Shown here in pieces: positions 1 through 64,000 of a stretch of 64,000 nucleotides of DNA. Both the position numbers and the translations under genes were made by a program. Source of the stretch: Bryum argenteum (taxonomy: Eukaryota > Streptophyta > Bryopsida > Bryales > Bryaceae); the NCBI GenBank assembly GCA_037043015.1, contig CM073326.1:11602345-11666344 (forward strand). The letters are read 5' to 3'. The notes beneath the pieces are model-generated. The model made no database searches. It saw only the letters and a list, made by a program, of their open reading frames with translations, and was not told where the DNA came from. How positions within the stretch are numbered: the first letter of the stretch is position 1; the number at the start of each line of letters is the position of its first letter.

Positions 1-1432
1 TTGCAGAAGACTCTGGTCACGCCAGGGGAGGCTCAGGCCAAGGCGCGGTTATTTGATGCGCACCTGCAGGGTGATGGCGCGGATGCCGCATGTGCGCATG
101 GCCTTCTTGAAGAAGTATACGGCGCGGATAGAAGGTGCCCTGGAGGAGATGCGGATCCTCCTCAAGGAGATGTATGAGCGGTTCCCAGGAGAGGCAGCAG
201 CAGCCGAGGTAACAGCAACAGAGGCGGAGACAACCTGGGGTGTTACGGTGCGAACAGGGGGAACATGAGGACCAGGTGGGACTCCTTCGGTGTCTGCCCC
301 CTTAGCCGAAGCTGATCCAGGGGAAAAGATGGTGGAAGAAGCCCAACCCGATATTGAGATGGCATGGGAGGAGGAAGGCGATCCAGGAGTAATGGATGAG
401 GCCCAGCTCGTGCCCAGGGTAGCGACGGAGGTGCCCCCAGAAGAGTCAGAGGCCATCCATCCATTTCTGCCCCATCCATTTCTGCAGGGACGCAAGAAGT
501 ACAGCTAGCAGGAATGCCAGCCACCGAAGCTCAACCCGAACCCAGGGTAGAGGAAGAGGTTCTCCCTGCACCAGGAGAGGCAAAGGCAGATCCACCCGGG
601 GAGGAAGTAGTAGAGGCACCCTCACCGAGGGAGGAGAGAGAGCATCCACCCGGACAGGAAGTAGGGGGCCGCTTCACCGATGGAGGAGGAGATAGTCTGC
701 GCCCCCCACCAACCCCTGGAGACAGAGGAGCACGTCGAACCAGGGGAAGGTGTCCCCGTGGTGGTCCCACCCGAGTCGGCAATGGATGAACAAGCTCCCC
801 CTGGAGAGGAAGCCGTTGTGAGTGCTCCATCGGAGTTGGGAGCAGAGGAGGAGGTGCCACTCCCGGAGGGGGAGGTGCCACTCACGGGGGAGGTAATCGA
901 TTGCTTACCTGGAGCAGGGGTAGCTGCGGGGACTCCACTAGGAGAGGAGGTAATCAAGGAGATCCAGCCCGAGCCGGAGTTGCCATCAGTCGAGATGCCG
1001 GAGGCTGACGAGCCAGGGCAGCAGGATGGTACTCCAGGAGAGGAGTTCGTCGCAGGAGGGGAAGTCACTCCAGGGAAATCAAGGGGCCCACCCATTGAGG
1101 AGCCTGCCCCGGACACTACTGACCCACCTCTAAGCGAAGTCGAGTCGGGGGTACCATTGATACCCGAGACCCCTGTAGTGGTTCCGGAGGAAGTTGTCCT
1201 GGATGAGGTTGATGCCCTCTCCGGGGGAACGGAACCCTTGGATGTGGAACCCGAAGGAATCACACCCAGGGAGGACCGGATCGAAGGAAGGTGCGGGTGG
1301 CCATCCGGAGGAGCGCGGAGAACCGGAGGTGACCAAAGCATCCTCGCCCAAGTGGACCGGGGAGTGAAGACGGGGGTAGCGGCCAGAGAGGCGCACCTAC
1401 CCCGGTTGGGTTTGATGGCCAACCTCGCATGA
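1..1432 (+). pseudogene. Acidic ORF protein of TGTC/GACA element, C-terminal remnant
   Basis: The open frame shifts at least twice (about position 75, and between 508 and 790), so this is a decayed coding region. The segment near 30-200 reads EAQAKARLFDAHLQ and then, after a one-base shift, a helical stretch with KKYTARIEGALEEMRILLKEM. This aligns with EAQTKATFYDARIGIS and the following coiled region of the intact 880-residue protein at 49066. The longest open piece (680-1432) is very rich in Glu, Pro and Gly with few aromatic residues, like the tail of that protein. Function is unknown and no enzymatic motif is visible. Confidence 0.6.
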
Positions 1433-2599
1433 AGTTGACCAGGGCTAGATCTATCTAGCGTTAGGTTAGAAGATAGGCATTTAGTAGTAGAAGGATAGAG
1501 GTGTGTTCACACCATTTTGGACTTGTAGTAGTTTTTGTGTGTTTGACTTATAGGCGGTCCGGGAGAGGCCACGTGGGCCTTATCCCTGTCCGGGTATTTC
1601 GTGATCCACTAAAAGCGGATCCGGAGCATGAAACCCGGAGTAGCATGGAAGTACTTAGCCAAGGAATGTTCTCATTCTTTGGGTCTTTGTTTGTATCATC
1701 ATCATTCTCGAAGTATCTAGGGTTGCGGCCGCCTTTCCAAGTCTAAACCGTCTTCCTTGTTGTTTTGTGTGTGTGTGGTGGCAACTAAGTCCCTTGCATT
1801 GTTTGCTTGAAGATCTGGAGGGAAGGTTAGTGTTGGTGAGATCTGTACTAGTGTCCAGGGTAAGGAGTTTTGGCAGTTAGGTGTCACTACGAGTCGGTAC
1901 TTTAGGTGAACAGGGGTTCCCTAATATTCCCCGGGGACAGTGGTCTCTAGCGGGGAGAAGTTGGTCACTGTTGCGGAGAGTGGGTCTTAGTCCTCCTACT
2001 ATCCTGGATCTGTATCCAAAGTTGTCCCTTTCTACCTTCTATCCTGGTCTGGGAGTTAACGTGTGAGTAGCCATACCAACAGGGAAACATTGGCACCCTT
2101 ATAGTGACCTGTACCGGGGTTAACAATCCTGGTATTGAAGGGGGCCGAGTCTAACCCTGGGCGAATTCGACCTAAGAGAAAAGAGCGTTGTGGGTGTGTT
2201 TATGTGTTGTGTTGAGTAGTGAGAGAATCGAGGAGAGAGGAAGTCAAGTGCCCTAAATCCAGCACTCTAAACTAAGGGAGAACCCTCTGATGGACAAACT
2301 GAGGTAAAACTAAACCAGCTTGGAGATATATTGGTTGACCAGGGTAGGAGGAGTTAAACTCCCCTGGAAGGAAACCAGGACAGGAGAAGCAGAATTGCTA
2401 ACCAGGAGATCAGCACCATCCTGGTTAAAGGAGAAGTAAGACAGGACAGTGATAGAAGCACTGTCCTGGGAAGGTTATCCTAGTCACTTTGGAGCTCAGT
2501 GAATCCCCGCGGATCGATTAATCCGGATATCACCTCTGAGAGTGTTCTTAACACTTAAAAGAACACTAAAGGGGAATATCGCTATCACGAATTACGACA
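1..2599 (+). mobile_element. TGTC/GACA element, 3' part (copy C-left)
   Basis: This is the downstream part of an element whose sense strand ends GAATTACGACA at 2599. Immediately after it, at 2600, chromovirus RNase H coding sequence begins in mid-domain, so the element sits inside that pol gene. The last 900 bases recur inverted at 63073-64000. The coding part (1-1432) matches the C-terminal region of the 880-codon ORF at 49066-51708. The remaining 1.17 kb is non-coding, like the tail that follows the ORF in the 4.6-kb copies. A purine-rich tract ends at 1501, followed by TGTGTTCACACC, so 1502-2599 could instead be a 3' LTR. The 5' end lies before the window. Confidence 0.65.
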
Positions 2600-4510
2600 T
2601 TGAAGTTCCCTGAGTTTGATAAGCCCTTTGAGGTCCACACAGATGCAAGTGACTTTGCCATTGGAGGCGTCTTGATGCAAGATGGTAGGCCAATTGCCTA
2701 TGAGAGCAAGAAGTTGGATGGGTGTCAAAGGAGATGGCCAACTCACGAGAAGGAGCTCTTTGCGGTGGTGCATTTTTTGAAGACATGGCAACATTACTTG
2801 GGGTTGCACAAGACTAAGGTCTACACCGATAATGTGTCTTTGAAGTATTTTGAGACACAAGCACAAATGAGTGCCAAACAATTGAGGTGGCATGATACTT
2901 TGGCGCTCATGAATGTGGACTTGATCCACAAACCGGGCCGTGACAATGTGGTGCGGATGCGCTAAGTAGAAAGGAAGAGTTTCATGCCATGAGCACCACC
3001 CAAGTCTTGCGGCTCATGTATAAGGGTGAAGGCAATTGGGAACGGCGGATAAGAGAGGGGTACATGAAGGACCCCGAGGCACAACAAATGCTTGGTGATC
3101 TTAGGAAGGGCAAGAAGCTCAAGGAGATCAAGTTGGTGAATGGATTGCTCAAGTATAAGCAAAGTAGGGTGTATGTTCCTCAAGGCAAGCTTAGATTGTT
3201 GGTTTTGAAGGAGGAACATGATAGTCCCATAGCCGGCCATAGGGGAGAAAAGGCTACCATTGCAACGGTGTCAAGGAGGTACTATTGGCCGGGGATGAAA
3301 GATGACATAACCCACTTTGTGAAGACTTGTGTGAAGTGCCAACTTAACCGGGCTTCATATCAAAAGCAAGCGGGCTTGTTGCAACCATTGCCAATTCCGC
3401 CGGGTCCTTGGCATAGTGTGTCTATGGACTTCATCACAAGCCTTCCCGAGTCGCAAGGGTATGATGCCATCTTAGTGATGGTGGATCGGTTTAGCAAGTT
3501 GGCTCATATGGTGCCAACTAGAGGAACAAGAATCGCGCTTGAGACCGCCAAGATCTTTCTCGATGCATGGTGGAAGCATCACGGGTTGCCAAGAGTGATT
3601 GTGTCAGATCGAGACCCAAAGTTCACAAGTGCATTTTGGAGACATTTCTTTAGGAAGGTGGGAACCAAGTTGACATTTCATGATCGCCTTTCATCCCCAA
3701 ACAGATGGGCAAACCGAAAGGGTGAATGGGGTCTTGAACCAATACTTGAGGAACTTTGTGAGTGCGGACCAACGTGATTGGGTAGACTATGTGGGGTTGG
3801 CGGAGTTCGATTACAATGCGGCCACACACTCGGCGACTAAGGAGTCACCTTTCAAAGTGGCCTATGGAGTGGAGCCACTCCAACCTCGCCGACTTAGCTC
3901 TCGAGGGGGCACATTCAACACCGAGTTCAACCAAGATGGTGAAGACTTGGCCAAGAAGCGGGAGCATATGTTGGAAAAAACCAAGTTGTTGTTGGAGAAG
4001 GCAAGAAGGCGCTATGAGAAGCAAGTCAATGCCGGAAGACGTGAAGTGGAGTATGAGGTGGGACAAAAGGTGTTGTTGAATGTGAAGAACTTCACCATGC
4101 CCGAAGGCCTCACTCCAAAGTTCATGTCCAAGTTTGCGGGTCCGTTTCCCATTGTGGAACGGGTGTTCAAAGATGTGTATAAGTTGGAGCTACCACCCGA
4201 GATCAAAGTGCATCCAACATTCCATGTTTCATTGTTAAAGCCATTCAAGGAGGATACCTTGTGGCCGGATCGCAAGCAAGTGATTCGGCCACCACCAGAG
4301 TTGGTTGGACAACATTTGGAATATGAGGTAGAGGCCATCCTCAAGAGTAGGAACCTCAAAAACAAGAGCAAGGAATACCTTGTGAAGTGGCGAGGATACC
4401 ACGAGAAAGAAGCAACGTGGGTGGCGGCAAAGGACATGGTGAATGCTAAGGAGGTGGTGGAGAACTTTGAGAAGAATAGGAGCTCCAACAAGAAGCAACG
4501 TAGGCATTGA
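2600..4510 (+). pseudogene. Ty3/chromovirus pol fragment: RNase H, integrase, chromodomain
   Basis: The fragment starts inside the RT-linked RNase H domain (HTDASDFAIGGVLM at about 2635; TDNV; GRDNVV). It continues with an integrase zinc finger (GHRGEKAT, then CVKCQLNRA), the integrase core (SMDFITSLP, VSDRDPKF, TDGQTERVNG giving D, D and E), and a C-terminal chromodomain (YLVKWRGYHEKEATW at about 4375). Two one-base frameshifts break it, near 2955 (just before the expected ADALSRKE motif) and near 3690 (before the catalytic Glu). Protease and RT are absent because the TGTC/GACA element ending at 2599 interrupts the gene; the missing half should lie left of the window. Pol of this type copies element RNA and inserts the cDNA, and the chromodomain is thought to guide integration to heterochromatin. 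This copy is dead. Confidence 0.9.
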
Positions 4511-4541
4511 TGAGGACATCAATCTCCGTAGTGGGGGACGA

Positions 4542-6602
4542 TGACTTGTAGCTTGGGCGTAGATCCACAACACTTGTACTCGTTCTTTGGATTTGGCAAT
4601 AAAGTTTGGCTTTGGTGTGTGCAAAGAGAAGAGTATGAGATGGAGTCCTAGTCTTGTACTTGTGCTAAGTTGGTGGAAGAGGGGGAATAGAGATGTGAAA
4701 CCGAGTTGGGAAGGCCGAGTAATGGGGACCAAGGCTAGGAGAAAGAGTGGATAAAACCATGAAGTCCCTTGGCCTTGGGCTTGTCCGGGCGGGGACAAGG
4801 TAATGGCGCGTGCTCATAAAAGCGCCACTCCCACAAACTAGTGCAAGCTAGTGCATGGGAGTCATGAACCCATGCCTTGAAAGAGATAGTGGGATCCGAG
4901 TTGGGCGGAACTTGGCATTACCCCCGTGCGATCGAGTTGTGGTGTAAAAGCCATTTTGGGTTTGCAACCAAGACAACTTGGTGGAAGCATTGAGGTCCAG
5001 CCTAGTAGTCAAGGAAGAAGTGTTAGGCTAGTGGAGCCTAACTTGGAGAGCCAAGGTAAGGGCAATCCAAGAGGGTCTCAAAGTAGGTGGGTCTAGAGTA
5101 GTTTAGTTGCCTTGGAAGAAGTCCAGGGTTCTAAACGGACCACCTAGTGACGACACCTTTGAGACTTTGCCAAAGTTTGAGAGTGCATTGTGGGGGTCGC
5201 GCCCTGGTGAAACACGATGCTGCACCAATGGGGATGGCAACCCAAGAGTTGGTGTGACCGACTACAAGTATAGTCGATGAGGGCATCGACTCCATTAGGT
5301 GGGGGTGAGTGTCGCGCACCTCTCCTTGAGGAGTGCCCGCAACACCAAGGGCCCAAGGGGGACACCGGAGTGACGCCCGGGCCTTGGGGTGCCAAGGTGA
5401 AGGGAACCTAAGTGGGCCTAGTGTGGGAGAGGACCCCGGGCGTTGGAGACGCCTCTCACCCACGGAGACTAGGAGCCACGAGGGAATGGACATGAGATTA
5501 TGGAAGCTCATGTTGCCACGATTCCAGGATGCTAAGGAGCACCTCATTTGGAGGTGTGAGCTAAAAGTTATGGGAGTTGGAAGATTGTGGGACTAAGGGA
5601 GTGCTGTCCAGGGACAGTGCTGGACTGGGAAGCTGGCCCGGGACTCCCGAATCTTCAGAGGGGCATAACTCCCTCAATACTTGTCGGAATGAGGCAAGTA
5701 AGGTGTCTATCGGCATCTACTTGACGAGTAGATGTCGATAGAGTGGTCGCTCGTCGCGTTTGGATGCGGGACGAGGTAGATACGAAAGCCCTGGAAGGTT
5801 CGGGAAGTTCCCGGGGCCTTCCAGCGGCTAAGGCATTGGGAGATTGGGTGGTCTTCCAAAACTAAGAGGTGTGAGGGTCCAGCCCTTCACCTAGGACCAG
5901 GGGGCTGCCGAATCCCACAGAGTATACTATGGGGAGGGCTGGTCTCCTCCCCACTCCCATGGTGCCTTGGTGGTGACCAAGGTGGGAGTCCCAGTGGTGT
6001 GGCTAGTGTTGGGGCCTCACCATGGGGACTCCCAAGCCAAGGTGAGTCCCAATGGGTGGAGCTAGTGTTGGGGCTCCACCATGGGGACTCAAAGTGCAAA
6101 ATGAGGCACGGTGGGTGGAGCTAGTGTTGGGGCTTCACCACGGTGGCTCATAAGGACAAGGTGAGTCCCGGTGGGGGAGCTAGTGTTGGGGCTTCACCAC
6201 GGGGACTCATATAGGCAAAATGAGGACCATGAGTGCTACCGATGTGGGGTGGTGTCTCACCGCCGGCGTTGTGATTACTTGGTGGCCTTGGGGTCACCAT
6301 GGTGGTCATGGGCGGTGGTGTCTCCTCACCACCAAGTGCGGTTAGGCCGCGTGGTATGGGAGTGCCACCAAGTTGGGCCTTGGACATAAGTGGAAGTCCG
6401 CACCTAACCATTGGCTACCTACGAAGGGGTTGAGTCCCGGTTGCATGAGTAGGAGGGATTGATAACCAAGCGGTGAGCTTGGTGGTTGGTATGGAGAGCT
6501 AACTTTGTGCATGTGGGGGATGTGCAGAGTTAGCGCTTGTGACACTTGCAAGAGTTGGGAAAAAGTCGGTGTAAGCTAAGGTGAGCTAGAAAGGGTTGCG
6601 AC
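4542..6602. repeat. LTR material between two tail-to-tail Ty3 elements
   Basis: Immediately left is a plus-strand purine tract (GTGGGGGACGA, 4531-4541) followed by TG at 4542, as expected for the 3' LTR start of the chromovirus. Immediately right, on the minus strand, is TTAAGGGGGGCAC followed by TGTCGCAACCC starting at 6602, as expected for the 3' LTR start of the minus-strand Ty3 element. The 2.06-kb block must therefore hold LTR sequence of both elements. The internal junction cannot be placed without another copy. No gene is credible here. It contains AATAAA at 4599 and the tandem repeat at 6002-6235. Confidence 0.55.
6002..6235. repeat. 59-60 bp tandem repeat, four units
   Basis: Units begin at 6002, 6061, 6120 and about 6179. 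Each starts GCTAGTGTTGGGG and contains TCACCAYGGGGACTC and AGGTGAGTCCC-like segments. The spacing is 59-60 bp with scattered substitutions. The array lies within LTR material and encodes nothing evident. Confidence 0.85.
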
Positions 6603-9357
6603 AGTGCCCCCCTTAAGTAGCCACCGGTGCCTGAAATGATGGCTGTCGTTGGTGGCGGAGAGGTGCCCAATGGGAATGATTTTTTGAGGGTGTAGTTGGC
6701 GGCTTGAATAGGCCTTCGGAAGCCTAGTACCGTTGGCGGCCGGTTGTCCATCATGGGGTCATCATAGTTGTTAATGATGGCCCAATCCATGGTGCCTCGA
6801 TGTTGGCTTTGATGGCTGTACCTGTCATTATATGGGGCATCATGGGCTACATGGATGTGGTTAATGTATGCCACCATGGGGGCATCCCCCCTTCTTCGTT
6901 GCCTTCACTTGGTGTCTCTGGTTGTTTGTCTTCGGTGGCCAACTGCTGAGCTTCAGTGACTAAGTTGTTCTGGAGTTGCCCCAGACTCAATGCCGGCTGT
7001 GCTCGTTTGTTCGCACTGTGATAGTGTTTTAATTTGGCAGCGTTGACAATGGTGGCTTGTGTATCGAAGTTGTCCTCGTTGACTAGTAACATTGTGTTAT
7101 TTGGCAGGGCTAATTGGACTCTGTATGGCCCGTGCCACACAAATTCAAACTTGGACTTTCGCAGCTTTGGGTCTCGTGGACACCATAGAACTTGGTCACC
7201 TTTGTGGAACATGCGAGGAGGCCGTGATCCTTGGAAGTGCTTTGCACTAAGTGTATGTTTGTGCAGGATATTTTTGTGGGCGTCATCTCGGAGTTCTTCC
7301 AATTTATGCAAATCCTCCATCCTGGCTGCCAACACGCGATGCGGTGCAAAGTCCTTTGGTTGGAGCGATTTGAAGGTTGGCACCAAGTATTCCGTTGGCA
7401 ACAGTGGTTGGGTGCCATATACCAGCTCAAATGGACTTGCCTGAGTAGCCGACTTTGTGGCGACACAGTATGCCCACAGCGCTGCAGGTAAGCAGTCGTC
7501 CCAGTCGCCGAAGTTGGCTTGTGTAAACTTACGCAACATGTGGATGATTGTTTTGTTTGTGGATTCAGCCTTACCGTTGCCTTGTGGGTAGTAAACTGTG
7601 CTGGTCTTCTGTTTGATGAGATGTTTGTCCATGAGCTCTTCGATGACAGCGTTGACGAAATGCGTTCCTTGGTCGGAAACGATTTCCAGAGGGCATCCAA
7701 ATCTTGTAATGATGCAATCATAGATAAAGTTTGCTGTTACGACGGCAGTGTTGTTTCTTAGTGGTTTTGCTTCTACCCACTTTGTTGTGTAGTCAGTGGC
7801 AACTAGGATGTACCTGTAGCCTTGTTTAGTTGCCGGTCGAATGGGGCCAACGAAGTCCAGTCCCCATCTCTGGAAGGGTTCTAACGGAGGTATAGACTTC
7901 AATGGTACCTTTCCTTGGTACTGGACATTAGTAGTCGCCGTTTGGCAAGCATGACAGTTCTTGATGTAGGCAAAGGTGTCTTTGTGCAACGTTGGCCACC
8001 AATACTTTGCTGCCAATATTTTCTTTATAGTTGTCTCCGGTCCTTGGTGTCCTCCTGCTGGGCCATCATGCAAGTGTGAGAGAACAGTCTGTTGGTGATG
8101 AAATGGTACACACAGGCAGACCTCAGAGTCTGGTCCTTTGCGGTATAGTTGCCCTTGAACAACTGTATATGGCAACGTTGTACGCACAAATTTAATTTTC
8201 TGTGTGCCTATGGTGTCAGCGGGTAGTGTTCCGCGAGTCAGATATTCCATGATGGGATACCTCCAGTCGTGGGCATCCGATGTCTCCGCTGACCGTGTCG
8301 GTGCCGTTCGTATGTCTTCAGACGGCTCCGTTGGCTGTAGTAGGGCCATTTGTATGTATGGTTCATTGAAGGAGTCATCGATGCCTTCTTCTGTCGTGTT
8401 GGTGTCTCGTGATAAGTAGTCCGCTATAATGTGTCTTTTGCCTGGAATATAAACCACTTCGAAATCATACTCCATTAGTATCATAATCCACCTTGCCACC
8501 CTTCCAGTAATCAATGGTTGATTCACAAGATAGGAAAGACTATGATGATCCACCATGAACCTAAATTTGTTTCCAAGTAGATAGTGTCTAAACTTTTTCA
8601 CAGCATATATCATGGCTAGCGCTTCTCTTTTGGTGATCGAATAATTTCTTTCTGCCTGGTTGAGTAGTCTGCTAGCGTAGGCAACAGGTTGATCATGTTT
8701 GCCATCCACATTTTGGGCTAACATGACCCCTACTGCAATCTGTGAGGCATCTGTGTGAATGTGGAATTGCTTTGTCCAATCCGGTGCCAACAGTATGGGT
8801 GCCTTTGAGTAAGCTTGCTTGATTTTTTCTAAGGCAGCTTGGGCTTCGGTTGTCCAGTCACGGGGGTAAGTATAGCCGGCGTGGTTCAACTTAGTTATTG
8901 GAGCTGTAATGTGAGCCAGTTTTTCAATGTACATTCTATTGAACTGTGACAAGCCCAGTAATCTTTGGACGCCTTTATGATCGGTAGGTGGCGTCATATC
9001 CATGATGTCTTGAATCTTTGCTGGGTCTGGGAGTTTGCCGTATTTGCACACTATATACCCCAAGATGACTCCGGCAAAGAATAAGAACATACATTTGTCG
9101 GCATTGAGACTTACTCCATTTGTTCTACAAGCCTAGAATATTTGCCGTAAGTGGTCAACATGGTCTTTCATCCGTCCATATACTGTTCCATCATTTAGGT
9201 AAATACGAAAGAACCTTTTTAAGTATGGACGGAATATTAACTCCATGACTCTCTGAAATGTCATCGGTGCATTTTTGGCTCCGAATGGCATCCTTTTGAA
9301 CTGATAGGGTCCCCACTCGGTAGAAAAGGCCGTTTTGTTTTTGTCTTGTTCGGCCAT
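6603..9357 (-). pseudogene. Ty3-type pol (RT, RNase H, integrase), truncated and mutated
   Basis: Read on the minus strand from 9357. A partial RT (KTAFSTEWGPYQFKRMPFGAKNAP) reaches the catalytic box as YLND, where Y-x-DD is expected, so one catalytic Asp is replaced by Asn. A TAG stop follows near 9131. A 747-codon open stretch (9090 to 6847) then encodes the rest of RT, RNase H (HTDASQIAVGVML), the integrase zinc finger (GGHQGPETT, CHACQTA), the integrase core (GLDFVGPI, VSDQGTHF, GNGKAESTNK) and a C-terminal SH3-like region, with no chromodomain. About 250 non-coding bases and a polypurine tract separate it from its LTR at 6602. The 5' half (gag, protease, early RT) is missing, cut at about 9357-9388. 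It is a defective copy. Confidence 0.88.
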
Positions 9358-9387
9358 GGCAACCAGGGATGTCAATCCGGACGTCTT

Positions 9388-9990
9388 TTGGGTTTTTTTG
9401 GTCGGACGGACGTCCGTCCGTCCGGGGGGTAAATCGGAATTACTATGCATGTAGTAAATTTTTTAACCGTCAGATCGTATTGAAAGTCGCATCGTAGCCG
9501 TTCAAATAGTGTTGTGAGTGTAGGTGGTTACCATTGGATTGTAAAGGGCGGCCCAGGACCGTCCGATTGGCCCTGGCCGACCGACCGGTCGACGGCGTCG
9601 GATCGGTCGCAGCCGACGGATCGGTTGCTTGATCGGCCGCAGGCCGTCCGATCGGTCGCAGGCCGTCCGATCGGTCGCAGGCCGTCCGATCGGTCGCGGT
9701 TTCGGTCGGCCGTCGGATGGGACGCGGTCGGCGCCGGTCGTCCGATCGGTCGGGTCGGCCGCCGGTGATCGGTCGGGTCGGCCGCCGCTGATCGGTCGGG
9801 CCGGTCGGCCATCGGCCGTCCGATCTAGGTTGCCGATCGGCCATGCGACCGCGGCCTATATAACGCCGACCGGTCCTCCACTCTCCTCACTTCTTTCCTT
9901 CCTTTTCAGGGTGCGGAGTGGCTGTAGGGGAATGTAGAGGTGTGAACGGTGAGCGTAGAGCGATGAGCGGTGAGGTCGAAGATGGCATAA
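9388..9990. promoter_or_regulatory. GC-rich CCGATCGG-type array with TATA box
   Basis: At 9400-9425 there is a short palindromic GGACGGACGTCCGTCC cluster. From about 9560 to 9840 the DNA is a dense array of GATCGGTCG, CAGGCCGTCC and CGGTCGG words, many self-complementary. TATATAA at 9857-9863 and a pyrimidine-rich stretch follow. Comparable GC-rich arrays lie at 56560-56803, 59538-59684 and 61680-61945, and two of those directly precede TATA boxes and genes. A promoter role is inferred from that layout. No intact gene follows this copy. Confidence 0.45.
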
Positions 9991-10571
9991 ATGAACTTGA
10001 ACATTTTAAAAAATTTCTGTGAAAGATAGGGACCCTATGATCATTGATTTAAGCGTTTTTAAAATTTGGAAGGATTACTTTTGTCCAATTGAGTACCCCA
10101 AATCCGTGGATTTAGTTCCTATTTCCATGTGAATGTGATCATCGCACCATTTTATAGATCATTAAGGAGGGAATTTTGACCCCGTATTTTATTCTCGTGT
10201 AGAAATTAGGGCTGACGTCATCGTTTCCAAAGCATATGAAATTGGAGGTCACCATTGTCTTTCGATATAGTTTAATATTTTTTACACACTTTTATTTGAA
10301 TTGCGGGATTTAGATTATATATTATTTAGCGACATTTAATTTGGAGTATTGTTTTTCCATTAGAAATTTAGAATTAGGGCTGACGTCATCATTTTCATTA
10401 CAGTGTATTTTCTTTCGTGAAGCACGTACTGTATGTTTAGATATCAACGATAATCACGATAAGTAATAATTCAATACCGAATTCAAAAACATATTAAGAA
10501 ATAGTATATTATGGCAATCACGAATACATGGCGCTACCAAGTCGAGCACCTATCGGAAAACAAAGCACATA
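9991..10571. other. AT-rich non-coding stretch
   Basis: No gene is visible. It holds the 13-base near-palindrome ATAGGGACCCTAT (10027-10039) and two copies of AGGGCTGACGTCATC (near 10208 and 10377). The stretch 9940-10150, read on the minus strand, is a diverged relative of 45440-45640, upstream of the kinase-like gene. Shared landmarks are CTAAATCCACGG, TCTTTCA plus an A/T run, and CACCGCTC repeats. Confidence 0.5.
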
Positions 10572-13500
10572 CTACGCTGAAGGTGTAGTACCATTGAAGT
10601 GCAGGTCACACTCATCAGCCTCAAAGTCTATATACCTAACCACACTACTACTATAACGTAGACGTTTAGTGTCAGACAAGATGGGAGATGGAGCTTCAAC
10701 AAACTCTTTAGCAAGACGTTCAGCGTAGGAAGGAAGAGTGAACGTCGATGGGGGGCTATTGTAGAGATGAGCGTTGCGAGTTAATCGCTCTTTCAGACCT
10801 GCGATGCTAAAAGTACAAAGAAAGTCAGTACAATATATTTGTAAGAGCAGAATACGGATATTGAGAAAATAATAGACTAGATTACTACGCACCAATAAAC
10901 TTCCGTGGCTTCTTCACGGGCGGTTCGTCAGAGTCATAATCTGCAGGTGGGGCCGATTCTCCACTTTCTTCATCACCGGGCGGACCATTTTTGTATTCCG
11001 CTAAAACACCATCAAAGATTTCTTCGTCAGGTTCCATGGCGATGAGGTGTCGGTTTGAGCGCGCGCAAGCAGTTACAGATGCACCTAAAAAATCAGAAGC
11101 CCTCGTTAAAAATGCAAAATGTATAAACGATTTATAAAGTTGCGTTTATGGATACGTCACCTGTACTTGCGCTCCAGTCGAAGACTATACCTCCGTCGTC
11201 CGTGAGACAATCTACGAAACATTGAATGAAGGAGGGGTCCTTCTCTCGTGAGCCTCGCCATGGCGTACCGTCCGGACGAGTACGCAATGTGTCTTTGTTT
11301 GCAAAGTTAGAAAGGTGCTCTTCCTCATCCGGTATGATTGCCACACCCGCGTATGCGTGTGCCACTTGCCGAGTTTAGAACTTCGAAACATAATCTTTAC
11401 GAACATAAATTTTGATATGGAAGCAGTGAGTCTGCAAAACACAAGTACAAATACGTTAACATAGAAGCATAGAAGACAGTAATCTTAAATTGTGAGAATG
11501 GAAACTACAAAATGCTCCGTACCTCTTTTGGGTGCGGTACGATAGAGGCCATTGGGAGTGGATTATATCCCCACCAATCTCGAACAACACGAAAACCATA
11601 TGTATGGGATTCGGAATCAAGAGTACGCTCGATTCTAAAACATTTGGGATGCATCAGAAGAATCGCTCCAACGTCTGTCAAGTGGTATGCGGCAAAAATA
11701 AAAAGGCTCTCAAAGTAGTTTTTATCACGTCGGTTCCAGGAAGGAATTTCTGTTGGAGACACACCCGGTACAAGCAAGTTCTCGGGAGCGTCTGCAAAAA
11801 TGGGATCAATCCCTGGATGTTTGGGATCATACTCCATCGCCGAACACGGGTACTTACGGTCTTTTCCAATCTGAGATACAAGGCAATAATTAGATAGTGG
11901 CTTATAGATTTACGAGTACAAAACGTAATTAAGAAGATTATAAATGCCAAATGTATGAAGTAATACCTTCTTGATGTGCTCAATGATATCGAGGATTTGC
12001 GAATCCCATTTTGCAGTCTTCGACGATTGATGAACCAAATCTACAATGTTGCCCTTCTCGAGGTACATAGGTAGAGTGACTGTAATTTTCGACGACGAGC
12101 TGCTACCAATGTGATTGGGTTTCGGAAGAGGGCGTTTGGCGAATTTTGGCTGACTGAGACGGCGAGGCAACTGCGGAGAGTTGTGGTCAACGGTAAAGGA
12201 CACGGGAGGGGATCCCGCATTCGTAAGTCCACCTCCGGAAACCTGAGTCAGTCTTGCACCACGTCGAATGACATTGACTGTCGCACCATGTGAAGTTTGA
12301 GTAAGATCAGGTTCCTCGGGACCTTCCAGTTGGAGAGGAGCAATGTCTCCGGAATGTTGTTGAACATCTTCCACAGGGTCCGCACTAGCGTTGCGTCGCT
12401 TCTTCTTTGCTCGAGCTTTAGGCAGTGCAGCTGGGGACGGTGGTGGAGAACTTGAGACAGGTGCGGTTGGTAGAATCGAGAGGTCGTCGTCGTCGTCATC
12501 ATCGATTTCCATGGGTGCATCGTCAGCTCCAAGTGAACCGAGGTTTCGAACAAGTTCTTTCTCCTCCTTGTGCACGAAGTTAGCCTGACACTCAAGGAAC
12601 CAGCCTCCCGTCATCAACTGTGCGTTAGTAAATTGCCTTTGTTGGGATTTGGAGAAGACGCTCGAGGGATCGTTCGTGAGTGCAACGTCTTCCAACTCCA
12701 AAGGAATGGACCATGAAGCTAAAGCTCCCTTCGCAACAACTTCTTGCTTCAAGTACCTACAAACAGAAGAGCCAATTAGATCGACGGAATCAAATATGTG
12801 AAATAAAATTTGTTAGTAGATAATTAGCTAGAGGTTGGCATACCGGAATTACAATCGTTTGATGGTGACTTTGCCACTCGCAATCTTATAAATATCCGTG
12901 CCTTTGATAAATTTTGGGCTGGCATTTGGAGCAAGGTAGTTGTCGAATGCCTTCTCCTAGTATAGCAATCTCCACTTCTCGACATATGCGGGTGGCTTGA
13001 GGATGGCGTCCGACCACTGAATGTTGAGATTCTCTTTCTCCATAAGTTTCTCTAATTCACTTTCAAGAGATTTTTCCAACTGCACATACATAGATGACGT
13101 TGGAAAATGTATTACTCAGATGGCAATAGTAAGGTAAACACAGAATTAGTGACCAATTTACCTGTGCCCATAGAGAAGCACGATGGAGAAATGTCATCAA
13201 ACTTTTGTCCTTCATTGGACGGTCTTCTGGGAAGTGGACCAGTCGACGTACATCATTTGGAGAGTTCCACCATTGCAACCACTTTGCCTTGAAATCGAAG
13301 TGAACATTGGTAGTTGCTACCATGTGCAAGCGATCGATTGTCATATCCGGTTTGAGGTTTTTGCTGTAGTGTGCATAAATCTGCACACAAGACGGATTGG
13401 AATACAGAATTTATTATTGTAAAGCAATGATATATAGACAGAAAAGAAACTTCAAAAAAGGGTCATACACACCTCTTTAGGGAATACTCTTCCAAGATTG

Positions 13501-15322
13501 TAATTCGCCACTCCGACCATCTTGTCAAAGTTTTTGCCACGGATTGCCTTTATTTCAGCTTTAATGGCATTATCCATGGCACTCCATACTCCCGGCCCTG
13601 ATTGCTTATCTTTCGGGACAGTTGCATAATAAGCAGTCTCGGCATCGTCCGATGCTTTGACTAACCTCCTCTACAGAAGACAACCCAAAGATAAGAAGAT
13701 GTAAAAAATTAGACATTTGTACAAGAGACAAGCAAGTGTTTAGAAAACTTACCGAGTATAAGAACTTAACGAAAACGTCTAGGGTCACTGGGTACCAAGT
13801 TTCTTTCTTGGCCTTAGCATTCTTGCAGATTCTGTAGTCCTCTGGACTTATGAGATCTTTGAATCATGCAGTTTGAGCTTACCAAATTTCCTCATGCGTT
13901 GAAGTTTAGCACAAAGGCTGTCTTCAACATAGTCATGTTCAGTAGACCTACGGATCAAAATCAGGAATTAGAGAAGTTGAAGGGAGATAAAATATCGAAA
14001 AAATTCCAGTTTAAGAATATGAATTCCTCTTACCAGTTGATGTCATTCATGACGTCGAGGAGCAAACTGCTCTCCCCACGAGCATCGAGGATGATGCAAT
14101 CAACAGAAATATGCCACGAAGCATCAAACTTATGGTACCTTTCGATGTGCCGCATCCACGCCGTAACACGATGGTTACCTTCGTAAACATAAAAGTACTT
14201 GCCGACGAGATGATGGAGATCCGGATCCGAGCGCAACGTCTTGTCGAACTCGTCATTCGCCTCTCTCCAAAGCGTATCCGTAAACACATCATTTTCGGCA
14301 TCAACTACTTTTTCTCTCCCTTTTCTATCGAAGGGAGAAACGTACATGACCCGGTCGCCCTCCCGATAGCCTTTGTTGAACTCATTCTCCAATTTTCGGA
14401 CGTCTTGTTCCGATATTGGTCAAACCTTAGGATAGCAAACAAGGCGACACAATGGAATCATCATACGCGATTTCTTTACAGGTTTGATACGCAACCTGTT
14501 GATGACGGCGATTGAATCACTCTTATGAATCATTCGCATCTCGTTTGTGCTCCATTCTGGGTCTTTGTTTTCGAGATGCGGGGGCATATGAACAATCCCG
14601 ACCTTCACACCTCCCGGCAATGCAGGTTCCTCATCATCGGATAGAGAATCGTGTCCATCGTCAACATCAAAAGTTTGAGGGAGTTGGGCAGTTTCGGACG
14701 GACTTTGGGGGGAAACCGCATCGCGTGAGCCTCCTAGTATTTGTTGCTCAGGAACTACGTCGTCACCACCAACGATGTTTTCATTTCGGACGGTAAGAGG
14801 AGGTTGGACATCCTCTTCTTCCTCAAGTGGAGAAGCTGGGGATAATGTCATCTGGCAAGAAAAACAATCAAGTACAACAACGCACATACATAATAAGAAT
14901 ATGTCAAGAAGGAAATAAAAAATCAATGGAATGTTAAATTTGATATATGATAAAGTTAATTAATAAATAACATATATTGTGGATAATAATCTAGTCAAGC
15001 TTGCACTTTGCTGCGAGTCGAGGTGAACGGCGGGGAGTAAGTCTGGCCAATGCCATGGCTTCGAGACGACGTATTTTCCTTGTGCGTAATAGTTACGCAT
15101 GTATCTTGCTCGTGCAACCCGATCAATATCAACACTTAAAGTGTGACGGACAGAAGAAGCATGAGGGGGCGTTACTGGAACCGAGGACAAAGGTATTGCT
15201 AGACGCCGAGACTCAAATACTTTCAGGACATACGATCTAACTTCAGACAAGTCACTATCCGCGTCGGATTCTTCTCCCTCCACAACAGAAAACTTCTTCA
15301 AAACGTTGGCAGGATCCTGCAT
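10572..15322 (-). pseudogene. ParB-like domain plus beta-class N4/N6 DNA methylase-like protein, decayed multi-exon gene
   Basis: About eleven exons with GT-AG junctions can be followed from 15322 down to the stop near 10572. An acidic N-terminus leads into a ParB-like fold: IPLCRLVCYP (about 14460), PISEQDVRKLENEF, then YFYVYEGNHRVTAWM (about 14160-14190), where GNHR matches the ParB GxHR signature. Middle exons carry an unrecognised region and an acidic/Lys-rich segment (about 12290-12520). The exon at 11876-11520 has FADAPENLL in the place of methylase motif IV (DPPY-like), then a hydrophobic core. The next exons give REKDPSFIQ, GGIVFDWSASTG (motif I, DPFxGSG-like, split by an intron) and ACARSNRHLIAMEPDEEIF. 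Motif order IV then I is that of beta-class amino-methyltransferases. Stops at 14420-14422, 12957-12959 and 11375-11377 and a frameshift near 13866 show decay. The aromatic residue of motif IV is Glu here, so activity is doubtful even before decay. Confidence 0.6.
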
Positions 15323-15529
15323 TCCCACGTACCGAAACTTAGGAAAGAAAATATCACCAAAGGAATTAAATTAGCCGTTACATGGAAAACAACTAAATTG
15401 ATTATAATCATCCGTTTAGTCTAGGGTACGAAATAAAAAAATAAATAACAACGTACTCCACTCTACATCTTAGGGAACAACCGAAAACGGGAGGAAACAA
15501 AACAACACAAGATAGGGTCCCTATGGCCA
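15323..15529. other. Upstream flank of the ParB-methylase gene
   Basis: About 200 AT-rich non-coding bases. ATAGGGTCCCTAT at about 15511-15523 mirrors ATAGGGACCCTAT at 10027 on the other side of the gene. Confidence 0.4.
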
Positions 15530-17765
15530 AAAAAACAATTCCCGAGGGGTCCAGCTCTCACACCTCTCATTCATCCATGACAAGCAAGCACATCACCATG
15601 ACCATGACAAAGACGGGACCAACATGACGACGAAGAGCACCACGGGGGTCATCCCTCTCAATGACGAGATCATTTGCTCACCACGACCATGACGAGAACG
15701 GGACCAGCATCATGAGGAGAGCCACAAGGAGCACCACGAGCACCAGGACGACATTGAACGGAGTGTTGGGGAAAAAAAAATCTTGAATCGCATCCTCAGG
15801 GGTCAGCCTTGCGTCCACGCAAGGCTGAGCCCCTTCCCAGGATTCATGCCAAAAAAAAAAATTTCCCGAGGGGTCCAGCTCTCACACCTCTCAGTCATTC
15901 CTGACAAAGCAACCAATTCACCACGACCATGACGAGAACGGGACCAGCATCACGAGGAGAGCCACGAGGAGTACCACAAGGAGCACCACGAGCACCAGGA
16001 CGACATTGAACGGGGTGTTGGGGAAAAAAAATCTTGAATCGCATCCTCAGGGGTCAGCCTTGCGTCCACGCAAGGCTGAGCCCCTTACCAGGATTCATGC
16101 CTAAAAAAACAAATTTTCCGAGAGGTCCAGCTCTCACACCACTCAATCATTCCTGACAAATCAACTAATTCACCACGACCATGACGAGAACGAGACCAGG
16201 ATGACGAAGAGGAGCACCACGGGGGGTCATGCCTCTCAATGACGAGATCATCTGCTCACCACGACCATGACGAGAACTGGACCGCATGACACCACGACCA
16301 TGACGAGAACGAGACCAGCATCACGAGGAGAGCCACGAGGAGCACTACGAGGAGCACCACGAGCACCAGGACGACATTGAACGGGGTGTTGGGGAAAAAA
16401 AAAAACTTGAATCGCATCCTCAGGGGTCAGCGTTGCGTCCACGCAAGGCTGAGCCCCTTCTCAGGATTCATGCCAAAAAAAATAATTTCCCGAGGGGTCC
16501 AGCTCTCACACCTCTCAGTCATTCCTGACAAATCAACCAATTCACCACGACCATGACGAGAACGGGACCAACATGACGAAGAGGAGCACCACGGGGGGTC
16601 ATGCCTCTCAATGACGAGATCATCTGCAAACCACGACCATGACGAAAACGGGACCAGCATGACACCACAACCATGACGAGAACGGGACCTGCATGACACC
16701 ACGACCCAGCTGCTCACCACGACCATGACGAGAACAAGACCAGCATCGCGAGGAGAGCCACGAGGAGCACCACGAGGAGCACCACGAGCACCAGGACGAC
16801 ATTGAACGGGGTGTTGGGAAAAAAAAAAACTTGAATCGCATCCTCAGGGGTCAGCCTTGCGTCCACGCAAGGCTGAGCCCCTTCCCAGGATTCATGCCAA
16901 AAAAAATAATTTCCCGAGGGGTCCAGCTCTCACACCTCTCAGTCATTCCTGACAAAGCAACCAATTCACCACGACCATGACGAGAACGGGACCAACATGA
17001 CGAAGAGGAGCACCACGGGGGGTCATGCCTCTCAATGACGAGATCATCTGCTCACCACGACCATGACGAGAACGGGACCAGCATGACACCACGACCATGA
17101 CGAGATCGGGACCAGCATGACACCACGACCCAGCTGCTCACCACGACCATGACGAGAACGGGACCAACATCACGAGGAGAGCCACGAGGAGCACCACGAG
17201 GAGCACCACGAGCACCAGAACGACATTGAACGGGGTGTTGGGAAAAAAACAAATCTTGAATCGCATCAATGACGAAAGCATCTGCTCACCACGACCATGA
17301 CGAGAACGGGACCAGCATGACACTACGACCATGACGAGAAGAGAACGGGACCAGCATGACACCACGACCATGACGAGAACGAGACCAGCATCACGAGGAG
17401 AGCCACGAGGAGCACTATGAGGAGCACCACGAGCACCAGGACGACATTGAACGGGGTGTTGGGGAAAAAAAAATCTTGAATCACATCCTCAGGGGTCAGC
17501 CTTGCGTCCACGCAAGGCTGAGCCCCTTCCCAGGATTCATGCCAAAAAAAATAATTTCCCGAGGGGTCCAGCTCTCACACCACTCAGTCATTCCTGACAA
17601 ATCAACCAATTCACCACGACCATGACAAGAACGGGACCAGCATGACGAAGAGGAGCACCACGGGGGGTCATGCCTCTCAATGACGAGATCATCTGCTCAC
17701 CACGACCATGACGAGAACGATACCAACATCACGAGGAGAGCCACGAGGAGCACCACGATGAGCAC
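15530..17765. repeat. Higher-order satellite array with a hairpin in each unit
   Basis: Units contain, in order, CCGAGGGGTCCAGCTCTCACACC, a variable number of roughly 30-bp CCACGACCATGACGAGAACGG subrepeats, a GAGGAGCACCACGAG run, GAACGGGGTGTTGGG, a poly-A run and GGGGTCAGCCTTGCG-TCCA-CGCAAGGCTGAGCCCC. The last is a 15-bp stem with a 4-base loop and one bulge (first copy 15799-15832). The GTGTTGGG landmark recurs at intervals of about 220 to 430 bp, and length variation comes from the inner subrepeats. Long open frames across the array are by-products of the repeat. No gene is supported. Confidence 0.85.
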
Positions 17766-17943
17766 CAAGTCGAGAATATTTAGGGTTTAGCACCACGACA
17801 AGACGAGCGGTAGAACTGACTCCCCCTGGCGAGCCTTGACCTCATCATCGTCAGCAGTTTCGGTTCTGCTGGTGGACGGCAAAACATCGAAATGCCGCTA
17901 ACCCTAAAATACGTAAACCTGATAGCATGAATCCCTGGAGTGC
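17766..17943. other. Short spacer, no gene seen
   Basis: Non-coding sequence between the satellite and the 27-bp repeat ORF. Two AACCCTAA-like words (17781, 17900) are present but do not form an array. Confidence 0.4.
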
Positions 17944-18556
17944 CTAAGGCAGCCTAAGCTTCTGTGGATTGAGACTGACCTTCAAGATCCCCGACGAGAA
18001 GGGCTCCAAGTCGGCCCGAGTCTTCACTGCTTTTCCTCTTCCATGGGGGTAGAATATGTGAAAATCGGCAAACATACTTGTATCTGATGATTCCGTACTC
18101 ACATTGCGTGAATTCAGGTCGTTGTTGTTTCCACCTTGGAGTGCTCGCACTTCTATGTTTCCAGCTTCGAGGTTGAGCCCGTCCTCCCCACCTTCGAGGT
18201 TGAGCCCGTCCTCCCCACCTTCGAGGTTGAGCCCCTCCTCCCCACCTTCGAGGTTGAGCCCGTCCTCCCCTGCTTCGAGCTTGAGCCCGTCCTCCAGGAT
18301 GACTATCTTCGCCATAGCTCCTTCTTCTGATCTTGCGGTACTTCCCTACAAATTTGAACAGACAAGAATGAATTGCACATACGTTGTGTGCGTCGGAGGC
18401 GCCTACCAGACTATCTCCACCAACTGCAACGAATATGTCCAGTATAATCCAAATCATGTCAGAAATCGGCATCTCTTCTGTCATCTGACTTCTTCCGAAA
18501 AATAGCAATTCCTCTCTGGTGGCGAAGCAGTAGCGCCGATTTTGTCCTACGCCCAA
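17944..18556 (-). CDS. Hypothetical protein with 9-residue GEDGLNLEG repeats
   Basis: A minus-strand frame from about 18315 begins MAKIVILEDGLKLEAG and contains five tandem copies of the nonapeptide GEDGLNLEG, encoded by a 27-bp DNA repeat at 18160-18300. A Ser/Asn-rich stretch and a basic tail ending at 17944 follow. An upstream open stretch (18556 to about 18340) could be a first exon joined by an intron with a donor near 18400 and a TTGTAG acceptor. I do not recognise the family. The period being a multiple of three and the repeat keeping one frame favour coding, but it may be an expanded minisatellite in an old TE. Confidence 0.3.
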
Positions 18557-19402
18557 AATTGGGTTTCAAGCTCAGCCTACTTTGAAATCCTATGTTTGAA
18601 CTCTATCAGAAGCAGCGCCGGCCTAAACTTCGCTTACATCTCCCTCACAACTCCCGCGTCGAGGACTGCCCGAATACAGCGGGGTCAACAGCACGAAGAC
18701 GAATGGCGATGGGGGTCTGTCAGCAGCACGATGAGACACTGCAAGTTGACGACGGGCGATGGGGGTGAGCTGATCAATGACGAATATGGCTTCCGCCAGC
18801 TTACCGGCCCCGCAGAAGAAGACACACCTCCGACACCGCAGACCAGCGATCGTAGACTGCCCCTTCCAGTATCGTTGAGTGCCCCTTCCCGATCGAGACT
18901 GCCCGTTCTCTTGCGTAGACTGCCCGTTCCCGATCGTAGACTGCCCCTTCCCGTTCCTAGACTGCTCGTTTCCGATCGTAGACTGCCCGTTCCCAATTGT
19001 AGACTAAACGTTCCCGATCGTAGACTGCCCGTTCCCGATCTTAGACTGCCCGTTCCCGATTGTAGATTGCCCGTTCCCGAAGGCTGCCCGCGAATCTATT
19101 TACTTAAATACTCGTTAATTCTAATTGCCATCCTTACTTTTTGGCTGTACTTATTGACAATTCCTAAAGGTAAGAAGACACATACAATAATTAAGAATAG
19201 TTATTTGTGGTTACACATATTGCACGTATGTTTGAGATTGTATTTTCAATCTCCAATATCATCTTACTTGGTCCAAAATATCAAAAATGGGGTTCACTAC
19301 ATTGTTTATCTATTACTCTATCAATTCTTGGATATTCATATATCGCTCACTTTACTATTTCTACTGCGGTATAATATCGGGACAACAAAAACGCAGGTTT
19401 AA
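18542..19402 (+). repeat. 21-bp minisatellite, possible repeat protein
   Basis: From about 18845 to 19085 a 21-bp unit, GATCGTAGACTGCCCGTTCCC, is repeated imperfectly about ten times. It translates as the heptapeptide RRLPVPD in a 286-codon plus-strand frame. Flanking translated sequence has no recognisable domain, and the frame ends in AT-rich DNA that looks non-coding. I treat it as a minisatellite that happens to be open. It overlaps the 5' end of the neighbouring minus-strand frame. Confidence 0.4.
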
Positions 19403-20656
19403 AGTACGGAAGAGAATGCTAGTATATGTCCGGCCTCATTCATTACACTCATAAAATATGTCATATCATCCTTCTGCTCATCGCCAACACTTATATCTTC
19501 GACTCCGTCATCTTTGTACGCTCGGCATGCATCACCCTAAGTTCAAACAAATACAATCATTAAAACAAAGCAACAAACTTTCACTGACTAATAACTTAAG
19601 TCTAGCGTACCTGACTCTTTGAATCTACAGCAACGCTTTCGCCTGCCTCTTTGCTTCCCACATCGGCTGGCACATTGCTCCCAACATCGCCTCCTACATC
19701 GCATCCAACATCGCCTACAATATCGCCTCCAACATCGTCTCCAATGTAATAACTTAGCGAATCACTTGACGTCGAACTTTGCCTGCCATTCTCCTGCTCT
19801 TCGCCGAAGCTCCTCCAATCATCTTCTTCAGTACATTTTTCACTCTCTGTAATCTCTACGACAGTGTCGAGATTGATAGACCGCATCTTTACATTACGCC
19901 TAAAGTCTGACCCGCCAACTTCATCGTCTCCGTCAAATCCAACACGTCCATGCTCGTCTCCACTTCACCGCGACGCTCCAGTCTTTCGCATAGCGCTTCG
20001 CTTCCGCGCCTTGGTATTACTAAAACGTGTACCACCTCTCCTCTTCTTCCTCTTAGGCATACTCTCACTGGGTTTCGCCAAGCCCATGCCTACTGCATCC
20101 ATGCTCTCAAACTCGCATAAGGACACCAAACAATGAAAAGAGCGATATAGTGGGCATCTTCCATCTTATACACTTGTCTCTCCTCTCCTTCATTAATTGT
20201 CACAACCTGGATGACGGCGCACTGAGTGCCAAATATGATAGTATCTGACAGTGTAAGCTAATCTATTTTTCAAATTTAAATACGCTTCACCTGACATTGA
20301 CGGCCGCCGTCACCTACCCATTATTTACTAATCTAACTACAATTACTCTGACACGGATAGTAGCCTCCACTTTTCCTAAATTCACTATGTCTAACACATG
20401 CAAATTAATGATACCGTCTAAACCCGTAGTTTAACTTATACATTTTTACAACAGTATTATTCCTAATACTAAATAGAATGATCGCGAGAGCATTTGCTAT
20501 ACCCGTCACTTACTAAGTAATAATGTAGCCGACCTATTACACTAAATACGAACTCCTACTCTCCCCACTAATCCATTATAAACTCTTTTAAGTCATCTGT
20601 TTTAGTTTCTCTCACCTTCACATCACACGCCCCCTGTCGCTTGGAAAGCGAGCACA
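19403..20656. other. Region upstream of the Mutator-like gene, with 12-bp repeats
   Basis: The only structure seen is a short array at about 19675-19745 (units like ACATCGCCTCCA). On the minus strand it gives repeated VGGD/VGSN tetrapeptides inside a 94-codon frame (19886 to 19602). No domain is recognisable. 20140-20656 is probably the 5' flank of the transposase gene starting at 20657; no TIR could be located by eye. Confidence 0.35.
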
Positions 20657-20677
20657 ATGGTTTCCTCCGCTTCCCAT
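20657..20677 (+). pseudogene. Mutator-like transposase, first seven codons
   Basis: ATG at 20657 opens MVSSASH and is cut after 21 bases by the CACTA element. The CAT codon at 20675-20677 is also the 3-bp target-site duplication, repeated at 34784-34786. The frame resumes as LPVLNVIEISSCF, so the real start codon of the gene lies 14 kb upstream of the rest of its first exon. Confidence 0.75.
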
Positions 20678-20693
20678 CACTAGAGGAAAACAG

Positions 20694-22200
20694 TGATTTG
20701 TCCCGCGTTATTTCGCGTCAAAAGTGACGTTTACCTAGACTAGTCAAAATTAGTGTGGGTAACTTGACCAAAGTGACTTTCTGCATGTTAATCGGTTTAA
20801 CATACTTCCGTCACTATTGACGTTGGTTTAACAGCGAGTGTCATAGTGACACTAATGGATTTTGGAGGAACGGAACCGCGTTAAAACGAACAGAACCACG
20901 TCAACGTTGACATGTACGCCCCCGGGGGGGGTAACTTTAGCACTTCATTTTTTACCTTCTAGTAATTTTTAAATGATTAAATATATTCATGATCCACGTC
21001 AGCACATTTCTTTTAACATTGATAACGTTTAAAGTGACATGGGCGGCGTTCGATGTGTTACTTTTGACATATTCATAAATCCTACGTGGAATGCCTCAGC
21101 GATGTGGAAGGCTTATGTGGAGGATAGGGGTGACTAGGACAAGTTGGTGTTTGTCCGACGTGGATGTCAATAGTGACGTTGCCGTTTATTTTGACGCACA
21201 ATTGTGTCAACATGTGTTTAAGAAAACGTAATGACATAGCTGACGTGTCAAGTGCATTTATGATAGGGTGACGTGGCAGTTCGGGTTTGACTTGGTCAAT
21301 GATCCTAGAGAGTGTCAATGTTGACGTGAATGTCAAAATTAACACATATTATTTTTAATTGTGCTTTAGGGTTAGGGTTTGACCTACGGCGGCTAGGATT
21401 TGACCTGTGTCAAAATTGACGTACGTGTCTAAAAAGACATAGGATGTGTTAAACACTGATCCTAAAGATGTCATCATGCATGCGTTTCTATTGACGCATG
21501 GTTAACGCCAGCGAGTCATTACTGACGTCGTGTTACTTGTATAACGTGAACGTGTCAGTAGTGACCATTTTTAACGTCATCGTGTCACTAGTGACGTTGT
21601 TGAAGCATAAAGTCGTGAATGCGTCACTGTTGACATTCGTTGAACGTGAACGCGTTAATAATGACGTAGTCATAACGTCATTCAATCCTTATTGACGATC
21701 TATGAACGTGCTCACGTCACCATTGACATTTTTGAAACATGAAGTTTTAATCGCGTCAGTATTAACACTAGTTTAATGTGAACGTGTCACTACTGACGTA
21801 GGTTTTAAACCAAAGCGTCCTTGTTGACGCCGCAACTTCGTGAACGCGTGTCAATTGACGTTTGTATAAACGTAAAGTCTTGAGTCTTTACCGGCGTAGA
21901 TTTAACGTGGATTTGTGAACGCATCACTATTGACATAGACTAAACGTTAATCTGTCCGTGCTGACAATGTTTAAACGTAATCCCGTCAATATTGACATAA
22001 TTTAAGCGTTTTGAACACACAACAATCGTTGGTTTAACGTCACAGCGTCAATATTGACGTTTAGTAAACAAAAATTGCATTTAACGATTGTCTCACATAA
22101 CATAAAAAACACATTAGGTACGTGTTAAACTGCGTTAAGATGAACATCATGTGTTCCGAGGAACGTATTCGAAAGCACTACTATTGAGATCATTGTTCAC
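20694..22200. repeat. Left subterminal repeat region of the CACTA element
   Basis: No gene. Short paired motifs such as GTCACTATTGACG, GTCAGTAGTGAC and GTCAATATTGACGT recur every 20-60 bases on both strands, often as GTCA-N(4-5)-TGAC inverted pairs. In En/Spm elements, arrays of short repeats in this position bind the TnpA protein; that role here is inferred from position. Confidence 0.75.
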
Positions 22201-22304
22201 TATCTGATGAATCGCCAAGGAGGTGGTCTGATTCCTCCTCGTCAACGTCCGCTGCTACTAGCTCTTCTACGTGCATGTCTACGAGGGACCCTTGTAGTAT
22301 AAAG

Positions 22305-25300
22305 TCATCCACCTCCGTAGATTACATTTCTCTGTTTGTCTATGTTATTGGAATGTGATGAAACCGGGTCATTGGTGTCTGAAATGACATTGTCCTGTTC
22401 GATAGCAAATGCGCGACCTCCACGGCTGCCTCGAACTTCAACATTGCACACTACTTTCCACGGCCGGTCGTCTGCTACAAAATACACTTGCGACACATGA
22501 ATGGGGAACGCAAAAGACGTCGGACCCAAAGGTACTTTGTTGTGATCTGCAAAATTCACAGAAAGAAACCCATGCTGGTCCCGCTTCATTGTTGCAGCAG
22601 CACCTCCTATTCTTCCTTTAACCCATGAACAGACAAGGACTACAACGCACACGTGCTTTGTAGTCTAATTCGAGTATTTCTTCAACATGGCCCACATACT
22701 CCTCCGTATCTGCCCCTGCATTGTTGGTGAAGATTGCGTGTACGCCACTGTCCATAGTGACGCTTGAAGCTTCAAGTGAGCGGCAACGGAAGTGCATGCC
22801 ATAAGCCTTCATTGACCGATAAGCTGTCGCATTGAGCAAGGGAGGCCTGGACAAATCAACTGTTGTTTGGTCAATGTGACGAGAGCCATCTGCACGGTCG
22901 CTGTCGACCGCGACTGTCAGCCAATCTGGAAATGGCTCCAAAGCTCTTAACTCCATCGGCATGTCAGAAGGCTTTTGTCGCCTACGCCTAGGTCTTCCGC
23001 GATTTCTTGCACGGCGTAGTGTGGTCCTTGCCTTCTGCTCTACCTCGTAAGCCCTGGATTGTGCATTTAGCATTAGTGTTGTCTGCAATCAAAAATAGTA
23101 GTCAACGAGCCGCGGCATAAGAGTACATGGAAAATGTGTACATAGTGACACATTGCTATGCGTTTTAACGCGTTGTAACGCATCCTAACGTGGATTTTGT
23201 TGACGTCTATGTCACCTACTGTTCCCGATGACGTAAAATTATGTTTACGAACGTTAATGGAAACGATACAAATTCAAGAGCGGGTTTGAGGACAGAACTT
23301 GGCACCTTCTGTAGTGCTGTAGCTGGGCAGCATTTGTGACTACGAAATTATGAATCCAATCACGTAGAGTGCGGGACATGTGTCGCCTTATTCCCTTGCC
23401 CTCCACCATTTCATCGTGCATTGCCTGATCTTCGTTTGAATCCCACACTCTTCGCGATGTAGCGCCATAACGTTCCATATACTCTGAACAGAATCCAAGT
23501 GTTTCTTCCATGGAATATGCCTCTGCCATGCAACCCTCTGGCCTAGCGTAGGAACGCACATAATCCTTAAGGGTCTTCATATAGCGCTCCATTGGATACA
23601 TCCACCGGCTTTGAACAGGGCCGCATAGGAAGAGCTCCTCCATGAGATGCACAAGAAGGTGCGTCATTATCACCAGTGATCCTAGAGGGAACTCGCGCTC
23701 AATCATACAAAGCGTCTCGGAAGCGTCCTCGACATACTCTTGTTCTTTAGACGCGTGAACTGTGCGTGAGCACAGGCGTCTAAATACCCTGCTGACCCTC
23801 ATGATACAAGTTCGGACATCTTCATTCATGTCGACATTCCGTAGTGACATAGGTAGTATCTGCAAATGCAAGTGAAATATGATTATTTTGCAATTCACAT
23901 GGAACTTAGTAATTCTAACAGCAAAGTAGTGCAAGGTAAAAGTGAGTTTACAATACCTGCTGCATGAGGATGTGAAAGTCGTGGGATTTAAGAAACCTCA
24001 GTCTACCTTCGGAAACCCTTTTGTAAATTGCTCCAGCATAATTTTGTGGCACCTTCGTTGATCCTATCACGCCAAGCATGTCCGTCTTTGCCCTGGGACT
24101 GAGAACATACGGTGCATGGGGCATGAATAGTCGACCATCTGTGCGATGTGTTTGTCTCAACCACAGGTCCGACCTGACTCCCATATCTTTGAAGTCCATC
24201 CGTCCTCGTGGAAAATCAGTCTCTCCAAACAAAGTCTTTATTATATTTTCACACAAGTTTTTCTCACAATGCATGACGTCCAGTGTATGTCTGATGAGCA
24301 AGTCCTGCAGCTCATTAGAACACCTCAGATGTAAATATCCCGAGATGTGTCAAAACAAATGTCAGTTGAAAATGACTTCGCGGATTGAAGTTTTTGTCGA
24401 TTAATTCACTTTTACCTTACTTTTACGTTACTATGCGTCCGTCATGACACGGCTGAACAGTAATTAACATTACTTGACTTACTTCGTGTTAATTTGGACG
24501 CTTGTTAACAGAGTTGTACTTTTCGATGTGTTTCGAGTGACATTGTGTTAACAGTGTTTGACATTGTTTTAATTGTGTTTGACATTAGTTACTTCTTGTT
24601 AACAGGGACGGTGGTTAAACAGAGTGGTATATGCGTTTCGAGTGACACTTGGTTAACATGTTTTATTGCTACGCACCCTTTATCAATTGACACTGTTTGA
24701 CATGATTTGACGTTACACAGCGTTTCCTCTGACGAGTTGTAAATAAGTTTACATACCTTCCAATACGGAAGCGAGAAGAGCACAGATAATCTCTTCACTC
24801 CGTGTGTCCTCATAGGATCGCGAGGACCATCCGCCCTTCCTCCTGAGGCAAGATAACTGTCTCTTTCTTGTGCAAAGCGCAGAACATCTTCGCCAGTAAT
24901 CCTCGAACGGGAAATTCCTTTCTCTTCAAGCCCGTTGAAGCGGAGATCTAAGCGGAACACACGGTGTTCCGGAAGACGTTGGCGTGCACCTACATACACT
25001 ATTTTGTCTTTCTTGGGGCCTCTGGCACTTCTAGAAACAATGCTAGGACCGCATACGGGGCAAGCTTTGTAGCCCTTAGTTTGTTGTCCTGAAATTAAAC
25101 CATAAGCCGGAAAATCAGAAATAGTCCATAAAAGAATGCCACGAAGAGTAAATCTCCGATCTTTGTCATGTGCTGAAGCGTCTATGGCTGGTACACCTTT
25201 CCAGAGCTCCTGTAATTCTTCCACCAGAGGCGCTATAAAAACATCTATGTTCTTGTCTGTTGGAGAGTCCTTGCCCGAAATTAGAATACTCATCACAATG

Positions 25301-26470
25301 AAAAACCGTTTCGTGAGCAACCACGGTAGAAGGTTGTACATAACCAAGAGGATAGGCCAAGTAGAATGTGATGTGCTCCGAACCGAGAAAGGGTTCATGC
25401 CATCGAGAGAGAGTGCCATTCGCATGTTGCGTTTTTCGGCCTCGAACGTGGGGTCGATGACACCGATGTGTTTCAAAATTTGGACTATCGATGACGGTCT
25501 CCATCTTGATTTCCCCATCGTCATTCATGGGCATCTCTCGTTCCGAGTGCCATTTTAGAAGCTTCGCAATTGCCGGTGAGCTATACATGCGCCTCAACCT
25601 CGGAATGAGAGGGAAGTGTCGTACAACCTTCACTGGCGTTGACTTCGTGCCTTCTCGGTATCTGCTTCTCTCGCAATGTGGACATGATTCCAGGTCCTTG
25701 TGCTCACCTCGAAATAAAACACATCCTGACGGACAGGCATGTATAACATTATATGCTAATCCAAAAGCCTGCAGCATCCTCTTTGCTCTGTAATGCGAAC
25801 CGGGCAAGACATTTCCGCGTGGAAGCAGCTCTCCAGACAAATAATGAAGCAGCTCAGTTACAAAAGCGTTGCTCACCCCATGCGTTGAGCACAGTGTCAT
25901 CAATACGACCACAGCTGAAATGAGGCTCACTTGGCTTCCTGGATACAGTGGATGTGAGGCTTGCGAGTATAGTAACTTCAGAGCCTCCATTGTGCTATCT
26001 GAAAACTCTGTCTCATCATTGTCCTCCGTCGGCATATTGTCGCAATTTTGGGTCATCTCCTGTAACTCTTTCCCGGTTCTCAAAGCGTCCTCAAAATGTT
26101 TGTTGTACCTCGTGGTGGCCAACAGGATCACAACCTTCGTCTTCAAATTCGATATTCTCAAAGCGTTCTTTTTCACACCCTTGGTTGTCCACCGTCCATT
26201 CCTCATCACTGTAGTACCAAGCTCCATATACTGGATACCCCCCGGAGGATCTCCTCCAATCATCGAGTGGTATAGAAATTGATCCCGCCCATACGAAGAG
26301 AGATGCCTTGTTATTGCGCGTGTTGGGATACGTCGGCCGCCATGACAGTAATTGCACGGGCACGACCATCGTGTAATGGGGACATCCCTACTTGCAGCGA
26401 ATTGAAGCTCATGATGATGAATGATTTCCGCAGTTGATCTCCACTTGCGTTTTGTTTTGGAGTTCACCAT
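22305..26470 (-). pseudogene. TNP2-type CACTA transposase (TnpD-like)
   Basis: Start codon at 26470 (MVNSKTKRKW). Exon 1 (26470-24757) carries the N-terminal zinc-binding part (CPCNYCHGGRR), a C-x2-C region and the Transposase_21 core: LSLDGMNPFSV, ISGKDSPTDKNIDVF, DFPAYG and GYKACPVCG. Exon 2 (about 24305-23957) opens with HTLDVMHCEKNLCENIIKTLFG, a conserved TNP2 block. Exon 3 (about 23859-23306) is the DUF4218 region (HLLVHLMEEL, GPVQSRWMYPMERYMKTLK, ARPEG). Exon 4 (from about 23082) is the DUF4216 region (YVGHVEEILELDY, QVYFV). Introns show GT-AG ends. One-base frameshifts near 25480 and near 22640 break the protein. The family cuts and reinserts CACTA elements at 3-bp target sites. Confidence 0.9.
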
Positions 26471-28997
26471 TTCTGCGTTCAAGCCTCGAAAAGATTAAAG
26501 TCTATCAAAGCGCCTTAAAGTATGTCAAAGCGCGTATCCTATGACATAAGAGAACTTCAGTAATGACGTTTCAGTATGTTACTCACCGTTAGAGACCGTT
26601 GTTGATGACGCGAACAAGCGTCACAAATGACCTTTCTGGATGTTTAAATCGCGTTATAGATGACGCAGTTATACGGACACCGTGGTTTTCAGAGCCGGTC
26701 AGGAACAATGGCAGGCAAGGGTGCCAGTCCACTGAGGTTATGGCTGCCGTGTGCTCCAAAGTGGGTTGTTTCGTGGACAAACCCCGCTGTAGTTGAATTC
26801 TAGAACAACAACAGTGCAGAATTGATTGTCATACAATCACTGCTAGTTTTAAGCCAAACTCCAGTTGGGCATGCGTACTCTGAGTCCTAGACATCAGCAA
26901 GAAGGGGCTGAACTCGAGTTGAATGACCTTTGACTAAATTCAGAAAGGCACACTCTCGGTAATGCATGCCGATAGCTGTGAATCTCTACACCTTCAGCTA
27001 CATTCATGATAACCTCTAATTCAACGCGTAAGGGCATGGACAAAACCGACATACACCAACTTCAACTACCAGTGGCTTCCAACTAACCTCGCGCAAAATG
27101 GTGGTATAATAACATGAATCAATCATGTTGTAATCGACCATGCAATCTCAGAAATTCACCTCCAGGCAGCGATTGAAGGCTTCCAGTTGACTCTCCGACC
27201 AAACACCCTCCGATCACTCAATAGTGCTATAAACAACGTGAATATCTCTCCTCACAGTCGTCGAAGGCTTCCGATTGTCAAACAGAGTGATGAATTTGAA
27301 TATGCAAGCTGAAAATCTACGAGTATTAAATTGCACCGAGCTGCAAATCTGTCAAAACAGGGCATTGATCAGCAATACAAACCCGACTAGCCCCTAAAAC
27401 CGAGATTATTCAGTGCACCAACAAAAAGCCAAATGTTCTGAAGTGCAAGCGTAAATACAAACAGTAGGTTTTGAAGGTCCAGTAAGAATACATCACCAAG
27501 TGATTCCGACATTTGAAAAGGAAAGAGGCGAACACGGTAAAAAGATAGGAAAAAAATCCACTAAAAGAGAGAAGTCAATATCTTACATTTGCGTGAGCCC
27601 CTTGTAAAGTTTTGAAAAGCTTTTGTGTAAGAATATCCACGACCTAGAGGCAATTCATGACTTTAGTGTCACTATTAGATTACCGTAGAATAAGTATTAT
27701 ACATTGTGATGTCGATGAGCACACCCTTACAACATTACTTTTGAAACTGCATTGGTACACACTAATAAATCACTACGCTCTTTCTTTGATCAGGTTTCGA
27801 GCTGTAAGGATTCTCCTATTCCCGAATTCTAGAGTCAAGAAGTACATGCCTCGGGCTACAAATTCACAAATTACATGGTTCATACTAGATATAAAAACCT
27901 ATCTCTGTCGCACATGGGTGGTCGAATTACATATTGAACCACGTCATGAAAGCACAAGTTGGAGTACCTTCACCGCTCCAGAGTCATCTCTTTGCCCGCG
28001 AGGTATGTGCCTTTAGTATTCACCACCACCTTCAAAAACACGACACCGAAAGTTTCAAGTCTAACCATATTCTCTCTCACCGGTGTATAAAACATCACGA
28101 GAGCTTTAAGAAGAAAGAAACACAACTAATAGTAAACTCTGTGGCATTATTGAATAGTAAACTTCAGAATTGTACCTGGTTGATCTCATCAGCGTTGAAT
28201 GAATAGGTTTGTAACGGGCTCCCTGTAGGCCCCTCCATTCAATACAACACCACTGACATGTTAGCCATCAACAGCTTTGAAGAAACAACGACTAGTCTCG
28301 TGCACAAGCGATGCATCAAAGACAAATTACTCAGCACTTCGAAACGCACGTCACGGATATCCAGGCAATAGACTCTGCAACCGAAAGCAGCATACAACAA
28401 GTGCTCACTACCTACATGGTCTACGATGATTGCAAACATGACACAGGCTGGAAGTTGCAAACAAAATAGAATTGCTTTAATCTAACAGCTCAACGAGCAG
28501 CTACACAAAAATGTCCATGCTATTTTGTTAACTCTTCAAGTGAACCTGCTTTTTTTTTCATATGCTAGAACTCTTCATTTGTGATGGCACGAATTCCGTA
28601 TGAGTTGACAGAAGAGAGCTTTTAACACTGACATTGTCACAAATGCATCAATGTTGACTCGACGTTGCGTTCAATTGACACTCCAACGCGTTTGAATTGA
28701 CACTCCAGCGCGTTTCGATTGACACTCCAGCGCGTTTCAATTGACACTCCAGTGCGTTTCAATTGACACTCCAGCGCGTCTAAATTGACGCATTGTGCAC
28801 AACATGCAGTCGATCAACACTTTTTAGAAATTCATGTCAAAATGGAGATTTTAGTACTATTTCTAGATTTCCGCAGTAGTAGGGGAGACGTACCTGATCA
28901 CCGTTGTTTGATTTTACTGGCGCACGGTTGTAGGGTCACCTACTCAAAATCGTTTATGGCGGCCGGATTGCACTTGATCATAAGTATCCTGGCAGAT
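26471..28997. promoter_or_regulatory. Central intergenic region between divergent CACTA genes
   Basis: About 2.5 kb with no credible gene. It should contain both promoters, since TNP2 reads left and the TnpA-like gene reads right. TTGAC/GTCAA words are frequent near 26500-26680 and 28610-28800, while 26800-28500 looks like ordinary AT-rich unique sequence. It includes the 22-bp repeat at 28676-28792. Confidence 0.5.
28676..28792. repeat. 22-bp tandem repeat upstream of the TnpA-like gene
   Basis: Five copies of ATTGACACTCCAGCGCGTTTC with period 22 lie about 200 bp before the TnpA-like start codon. Each contains TTGAC and GCGCGTTT, words also scattered through the subterminal regions. The array may be a binding site for the element's own protein. 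Confidence 0.75.
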
Positions 28998-31900
28998 ATG
29001 GAGACCGATTCTACCACAAATGCCTACGAGCTATTGCGAGACGCAATTCTAGCGAGCAACAGAGAAGAGTTGGCATTGCGATTGAAGGCGGAGGGCTTCG
29101 ATCCCTCCATTGCGCGCAGCTTCCTTCCAAACACGCTCGTTTCTTCTATCAAGTCGTCCGCTGCGCCAGCGGTGCGGAGAAGTCAGCGTCTGCGCCGATC
29201 AGAATCGGTGGACTCCGATTACCATCCGACGCAGAGGCAACGTGATTGCCAACGGAGCGACACCGACCAAGCTCGCAACTTTGTAAGTCCACGCGCCTAA
29301 CTGCACCAGCAAGCGCCCTTCTTCCTTGCACCTTTTTGTATTCTAGTGTTGGCTGACCTAATTTCTACTACCGATGGATCGATGTTGCTTGAATTGTGGG
29401 TACTATTTGATTACTTTGCAATGGTAGTGGCGGGAGAGGGTGAGGGAAGAGCTTCGTACTTTACTGCTGCTTGCGGAGAGTTTTAGGGATTCGTGTAGCC
29501 GTCAGTGCTGACAGTTAATTAGGTGGACGGCAATATTAAATTGCGATTTTTTTCCTGACAGAAGCGCAGACCTACACGCGAGCTTTTCCAGCAGTGGCGG
29601 TCGCAGACGCACGCACGCAATCAAGTGCGGAGGAACGAGGTGTCGGTGCCAGCGATACTCGCAGCATTGCGGAAGTCATCGGCGCGACACAATTCCATGG
29701 AGCAGTACAGCGAGGAGGAGGGTCGGAGGGGGAAGAGGGCGCGCGTGACCAAGCCGAGCGGTTCTTTCAAACGCCGCGGAGAGAGTCAGCAGGAGCCACC
29801 CGCGACGGCGAATTCGACTGAGAGGGGTGAGGGAGCGGGACGCCGCAAACCGGCTTGATGTCCAAGCGCAAAGGCGCTGGACCGACGTCAATGGAATTGA
29901 GCGAGGAGCTCACACCGCCATGGCGCGGCGCTGCACAGACTGACACCTCCTCACCGTTTGGACGGTCGTCGCGCTCTCGGCCGCCACTAAACACGCCTCG
30001 AGGAAGGATGCGGAGCTCGGGGTCAACAGCTGCAACACGGTTCGTAGCATCGGAGGACTCAGGCAGCGAAGATGACGAGGAGGGCGATGAGGACGATGAC
30101 ACTGGAAGACATGGACGGCGAGGAGGACGATGACCCGGAAGGGAAGGAACCGCTGCGCATCAAGGTGGATCGCCATGGCTTCCCTGTAGGAGCCCACGAG
30201 CCTGTTCTCTTCGGGGAGCTGCAAAAGTTTGCTCGCCAATTGGATCCAACTGTGCGACCCGGTGGCGGCAGGGGGGAGAAGGAAGCGCAGAGGGCGCTCG
30301 TCCAACGACCGACAAGGGAATTTGAATTCTATGGAGGCGGTGACGAACTCAACGTGAAGTGGTTTAAGAAGAAGATGTCGAGGTGTGTGACGCGGTCAAG
30401 TATCAAATCAATAAGTTGATTAAGGAGGGAGCCGCAAAGCGGCCGACATTGCCCCAGCGTTATTGGGACAAATTGGTTGAGATGCAGGACGATCCAGACG
30501 TGCAACAAAAGTCGCAGATCATGTCAAGCATTTCATTGGGGAGGCCGTCCAAGACTGGTTCCTCATGGAAACAATCCGTAGAGGCGGCCTCAACTCTGGT
30601 AAGTTCACTCAGTCACATTCCAACGAGGTTAGAAATGTGTAGTATTTTCTGTAGTACTTCATATTTGGCATGTGATCGAGGTTTTATCTCAGGGATGTAA
30701 TCACGAGAAGAACAAAGGTTCATGCTGTGAATGTCTCACTCTCACGGCGTAGTGTGGTCCTTGACGGTCTTTGATGCTGTAGTTCAGAATCTAAGCTTTT
30801 CATGGTTGAAAAGAAGCAACGATGGTGAGATAGCAAGTAATCAAGGGAAAAGAAAAAACTGTGCATTGTGTAACGTAACACAAGATAGAGTACCTGAATG
30901 TTTGAAAATTTCGGCACAATCTCTTCAGCTCTCTGTGTAGTACTTTGTGTAGTACATTTTCAGTCAAATTAGATTACATCCACCGGCGCCTTGTTGTTTC
31001 TACAGAGCTGTGATAGTACGTTATGTATGTTGCTTGAGTTTGTGTTTATTTTGACGTTTCGGATATGTTATTTTGGCGACGACGCATGTCAAGTTCCGTC
31101 ACTACGCGTTTTCTTATGACGTCTCATCGTGTTTATCACGACGCGGGCATATCAAGTTGCATGGCTTTGCGTTTTTTATGACCTCAGATTGCGTTTCTTG
31201 CAAAAAATTGCGTTTCAGGTGACGTGAAACTGCGTTTGAACTTGTTAGAAATAACATGTCTGTGTCAGACACTTGTGTTTAGACCGGTTCAACCTTCGTG
31301 CTGATTAACAAAGTTGGAGTGGGACGAATGTGGTTTTCTGGCAAATCACTGACAGCGTGTGGACTCGTGCGACAGACTTTAAGATACGGACGAAAGCCAA
31401 CGGATGCGGAAATTGCCATCGAGGTGAAGGCAATGAGGCAAGCGGAAATCGATGCGCGCATGATGGCAAAGAAGCGGAATTCAGAAACCCATGATGATTC
31501 CCGGATGGAGCGGATTGAAGCGTTGTGTGCAGCTCAAGACGAGAGGTTGCAGAAGGTGGAGGACATACTGAGGGAGGTAATTTCAAAAAAGGCCAGGACC
31601 ACACCTCCACCCACGCAAAAGAAAGAACGACATCGAACACGTCCGAGGCGGATCTCTAAGGAGACACCCGGGGACAAACTTGCACAGTCTCCAAAGCCCC
31701 TCATGGACGTTGGAGAGCAGGCGCCAACGCTCCCCAACACGGCAGTCGACACAAAGGCGCTCACAGAGGTCCCCTCCCATGACGATATGGAGACGGGGGA
31801 CGCTGGCCGCGAAGCTTCTCCGGAGGACACGGCCGTGGACGCATCTACAGAAGCAGATGATGGGCCTGCACCCACGGAGACGGCAATGGAAGGGCCAGTG

Positions 31901-33590
31901 GAACATGGGGTCACAGAGGAGGCCTCGGAAGAAGCGCAGGAGACAGAGGATGCAGCCACTCTGGTAGAGCTCGGCTCACCTTCACACGAAGGCAGTCATC
32001 AACAGAAATATGTGACGGATGTTAAGACTTCCTCCGAGACACCCTCGAGCGAGAAGACGGGCACAGATCAGGTGTGTAAGAATTTCGTCGTCAAATTCCA
32101 ACGTTAGGTCTAACATCAGATTTCGTCGTCAATGACAAATTGCTTCACAAATATTTGACATTTATTTGCGCCCTGATTGACATTATTTTTTCTGTCACAA
32201 ATGACATAGTCTGCGTCATAAATGACATAGCTTTGTATCACAATTGACATTTATTTGCGTTGCGGGGGTGACATTGTTTTCTCGTCACAAATGACGTAGT
32301 TTGAGAATGTTGCGTCACAATTGACAAAATCTGCGTCATGCATGAAATTATTCGGCGTATTAAATAACATTATTCTGCGCCCTAATGGATATACAAACAC
32401 GTCCCCAATGATATAAGCGACTTGTGTTTTTTTTTTCCTTAAAGTATATGTGATTGATACAAAGACGCGTTTTGGTGACACAACTCTTCATAATCTAATG
32501 GCACAATTTCTCTCTAGGGTGACATAAGACAGCGTTTTCAACGACATCAAATACCGTATCATTGTTCGCAAATTCAGGTTTCGCATGACATAACTTGCGT
32601 TTCAAGTGACATTCCAGTGAATGATACTAAGATTACTTGTTTGGATTTGGGCATGTAAATTGCAGTTATCGGGGCCTGGATTCACAAAAGGGATGCGTGT
32701 CTTGTTGCTCAGTGCCCCCCATGACGCCCCCCATGTGCTAGTTGGCACCGGAGTGCTGCATGGCATGCCTGGTGAGTCCGTCCATTGCAAGACGCTTGAA
32801 GAGGACGAATACTCCGTGATGATCTCGAAGTGCTTGAAAGACGACCACGAACTGCAATGCCCACTAGAGGAGGACGACGTCCTCACTATGAAGCAGGCCG
32901 TTGGCTATATCCTTCGGTGGCCTTGCACTGACTTAATGCGTGCTCAAGAAGACTCTGAAGGCCCGCCTACGGAAACCGCTGAAAGAAGCCCGCCCGAAAT
33001 TCAGCATCAGGAGTGGAGGACAACAACCAGGGCCGCCTCAAAGAAGGGGAAATCTCCTATGAAGGAGAAGAATGCTCCTTCTCCATCAAAAGAGAAGAAG
33101 GTCACATCTCCACCAAAAGATAAGAAGAAGCGAGCTAGGTCGAAGGAGGATGCCGCCAACACCCGCAAGAGAGTCGCATTTGATCAAGCGTTAGAGGTAC
33201 GTGACATAGCTCGTTTTCCTGAAGGCTTACAGGTAAGGTATACATGCAAATTGATCGCCATTTTTACAATTGAAACTAGTTTCTCGCTGTGTATTCCAAT
33301 ACGCAGGTCAACCCGTCTCAATTATGGTCTTCAACGAGTAGATCACGGGCAGCAGTGAAAGATACTAACCATTTGAAGGCGTTGGTGCAAGCTATTGCTT
33401 TCCTCTACCCTCGTGATGATCCATCCATTGTGTATACAGGACGAAGCTGGGGATTCGGAGAAGTTGACAGAGCCGATAAAGAGCATCAAGAAGGTATGTT
33501 CAATCCACAAGTTGTTTGATCGCAGCGCCAGGTAATGCAATTGCTAATAAGCTCGATGATGTGGGCTGTGCAGATTAAGAAGAATCCATG
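28998..33590 (+). CDS. TnpA-type CACTA protein (Transposase_24-like)
   Basis: ATG at 28998 opens METDSTTNAYELLRD; exon 1 ends at a GTAAGT donor near 29283. Later exons carry KRRPTRELFQQW, basic and acidic low-complexity segments, and a core near 30150-30600 (RPTLPQRYWDKLVEM, VQQKSQIM, SLGRPSKTGSSW) like the Ptta/En-Spm TnpA domain. A coiled region follows at 31310-32076 (GRKPTDAEIAIEVKAMRQAEI). The C-terminal module at 32650-33225 has KGMRVLLLSAP, VLVGTGVLHG and MKQAVGYILRWP, a pattern seen in plant TnpA-like proteins. The last short exons end near 33590 (IKKNP stop). Frame changes near 29858, 30080 and 30378 need small introns or are mutations; splicing was inferred by eye. TnpA proteins bind subterminal repeats and assist transposition. 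Confidence 0.7.
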
Positions 33591-33599
33591 AATCGGCAG

Positions 33600-34767
33600 C
33601 CCCTCACGTGCTGGATATCCGAGACCTATGGAAATCTGTCTTTCCTAGATGTAGAGTTGTAAACTGATGGCTTTATGACTAGTTGTGTTGGCTAGCAGTC
33701 TGAACCACGGTAGCCTTTATGTGTTTCTGAGAACGTCTGAGTGACGTCGGTAATACACAATATGTTGCGTTCTACTTTCTGTCAGAATGTGTTATGCATG
33801 ACGTTTGACATGCGTCATGGAACGTGTCTAGTATCGTTATGAATGACATTATCGTTATTGTCAATGATTGTCTACATGTGTCTTTTGGGACGCTAACTAC
33901 GCGTCAAACTGAAGAGTGCGTGGTGTCACTTCAGACACAAAGAAGGAAATTGGATGCATCACTAGTGACGCTGCGTATTTAACAGTGTCAAAATGAACAA
34001 AACATGGTGTCAGGCTTGACATAAAATTTATAGGACACATACGTTAATTTGTGTCAACGTTGACACAAATTCCAATGTGAATGCGTCATTTGTGACGCAA
34101 CGCGAGTCACCATAGTTTTTGATGCGTTTACGTAAACGCGTTAAAATTTCTAACACATGTGTTAAACAACATTAAAACAAACAAAACATTCTGTCATTTT
34201 TGACACAAAATCCAGAATATCTACGTCACTACAGACGTGCCCAACGTCAACCGACGTCTAAGGACGTTTTGAAAATCGCGTTAAAACAGAGGACTTAAGT
34301 GTTCCTCAACGTCAATGTGAACACTATCTCTTGTTTCTTTTGACACAAACTCCGAACTTCTTTCACATTCCAGGATGTAGCCACGTGTCACGATCTCAGC
34401 CACCAAAATTCAAATGCCACGTCAGATTTCCGATGCCACATCAGATTTCCGATGCCACATCAGATCAGATTTCATCCATCACAAGGATGAAAACTTGTCC
34501 CACGTGGCATGTACAAACGCGGGAAAAGCTGACGTGGAAAGTAATTTACTTACCAAGTTACTAACCCTCGGTAACTTACCCAAGTGGAGAAATGTCATTT
34601 TAACACTGTGTCATAAATCAATTGTCCCCGTTAACATTTTTTAACACTACATGTTAAACTCAAAAGACGTCCGTGACATTTTTGATTTATTTGCGTCACT
34701 TTTTTTGTCCGTGTTAAACCACGTTAAACCGCGTTAAAAACAGTGTTAAAAACAGTGTCCGAGGACC
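33600..34767. repeat. Right subterminal repeat region of the CACTA element
   Basis: No gene. It is rich in GTCA/TGAC words (GTCATTTGTGACG, GTCAACGTTGACAC, CGTCACTACAGACGT). Near the end there are repeated GTTAAAC/GTTAAAA words, and a triplet ATTTCCGATGCCACATCAG lies around 34425-34465. The mirrored arrangement with 20694-22200 supports subterminal binding sites. Confidence 0.7.
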
Positions 34768-34786
34768 CTGTTTTCCTCTAGTGCAT

Positions 34787-35878
34787 CTCCCCGTTCTGAA
34801 CGTCATAGAGATTAGTTCATGTTTTTTGTCCGCTCCTATATGCATTCTCCCGGGTCCAGATGGTGTGGCAGAAATCACACCGCAATGGCTCGGTATTCGA
34901 TTCGGGTACGATGAATCGTCTCTATGGTTAGAGCGTGAGGTCCTAAATCCAATTTCTCATATTGTCCAGTACTCTATGCTAGAAGCACCTCTGCTTTTTG
35001 ATGACAAGAGTTCCATTTGGAAGCTTAGACCAGACAAGTATCGCCTCTATGGTATTACGGAGTCCGTCATGAACGCAAGTATTGTTCTCTTAACTCCGCG
35101 TACTTCTTCTACAATCTCAAATGCAGCTCCGCTCCTAGCTCATGTCAAGATCGAACCAGGCCGTCGCGTTAGTATAGATTTGTCAGATTCCTCTAGTGAC
35201 GAAAAAACATCTCCCGTTCAAACCCGTCGCCCTGCGGCAAAGCTCCCTTCACCGAGTTCTGTTTCGATCCCCTCTATCGATTTAAGTCCTTTGCCCGTTA
35301 CATTGTCACAGGCTATAAAACCCAAAAAAATTCTTCCTTCTCTTCTGAAACTGAGTTCCATGTCTGGTAGCAAAACTCTCTTTAAGAAAATCAACTTCAA
35401 AACCATCCGTACGGTCTGCACCCCCTCACTTCCTCCGTCCTTCAATGGTGATGTTCTATACATTCTACCTCCCGTCACCCCCTCATCTGTACACCGGAAT
35501 GCCAAGTCTATGGAGGGTATGGACAAGCGCTTCGATGGCCATGTGTGGACGAGAACGATGACCACAAACATTAGCAACACCCTTGGCTTATCCTTTCGAT
35601 ATTCCACTTGTGTGGGTCATTTGCAGTGCCACAATCAGAATTGCGATTTCTTGGAACGACCGGATCGAACTGCAGGAGAAACGAGGTGGAGTTCGAAGGC
35701 ATTTCCAAAGACCCGTTTGCGGTTGGCGAAGTACATCCACCATCCTCCACCATTGTCTGTAAGATTTGCAAAGAACCTCCAATCTGTGTTGCTCAGTGCT
35801 CCGCTAGAATCTTCAATGTCTTTGGAAATGACGATCAAGAGTGTGCTTGTATTCATCTCGGTATCCACGAACACCCTG
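34787..35878 (+). pseudogene. Mutator-like transposase, N-terminal zinc-finger part
   Basis: The frame continues from the seven codons at 20657 with LPVLNVIEIS. A Ser/Pro-rich linker leads to a GCM/FLYWCH-type zinc-binding region: CVGHLQCHNQNCDFLERPD near 35610-35660, then, after a one-base frameshift near 35670, ICKEPPICVAQCSARIF and ACIHLGIHEHPV ending at 35878. The HxHPV end is typical of such fingers in Mutator-like transposases. The TGTC/GACA element at 35879 splits the Val codon. Removing it with one copy of CCCTG joins HEHPV to KVGVYRCMKKK in frame. These fingers bind transposon ends. Confidence 0.7.
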
Positions 35879-37894
35879 TGTCGTAACGTGCTTTCCCGAT
35901 TCGTGCCCGGATAACCCTTTTTCACGGTAAAAGAGGTTTCCTAAACAAGAACCCGAGTATTCGTTCCACGGAGATCCTGTGAAGTGCAAACGCAACAGTT
36001 TCCACCAGTTAGCTAACCCGGATTTGTGCTATCCGGGTACTATCCTATCCCCTCTGTGCCCTATATCCTGTCCTGGAAGAGCTGCCCGGACAGGAGAGGA
36101 GAGGGTGTTTAGTCTTTGTGGTTTAGTTTAGCCTCTGTATTCACCTCAGAGGGATTTTCCCGGACTTAGATAAGTGGGGGGATTAGGCCACTTCTCCCGT
36201 TGATTAACGTGACCGGAAAGGTCACCGAGACTCTCTCTCTCCTTACCCTGTTAGGAACTTCCCTTATACCTCCCTCTACGCCTGGACTCTAAATCCACAC
36301 GCATGTCACAAAGGTTGGTATCCGGTTCTCCTATGGTCCGGTTATCACAACTTACTACCCGGGTTAGGAGATCCCGGGTTCATCGGATGAGGGGGGTGGT
36401 GCGGTGACCCGGAGTTCACCGCGATTACCTATAAACCAACCCGCCTACCCGGACTTCAGCAACCAGGGGGACTCAACCGAGTGCACCTCGGGAGTCGGTT
36501 AAACGGCAAGAATCTCTCCCAGCCGCTGTAATCCTGGAAGCTGCACGGACAGACTAGGCAGTGCCCTAAGTAAGAGGTGCCGTTCGTTGGCCGCACTCTT
36601 CTCCTACCAGCCTTCTCTACCCTCCTTTCTACTCTCCGTTCAAAGACGGAACCGTTATCTCTTGCCCGGACAAAGAAGGGGGCCTTCGGACTTCGCGATA
36701 CTCCCAAAGACAAAGATACAAGACAGAAAGAGGGAAGTTTGCACAAACTCACCCCCACACACACACACACGCACACACAATGAGGATGGAGAAAAGGGCG
36801 TGCTTGCAAATCGCATTAGGTACGCAAAGGCACAAAAAGACCCCGAGGGGTCTCTCCCCTCGGCTAAGTAGCAGATCCTCCCTGGCATCCCAGAAGAGGA
36901 CAAGAGTTCCTCGCCAGGGAATCTTTCTAAATCCTACCCCTAGTCAGCCTAGCGCCGTCATTCTCCTACTGCCATAAAGACACCGAAATCTAACCCTATC
37001 CTCACCCCACCGCACTCCGCCTCAATCGACTCGGCCCCGGTCCTTTCTGTCACACTCATCCTACTTCGCAGCCTCGGAAGTCTCGGCAGTCTCGACCTTC
37101 TGCGCTCCCAACCCGGGTTGGGAAGTGACCTCCTTCTGCCGGAGGATGGCTGCTCCTCCTGCACCAGGTCCTGGCGCTCCTTCATCTCCTGGCCGGGGTG
37201 CTTCTTCTCCTGTCCTCCTCGGTCGCTGCTCTCCTGGGCCCGGCGGTCCGGGTGGTGCAGGAGGGGGAGGAGGTGGCGGTACTTTTTGGCGGCGCGGCCT
37301 TAATCACGGCTTGTCAGCCCGGGCTGTCGGCGCCGCCGGTGGTTATACTGCCCGGCCCGTCCTTCCACCCGGCGGCCTCTCCGGCCATTGATAACCGGCC
37401 GGGTTATAACCGGTCGGTCCATGACCGGTCGGACCATAGCCGGTCCGGGCCATGGCCGGTCCGGGCCATGGCTGGCCGGGCAATGACTGTCCGGGTCATG
37501 CCCGGACAGATCGTACCCGGGCCTCTCATGTCCGGTGGGCACATGCCCGATCGGCACATAACCGGGTCAGCATATGCCTTCCCGGGTTGGGACAGACTCG
37601 AGATCGGTCGGCTAAGCCCTACCCGGGCGCTCAGTGGTCGGGCTAGGTACGGTGAGTCCGTGCCCGGGTTTCAAAAGAAAAGGTTACGAAGCAAAAGGCG
37701 GGTTAGAAATTCCGCTATCCTATCCTGCCCACTAAGCTTTAGGATGCTCCCGGACAGGCAGGTCCCTGGCTAAGCTAACCCTACCCGGTTATTACCCGGA
37801 TAGCCGGTTACCAGGGCGTTATTTATCCTATTTAACTACTACTAAGCACTATCCGGACCAAATTGGGGCAAAAACGAAAAAATGAGGTTTGACA
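35879..37894 (-). mobile_element. 2.0-kb TGTC/GACA element (copy B)
   Basis: Flanked by CCCTG at 35874-35878 and 37895-37899. Read on the minus strand it starts TGTCAAACC (37894) and ends CACGTTACGACA (35879), matching the ends of the 4.6-kb copies (TGTCGAACC to CACGACA). The stretch 35980-36250 resembles 39900-40230 of copy A-left (TTCCACGGAGATYCTGTGAAGTG; CCTCMGAGG then TTYTCCC), so it belongs to the same family. It is half the length and has no long acidic ORF, so it is an internally deleted or shorter derivative. It also holds a CACACACA run near 36757 and a degenerate CCGGTCGGACCATG repeat at 37390-37570. Confidence 0.7.
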
Positions 37895-37899
37895 CCCTG

Positions 37900-39812
37900 T
37901 CAAGGTCGGAGTGTACAGATGCATGAAGAAGAAGATAGATGAGCTATTAGAGGAGCATGTCGACCGAAATCCACAAGCAACAGTTTCCAAAATCGTCATG
38001 GAAACTAGCAAAGATCTCTTAGGAAATATCCTACTCCATGAAGAAGGTGATCCTATAACCTCGCAGCTTTCTCTCCAAGAGTTAGAGCCAGTTTTCGAAC
38101 AATGTAGAGAGTTGAACTCTCCTGCCATACGACACCGTGTCTACACTTTCAGATATTTGCGCAGGTACGGAGTTTTGGATGGGATCACCAAACTCAGGGG
38201 CCTTAGCAACTGGGCCTTCGTGCAACGAAACATGTTCCCAGGCCAAGGAGACGAGTCCGACAAAGTATTCATTTTCAAGATGTCAGAGGTCGGCCTTGCT
38301 AGGGGTGTTGACCTTGTCCGCCGAATGCAACCTGGCGGCAACCTCTCCCACGCTTGGATGATGTTCGACCACGTCAAACGAGTCAAAAATTGGACCACGA
38401 TGGCGTGCCACGTGTACGACTCCCGATACCAACACATTCTAACTATTGCGTGCTGTGATTTCCAGTCCAAGGATAGAGAAGCTCAACTCGTCTTTTGGAA
38501 GAACCTAAACCATGTTATGACTAGGCACGGAGTACCAAAGCCAGAGTTTCAAGGATTCATGGCTGACAGTGCTCAAGCCAATTGGAATGCTGTGCGCATC
38601 ATTTATGGGTCGGGGAACCCTACGGTCCCCATGGAAGGCCGTGAACGAACGTGTTACTTCCATTGGACGCAGTCCCTTGAGAAACACACCAAACAGTACA
38701 TTGTTCACGAACTACAAGATCAACACAAGGTTCTTTGTAAGCAGTACAAAGACGCCCGCACGATGGACGAGGCTCAGTCTCGCTACTGGGCCATCAGAGC
38801 GTGGTGGTCGTCATTGAACGCCACTTCCGAAAGCGGGCTCCAACACCTAGGCCATTGGCTTGCCTACTGGCATTTCCGCTACAAACAATGGGGTGGATTT
38901 ATGGAATTAGTGAGTTTCCTTACCTCCATTTTGCTTATTACTTAATTATTATATCGTAATTTATTATTTTCTATTTGGTAAATGATTCTATTTCTTTATT
39001 CTGGATTTCAGAAATTACTGTTTTGAAAGAAACAAATTATAAGTTAGAACTGTTCTGCCACAGATGTACCCATCATAGAATTAGGAAAAACAAAGTTGTT
39101 GAAGCATGTATTAAACTATAATGGGAAATACAATGTAGGAAAAAAAATACTCTCCGTTAAAGCTAGTGGAGATGCCGTCCTGTAACCTTGCTGAGACGGT
39201 ACACAATAATGGTTACAAGCCTCTGGCAATAAGGGAGGGGACCTCTACGTCGCCGCTGTTGAAAATTATGTTCGCGCATTCCTCCAAGTAGTGGCTTACC
39301 ATCAATTCAACAAGGGTGGCGAAGGTGGTTGTGGTCCATCTACAGAGGAACTTCAACTTCGCGCAGCTCGACGCAAAGCTCTTCGTACCGCTCAACGCAA
39401 GGCTCATCGAACAGGAGATCCATTAGATATCAACAAGGCAGTACTGAATTTTCCTGAAGCTCAATTTTTCTGTACTCGCGACGCCCACTTGGAAAGAGCT
39501 GAGGTCTTTGGTACAAAGAAGCGGAAGGCAAATGTTCCAATTGGAGCGGAAGAAGAAACACATCGTCCTGACACCGTGAGCTTTTCACGTCCTCAAATCG
39601 GGAGAAGGGTTACCCGAGCTTGTGCTGTGAGTTTGGGTACTATCTACGAGGAAGAAGAAGTTCAAGAATGCCCTCAGGAACCATCTACCTCTCCGGGACC
39701 GAGTATCCAACGCGTGACCGCGGTTCAAGAGACTAAGGTGAACGAGAGGTTGTGGCACATTTCTCAACTCAACGGCAACTCTTCCAAGGCTTGTTGGGCA
39801 AATATGGGAGTG
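37900..39812 (+). pseudogene. Mutator-like transposase, DDE catalytic part
   Basis: The frame resumes after copy B with KVGVYRCMKKKIDELLEEH. The catalytic region includes ILTIACCDFQSKD (likely first Asp, about 38450), FQGFMADSAQANWNAV (second Asp, about 38560), and CYFHWTQSLEKH with downstream helices (about 38650-38900). This D...D...C-x2-HW pattern is that of MULE-type DDE transposases. An intron with a GTGAGT donor at 38910 probably ends near 39219. The next exon has VENYVRAFLQVVAYHQF, a basic RRKALRTAQRKAHR stretch and an acidic tail, and stops at the ACTAA target site of copy A-left (39813-39817). Confidence 0.7.
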
Positions 39813-39817
39813 ACTAA

Positions 39818-42800
39818 TGTTGTGAGTTACCGAACCGAGGAGACCAAAATTAACCCAATTCACCTTTACAACTTAGTAAAATGATCCACCTTCCGGGTAA
39901 CGTTCCACGGAGATTCTGTGAAGTGTGAAGACAAGACGAAATCCGGATCGACCACCGGTTTGACACTACAACGACTAACACATTCTGGTATACCGGATCA
40001 GGGAACACGAGAGTTTAGACCTGACTGGTTCCTTAACCAAAACCCCTGGGGTAACCGGTTGATTTCGATCCGGTTGCCCTCCTCAACTCAATTATTATTT
40101 TGATTTGGTTAGGGCATGTTAGTGAGTGGTGATTTAATTTAACCTCCGTAAGTCCTCGGAGGGGTTCTCCCCTGTAAGTTTTTGACAGAGCACGGAAGGG
40201 GCACTCTCCTCCGGTTGATTAGGGTGATGGAGTTTCACCTATGCTCGTATCCCTCTCTCTCTCTCTCTACCCGGGTTCCTCCCTTAAATCGCCGCTACCG
40301 CTTGGTTGATTTGCTTAAACGGTAGGTCACACCGGCAGCTGTCCGGTTCTCTCCTTCTCTCTGGACGGCACAACTTGTTATCCGTCTGCAGTGAGTAGCA
40401 TCCCACTACTCAACCCACGAGATTTCTCTTGACGACATCTGGTGGTTAGCGGGCATCCGGGGTTACGTACAACTCCCCGTCGTGGACTTTCCTCACCCGA
40501 ATATCCCATCCGGGAGGTGGTTATGCAGGTGGCTTTACTCGCCAATCCCAACTCCTCTGTCCCGGCCCGGTTGAGTCACACCCCCCCTTGGCTCTCGCTA
40601 AACACCTCCAGGACGCTCAGACTTCTCTCACTTGGACCTCTTACTGACGGCGTCACTCCTCCGGCTACCCCTCCACGGATATCTCGGACTCAGAACTACT
40701 GGACCAACAAGGGACTTCCGCACTCCACAACCGGTTTTCAATCCTCACTTTACACAAGATACCAAGAAAAATCACTCACACATACACAGCAAGGACGCAA
40801 GGTTTCAGATGCAAATTGAACCTTTACTCACAGAGGTGGATCGCAGGAAAGACCCGAAGGACTCCGTAGAGCCTTCGGTAAGTACAGAGGGTCCCGGATT
40901 TCCCGGAAACCCTATCAGATCCGGAATTCCCGGGTCTCCGAGATTCCCGGGTGAGTGGCCAAAAGGGCATCTACTATTCCTAGCTACTTCTAACCTAACT
41001 AATTACTAATTGGTGTCTTCTTCCGGCGGCGTGGGGCGGCTCGAGGTGTCCGGGCGGCGGGGTATTCCTCCTGGGAGTACCTTTCCACTCGCGGGGAGGG
41101 GAATCTGCCTCTTTGATCGACCCAAGTGTCGATGTAAAACCTCAGGTTTTACTGTGTCCTCCGGCTCTTCCACCTGTCCCGGAGTGCCTTCAACTTGGAT
41201 GGAGGGGGGACGGGTTGGACTTCCGCTTCTTCCTGAGGGACCACGGTTTCCTCCTGCTCTTCCTGTTCGCCCGGATCTCCCGCCTCGTTAATTTGGGCCT
41301 CCGGGTAAGGTACCACCTCCTCAATCGGCTCAAGGAGTCCTGCCTCTTCTCCTGTGGTACCATCCACCGGCTCCTCATCCGGTTGTTGAGAGGGGTTAAC
41401 CTCTCTCTCTACCGCCTCTTTCACCTCGGAGGGACCGGGTAGCCCTACTTCACTCGGGATATCATCTCCCCGAGGGGGAGTTACATCTCGATCCTCCTCC
41501 CTGTTCTCCGGAACGCCACCGTCAACTGGGATTCCCTGCTCCTCCGAAACGGGCGGGGACACCTCCTCGATCTCCATGGAGCCTTTGGCCCCTCCGTGGG
41601 CACCTCTGGGGATGCGAGCACCTCCTCTTCCGGGAGGGCTTCCTTCATCTCCACGTGGGGGAGGGCCCCCAGCAACCTACCCGTGAGGGTTCGGAACTCT
41701 TTGAGGCACTGGTTGATACCTATTGCGTGCCTCCCGAGCAACCCGGGGATTGGGGAGACTCGCTAATCCCAATCCGGGCATCGTAGAAGGTAGCCTTTGT
41801 TTGGGCCTCGGCATCCGGTTGCGGCACCTTCGAGGATGGAGTGCAACACCGTCTCCGTCAATATTCTCGCAACCTCCGGAGTGCAACCTCTTGCTCTGTA
41901 CGATCCTCCCGAGGGCTTCCACCTCCGGATGCGCCTCCGTGTCCGAGGGGTCCGGTCCGCATTGGACTCCCACGGATGCCTTCTCCTTCGGTCGGGCCTT
42001 GACACAGCTCCACCTTCTTCCTCCTTAGCCGGGGTTGTCTCGCCGCATCTCCTCGGCTAACTCCGGATACCTCTCCACGTTGGGGAGTGGGAAGACCCGC
42101 CGAGTCGCGCTGCGGAGGTGAACAATTGTTCATTCTCCCGATCCACCTCCTCCATGGCTAGCCAGGATGGGGTGGAGGATACCTCGCCGGGTATCCGGTA
42201 GTAGGGACGGGGAGCACCGGGTGGTGTTTCCCGTTCCGGGTGTCACAACCCCTCTGTGGGACGACTCCGGGGCTGCCACTGACGCTGGGGTGGCAGGGGT
42301 TGGGTCACTCCTCTGCTCCGGTAACTCCAGCCGGGGAGGTGTGGTCCTCTCCGGAATGTCCTCCTCCTCTGTAATGAGCAGCCTTCTCTTCACCTTGGGC
42401 TGGCTCTCCGGGATTGGCTCTTCTACCGGGGTAGGAGCCGGGTCCTGCATCGGTGCGGAGTCTGGACTTGGGGCCTGCTCCTCCTCGATGGCCCTCGGCT
42501 GTACCACCGGACTCGCTGACCTCTTCCTCTTCTTAGCCTTGCGCTTCAGGTTGGGTACCCTCCCTCCTGGGGGTCTCTCTCCGGGTGGAGGCACCTCCGC
42601 ATTGGCCCCGGTTGCAGCCACCTCCTCGTCTGGGACTCCCTGTTCTACCGGGGGAGGAAGTCGGACGGGAGAACGTCTCCTCCCAAAACCCGTCGTGTCC
42701 TTCCTCCTCACCCCTCGGGATGGTCTTGCCTGTCAAGGTGGGGCTTCTTCTTCTTCCTCTTCATCGTCGTCTTCGTCCTGGCCGTCCTCCTCTGCGGACT

Positions 42801-44407
42801 GGTCTCCACCCGCCTCGGCTATCTCCTCGGCCCTTCTCTGTTGGGCTCTTGTCCTCCGGATGAGAGGGACGACCTCTTCCTCTTCCTCCTCTTCCTCCTC
42901 TGCATTCGGCATGAACAGGGAGGGCATCGTCTGGTGAGCCCGGGCAGGATTCACCCGGTTACTTCTTTCTTCTTGTGCGGCCACCCGGGGTGCTGTGTTG
43001 GGTCCAGCCTGGCTGGTTCCCACCGCCCTGGTCTGTCGAGTGGCTGGCTCCGGTGACCCCTCCATGTCAGTAGCCCGGACTTCCTCCATCTCGTCCCCGG
43101 ACTCAGAAGAGGTCGGCCCCTGCGGATCCCCGGATGGAAGGTCGTGCTTCTCGTGCCAATAGAAGATCTCCCGGTCGGTGAGGATGCCGTGCCGTTGATA
43201 GAGGTGGAAGAGGTAGGGGGCCAGTGGACACCCCTTCTGATTCCCGATCTTCATCACCTCCCGCTGCACCACCTCGTTGATGATGTGGTGACACCCGACC
43301 TGCATCCGCCCATCGTAATTTGCCAGGATGGCCTTCATCAGCTTCACGGTGCAGGTGGTTGGTTTATCCGGGCTGAGTATGGGGACGAGAAACCGGAGGA
43401 GGCGCATCACCCGGGGGTCCTTGCAGTCTTCCGGTTTGAACCCGTCTTTCTCCGTTGGCCCCCTGCGGAATCGGTTCCTCAGCCCGTCGTCTCCCTTCTT
43501 CTTGATGTAGCCAATCGGGGAGTCCGGAAATTGAAGGTTGCCCTCCAATGGCGAGGCCCCCAGTTATCCGTCTTCCCCCTCAGGGGGTGCGTCACGTACA
43601 TCTCGGGGAAGCGGTGGGTGACGGTCTCCTCGATGATGGCCTGATCCGCCAAATCCCACGGGGCATCGTACAGCCCGGCGCACCCCATCCGGAGGAGGTC
43701 CTCTTTCAGCTCCGCCTGGTGCAGTGGGAGCTCGGGCACCTGCGGCTTCACCGACTTGAGGGGGATCGGCATCCCGGGTCGCCATGGGACGACTTCCCTC
43801 CTCTTCGGCATTGTTCCGGTTCTACTCTCCTGTAGATGTCCGGGAATACTCTCTCCCTGCCTTCCCGGACTGACTCCGGTAGAAACCCTACTTCCTGAAA
43901 CCCTAACCTCACAGGACTTTGCTTTTCCAACTCTCGCGGATTGCTGAGCGCGCAAGACTGCTCGATCTCTCAGAACGCGCGGACTGGAATGGCTGAGAAT
44001 GGAGGCGGCGGCTCCTAATAACAGCAAACCGGAGTTCTCCTTCCGAGACATCATCACCCAGCGCTCGAGACGTACACCGGGAATTACCGCGGTCATCATT
44101 GAGCCGCCGGTGGTTCTGTCGGGCGCCCGCGAGTTTTCCGGCCCTTTCTCCGGGTCGACCGGCGGCCCCGGTCATCAGCCCGGTAGGAGAACCGGCCCAT
44201 CCGGGTATCTCAGGGTATCAACCGGATTCCAATACGGGTGTCCGGTAAGCTCTAAAATCCCCTAAGGTTAGCCGGAGGGATCCTAACACAAAATTACTAT
44301 CTACGAACCGGTTTAAGCAGACCGATTTTTATTTCTACTTGCTAAAATTACCATTTTACTCCTAATTAATTGCTAAAAACAAAAATACTGGAGAACAGGG
44401 TTCGACA
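39818..44407 (-). mobile_element. 4.6-kb TGTC/GACA element (copy A-left)
   Basis: Flanked by a 5-bp duplication, ACTAA (39813-39817 and 44408-44412). On the minus strand it starts TGTCGAACCCTGTTC (44407) and ends GGTAACTCACAACA (39818). It is a full-length inverted copy of the element at 48456-55690, which measures about 4.6 kb once its nested insertion is subtracted. No direct terminal repeats, RT, integrase or transposase are visible. The ends and TSD length resemble LTR-type integration. The copy is oriented against the transposase gene it interrupts. Confidence 0.85.
41149..43790 (-). pseudogene. Acidic 880-residue-type ORF, decayed copy
   Basis: It corresponds throughout to the intact ORF at 49066-51708. 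One extra base just after MATRDAD (43764 region), another shift near 43545, one near 42730 and more in the C-terminal third break the frame, leaving pieces of 271 and 193 codons. Conserved blocks include GCAGLYDAPWDLADQ, DSPIGYIKKKGDDGLRN and CPLAPYLFHLYQRHGIL. The acidic run and the LKRKAKKRKRS basic patch are kept. It is a dead copy of an unknown protein. Confidence 0.8.
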
Positions 44408-44412
44408 ACTAA

Positions 44413-45201
44413 GAAGAAATGTACATCACGCATAGTTCAGAACGGGAAGGCTACCCCGGCTCCAACTTACACTGGAATCTGGAAGCCTCCTCAGCGTCGC
44501 AAAGTTGAAGAACAATTCTTTTTCTGTGCAGACGATATTAAGAGATGCGTATAGGGTTATCGTCAAAGATGGATTGAGCAGTTCTCTCGGACCCAAGATC
44601 GACCACCTATGCCTTCAGTGTGGCCTGTCAAAATAGGGACAAATCTGACACGTACTGTAACCGAGGCGTTGGAGAATGCAGGAATCCAACTCCCACAGAA
44701 GGAGCGCCTTCCTATAAACCGGACATTCAATAACATTATCCCTCCACGGGACTTGTCACACATCCCGGTGCCGGACGATGCGAATGTTTTCCCCAAATCT
44801 CGAAAATCGAAGAATCTCCGTCGAGTCACTTCTGCAACACCGAAGTTGATGAAGGGAGTCGATTCGGCTCGGGCTTTGCTAGCCACCATACTCAAGGTGA
44901 CCATGATACCGCAGCCTGGTTTTGGTTGTATTGTTGACTTGGAGTCGGATTCGGGGTCAATTTATCAAGTTTCAATAAGTGCATTGCCTAATTGTACTTG
45001 CCCACTGATGAAAGACACACTTGCTAAGTTGGGTAGAAAAGGATGTCCATATAGACCCTGTAAGCACCTTTACTATATCTTTGTTAGAGTCTGTAATTTT
45101 GATGCTGATAGCGACCTTTTTATCCACGCGCCTACCTTCAGTTTCAATGAGGTAAAAAGGATTCTAGATTGTGGTGTCCTAGACCATGCCAGAGACTAGA
45201 G
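44413..45201 (+). pseudogene. Mutator-like transposase, C-terminal SWIM zinc-finger part
   Basis: With copy A-left and one ACTAA removed, the frame continues as NMGVTKKKCTSR. A TAG stop at 44552-44554 interrupts it, then the same frame goes on to the stop at about 45199. The end contains a SWIM-type zinc finger: CTC (about 44995) and, after a 15-residue insertion, CPYRPCKHLYYIF (about 45045-45080), the CxC...CxH pattern. SWIM fingers usually lie C-terminal in Mutator-like transposases, which completes the order finger, DDE, SWIM for this gene. Confidence 0.75.
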
Positions 45202-45737
45202 GACACCCTACACATACTCTATATGTTCTACTATAATATTGTGTCTTTCCTATCTTATGTACTATGATTTCATAATTTAGTGAAAATCAATATATATAAT
45301 TATACATGTTCCTAAACCATATGTTTCTATTTAATTCATTTTATGCTTGTAAGTAGGTATCATGCACATGTAATCTTATCGTTTGGGGTAAAAACTGGCT
45401 CTATGTGCATCTCAAGCATGCATAATTGTAAAATTCTGTCTCCCAATTCCGCGGGTTTAGGGTCCTAAATCCACGGTAATAAGTCAAGAATATTCAAATA
45501 TTCTCAGGAATATTCTTTCAAAAAATTTAAAAATGTTACATTTTCTTACTAAAAATACGAAATCACCGCTCTAAAATCAGAATTTCTGCAATCACCGCTC
45601 ACCGCTCACACCCCGGCTACGTCCAGTGGCTGTAGGTTGGAAATTTTTTTAATTTTCATCCACTGGCTCCTTATCCTGGAGAGGAAAGAAGTCTTTCCGT
45701 TTGGAAGGAGGGAGATTTTGTTTTTTTTTTCAAAAAG
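45202..45737. other. Intergenic, upstream of the kinase-like gene
   Basis: No gene. AT-rich DNA follows the transposase stop. From 45440 it carries CCTAAATCCACGG, an A-rich run and CACCGCTCACCGCTCACACC (about 45594), which are diverged copies of motifs at 9940-10150 (minus strand). Confidence 0.4.
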
Positions 45738-47227
45738 ATGCCCAAACATGGGGTTGGGGGCAGTGGGGGGAATCGAGGCCGGAGACCAAGGCCTGTTAGA
45801 CATCTTGAGAAGTGGGAGCACCCATCCAATAACTGCAAGAACTTTCTTCGGGAGAATGTAATCGTGCGATTTTATGAGGCTAACAATCTTTCACGTTTGT
45901 TCAGCAAATACGTGAGATACAAAGAGGAAGCTCAGGCCAAATTCAAGGACAACATGATGGACCTCATGATGGAAGCGCTCCAAGATCCGGTGTGGAGACC
46001 GGAGACCGATAAGCGTGGATTTACGGATTGGATGGAGGATAGATCAATTGATGCTCTCTGGAACGCTGTCGACATATTGAAGAGGTATGAGAGAACGAGT
46101 CGAGCGGGTGATGAGGAGTTTAGGGATGTGGTATTGAGGGCGGAGGCTTTTCAACAAGCGATGAGGCCGTATTCCAATAATAAAAACCGGGTCGGCTCCA
46201 TAGGATGGTGGCACACGGATCAAGGAATGTTAATGGAGCTGGGTCGCATGAATAATTTGATAGTAATTCCTGTCACGGCCCGTATCATCGAGCTTGAGAA
46301 GAGGACTCTAAGGGGAGGATACGACACAATTTCCAAAGTTCACATAAGAGGGGTTGTGGCCATTGAAGAGTTTTGAGAATTTGCTGCGAAGACTCCCATC
46401 CATGCTGTGACACGACCAGACTTGGCCAAGGTGGAGCATCAGAATGAGGCGTTTGCTGTGAGGATACAACATCCAGGTGTTATTCGTTTTATAGCCATTC
46501 ATGCAAATAAGTTCCAAGGCTATACGTATTGGTGGAATGGCGGTACGATTCGATCCATGTTGGCCCTTGATGCAAGATATGGAGATGATGTTGATGGAGA
46601 GATCGGACTCTCACCTCATTCTGATGATGAGCTTATTCGAGCTTGGCAGTTGGTCCGGTTTCGCAAAAAACGAACAGAGCTTGCTTGGGCTTTAGTGCAT
46701 ATCATGTGTGAAGTCCACCGGTTGAACTACCTCCACAAGATGTGTCTCCAGACAACATACTTCTTCACTTCCCTCAAGATGAATCACGAGTGTATATTGG
46801 AGTATGTGATTGGGGGCTAACCACGAGCATGGATGATAAAATGAGGTCTTTGCATATGTTCACAAAACCCCAAGAGAGAATTGATACTCTACAAGCACGA
46901 TATTGGGTGGATCCTCGGGTGGCGTACTTGTACAAACGGAGTGATGACATTGACGTTATTCCCCTTTTTGATTGCGCTTCGGAGGAGTTTGCTACGGCAC
47001 GAATAGCACAACGAATCCTCAAGAAGAGCATGTCGACGGCCTACGAGAATTGCCAAAGTACAACGGGGCCTGACCGGTGGTCCAATCAAGACTTGGCAAA
47101 TGCTTTTGACCAATACTTGGAGATGGTCGCTGATGCAAAGTATACGCTGACCCACGTTGTCAACCGCTTCATGGAATCATTCCATTGGCCGGTGCCAAAT
47201 GATCATTATCGCACCAAGTATGATTAG
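45738..47227 (+). pseudogene. Protein kinase-like gene, decayed
   Basis: ATG at 45738 (MPKHGVGGSGG). The N-terminal 180 residues are helical and unrecognised. Kinase-like features then appear in order: a glycine loop LRGGYDTISKV (about 46310), a TGA stop at 46374-46376, FAAKTP with a candidate ATP-binding Lys, QHPGVIRFIAIH (beta 4), a helical region ending VHRLNYLHK, and a one-base deletion near 46740. In the shifted frame VSPDNILLHF (catalytic loop) and CDWGLTT (DFG variant DWG, about 46820) follow, then a C-lobe ending KYD at 47227. The Asp expected after YLHK falls at the frameshift. The kinase call rests on motif order. Substrate and pathway are unknown. It is convergent with the gene ending at 47944. 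Confidence 0.6.
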
Positions 47228-47943
47228 CAAATTAGTTATGCGCATTTCTTTTAGTTCTTGCGGCTTTATTAGCTTTTTAGATATTTCATTGAAGTTCTCA
47301 TGTAGATGTAGGCAAATTTTTTGTAGTCAAATGTATTACATGCCTTCTATATGTAGCGGCTTCAAGTACATTCTTGTTTATATATACCTTGCAATGATTC
47401 CAATGAATGACTTCTTCTCCATTGTTTGTTATTTGATTTTATTACTTCATACCTTCAATAGAAATATCTCCAAATCTTCATGAACAATATTTGAGAATAT
47501 ATAATGAATTGTGGAACTTCTTCATTACATCAACCTTGCGTAGTTGCGATATTAATGGTTTGTCCAAAGTCAAGTCAAGCATAATATGACTTTCCTTACA
47601 TATGGCTTTATTTGTATGAATTGAATAACATATCATATGTTAGGTAAGAGTGTGAATAGTGAAAAAAAGCTTAAAGCCATACAAAAGAAATTATTACCAC
47701 CAAGTGAACTTATAGTATAAAATACAAAGACATCGCGATAAAATCCTTGAGATAACAAATTGCATAGTATGTTAATATATAACGATATAGTCTGATATCG
47801 GATAATCCATTCATAAACAAAATATGGATTTCAGTATCCTCAAAATTGGCCCCTAGCAGTGCGATAATGGTGTAGACATTATCCGTTGCAAAAAACTACA
47901 TAACCTTCACTATAATGACAGTATGTATGATGATTTGTCATTC
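47228..47943. other. AT-rich spacer between convergent genes
   Basis: About 700 bases with no gene. It should hold the 3' ends of both the kinase-like gene and the unknown minus-strand gene. No repeat is obvious. Confidence 0.4.
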
Positions 47944-48450
47944 TTAATCCGAGTCTTCATCATCATGTTTACGACTTGGCGCAGCGCCGTAAGAAGGTGG
48001 TCCTCGAGAAGATTTTCCAAACAAGTAAGTTTGCCTAAAGTTTATTTCGGCTTCAAGCTGTTCAATGTATTCCTGCTGACTTAGAAGTGTGGCTTGTTGG
48101 AGATCTCGTTGGTACCTCGCCTCTTCGTCCTCAAGAGATAGTAAAGGTGCTGAAGGCATGTCGTTACTTCCGTATGCATTCTGACCATATCCATAATTTG
48201 TGTAGCCAAAAATGTCTGATCTTCTATCATATTGACCTCCATACTCGTATGTTTCCTTCGGGTGCGATGGCCTACGGTACTCGGGACTTCCGAATGTTGT
48301 ACCGTATTGGTTCCCACGATTGTATGGGTTTATAGGATGAGTTGGGCTTGAGTTGCATTGAGCATTGGATCCGCTACCCTGCTCACCTCCTAAACCATGT
48401 GTACCTCCTGTATACATTGGAGATGGGTAGTTCGAACTAGATCCACCTCT
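47944..48450 (-). pseudogene. Unknown KMYH-family gene, C-terminal part
   Basis: This is the downstream part of the gene starting at 56403. If the element at 48456-55690 and one target-site copy are removed, AEREYG joins RGGSSSNYPSPMYTGG in frame. The segment is rich in Gly, Tyr, Ser and Asn (YGQNAYGSND). It then has a charged coiled stretch (EEARYQRDLQQATLLSQQEYIEQLEAEI) and ends KHDDEDSD. The composition suggests a flexible or condensate-prone tail with a short coiled coil. The function is not recognised. Confidence 0.55.
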
Positions 48451-49065
48451 ACTGTTGTCGAACCCTGTTCTCCAATATTTTTGTTTTTAGCAATTAATTA
48501 GGAGTAAAATAGTAATTTTAGCAAGTAGAAATAAAAATCGGTCTGCTTAAACCGGTTCGTAGATAGTAATTTTGTGTTAGGATTCCTCCGGCTAACCTTA
48601 GGGGATTTTAGAGCTTACCGGATACCCGTATTAATATCCGGCTAATACCCTGAGATGCCCGGATGGCCCGGTTCTCCTACCGGGGCCGCCGGTCGACCCG
48701 GAGAAAGGGCCGGAAAACTCGCGGGCGCCCGACAGAACCACCGGCGGCTCAATGATGACCGGGGTAATTCCCGGTGTACGTCTCGAGTGCGGGGTGATGA
48801 TGTCTCGGAAGGAGAACTCCGGTTTGTTGTTATTAGGAGCCGCCACCGCCATCCTCAGCCATTCCAATCCGCGCATTTTGAGAGATCGGCCATTGTTGCG
48901 CGCCCAGCAATCCGCGAGAGTTGGAAAAGCAGAGTTTGGTGAGGTTAGGGTTTCGGGAAGTAGGATTTCTACCGGAGTCAGTCCGGAAAGGCAGGGAGAG
49001 AGTACTCCAGGGCATCTGCAGGAGAGTAGAACCGGAGCAATGCCGAAGAGGAGGGAAGTCGTCCC

Positions 49066-51708
49066 ATGGCGACCCGGGATGCCGATTCCCTCAAGTCGGT
49101 GAAGCCGCAGGTGTCCGAGCTTCCACTGCACCAGGCGGAGCTGAGGGAGGACCTCCTCCGGATGGGGTGCGCCGGGCTCTACGACGCCCCGTGGGACTTG
49201 GCGGATCAGGCCATCATCGAGGAAACCGTCACCCACCGCTTCTCCGAGATGTACGTGACGCACCCCCTGAGGGGGAAGACAGATAACTGGGGACCTCGCC
49301 ATTGGAGGGCGACCTACAAGTTCCCGGATTCCCCAATCGGCTACATCAAGAAGAAGGGTGACGACGGGCTGAGGAACCAGTTCCACAGGAGGCCAACGGA
49401 GAAAGACGGGTTCAAACTGGAAGATTGCAAGGACCCCCGGGTGATGCGCCTCCTCCGGTTTCTCCTCCCCATACTCAGCCCGGAAAAGCCAACCACCTGC
49501 ACCGTGAAACTGATGAAGGCCATCCTGGCAAATTACGATGGGCGGATGCAGGTCGGATGGCACCACATCATCCACGAGGTGGTGCAGCGGGAGGTGGTGA
49601 AGATCAGGAACCAGAAGGGGTGTCCACTGGCCCCCTACCTCTTCCACCTCTATCAACGGCACGGCATCCTCACCGACCGGGAGATCTTCTATTGGCACGA
49701 GAAGCACGACCTTCCATCCGGGGAGCCACAGGGCCCGACCTCTTCCGAGTCCGGGGACGAGATGGAGGAAGTCTGGGCTACTAACTTGGAGGGGTCACCG
49801 GAGCCAGCCACTCGACAGACCAGGGCGGTGGGACCCAGCCAGGCCGGGCCCAGCACAGCACCCCGGGTGGCCACACAAGAAGGAGGGAGCAACCGGGTGA
49901 ATCCTGCCCGGATGCACAACACGGTACCCTCTCTGTTCATGCCAAGTGCAGAAGAGGAAGAGGAGGAAGAAGAAGAGATCGTCCCTCTCATCCGGAGGAC
50001 AAGAGCCCAACAGAGAAGAGCCGAGGAGATAGCCGAGGCGGGTGGAGACCAGTCCGCAGAGGAGGACGACCAAGACGAAGAGGACGAGGAAGAGGAAGAA
50101 GAGGAGGCCCCACCTCGACAGGCAAGATCATCCCAAGGGGTGAGGAGGAAGGACACGACGGGTTTTGGGAGGAGACGTTCTCCCGTCCGACTTCCTCCCC
50201 CGGTAGAACAGGGAGCCCCAGACAAGGAGGTGGCTGCAACAGGAGCCAATGCGGAGGTGCCTCCACCCGGAGAGAGACCCCCAGGAGGGAGGGTACCCAA
50301 CCTGAAGCGCAAGGCCAAGAAGAGGAAGAGGTCAGCGAGTCCGGTGGTACAACCGAGGGCCATCGAGGAGGAGCTGGCCCCAAGTCCGGACCCCGCACCG
50401 ATGCAGGACCAGGCCCCTACCCCGGTAGAAGAGCCGATTCCGGAGAGCCAACCCAAGGTGAAGAGAAGGCTGCTCATTACAGAGGAGGAGGACACTCCGG
50501 AGAGGACCACACCTCCCCGGCTGGAGTTACCGGAGCAGAGGAGTGACCCAGCCCCTGTCACCCCAGCGTCAGTGGCAGCCCCGGAGTCGTCCTACAGAGG
50601 GGTTGTGACACCCGGAACGGGGAATACCACTCCCGTACTTCCCCGTCCCTACTACCGGATACCCAGCGAGGGTATCCTCCACCCCATCCGGCTAGCCATG
50701 GAAGAGGTGGATCGGGAGAATGAACAATTGTTCACTTCCCTGGCGCGACTCGAGCGGGTCTTCCAGACCCCCAACGTGGAGAGGTATCCGGAGTTAGCCG
50801 AGGAGCTGCAACGAGAAACGACCAAGCTGAGGAGGGAGAAGGTAGAGCTGGCACTGAAGACCCGGCCAAAGGAGAGGACATCCGTGGGAGTTCAGTGCGG
50901 ATCGGACCCCTCGGACACGGAGGGAAATCCGGAGGTGGAGGCCCTCAGGAGGATTGTGCAGGAACAGGAGGCTGCCCTCCGAAAGTTGCAGAACATCGAC
51001 CGGACGGTGTTGCATTCCATCCTGAAGGTGCTGCAACCGGATGCGGAGGCGCAAACGAAGGCGACCTTCTATGATGCCCGGATTGGGATCAGCAAGTCAC
51101 CCCAATCCCTGGAGTTGCTCAGGAGGCACGCGACAGGTATCAACCAGTGCCTCAAGGAGTTCCGAACCCTCACGGGTAAGTTGCTGGGGGCCCTCCCCCA
51201 CGTGGAGATGAAGGAACCAACCCTTCCGGAGGAGGATGTACTCGCACCCCCAGGGGTGCCCACGGAGGGACCAGTGGCCATGGAGATCGAGGAGGTGTCC
51301 CTACCCGTTTCGGAGGAGCAGGGGATTCCAGTCGATGGTGGCATTCCGGAGAACAGGGAGGAAGGTCGAGCTGTAACTCCCCCTCGGGGAGGCGAGATTC
51401 CGGGTGAAGAAGAGCTACCCTGTCCCTCCGAGGTGGAAGAGGCTGCGGAAGGAGAGGTTAAACCCTCTCAACAACCGGATGAGAACCCGGTGGATGGTAC
51501 CACGGGAGAAGGGGCAGGACTCCCCGAGCAGGTTGAGGAGGTAGTACCTCACCCGGAGGCCCAAGTTAACGAGGTGGAAGGACCGGGCGAACAGGAACAG
51601 CAGGGGGAGCCCGTGGCCCCTCAGGAAGAAGCGGAAGCCCAACCCGTTCCCCCTCCATCAAAGTTGAAGGCACTCCGGAACAGGTGGAAGAGCCGGAGGA
51701 CACAGTAA
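49066..51708 (+). CDS. Intact 880-residue acidic protein of TGTC/GACA elements, function unknown
   Basis: One uninterrupted frame, starting MATRDADSLKSVKPQ. Residues about 20-220 are a globular conserved domain (GCAGLYDAPWDLADQ, VTHPLRGKTDNWGPRHW, SPIGYIKKKGDDGLR, KLMKAILANYDGRMQVGWHH, CPLAPYLFHLYQRHGIL). Its general layout recalls the plant transposon protein domain found in gag-side ORFs of some plant retroelements, a weak comparison. Poly-Glu runs follow (about 300 and 345), then a basic, NLS-like patch LKRKAKKRKRS (about 420), coiled-coil helices (about 545-690) and a Glu/Pro-rich tail ending WKSRRTQ. There is no zinc knuckle, protease, RT or DDE motif. A capsid-like or DNA-bridging role is possible but unproven. 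Its intactness beside four broken or partial relatives suggests recent insertion. Confidence 0.75.
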   Translation: MATRDADSLKSVKPQVSELPLHQAELREDLLRMGCAGLYDAPWDLADQAIIEETVTHRFSEMYVTHPLRGKTDNWGPRHWRATYKFPDSPIGYIKKKGDDGLRNQFHRRPTEKDGFKLEDCKDPRVMRLLRFLLPILSPEKPTTCTVKLMKAILANYDGRMQVGWHHIIHEVVQREVVKIRNQKGCPLAPYLFHLYQRHGILTDREIFYWHEKHDLPSGEPQGPTSSESGDEMEEVWATNLEGSPEPATRQTRAVGPSQAGPSTAPRVATQEGGSNRVNPARMHNTVPSLFMPSAEEEEEEEEEIVPLIRRTRAQQRRAEEIAEAGGDQSAEEDDQDEEDEEEEEEEAPPRQARSSQGVRRKDTTGFGRRRSPVRLPPPVEQGAPDKEVAATGANAEVPPPGERPPGGRVPNLKRKAKKRKRSASPVVQPRAIEEELAPSPDPAPMQDQAPTPVEEPIPESQPKVKRRLLITEEEDTPERTTPPRLELPEQRSDPAPVTPASVAAPESSYRGVVTPGTGNTTPVLPRPYYRIPSEGILHPIRLAMEEVDRENEQLFTSLARLERVFQTPNVERYPELAEELQRETTKLRREKVELALKTRPKERTSVGVQCGSDPSDTEGNPEVEALRRIVQEQEAALRKLQNIDRTVLHSILKVLQPDAEAQTKATFYDARIGISKSPQSLELLRRHATGINQCLKEFRTLTGKLLGALPHVEMKEPTLPEEDVLAPPGVPTEGPVAMEIEEVSLPVSEEQGIPVDGGIPENREEGRAVTPPRGGEIPGEEELPCPSEVEEAAEGEVKPSQQPDENPVDGTTGEGAGLPEQVEEVVPHPEAQVNEVEGPGEQEQQGEPVAPQEEAEAQPVPPPSKLKALRNRWKSRRTQ

Positions 51709-51973
51709 ACCCGAGGTTTTACATCGACACTCGGGCCGATCAAGAGGCAGATTCCCCCCCCCCTGTGAGTGGAAAGGTACTCCCAGGAGGAATACCCCCG
51801 CCGCCAGGCACCTCGAGCCGCCCCACGCCGCCGGAGGAAGACGTTAGTTAGTAATTAGTTAGGTTAGATTGGATAGGAATAGTAGATGCCTTTTAGGCCA
51901 CTCACCCGGGAATCTCGGAGGCCCGGGAATTCCGGATCTGATAGGGTTTCCGGGAAATCCGGAACCCTCCCTG

Positions 51974-52566
51974 TGTTAATGAGGAAATACATGCTCTACC
52001 TACCGGTAGGGCAAACAAGACACAAGAGCCACTACATTGTAAAACATGCCTAACCTCAATGTGTTTCATCACACAAGAAGGCCTTTACTTATAAGAAGAA
52101 GGTACAAAGGGAAGATCCATGATCTAGATGCGGATCTCGGATCTGGATCTCGGATCTCGGATCGGATCGGATCTGGATCTGGATCTGGATCTAGATCTGG
52201 ATGCGGATCTGGATCGGGATCTGGATGCGGATCTAGATATGAATCTGAATTTGGATCTAGCTATAGAGTCTAGTCGAGACCGGACTGGGAAGGTCGGGTC
52301 GACCGGTAAAGGTCGGGTCGACTGGTAGGTCGGGTCGACTGGTCGGTCGGGCCGACCGGTAAAGGTCGGGTCGACTGGTCGGTCGGGCCGACCGGTAAAG
52401 GTCGGGTCGACCGGTAAAGGTTGGGTCGTCTGGTAGGTCGGGCCGACCGGTAAAGGTCGGGTCGACCGGTAAAGGTCGGGTCGTTTGGTAGGTCGGGTCG
52501 ACTAGTACAGGTCGGGTTGACTGGTATATGTCGGATTCACTAACAAATACTAATATGCCATTAACA
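51974..52566. repeat. Left LTR of the nested element
   Basis: 593 bp, TGTTAATG...CATTAACA. It contains a degenerate GGATCT hexamer run (about 52126-52262) and a run of GGTCGGGTCGACCGGTAAA-type units (52290-52530). It differs from the right LTR mainly in the hexamer tract, which is interrupted by CGGATC and GCGGATC variants here. Confidence 0.92.
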
Positions 52567-54011
52567 TTACCCTCCCTCCGAACGCGTTACGCCCTCGTAA
52601 ACGCCATATAGGAGTAAGACTATCTATTACAAATCTCACAAGTAGTTGAAAGAGGCTAGTAGTATCTATACCACTTGGTAGATTTTCTCATTGGGAACCT
52701 TCCATCAAAAGTCAAACTATCGTTTAAAAGTATCCTCGCCATTCGGTATTCACCCCTCTATGTCTGACCCGATTACTCTTTCTCGGTTCTTCATGAGTCC
52801 AATGGGAGTCCTTTGCTCCTTCTGATGGTAGTCACTTCACCACTAGAAGTATCGGGTTCATTAGGTAGTTACTTTAGGGCCGTTGAGGCGATTGACTTCC
52901 AACCGGCAGTAGTCTCCATCTGGTCGGCTAACCTTTGAAAAAATCCCCATCCGGTACTTTCTCTTCCGACTCTTTCACTTCACAGAAATGCGCAAACGCA
53001 TGTACACCTAGTTGGGTTAACGCGAGAGAGGTCGGGTCGGGTTGAACACCAAAGTCGGATCGAGTCAATCGCGAGTTGGGTCAGTCGATTGCTTATGTCG
53101 GGTCAAGCGGTCGCCGATGTCGGGTCGGCATTTGCCGGTGTGTCGAGTCGGGTCGGTCGACGGCCAGTGTCGGGACGACCGCCAATGTCGGGTAGGGTCG
53201 GGTCGACCGCCAGTGTCGGGTCGACCACCAGTGTCGAGTCGGCCGCCAGTGTTGGGTCGACCGCCCGATGCTTGGTCGATCGCCGATGTTAGGTCGGTTG
53301 CCGGTGTCGAGTCAGTGCAGTCGACAACCAGTGTCGGGACGACCGCCAATGTCGGGTAGGGTCGGGTCGACCGCCAGTGTCGGGTCGACCGCCAGTGTCG
53401 GGTCGACCGCCCTTGATGTTGGGTCGACCGCTTGATGTGAGTCGGTCGCTTGATGTTAGTCGATCGCTTGATGTCGGGTGAGCCCGCTTGATGTCAGTCG
53501 GCCGCCAGTGTTGGATCGAGTCGGGTCAGGTCGGGTCAAGTCGGCGCCCGGATAAGTTGGCTTGAGTGCAGTCCCGGTTCGGGGGTAGGGTCGACTTTTG
53601 GGTCGGGTCGACTCCTCGATAAGGTCAGTACAGACAAAATGATACTAAATAAGAAATCAGATTCAAACACCTCTTCTCCTAGTTCTTCAGATCGGGCTTT
53701 TTCTCTTAGCTTTTGGTATCTTGCTCCTTTGACTCACCTCATCTAAGTTCCTCAAAGCATGGATCTTTCACTAAGTTCTTCAAGAGTGTTACTCTAGATC
53801 GAATCTCATTGACCTATGACCTCTTAGACCTTTGAAACATGAAACACTCATAACATTGACCTTTCAACCGTTCTAAAACATTTACTTATGAATCCAAGAT
53901 GATAAGAAAGAATACAAAGCATAAGAAACAAAACCTATCAACAAGAATCACTTTACAAACAACAAATCTCAAACAAGAGATCATGGTACGAAACACTACA
54001 TGGTCGCCAAA
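52567..54011. repeat. Interior of the nested LTR element, GTCGACCGCCAGT minisatellite
   Basis: 52567-53030 and 53620-54011 look like unique non-coding DNA. Between about 53030 and 53560 lies a degenerate array of TCGGGTCGACCGCCAGTG-type units, with a longer internal duplication (the segment near 53160-53215 recurs at about 53333-53390). Open frames there are repeat by-products. Confidence 0.7.
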
Positions 54012-54603
54012 TGTTAATGAGGAAATACATGCTCTACCTACCGGTAGGGCAAACAAGACACAAGAGCCACTACATTGTAAAACATGCCTAACCTCAATGT
54101 GTTTCATCACACAAGAAGGCCTTTACTTATAAGAAGAAGGTACAAAGGGAAGATCCATGATCTAGATCTGGATCTGGATCTGGATCTGGATCTGGATCTG
54201 GATCTGGATCTGGATCTGGATCTGGATCTAGATCTGGATCTGGATCTGGATCGGGATCTGGATCTGGATCTAGATATGAATCTGAATTTGGATCTAGCTA
54301 TAGAGTCTAGTCGAGACCGGTACAGGAAGGTCGGGTCGACCGGTAAAGGTCGGGTCGACTGGTAGGTCGGGTCGACTGGTCGGTCGGGCCGACCGGTAAA
54401 GGTCGGGTCGACTGGTCGGTCGGGCCGACCGGTAAAGGTCGGGTCGACCGGTAAAGGTCGGGTCGTCTGGTAGGTCGGGCCGACCGGTAAAGGTCGGGTC
54501 GACCGGTAAAGGTCGGGTCGTCTGGTAGGTCGGGTCGACTAGTACAGGTCGGGTTGACTGGTATATGTCGGATTCACTAACAAATACTAATATGCCATTA
54601 ACA
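54012..54603. repeat. Right LTR of the nested element
   Basis: 592 bp, nearly identical to 51974-52566. Its hexamer tract (about 54160-54275) is a much purer (GGATCT)n microsatellite, so the two tracts have diverged since insertion or one has been homogenised. Confidence 0.92.
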
Positions 54604-55695
54604 CCCTGTACTTAGCGAAGGCTCTGCGGAGCACTTCGGGTCTTCTCTGTGATTTCCACAATTGTGAGTAAAGGTTGAACTTGCGTCCCATAAACTCGTA
54701 CCCTTGTATTGTTATTATGAGTCTGGGGATTCCGGGATTGTGTGCATGTAAGTGAGGTCTGGACTCTAGAGTGGGCACAGAGAGTCCCTTGCTGATTCGG
54801 TAGTCGCCACTTTAGCACTCGGTGAAGGAGTGCTGGAGAGGTAGTACGGTGAGGGAGAAGTCCGAGTGAGAGAACCTAAACAGTCCCGAGAGCGTGTTTA
54901 GTCAGTCAGTGGGAATTGCTACATCATCCGGAGTGGGCAGAGACGTCGCAGCTGGCGAGTAAAGCCGCTCTAACCGTCAACCTCCCGGACGGGATATTCG
55001 GTTGAGGGAACCCCCCCTCCGGTGGTGTACGCAGCCCTGGGTATTGACAAACCCTTCCCGGATCCGTTAGTAGGAACTTCGCAGGTCTAGTGGTGGGATG
55101 CCACTCACTGAACTCCGAATTGCAAGTAAAACCACCCCCTTCTTGGACTAGTAAGAGGAGAGAACCGGATTGTCAGCTGTGTGACCCACCGTTCGGGATG
55201 AAACCCGGAAAGTGGCAGTTGTGATAAGGGACTAACTCCAGGAGAAGTGAGGATAATAGAATGTACAAAGGTGAAACACCGGTCACCTTCATCATCCGGT
55301 AGAGAGCGACATTCCGCGCTCTTCCAAACTAATAGGAAGGACCCCTCCGAGGATTTACGGAGGTTAAACTAAATCACCCCTGGTTACTAAGTCCTAACCG
55401 GACGGGGTACCATTTGAGCTGAAAGGGTAAACCGGATCAGTGCCAAATAGGTCACCCTGGGGTTTTGGGTTAAGGAAACGGTCAGATCTAAACCACCGAG
55501 TCTACTGATCCGGTGTACCTAGGGTAGGTTGGTCGTTGTAGCGTCAAAACGGTAGTCAAACCGGATTTCGTCTTGCCTTCACACTTCACAGAATCTCCGT
55601 GGAACGTTACCCGGAAGGTGGACCATTTTGCTAGGTTGTAGAAGTAAAATTGGGCTATTTTTGGTCTTCTCGGTTTGGTAACTCACGACAACCGT

Positions 55696-56403
55696 ACTCG
55701 CGTTCGGCTCCGTACGTGTTTTGCTGATGAGGTGGCATATAACTCACCGGAGTACTGAATTGGTGGTTTCCATGGTAATACCCCTCACTTCCTGTGCCAA
55801 AGGATACTGGTGCTTGACGATCGTCAAGGTTTGAGTCTTGGTTAGTGCCCCCATATGCCCTTGGGGTTCCATGTTGTTGAAGTTGGGCATCCATATCAGC
55901 TGAACGTTCTGAATAAGTAGTATAACAATCGCTTGGTCCCATCCAATTTGTGGGAATGAATCGGTTGCTGCGATCCAATAAATGCACGCTCAAACCTATC
56001 ACAGTGGTCCAGTCAATGTCCTTGTGAAGGACTATTTCAGCCCACACCATGGCCATGGTAGAATACAACATCAATTCTGGCCTTGTTTTCTTGATTCCAA
56101 CCGCAATTGTGACTTCATGATATCTGTGCGCAAAATGGTCACTCTTGCAACTCTTTACTGGGCCTTCGCGACGAGGACCATATTTCTCTGCTTCGTGCCG
56201 CGGCCATAACTTCATTATGTGATACATCTTCACGTACTCTTCTTGCACATGGTGCAATTCCAAATGTCTGCCCTCTCCTCTCGCCAACCCGGCTCTGCAA
56301 CACAGTTTGGGTCACTCCATGCTTCCCAATCCATTTTTAGAGGGTCGCCCTTTGGTCGTGGAGACTTGGCCTCGCCCCTCGAACGTGAAAACTTCGGCGC
56401 CAT
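55696..56403 (-). pseudogene. Unknown KMYH-family gene, N-terminal part
   Basis: ATG at 56403 opens MAPKFSRSRGEAKSP. The frame reaches RADIWNCTMCKK and is broken by one base near 56240. It continues in the next frame as EYVKMYHIMKLWPRHEAEKYGP, CKSDHFAHRYHEVTIAVG and YSTMAMVWAEIVLHKDIDWTTVI, then a Gln/Gly/Tyr-rich stretch. These blocks align with the gene at 62163 (YVKMYHIGKLWPR, CKDDHFLHRAEEV, LLSMVYVELILKRKVNW), which defines a two-member family. Conserved Cys and His residues suggest a small metal-binding domain. A TATA-like CATAAATAGG (56541-56552, minus strand) and a GC-rich array lie just upstream. Copy A-right interrupts it at 55695. Confidence 0.55.
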
Positions 56404-56559
56404 TCCCAGCAGCGACAAGTATGCACAGTGTAGGCGTGGGTGACCCACGCGGACTCTGAGCAACGCAGTCGATGCAACTTTAAAAAAAGCCGCAACGTAC
56501 AGCCCGTTCACCAGAGTGAGGGAGAATGAGCCCCTCCCCTCCTATTTATGCCGACCGGG

Positions 56560-56803
56560 ATCGGACGCCATTGGCCAGCTGGCACTGGCCGTCCGATCCC
56601 GGCCGGCAGCCGTCACATCGGCGATCCGGCGGCCGGCCAATACGACCGATCGGGGTCGCACGATGGATCGGTCGATCGGGGCCGCCGATGCCGGCCGACC
56701 GATCCAAGCGATCGGCGACCAGTCGGCCGACCGGCGACCGGCCATGCGACCGGCTCGGCGACCGGGCTGGCGACCAACCACGTCCCCTGGGCGACCGGTC
56801 GGT
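56560..56803. promoter_or_regulatory. GC-rich array upstream of the minus-strand KMYH gene
   Basis: Dense CCGATCGG, CGGCCGG and GGCGACCGG words, many palindromic, directly abut the CATAAATAGG box of the minus-strand gene. The array continues into tandem unit 1 on the other side, which begins with CGACCGGTCGGTCGCTCC. A promoter or enhancer role is inferred from recurrence at 61680-61945. Confidence 0.5.
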
Positions 56804-57537
56804 CGCTCCTTCCGCGTCCCCCCTTCCCCCTCCTCCTCTTGCCTCTCCCCAACACCCCCCGTTTGCACAACTTTGATCACTTCCTCGCGTTGCATACCTG
56901 CAATTTCAAAATTACTATATTTAGCCTGTATGGTCCACGTGGCGTCTAAATATGGACAGGGAATGTTCTGACAAGGGAATGTCGGGAATATCTTTTCGTC
57001 ATAAACGGGAATGTTTTATGACAAAGATACTATCGGCTTTAAATAAATCTATAATAAGGGACTCTTTGCAAGAGGAGTGAAGGCCAACAAATCTTCAAGC
57101 CAATTCACTCACTTTTTGAGTTATGTTGTCCAATTAGCTTGAATTGGACTAAACATTTAACAATCAATTTAGTGGGGCCAATTTTCCGAGTCGTGAAGTC
57201 CTTCGGAGTTGAAGCCCATGTCTAGAAGGAGAGCCAAGGCCATGGGGCCAATTCTTATTATTAACTAGAGTCCATGTTTTTTATTTGTACACATTTATTT
57301 TTAATTTTTAATTCTTTTGAAATATTCTTTCCTAACACCTTAACAACCATGGCCACCATTTTGTCTTTTATCGTCACGGCCAACAAATGTTTCATATTCA
57401 ACTTCAAATGTTATGATCTCGCATCTAGTGATGATCCAACGGTTGAAGATTTCACACTACTACATATGGTAGTCTACTCAAGATCCTATGGTTGAAATTA
57501 TAAAATATATCCAAAAATATTGGACATAGCCCCTTTA

Positions 57538-57821
57538 TGGTGAAACCACCTATTGTCGTGCACTTAAGGAAAATTGAGGGAATCTATATACTTGGTGTGA
57601 GAAAGGAGTGGGTTACTATTTTTCACGGATAGGGAATAGAAAAAAACAAGCTAACCCTATTTATGTGCTTCTTTAAAGCACACACATAAAGAAATACAAA
57701 TTTTAGAAGGAGAAGCCTAAAGGCGGGCACCCTAAATATGTACGCATGAGGTACATGCAAGGGAGGTGAGATCTTTATAAAGACAAGAATCTTGGCTGCC
57801 CGCCTTTAGGTGGTTTCACCA
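57538..57821. mobile_element. 284-bp MITE-like element with TA target duplication
   Basis: The terminal inverted repeats are TGGTGAAACCACCTA at 57538 and TAGGTGGTTTCACCA ending at 57821, flanked on both sides by TA (57536-57537 and 57822-57823). An inner inverted copy of part of the right end (CCTAAAGGCGGGCA at about 57717) adds foldback potential. It is non-coding. TA targeting suggests a Tc1/mariner-type helper. The element is absent from tandem unit 2. Confidence 0.75.
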
Positions 57822-58802
57822 TAGTTCATAGTGGTGAGTGCTAGTATTGCAAGCTCCCATGGATTCACATTCATTTCTTCTATCTCCCAACTTTTGTCAA
57901 AAGTTATCCATTCTCACTAGGAGATTTTGCCATGTTTTGGCCCCCATTCATGGCTTGCCCCCTAGTGTGTACCCTGAGGTGGCTCTAAGTCCTCTCAGAT
58001 TACATTCCATAAATTTTAACTATTCCTTGGTGAGAGTATATTGATGTCTAACATTGGAGAGATTTAAGTATATATAAAATGTAGGTGAGCATGTGTGAGC
58101 ATTTACTTTTCATAACTTTGGTATTACTGTGTTCGTCAATATTTAGACTTTCTATTTGGGCCTTAACTTTTCCACATTTTATGGTCTATATTATTTGATG
58201 GGTATTTGGAAATTACTCCATCGTCGTGTATCTAATTTAGTAGTACTTATTATAAAAAACATTGTGCTTAAACAATTAATTCTATTATTCGCTATTTTTT
58301 GTCTGACAACCTTCAACTAACCTAGGGGTATATATATAATCTAGTACATATAATTGTAACTCATTTGCAAATATACTTCAAAAATTAATTGTAGCATTAT
58401 TCTTATTGTATGGATTTGAATAGTTACTTATTTCCCTCTTACAAAGGTAATAGAAATAAGTTTTAACTGTTACTATTTTTGCAATCATAAAATAAGAGAA
58501 ATAGATAGGGAGACAAATAAATTTTAAAAAATATCCCACCCTATAAGTGTTTAACATATGGCAATAATGGCATCAACTTCTAAATTTTTAATCATATTTG
58601 ATATTGTACACGTATAGTACATTAGTACTAAGATTAGATGTTATATAAAATTGATTATTCGTATACTATGATTGATTGATTTGGGAATAGAATATTTTGA
58701 AGAGCCATCACTTCTCCATTTACAGTATGTAATGGATAAAATCACTTGTGGATAAAATTTAAGTTCTTGGTTTAAGATGTATGAATTACTATGTAGGCCT
58801 CT

Positions 58803-58832
58803 AGGGTTTAGGGTTTAGGGTTTAGGGTTTAA
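58803..58832. repeat. Interstitial TTTAGGG telomere-type repeat
   Basis: Four adjacent GGGTTTA units, the last partly altered to TTTAAGG. This is the plant-type telomere heptamer. The matching place in unit 2 (about 60727-60750) keeps only degenerate versions. Confidence 0.85.
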
Positions 58833-59537
58833 GGTCTTGAGGATTTGGGGTGGATTTCATTTTAATCCTAATTTTTGTGTTGCAAAGCTTTGCAAACACA
58901 ATTGTGTGTGGAAGTAAAATAATGGATCCCTGTATGTATGGTGTAGTTCTCAATTATATTTTACATGGATACAAGTTGCACTTCTCTACATCGCATAGTT
59001 AATGTGTGCAAAATAATCTATTTTGTGTTTATCATTTTTGATTGAAGATGTTATTGACATGGAATAAATCACACATTTATTGCAAAGAATATATAGGTAC
59101 AATATTCAACATCAACATAGGAATAAAGATTCCAGAGTCTTCAATCTCATAGCCTATTTTTAACCAATATTGGAATAGAGTTACTATTGTAGGTCATGTG
59201 GCTCAGAGTTTAATTCATAGAGCCTCATAGATCATAACGTATGAGTACTGAAGTAGTATTTGTACGAAACATCTTTGAATTCGTGAAGATCTATACTTTT
59301 ATGGAGTCCACTCGAAATGGTTATGAACTTAAAATTTAAAGTTCAGATGTATCCGTGAAAAAAGAATACATAGCATTACAGAAATCAACATAGGATTCCT
59401 TTTCTCATTGTGTAGTAATTACTAAAAATCGAGTAACAGAAATCTTTGAGGAATAAAAAAAGGATCCTATGCAATTTTATTAGATTTTAGTTATATATAT
59501 ATAAAAAAAAAAATTTAAAAAAAAATTAAAAAAAAAA

Positions 59538-61514
59538 CCTACAGCGGCCGCCCATATCAGTCGGCCGCCATCGTGCGGGCGTGCGACCGGCTCGGCATCC
59601 GGCGACCGGCCCAGCGTCCGGCGACCGGCCCGGCGACCGGCGACCGGCCTGGTGACCGACCACGTCCCCCGGGCGACCGGTCGGTCGCTCCTTCCGCGTC
59701 CCCCCTTCCCCCTCCTCCTCTTGCCTCTCCCCAACACTCCCCGTTTGCACAACTTCGATCACTTCCCCGCGTTGCATACCTGCATTTTCAAAACTACTAT
59801 ATTTAGCATGTATGATCCACGTGGCGTCTAAATATGGACAGGGAATGTTCTGACAAGAGAATGTCGGGAATATCTCTTTGTCCCAAACGAGAATGTTTTA
59901 TGACAAAGATACTCTCGGGTTTAAATAAATCCATAATAAGGGACTCTCTTCAAGGGGAGTTAAGGCGAGCAAATCTCCACGCCAATACACTCACTTTTTG
60001 AGTTGTTGTGCCCAATTGGCTTGAATCGGAGTAAACATTTAACAATCAATATAGTGGGGTCAATTTTCTCATTTGTGAAGGCATTGGGAGTTGATGCCCT
60101 TGTCTATAAGGAAAGCAAAGGCCATGGGGCCAATTCTTATTATAAGTTAGAGACCATGTTTTTGATTGTACACCTTAATTTATTTTTGTTAAAATATTCC
60201 TTCTTAACCCCTAAAGATCCATGGACACCAAAGTGGAGGTTTCCTATTTCAGGCAGCTTAGATGAAGAGGTCAAAAGTAATAATTTTTTATTAAATTTTT
60301 ACTGGGTGCGCCTTACACCGCAAAGTGCATGTGGTAAAATTTGCATATCCAAATTCCAAATTTACAACCTACATCTAGAATATTTAGGTTTGAAGTCCAT
60401 TAAGGGCAGTTAAATTTAGTCTTTGTTTGAAATTCTTTTTTGGAAATATGTTCATGAACAATTTAGTACTTGAGTTCCAAAGTGACCCAAGTCAAAATGT
60501 TTGTCAATTTCACAAGGGTAGCCTTGAGAGATTACAAAAATAATCTTCACAATTTCTAGTAATTTCCGAATTAACTCTTCCTTCGATTGATTGTTTTGAA
60601 AATATAATATTTTAAAGAGGCATCTCTTCTTCATTTAGAGTATCTAGTGGATAAAATCACTTGTGGATAGGATTTATGGTTTATGGTTTAGGATGTATGA
60701 ATAACTGTTTAGGCTTCTATGGTACAGGGTTTACGGATTACGGTTTAGGGTCTTGGGATTTTGGGATAGATTTCATTTTAATTCTAGTTTTGGTGTTGCA
60801 AAGCTTTGCAAACACCATTGTGTGTGGAAGGGAAATATTGGACTCGTGTATGTATGGTGTAGTTCTAAGTTATATTTTAAATGGATAACAATTGCAGTAC
60901 TGTACATCGCATAGTTAATATGTGCAAAATAATCTATTTTGTATTTATCATTTTTGATGAAGATGTTATTGACATGGAATAAATCACACATTTATTGCAA
61001 AGAATATACTGGTACAATATTGAACATTGAACATTCAACATAGGATTTAGGATTATAGAATCTTCAATCTCATAGCCTATTTTTTACCAAATGACGCTGT
61101 TCCAAAATAAGTGTCCTATATTAAAATGAGGATACTCCAATTGACATTCTCAACCATGCAATATTGGAATAGAGTTACTGTTGTAGGTCATGTGGTTCAA
61201 AGTTTGATTCATGAAGCCAATGGTCAATTAATTTACAAAAGGAAAATAGTGAAGAAAGATATTTATTCGAACCAAATGAATGCCTTATGTTTGAAACATC
61301 TATGAATTTGTGAAGATTTACACTTTAAAGAGTCCACTCAAAATGGTTATGAACTTAAAATTTAAAGTTAAGATGTATCCGTGAAAAAATAATATATAGC
61401 ATTTCAGAAATCAACATAGGATTCATTTTTTCATTGTGTAATAATCACTGAGAATCAAATAACCGAAATCTTTGCGAAATAAAAAAGGATCCTATGCAAT
61501 TTTGTAAGATCTCT

Positions 61515-61603
<89 letters not shown>

Positions 61604-61679
61604 TTTTATTTATTTTTTTTTTTTTTTTAATTTTTTTTTAAAATTTAAAAAAAAAAAATGAAAAAAAATTGAAAAAAAA
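59538..61679. repeat. Tandem unit 2, GC-rich array plus AT-rich body
   Basis: It opens with a GC-rich array (59538-59684: CAGCGGCCGCC, then GCGACCGGC words) and repeats unit 1 from 59684 on. It ends in a long microsatellite and A/T runs before CCGCAGCGGCCG at 61680. No gene is supported; a 136-codon frame at 60003 has ordinary AT-rich composition and no recognisable motif. Confidence 0.7.
61518..61600. repeat. (TA)n microsatellite
   Basis: About forty TA dinucleotides followed by T-rich and A-rich runs to 61679. It is prone to cruciform formation and to assembly error. Confidence 0.95.
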
Positions 61680-61945
61680 ACCGCAGCGGCCGTCGAGATC
61701 GGTCGGCCGCCTTGGTCGACCGGCATCGGTCGGCCGACATCGAGTGGCCACGATCGGCCGGCCACATCGGTCGGCCGATCGTGGCCGGTCGGCGGCGACC
61801 GGTCGGCAGCGACCGGCCGGCGCGAACGACCGGCCGCGATCGGTTGACCGGATCGACCGGCTAGGATCAGTCGGCCGGACCGGTCGGCCAGCATCGGTCG
61901 CGACCGTGATTGGCCGAGCGACCGGTCCGTGCGGCCGGTCTCTAG
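61680..61945 (+). promoter_or_regulatory. GC-rich array and TATA box upstream of the 62163 gene
   Basis: An array of ATCGGTCGGCCG, CGACCGG and GGCCGGTCGG words is followed by GGGATAAAAGG (61961-61971) and a pyrimidine-rich leader, about 200 bp before the ATG at 62163. The same order (array, TATA-like box, gene) occurs on the other strand at 56803-56403, which supports a shared promoter type. Confidence 0.5.
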
Positions 61946-62162
61946 GGTTGGGAAGGAGGGGGGATAAAAGGCCTTTGGAGCCTCATTTCCCCTCACTTGT
62001 TCTTGTATACATCCATCTCAACTGAGCTGCAACCGTGGGCATAAGCTTCTCGTGTCTTTGCATTTGTGGTGGTGGGGAAGTCGTGATGATACTTATGGGC
62101 TTTGATCGAATTTTTGCATACTTGGGATATCTTCGGGGTATTTTAAATACTCCATTTTCTTC

Positions 62163-63072
62163 ATGGCGACGGATATCGATAACACGAACATGGAGGCTGA
62201 TTCTGAACAGACCTTGAGGTCACCTGCGACAGAAAACACAAACGCAGGATTGGTGGGGACTGAGTTGGTTTTACAAGAGACACCGTCAAAGAGAGTGAAA
62301 CCAAAAGGAGCGAGACATGAGTTGCACTACGAGATCTTGGATAATGAGGCCATCAAAGCTGAGAGTGGTTGGGCCAATGAAACGGAGGAATACTGGAGAA
62401 TGGCGACGTGCAAGAAATATGTGAAGATGTATCACATTGGGAAACTTTGGCCTCGAGAATGTCACAAAGTTAATACCAATAATTTTACTTGCAACCCTCA
62501 AACATGCAAGGATGATCACTTCCTTCATCGAGCTGAAGAAGTTTGGGTGGCATTGTTTGGAACTCGTCCCAAGAGCAAGGGTTATTTTTCCTATACGCTT
62601 TTGAGCATGGTGTATGTTGAGCTCATATTGAAGCGCAAGGTGAACTGGAGCATATTCACGGCGAGTAGTGCATATCCTCTTCGAATCGGGAGAAATCAAA
62701 AGGATATCCCAGATATGTTTGATCCAGAATCAAACTCTACAAAGGCCTTATTGCAGCACTTGAGGAGGAAAACTCAAGAATCTCATGTAACCTCAAAGAC
62801 AATAATGACAACTTTGTTCCATCACAGAATGACACTCAGGGGGCTTCATGTAGTCATGTTGTTCCAGAATGTGATGCGGGTGGGAAAGACGATGGTAAAG
62901 AGGATGGTGAAAAGGATGGTAATAAAGATAAGGGGAAGACCATTATCGGGACTTCTGATAGTCTATTTCTTTCACAAATTGATGCGGGTGGTAAAGAGGA
63001 TGCTGAAGAAGATAATGGACAAGCCTATATCAAGGGTTTATCTCCTCTCAGAGAGGTTGGTGAAGAGGATGG
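62163..63072 (+). pseudogene. Unknown KMYH-family gene, cut by a TGTC/GACA element
   Basis: ATG at 62163 (MATDIDNTNMEADSE). A Lys-rich linker leads to the conserved domain: EEYWRMATCKKYVKMYHIGKL, WPREC, CNPQTCKDDHFLHRAEEVWVALFG, SYTLLSMVYVELILKRKVNW. A charged, degenerate segment with Val/Lys/Met/Arg repeats follows near residues 235-290, which looks frame-shifted relative to a Gly/Asp/Glu-rich original. The frame runs into the TGTC/GACA element at 63073, so the 3' end lies beyond the window. The spacing YVKMYH...CK-DHF-HR...E is shared with the gene at 56403. The function is unknown. Confidence 0.5.
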
Positions 63073-64000
63073 TGTCGTAATTCGTGATAGCGATATTCCC
63101 CTTTAGTGTTCTTTTAAGTGTTAAGAACACTCTCAGAGGTGATATCCGGATTAATCGATCCGCGGGGATTTCGAGCTCCAAAGTGACTAGGATAACCTTT
63201 CCGGTGACGGTGCTTCTATCACTGTCTGTCTTATTTCTCCTTTAACCAGGATGGTGCTGATCTCCTGGTTAGCAATTTCGCTTCTCTGTCTGGTTTCCTT
63301 CCGGGGAGTTTAACTCCTCCTACCCTGGTCAACCAATATATCTCCAAGTGGTTTAGTTTTACCTCGGTTTGTCCATCGAGAGGGTTCTCCCTTAGTTTAG
63401 AGTCTTTGGATTTAGGGCACTTGACTTCCTCTCTCCTCGATTCTCTCACTACTCAACACAACACATAAACACACCCACAACGCTCTTTTCTCTTAGGTCG
63501 AATTCGCCCAGGGTTAGACTCGGCCCCCTTCAATACCAGGATTGTTAACCCCGGTACAGGTCACTATAAGGGTGCCAATGTTTCCCTGTTGGTATGGCTA
63601 CTCACACGTTAACTCCCAGACCAGGATAGAAGGTAGAAAGGGACAACTTTGGATACAGATCCAGGATAGTAGGAGGACTAAGACCCACTCTCCGCAACAG
63701 TGACCAACTTCCCCGCGCTAGACCACTGTCCCCGGGGAATATTAGGGAACCCCTGTTCACCTAAAGTACCGACTCGTAGTGACACCTAACTGCCAAAACT
63801 CCTTACCCTGGACACTAGTACAGATCTCACCAACACTAACCTTCCCTCCAGATCTTCAAGCAAACAATGCAAGGGACTTAGTTGCACCACCACACACACA
63901 CAAAACAACAAGGAAGACGGTTTAGACTTGGAAAGGCGGCCGCAACCCTAGATACTTCGAGAATGATGATGATACAAACAAAGACCCAAAGAATGAGAAC
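63073..64000 (-). mobile_element. TGTC/GACA element, terminal part (copy C-right)
   Basis: It starts TGTCGTAATTCGTGATAGCG at 63073 and is the reverse complement of 1675-2599 with few differences, so it is a second copy of the C subfamily in opposite orientation, truncated by the window edge. It interrupts the gene at 62163. The five preceding bases are GATGG; the matching duplication should lie beyond the window. Confidence 0.8.

Follow-up and report, generated by a model that had tools for sequence, protein, structure and literature searches.

How does a gene that pairs a ParB-like signature with bacterial-type amino-methyltransferase sequences come to lie in plant-lineage DNA, and what could its product do there? 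In the window, which is the whole stretch of 64,000 nucleotides analysed here, a preliminary description had recognised such a gene as dead and intron-bearing, and had proposed that it was acquired horizontally and spread by a mobile element. We find that a large DNA transposon, present in a green plant at high copy number and bounded by terminal inverted repeats (TIRs), carries it as an accessory, second gene. The plant-lineage host is borne out by an rbcL of chloroplast type on contig C12, whose neighbours we take, by eye, to be accD and atpB.

A decayed ten-exon gene and its copies

The gene comprises ten exons (E1–E10, window 10572-14851, minus strand), and the window copy is a pseudogene, as originally supposed, with a stop at codon 144 of E1 and one base missing from E2. 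All of the peptides by which it had been recognised are present on the minus strand, in open reading frames (ORFs) 14420-14959 (IPLCRLVCYP), 14030-14419 (PISEQDVRKLENEF and YFYVYEGNHRVTAWM), 11505-11909 (FADAPENLL), 11132-11374 (REKDPSFIQ and GGIVFDWSASTG) and 10885-11145 (ACARSNRHLIAMEPDEEIF). They are not chance occurrences, because the ParB-like exon is repeated in the same genome: of 1076 candidate places 150 were scored, and apart from the window itself all 149 match at 79-97% identity. The introns are supported by predicted splice signals, AG/GT being conserved at the ends of fully covered exons in 17 copies including the window.

Three of these 17 modelled copies lack an internal stop, with about 1168 codons, and dN/dS for the gene is ~0.13, with purifying selection on both the motif IV and motif I regions of the methylase part. 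At about 1168 aa, the protein combines a ParB/sulfiredoxin-fold domain towards the N-terminus with a C-terminal permuted beta-class amino-methyltransferase domain in which the catalytic and cofactor motifs are altered. An open frame at approximately 15000-15322 is a candidate extra 5′ exon; 18 of the 20 copies retrieved contain matches to it.

Predicted ParB-like fold and altered methyltransferase motifs

Identification of the first domain as ParB-like is supported by its predicted fold. An AlphaFold model of the domain from P0017, a relative 54% identical to the window exon, has a pLDDT of 87, and the nearest solved structures are ParB, Noc and KorB; the GxxR signature is present, with G, N, H and R invariant in 29 aligned sequences. 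The full P0017 domain was used in place of a 129-aa window fragment without the first strand, whose AlphaFold model matched no ParB (Foldseek, VIA-align). The profile check proposed at the outset came out negative, with no match to the curated Pfam ParBc model (PF02195) at E up to 10 for single exons or for the spliced protein of copy L012. Pfam scans with single exons gave no clear match, a PDB profile search from the ParB exon alignment gave 0 matches, and exon profile and tblastn scans of viral contigs and prokaryote genome contigs found no relative. Sulfiredoxin and free serine kinase also occur among the structural matches of the P0017 model, and would suit an enzyme of sulfiredoxin or kinase type in place of a DNA clamp, a reading to which we give the least credence of those considered here.

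A bacterial or phage source by horizontal acquisition is plausible. Phage ParB-methylase fusions exist, and the 'DNA methylase' of Mycobacterium phage Vincenzo is a fold match at rank 25; what it shares with the plant protein is a ParB-like fold under the name of DNA methylase. The plant protein departs from the phage fusions in its long middle part and in the alteration of its catalytic motifs.

The C-terminal domain is, judging by its alignments, a descendant of the permuted N4/N6 amino-methyltransferases in which motif IV precedes motif I, as the preliminary description held. In a joint profile, positions 13-229 of the 237 profile positions align in register with CcrM (6pbd), in the order motif IV to motif I. 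The corresponding Pfam check gave a divided result: N6_N4 methyltransferase PF01555 scores 31.7 bits, above the cut-off of 26.7, with the diverged same-genome relative L036, but 16.2 bits, below that cut-off, with the L012 domain itself. NCBIfam returns one DNA methyltransferase for the L012 domain at E 0.04 and unrelated weak matches for two other sequences; among relatives, PHROGs gives weak methyltransferase matches with P0033 (E 0.045, 0.17) and nothing with P0032.

It had further been suggested that active relatives could write N4-methylcytosine (4mC) or N6-methyladenine (6mA). Copies without internal stops do exist. None of the 20 sequences readable at motif IV (out of 34) has the catalytic (D/N/S)PP(Y/F/W), and 19 of the 20 lack the aromatic residue too, the one retaining it being L036 (DTPF); three broken copies contain SPPY strings, out of frame and away from motif IV. 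The cofactor motif FxGxG is replaced by DWSASTG or DWSPSTG in all 15 sequences found by a loose anchor among 33, and by DLTASTG in L036, so that motif I is altered wherever it is readable. Because the DPPY position is changed in every readable sequence, these patterns make writing of 4mC or 6mA unlikely. An active enzyme that marks the element's DNA would fit the purifying selection on the methylase region and the aromatic residue of L036, yet against these motifs we consider it very improbable. In the bdelloid rotifer N4CMT, activity was lost when SPPY was changed to APPA (PMC8885841). That protein, too, is a bacterial-type N6_N4 methylase of permuted order found in a eukaryote, and it has links with transposons and tandem repeats; it is the product of a host gene with an active SPPY and a chromodomain, in contrast to the transposon gene, degenerate motif and ParB domain described here (PMC8885841). 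A family of selected yet catalytically altered amino-methyltransferases in plants bears on the debate over eukaryotic 6mA and 4mC: finding a methylase-like gene in a plant need not mean that any mark is written.

A TIR transposon with internal palindrome arrays

The interval first assigned to the locus contained the gene; the transposase that accompanies it, both ends of the element, the duplicated target site and the palindrome arrays had gone unnoticed (Table 1). Spread by a mobile element is supported by repeated copies, TIR ends and the duplication. The two genes are divergent within one transposon, which in the window has been enlarged by nested insertions. A 17-bp block is common to both TIRs, with one mismatch in the window. 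Both elements for which both ends were found have a 10-bp target-site duplication, with 9 of 10 positions matching in L012; for copy L010 the left half was not found in the 10 kb fetched upstream.

Table 1. Features of the transposon and its ParB-methylase gene in the window
Feature	Coordinates	Strand	Remarks
Target-site duplication, right copy	9917..9926		AGTGGCTGTA
Whole TIR transposon	9927..45624	-	ParB gene orientation; right end 9927, left end 45624; sharp ends common to copies elsewhere
Right TIR	9927..9965	+	starts GGGGAATGTAGAGGTGTGA; inner limit approximate
Exon E10	10572..10806	-	C-terminus and stop codon
Exon E9	10889..11084	-	motif I remainder and acidic residue after it (ACARSNRHLIAMEPDEEIF)
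Exon E8	11161..11431	-	motif I start (GGIVFDWSASTG)
Exon E7	11523..11870	-	methyltransferase motif IV region, DAPENL vs DPPYNL of CcrM
Exon E6	11967..12756	-	linker, S/P/D-rich
Exon E5	12844..13079	-	
Exon E4	13162..13380	-	
Exon E3	13473..13670	-	
Exon E2	13753..13947	-	one base deleted in window copy
Exon E1	14034..14851	-	acidic N-terminal part and predicted ParB-fold domain (EGNHR); in-frame stop in window copy; fold from relative's domain
Tandem repeat array	15714..17391		units ~250-425 bp, between divergent genes
Palindrome	15808..15823		CTTGCGTCCACGCAAG
Palindrome	16059..16074		CTTGCGTCCACGCAAG
Palindrome	16432..16447		GTTGCGTCCACGCAAG, one mismatch
Palindrome	16856..16871		CTTGCGTCCACGCAAG
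Palindrome	17501..17516		CTTGCGTCCACGCAAG
Transposase first block	34784..35879	+	aligns with L011 and L012 contexts; ORF 34718-35911
Transposase second block	37892..39817	+	ORFs 37893-38942 and 39210-39881
Transposase last block	44408..45624	+	aligned with copy L012 only
Left TIR	45585..45624	-	starts GGACGTAGCCGGGGTGTGAGCGG; imperfect; inner limit approximate
Target-site duplication, left copy	45625..45634		AGTGGCTGTA; identical to right copy, 10/10

A viral identity for the whole element was rejected because the ends, the duplication and the transposase-type gene fit a DNA transposon. Mutator-like elements (MULEs) usually generate duplications of 8-11 bp, a range that includes the 10 bp seen here, but the present transposase differs in matching no Pfam transposase model. 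The transposase pieces and seven long relatives gave no transposase or SWIM model in Pfam, and none of the eight transposase-type sequences covering the domain matched MULE PF10551. In hhalign, comparison with 16 of the genome's 52 MULE matches gave Prob 0.2, not above 30 column shuffles, and the transposon is therefore not called a MULE. A D and a C-x-F-H stretch are nonetheless in register in that comparison, and a C-x-C ... C-x4-C-x-H pattern can be seen by eye in the last transposase block of L012.

Between the divergent genes, at least three palindromes CTTGCGTNNACGCAAG are present in 9 of 21 copies; three others have variants of it, eight have none in the stretch seen, and one was not judged. 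Genome-wide the palindrome occurs 742 times against about one expected. Among 50 tested sites, 18 have a known copy no more than 8 kb away, and all 18 are upstream of it. The old family L036 has no palindrome or long tandem array that we could find.

Possible roles of the protein

Computation directly gives the anatomy of the element, its ends and target-site duplication, the predicted fold and ancestry of the protein, the selection on it, and the presence of palindrome arrays to one side of the gene; from these we infer a protein acting like bacterial ParB at parS. We favour, as reasonably probable, a ParB-like protein with a pseudo-methylase tail that the transposon encodes and that binds the element's own parS-like arrays, serving either anti-silencing, as does Arabidopsis VANC, or transposition. 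In array-bearing copies the protein would load on the palindromes lying between the divergent genes and perhaps spread over the element, and the pseudo-methylase could be a DNA-reading or bending module instead of a writer. The outcome might be that the element's regulatory region stays open in the face of silencing by the host, the effect that VANC has for VANDAL elements; alternatively, ends and array might be assembled for transposition or the two promoters regulated. More speculative, and in our view rather unlikely in full, is that this is a transposon superfamily of its own which captured a bacterial or phage ParB-methyltransferase together with parS logic, such that a CTP-switched clamp loads on the palindromes, spreads and excludes silencing while the dead methylase reads DNA.

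The bacterial ParB-parS systems (Spo0J, Noc, KorB) share with this element a ParB-fold domain, here predicted, with the GxxR signature and groups of short perfect palindromes close to the gene, here in many copies; the element differs in being a eukaryotic transposon with a multi-exon gene, a fused methylase and no curated ParBc match. A ParB-type protein beside palindromes that it may bind suggests that the element has taken over a bacterial device to manage its own DNA. VANDAL elements encode a transposase and a protein (VANC, with DUF1985 and DUF287 domains) that binds a short motif in tandem repeats of its own family's non-coding DNA (PMC5735166). The present transposon likewise has a transposase and a second protein, although its repeated palindromes are only candidate targets, found in part of the copies, and ParB and methylase folds take the place of DUF1985 and DUF287, neither of which matched the spliced L012 protein. 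Should the protein indeed bind these sites, plant transposons would be employing a partition-type protein of bacterial kind together with its own palindromes, arranged as in the VANC anti-silencing systems but with unrelated proteins, as an independent invention of sequence-specific self-recognition; if the clamp and anti-silencing reading also held, this would be the first ParB-parS-type system on plant nuclear chromosomes. A literature search of titles and abstract openings, with subscription papers and preprints outside its scope, found no transposon described with ParB and methylase.

The palindromes might instead be RNA or single-stranded DNA hairpins, or relics of a small nested foldback, with no relation to the ParB-like protein. 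Complementary changes within them suit a hairpin no less than a dimer site, and they are missing from the eight copies noted above and from L036; the strictly upstream placement of sites near known copies, and a 16-bp size and symmetry similar to those of known parS sites, argue the other way, and we regard this explanation as unlikely. Of somewhat greater weight, though still well short of the favoured self-binding role, is that the protein is a transposition cofactor, the counterpart of a second transposase subunit, which recognises ends or array for cut-and-paste and has no silencing role. Against this, the palindromes sit mid-element and away from the ends. In its favour, two families that are ~41% identical in the ParB exon both pair the gene with a divergently oriented transposase, and, among relatives elsewhere, the longest contigs of ParB-type P0020 and transposase-type P0113 are both 674,632 bases.

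The ParB gene and its transposon

All of the peptides quoted in the preliminary description are present on the minus strand of the window, and the genome that holds it comprises 258.8 Mb in 25 contigs. The host is a green plant, since contig C12 carries an open rbcL matching chloroplast-type RuBisCO chains; the open frames on either side are, by eye, what we take to be accD and atpB. Exon ends were set by comparing copies within the same genome, and in copy L012 (contig C9) joining the ten exons yields a protein of 1168 aa, and every intron shows AG/GT. No internal stop is present in three of the 17 modelled copies, the window counted (L012, L015 and L026), and the lifted exons of L026 end without a stop codon. 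The preliminary description called the window copy dead, and it is a pseudogene, because exon 1 has a stop at codon 144 and E2 has lost one base.

Whole-gene dN/dS is 0.13 in three pairs among the copies lacking internal stops and 0.11 between L012 and L013 (which carries one stop), although ratios involving L026 are rough because synonymous distances to it exceed 1. By region, the ratios are 0.06-0.10 for ParB (three pairs; dS is saturated in a fourth), 0.08-0.12 for the methylase region, and 0.25-0.42 for the acidic N-terminus. By these comparisons the gene has been under selection during its multiplication. An open frame upstream of E1, beginning MQDPANVL, is matched in 18 of the 20 fetched copies and has a basic stretch at its end; its ATG is not conserved, the TGCAG acceptor is conserved by eye, and the frame could represent either an additional 5′ exon or a small gene of its own.

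Spread by a mobile element, as proposed earlier, is borne out by shared ends, a flanking duplication and high copy number. The right end falls at the same base, window 9927, in the window and four close copies (CTCTACATTCCCC, then unrelated flanks). Three copies were also examined upstream: L011 and L012 align with the window again past nested insertions, as far as the left end (window 45624) in L012, and the left half was not found in the piece fetched for L010. Both ends were found for two elements. In the window an imperfect inverted repeat is common to the two ends, and AGTGGCTGTA stands on either side of the element (10/10); L012, with the same layout, is flanked by GCAATGCTGT and GCAATGTTGT (9/10). 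The ParB exon has 1076 candidate places in the genome, 150 of them scored; contig C1, 44.1 of the 258.8 Mb, holds 62 of those 150 and is an unusually element-rich chromosome.

The left half encodes, in divergent orientation, a protein of transposase type; the protein collection contains no fewer than 233 relatives, of which 120 were listed. Pfam transposase models gave no match for two pieces from this element and seven long relatives, and hhalign gave no MULE match, so that the superfamily is left without assignment. The longest contigs of a ParB relative (P0020) and a transposase relative (P0113) are both 674,632 bases, a sign that another genome has the two genes together.

Coordinates of the element, its neighbours and old-branch loci
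Feature	Location	Strand	Remarks
Element	window 9927-45624		TIR transposon
ParB gene, E1-E10	window 10572-14851	-	
MQDPANVL frame	window 14960-15370	-	upstream of E1
Insertion	window 20679-34783		roughly 14 kb, splits the element
Nested CACTA-type transposase	window 24592-25524	-	Transposase_21, E 1.9e-58; within the insertion
Truncated Ty3/gypsy-like polyprotein	window 6847-9462	-	RT, RNase H, integrase by eye; just beyond the right end
L036, L037, L038 (old branch)	C4:20496841-20508900; C7 about 9.88 Mb		motif IV DTPF; no intron within motif I
Old-branch ParB places	C4 20.501 Mb; C7 9.88 Mb; C4 20.515 Mb		100%; 99%; 99%, partial

The methylase-related region

The spliced methylase region of L012 alone falls below the cut-off against Pfam N6_N4_Mtase (E 0.01) and matches a PHROG DNA methyltransferase at E 1.5e-4; a profile of L012, L015 and L026 finds 5hfj in the PDB, 'Adenine specific DNA methyltransferase (DpnA)', at E 0.55. 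Run against the whole genome, the Pfam model placed two old-branch loci, L036 and L037, just over the cut-off, and no main-family copy above it. After splicing by eye, the L036 methylase reaches 31.7 bits (cut-off 26.7) and, at 29% identity, matches the L012 domain with E 1e-19. The joint four-sequence profile retrieves 5hfj (E 2.1e-5) and CcrM (E 5.7e-5); the alignment with CcrM sets DAPENL over DPPYNL and DLSASTG over DPFFGVG. Because motif IV comes ahead of motif I, the domain is of the permuted kind.

Motif IV is readable in 20 of 34 sequences and canonical in none (DAPEN, DVPEN, DVPEH, DALEN, DAPED, DAPSN, DAPDG, DTPSG, DTPFD), the aromatic residue being kept by L036 alone. Three broken copies do contain SPPY strings, but in stretches that are out of frame. 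A first motif I pattern required STG; repeated with a loose anchor, the search read motif I in 15 of 33 sequences, all DWSASTG or DWSPSTG, and found canonical DPxxGxG in none of the 33. L036 has DLTASTG.

Palindrome arrays and probable self-recognition

A tandem array lies between the divergent genes, and a TRF scan of ten other copies found arrays in seven. Array units differ between copies; in nine of 21 (the window plus 20 fetched) they keep the palindrome CTTGCGT-NN-ACGCAAG, usually within CAGC...GCTG, with at least three exact palindromes per copy. Variants of the CCTGCGGTACCGCAAG or CTTGCGGTGCCGCAAG type occur in L019 and L021, and an imperfect one in L022; no palindrome was found in eight of the 21, and L026 could not be judged. 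The search itself imposed the core. Flanking it, the nearest four bases on each side show 63-100% identity across ten loci, beyond which identity is mixed to about 50 bases with a few conserved patches and then mostly 20-35%. Complementarity at the most variable flanking position (63-64% identical) is maintained in 90-100% of the units at every one of these loci.

The genome contains 742 palindrome sites, with about one expected by chance (258.8 Mb over 4^14), and none of the reversed pattern. Placement was tested on the first 50 sites against the 28 main-lineage copies known on C1 below 10.3 Mb. Eighteen sites lie within 8 kb of such a copy, all upstream and beside 10 of the 28; random placement gave a mean of 1.07 copies with sites and at most 6 in 10,000 trials. 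The other 32 are near no copy in the lists, which are incomplete, and none of the 50 is near 12 copies of other lineages. At one place counted among the 28 (C1, 294 kb) the gene lies within 5 kb on the left and the transposase on the right, with no ParB exon in 6 kb on the right side.

Bacterial ParB loads at 16-bp parS sites and then spreads. A selected ParB fold adjoining upstream parS-like palindrome arrays is read most simply as a protein binding its own element, and such self-recognition, in which the ParB-like protein would recognise and bind the palindromes, is likely. An anti-silencing role and one in transposition are about equally possible. VANC proteins of VANDAL transposons are described as binding short motifs in tandem arrays, in non-coding DNA of their own family, and as causing loss of DNA methylation (PMC5735166); the layout is like that of this element, but the proteins are unlike. 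The earlier suggestion that active relatives could write 4mC or 6mA fares less well, there being no canonical motif IV in the 20 readable sequences. A change from SPPY to APPA is described as inactivating bdelloid N4CMT (PMC8885841), so that methylase activity here is unlikely and methylation by the protein improbable.

ParB, permuted methylases, VANC-type systems and TIR transposons are each already known. In the literature searched we found neither a transposon pairing ParB with a methylase nor the union of these features in a plant transposon beside a palindrome array.

The old branch and other ParB lineages

L036 belongs to a branch of this element that is much older than the main lineage: its ParB exon is 41% and its exon E4 31% identical to the main lineage, and the divergent transposase-type gene is present. 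No palindromes were found in this old family, which may be the best place to seek methylase activity. A search with the L036 exon gave 1021 candidates; of the 150 scored, all but three near-identical places are 41-53% identical, an uncounted share of the 150 being main-lineage copies. Further ParB lineages also lie at 41-53% identity to the L036 domain, eleven with a 222-aa open frame.
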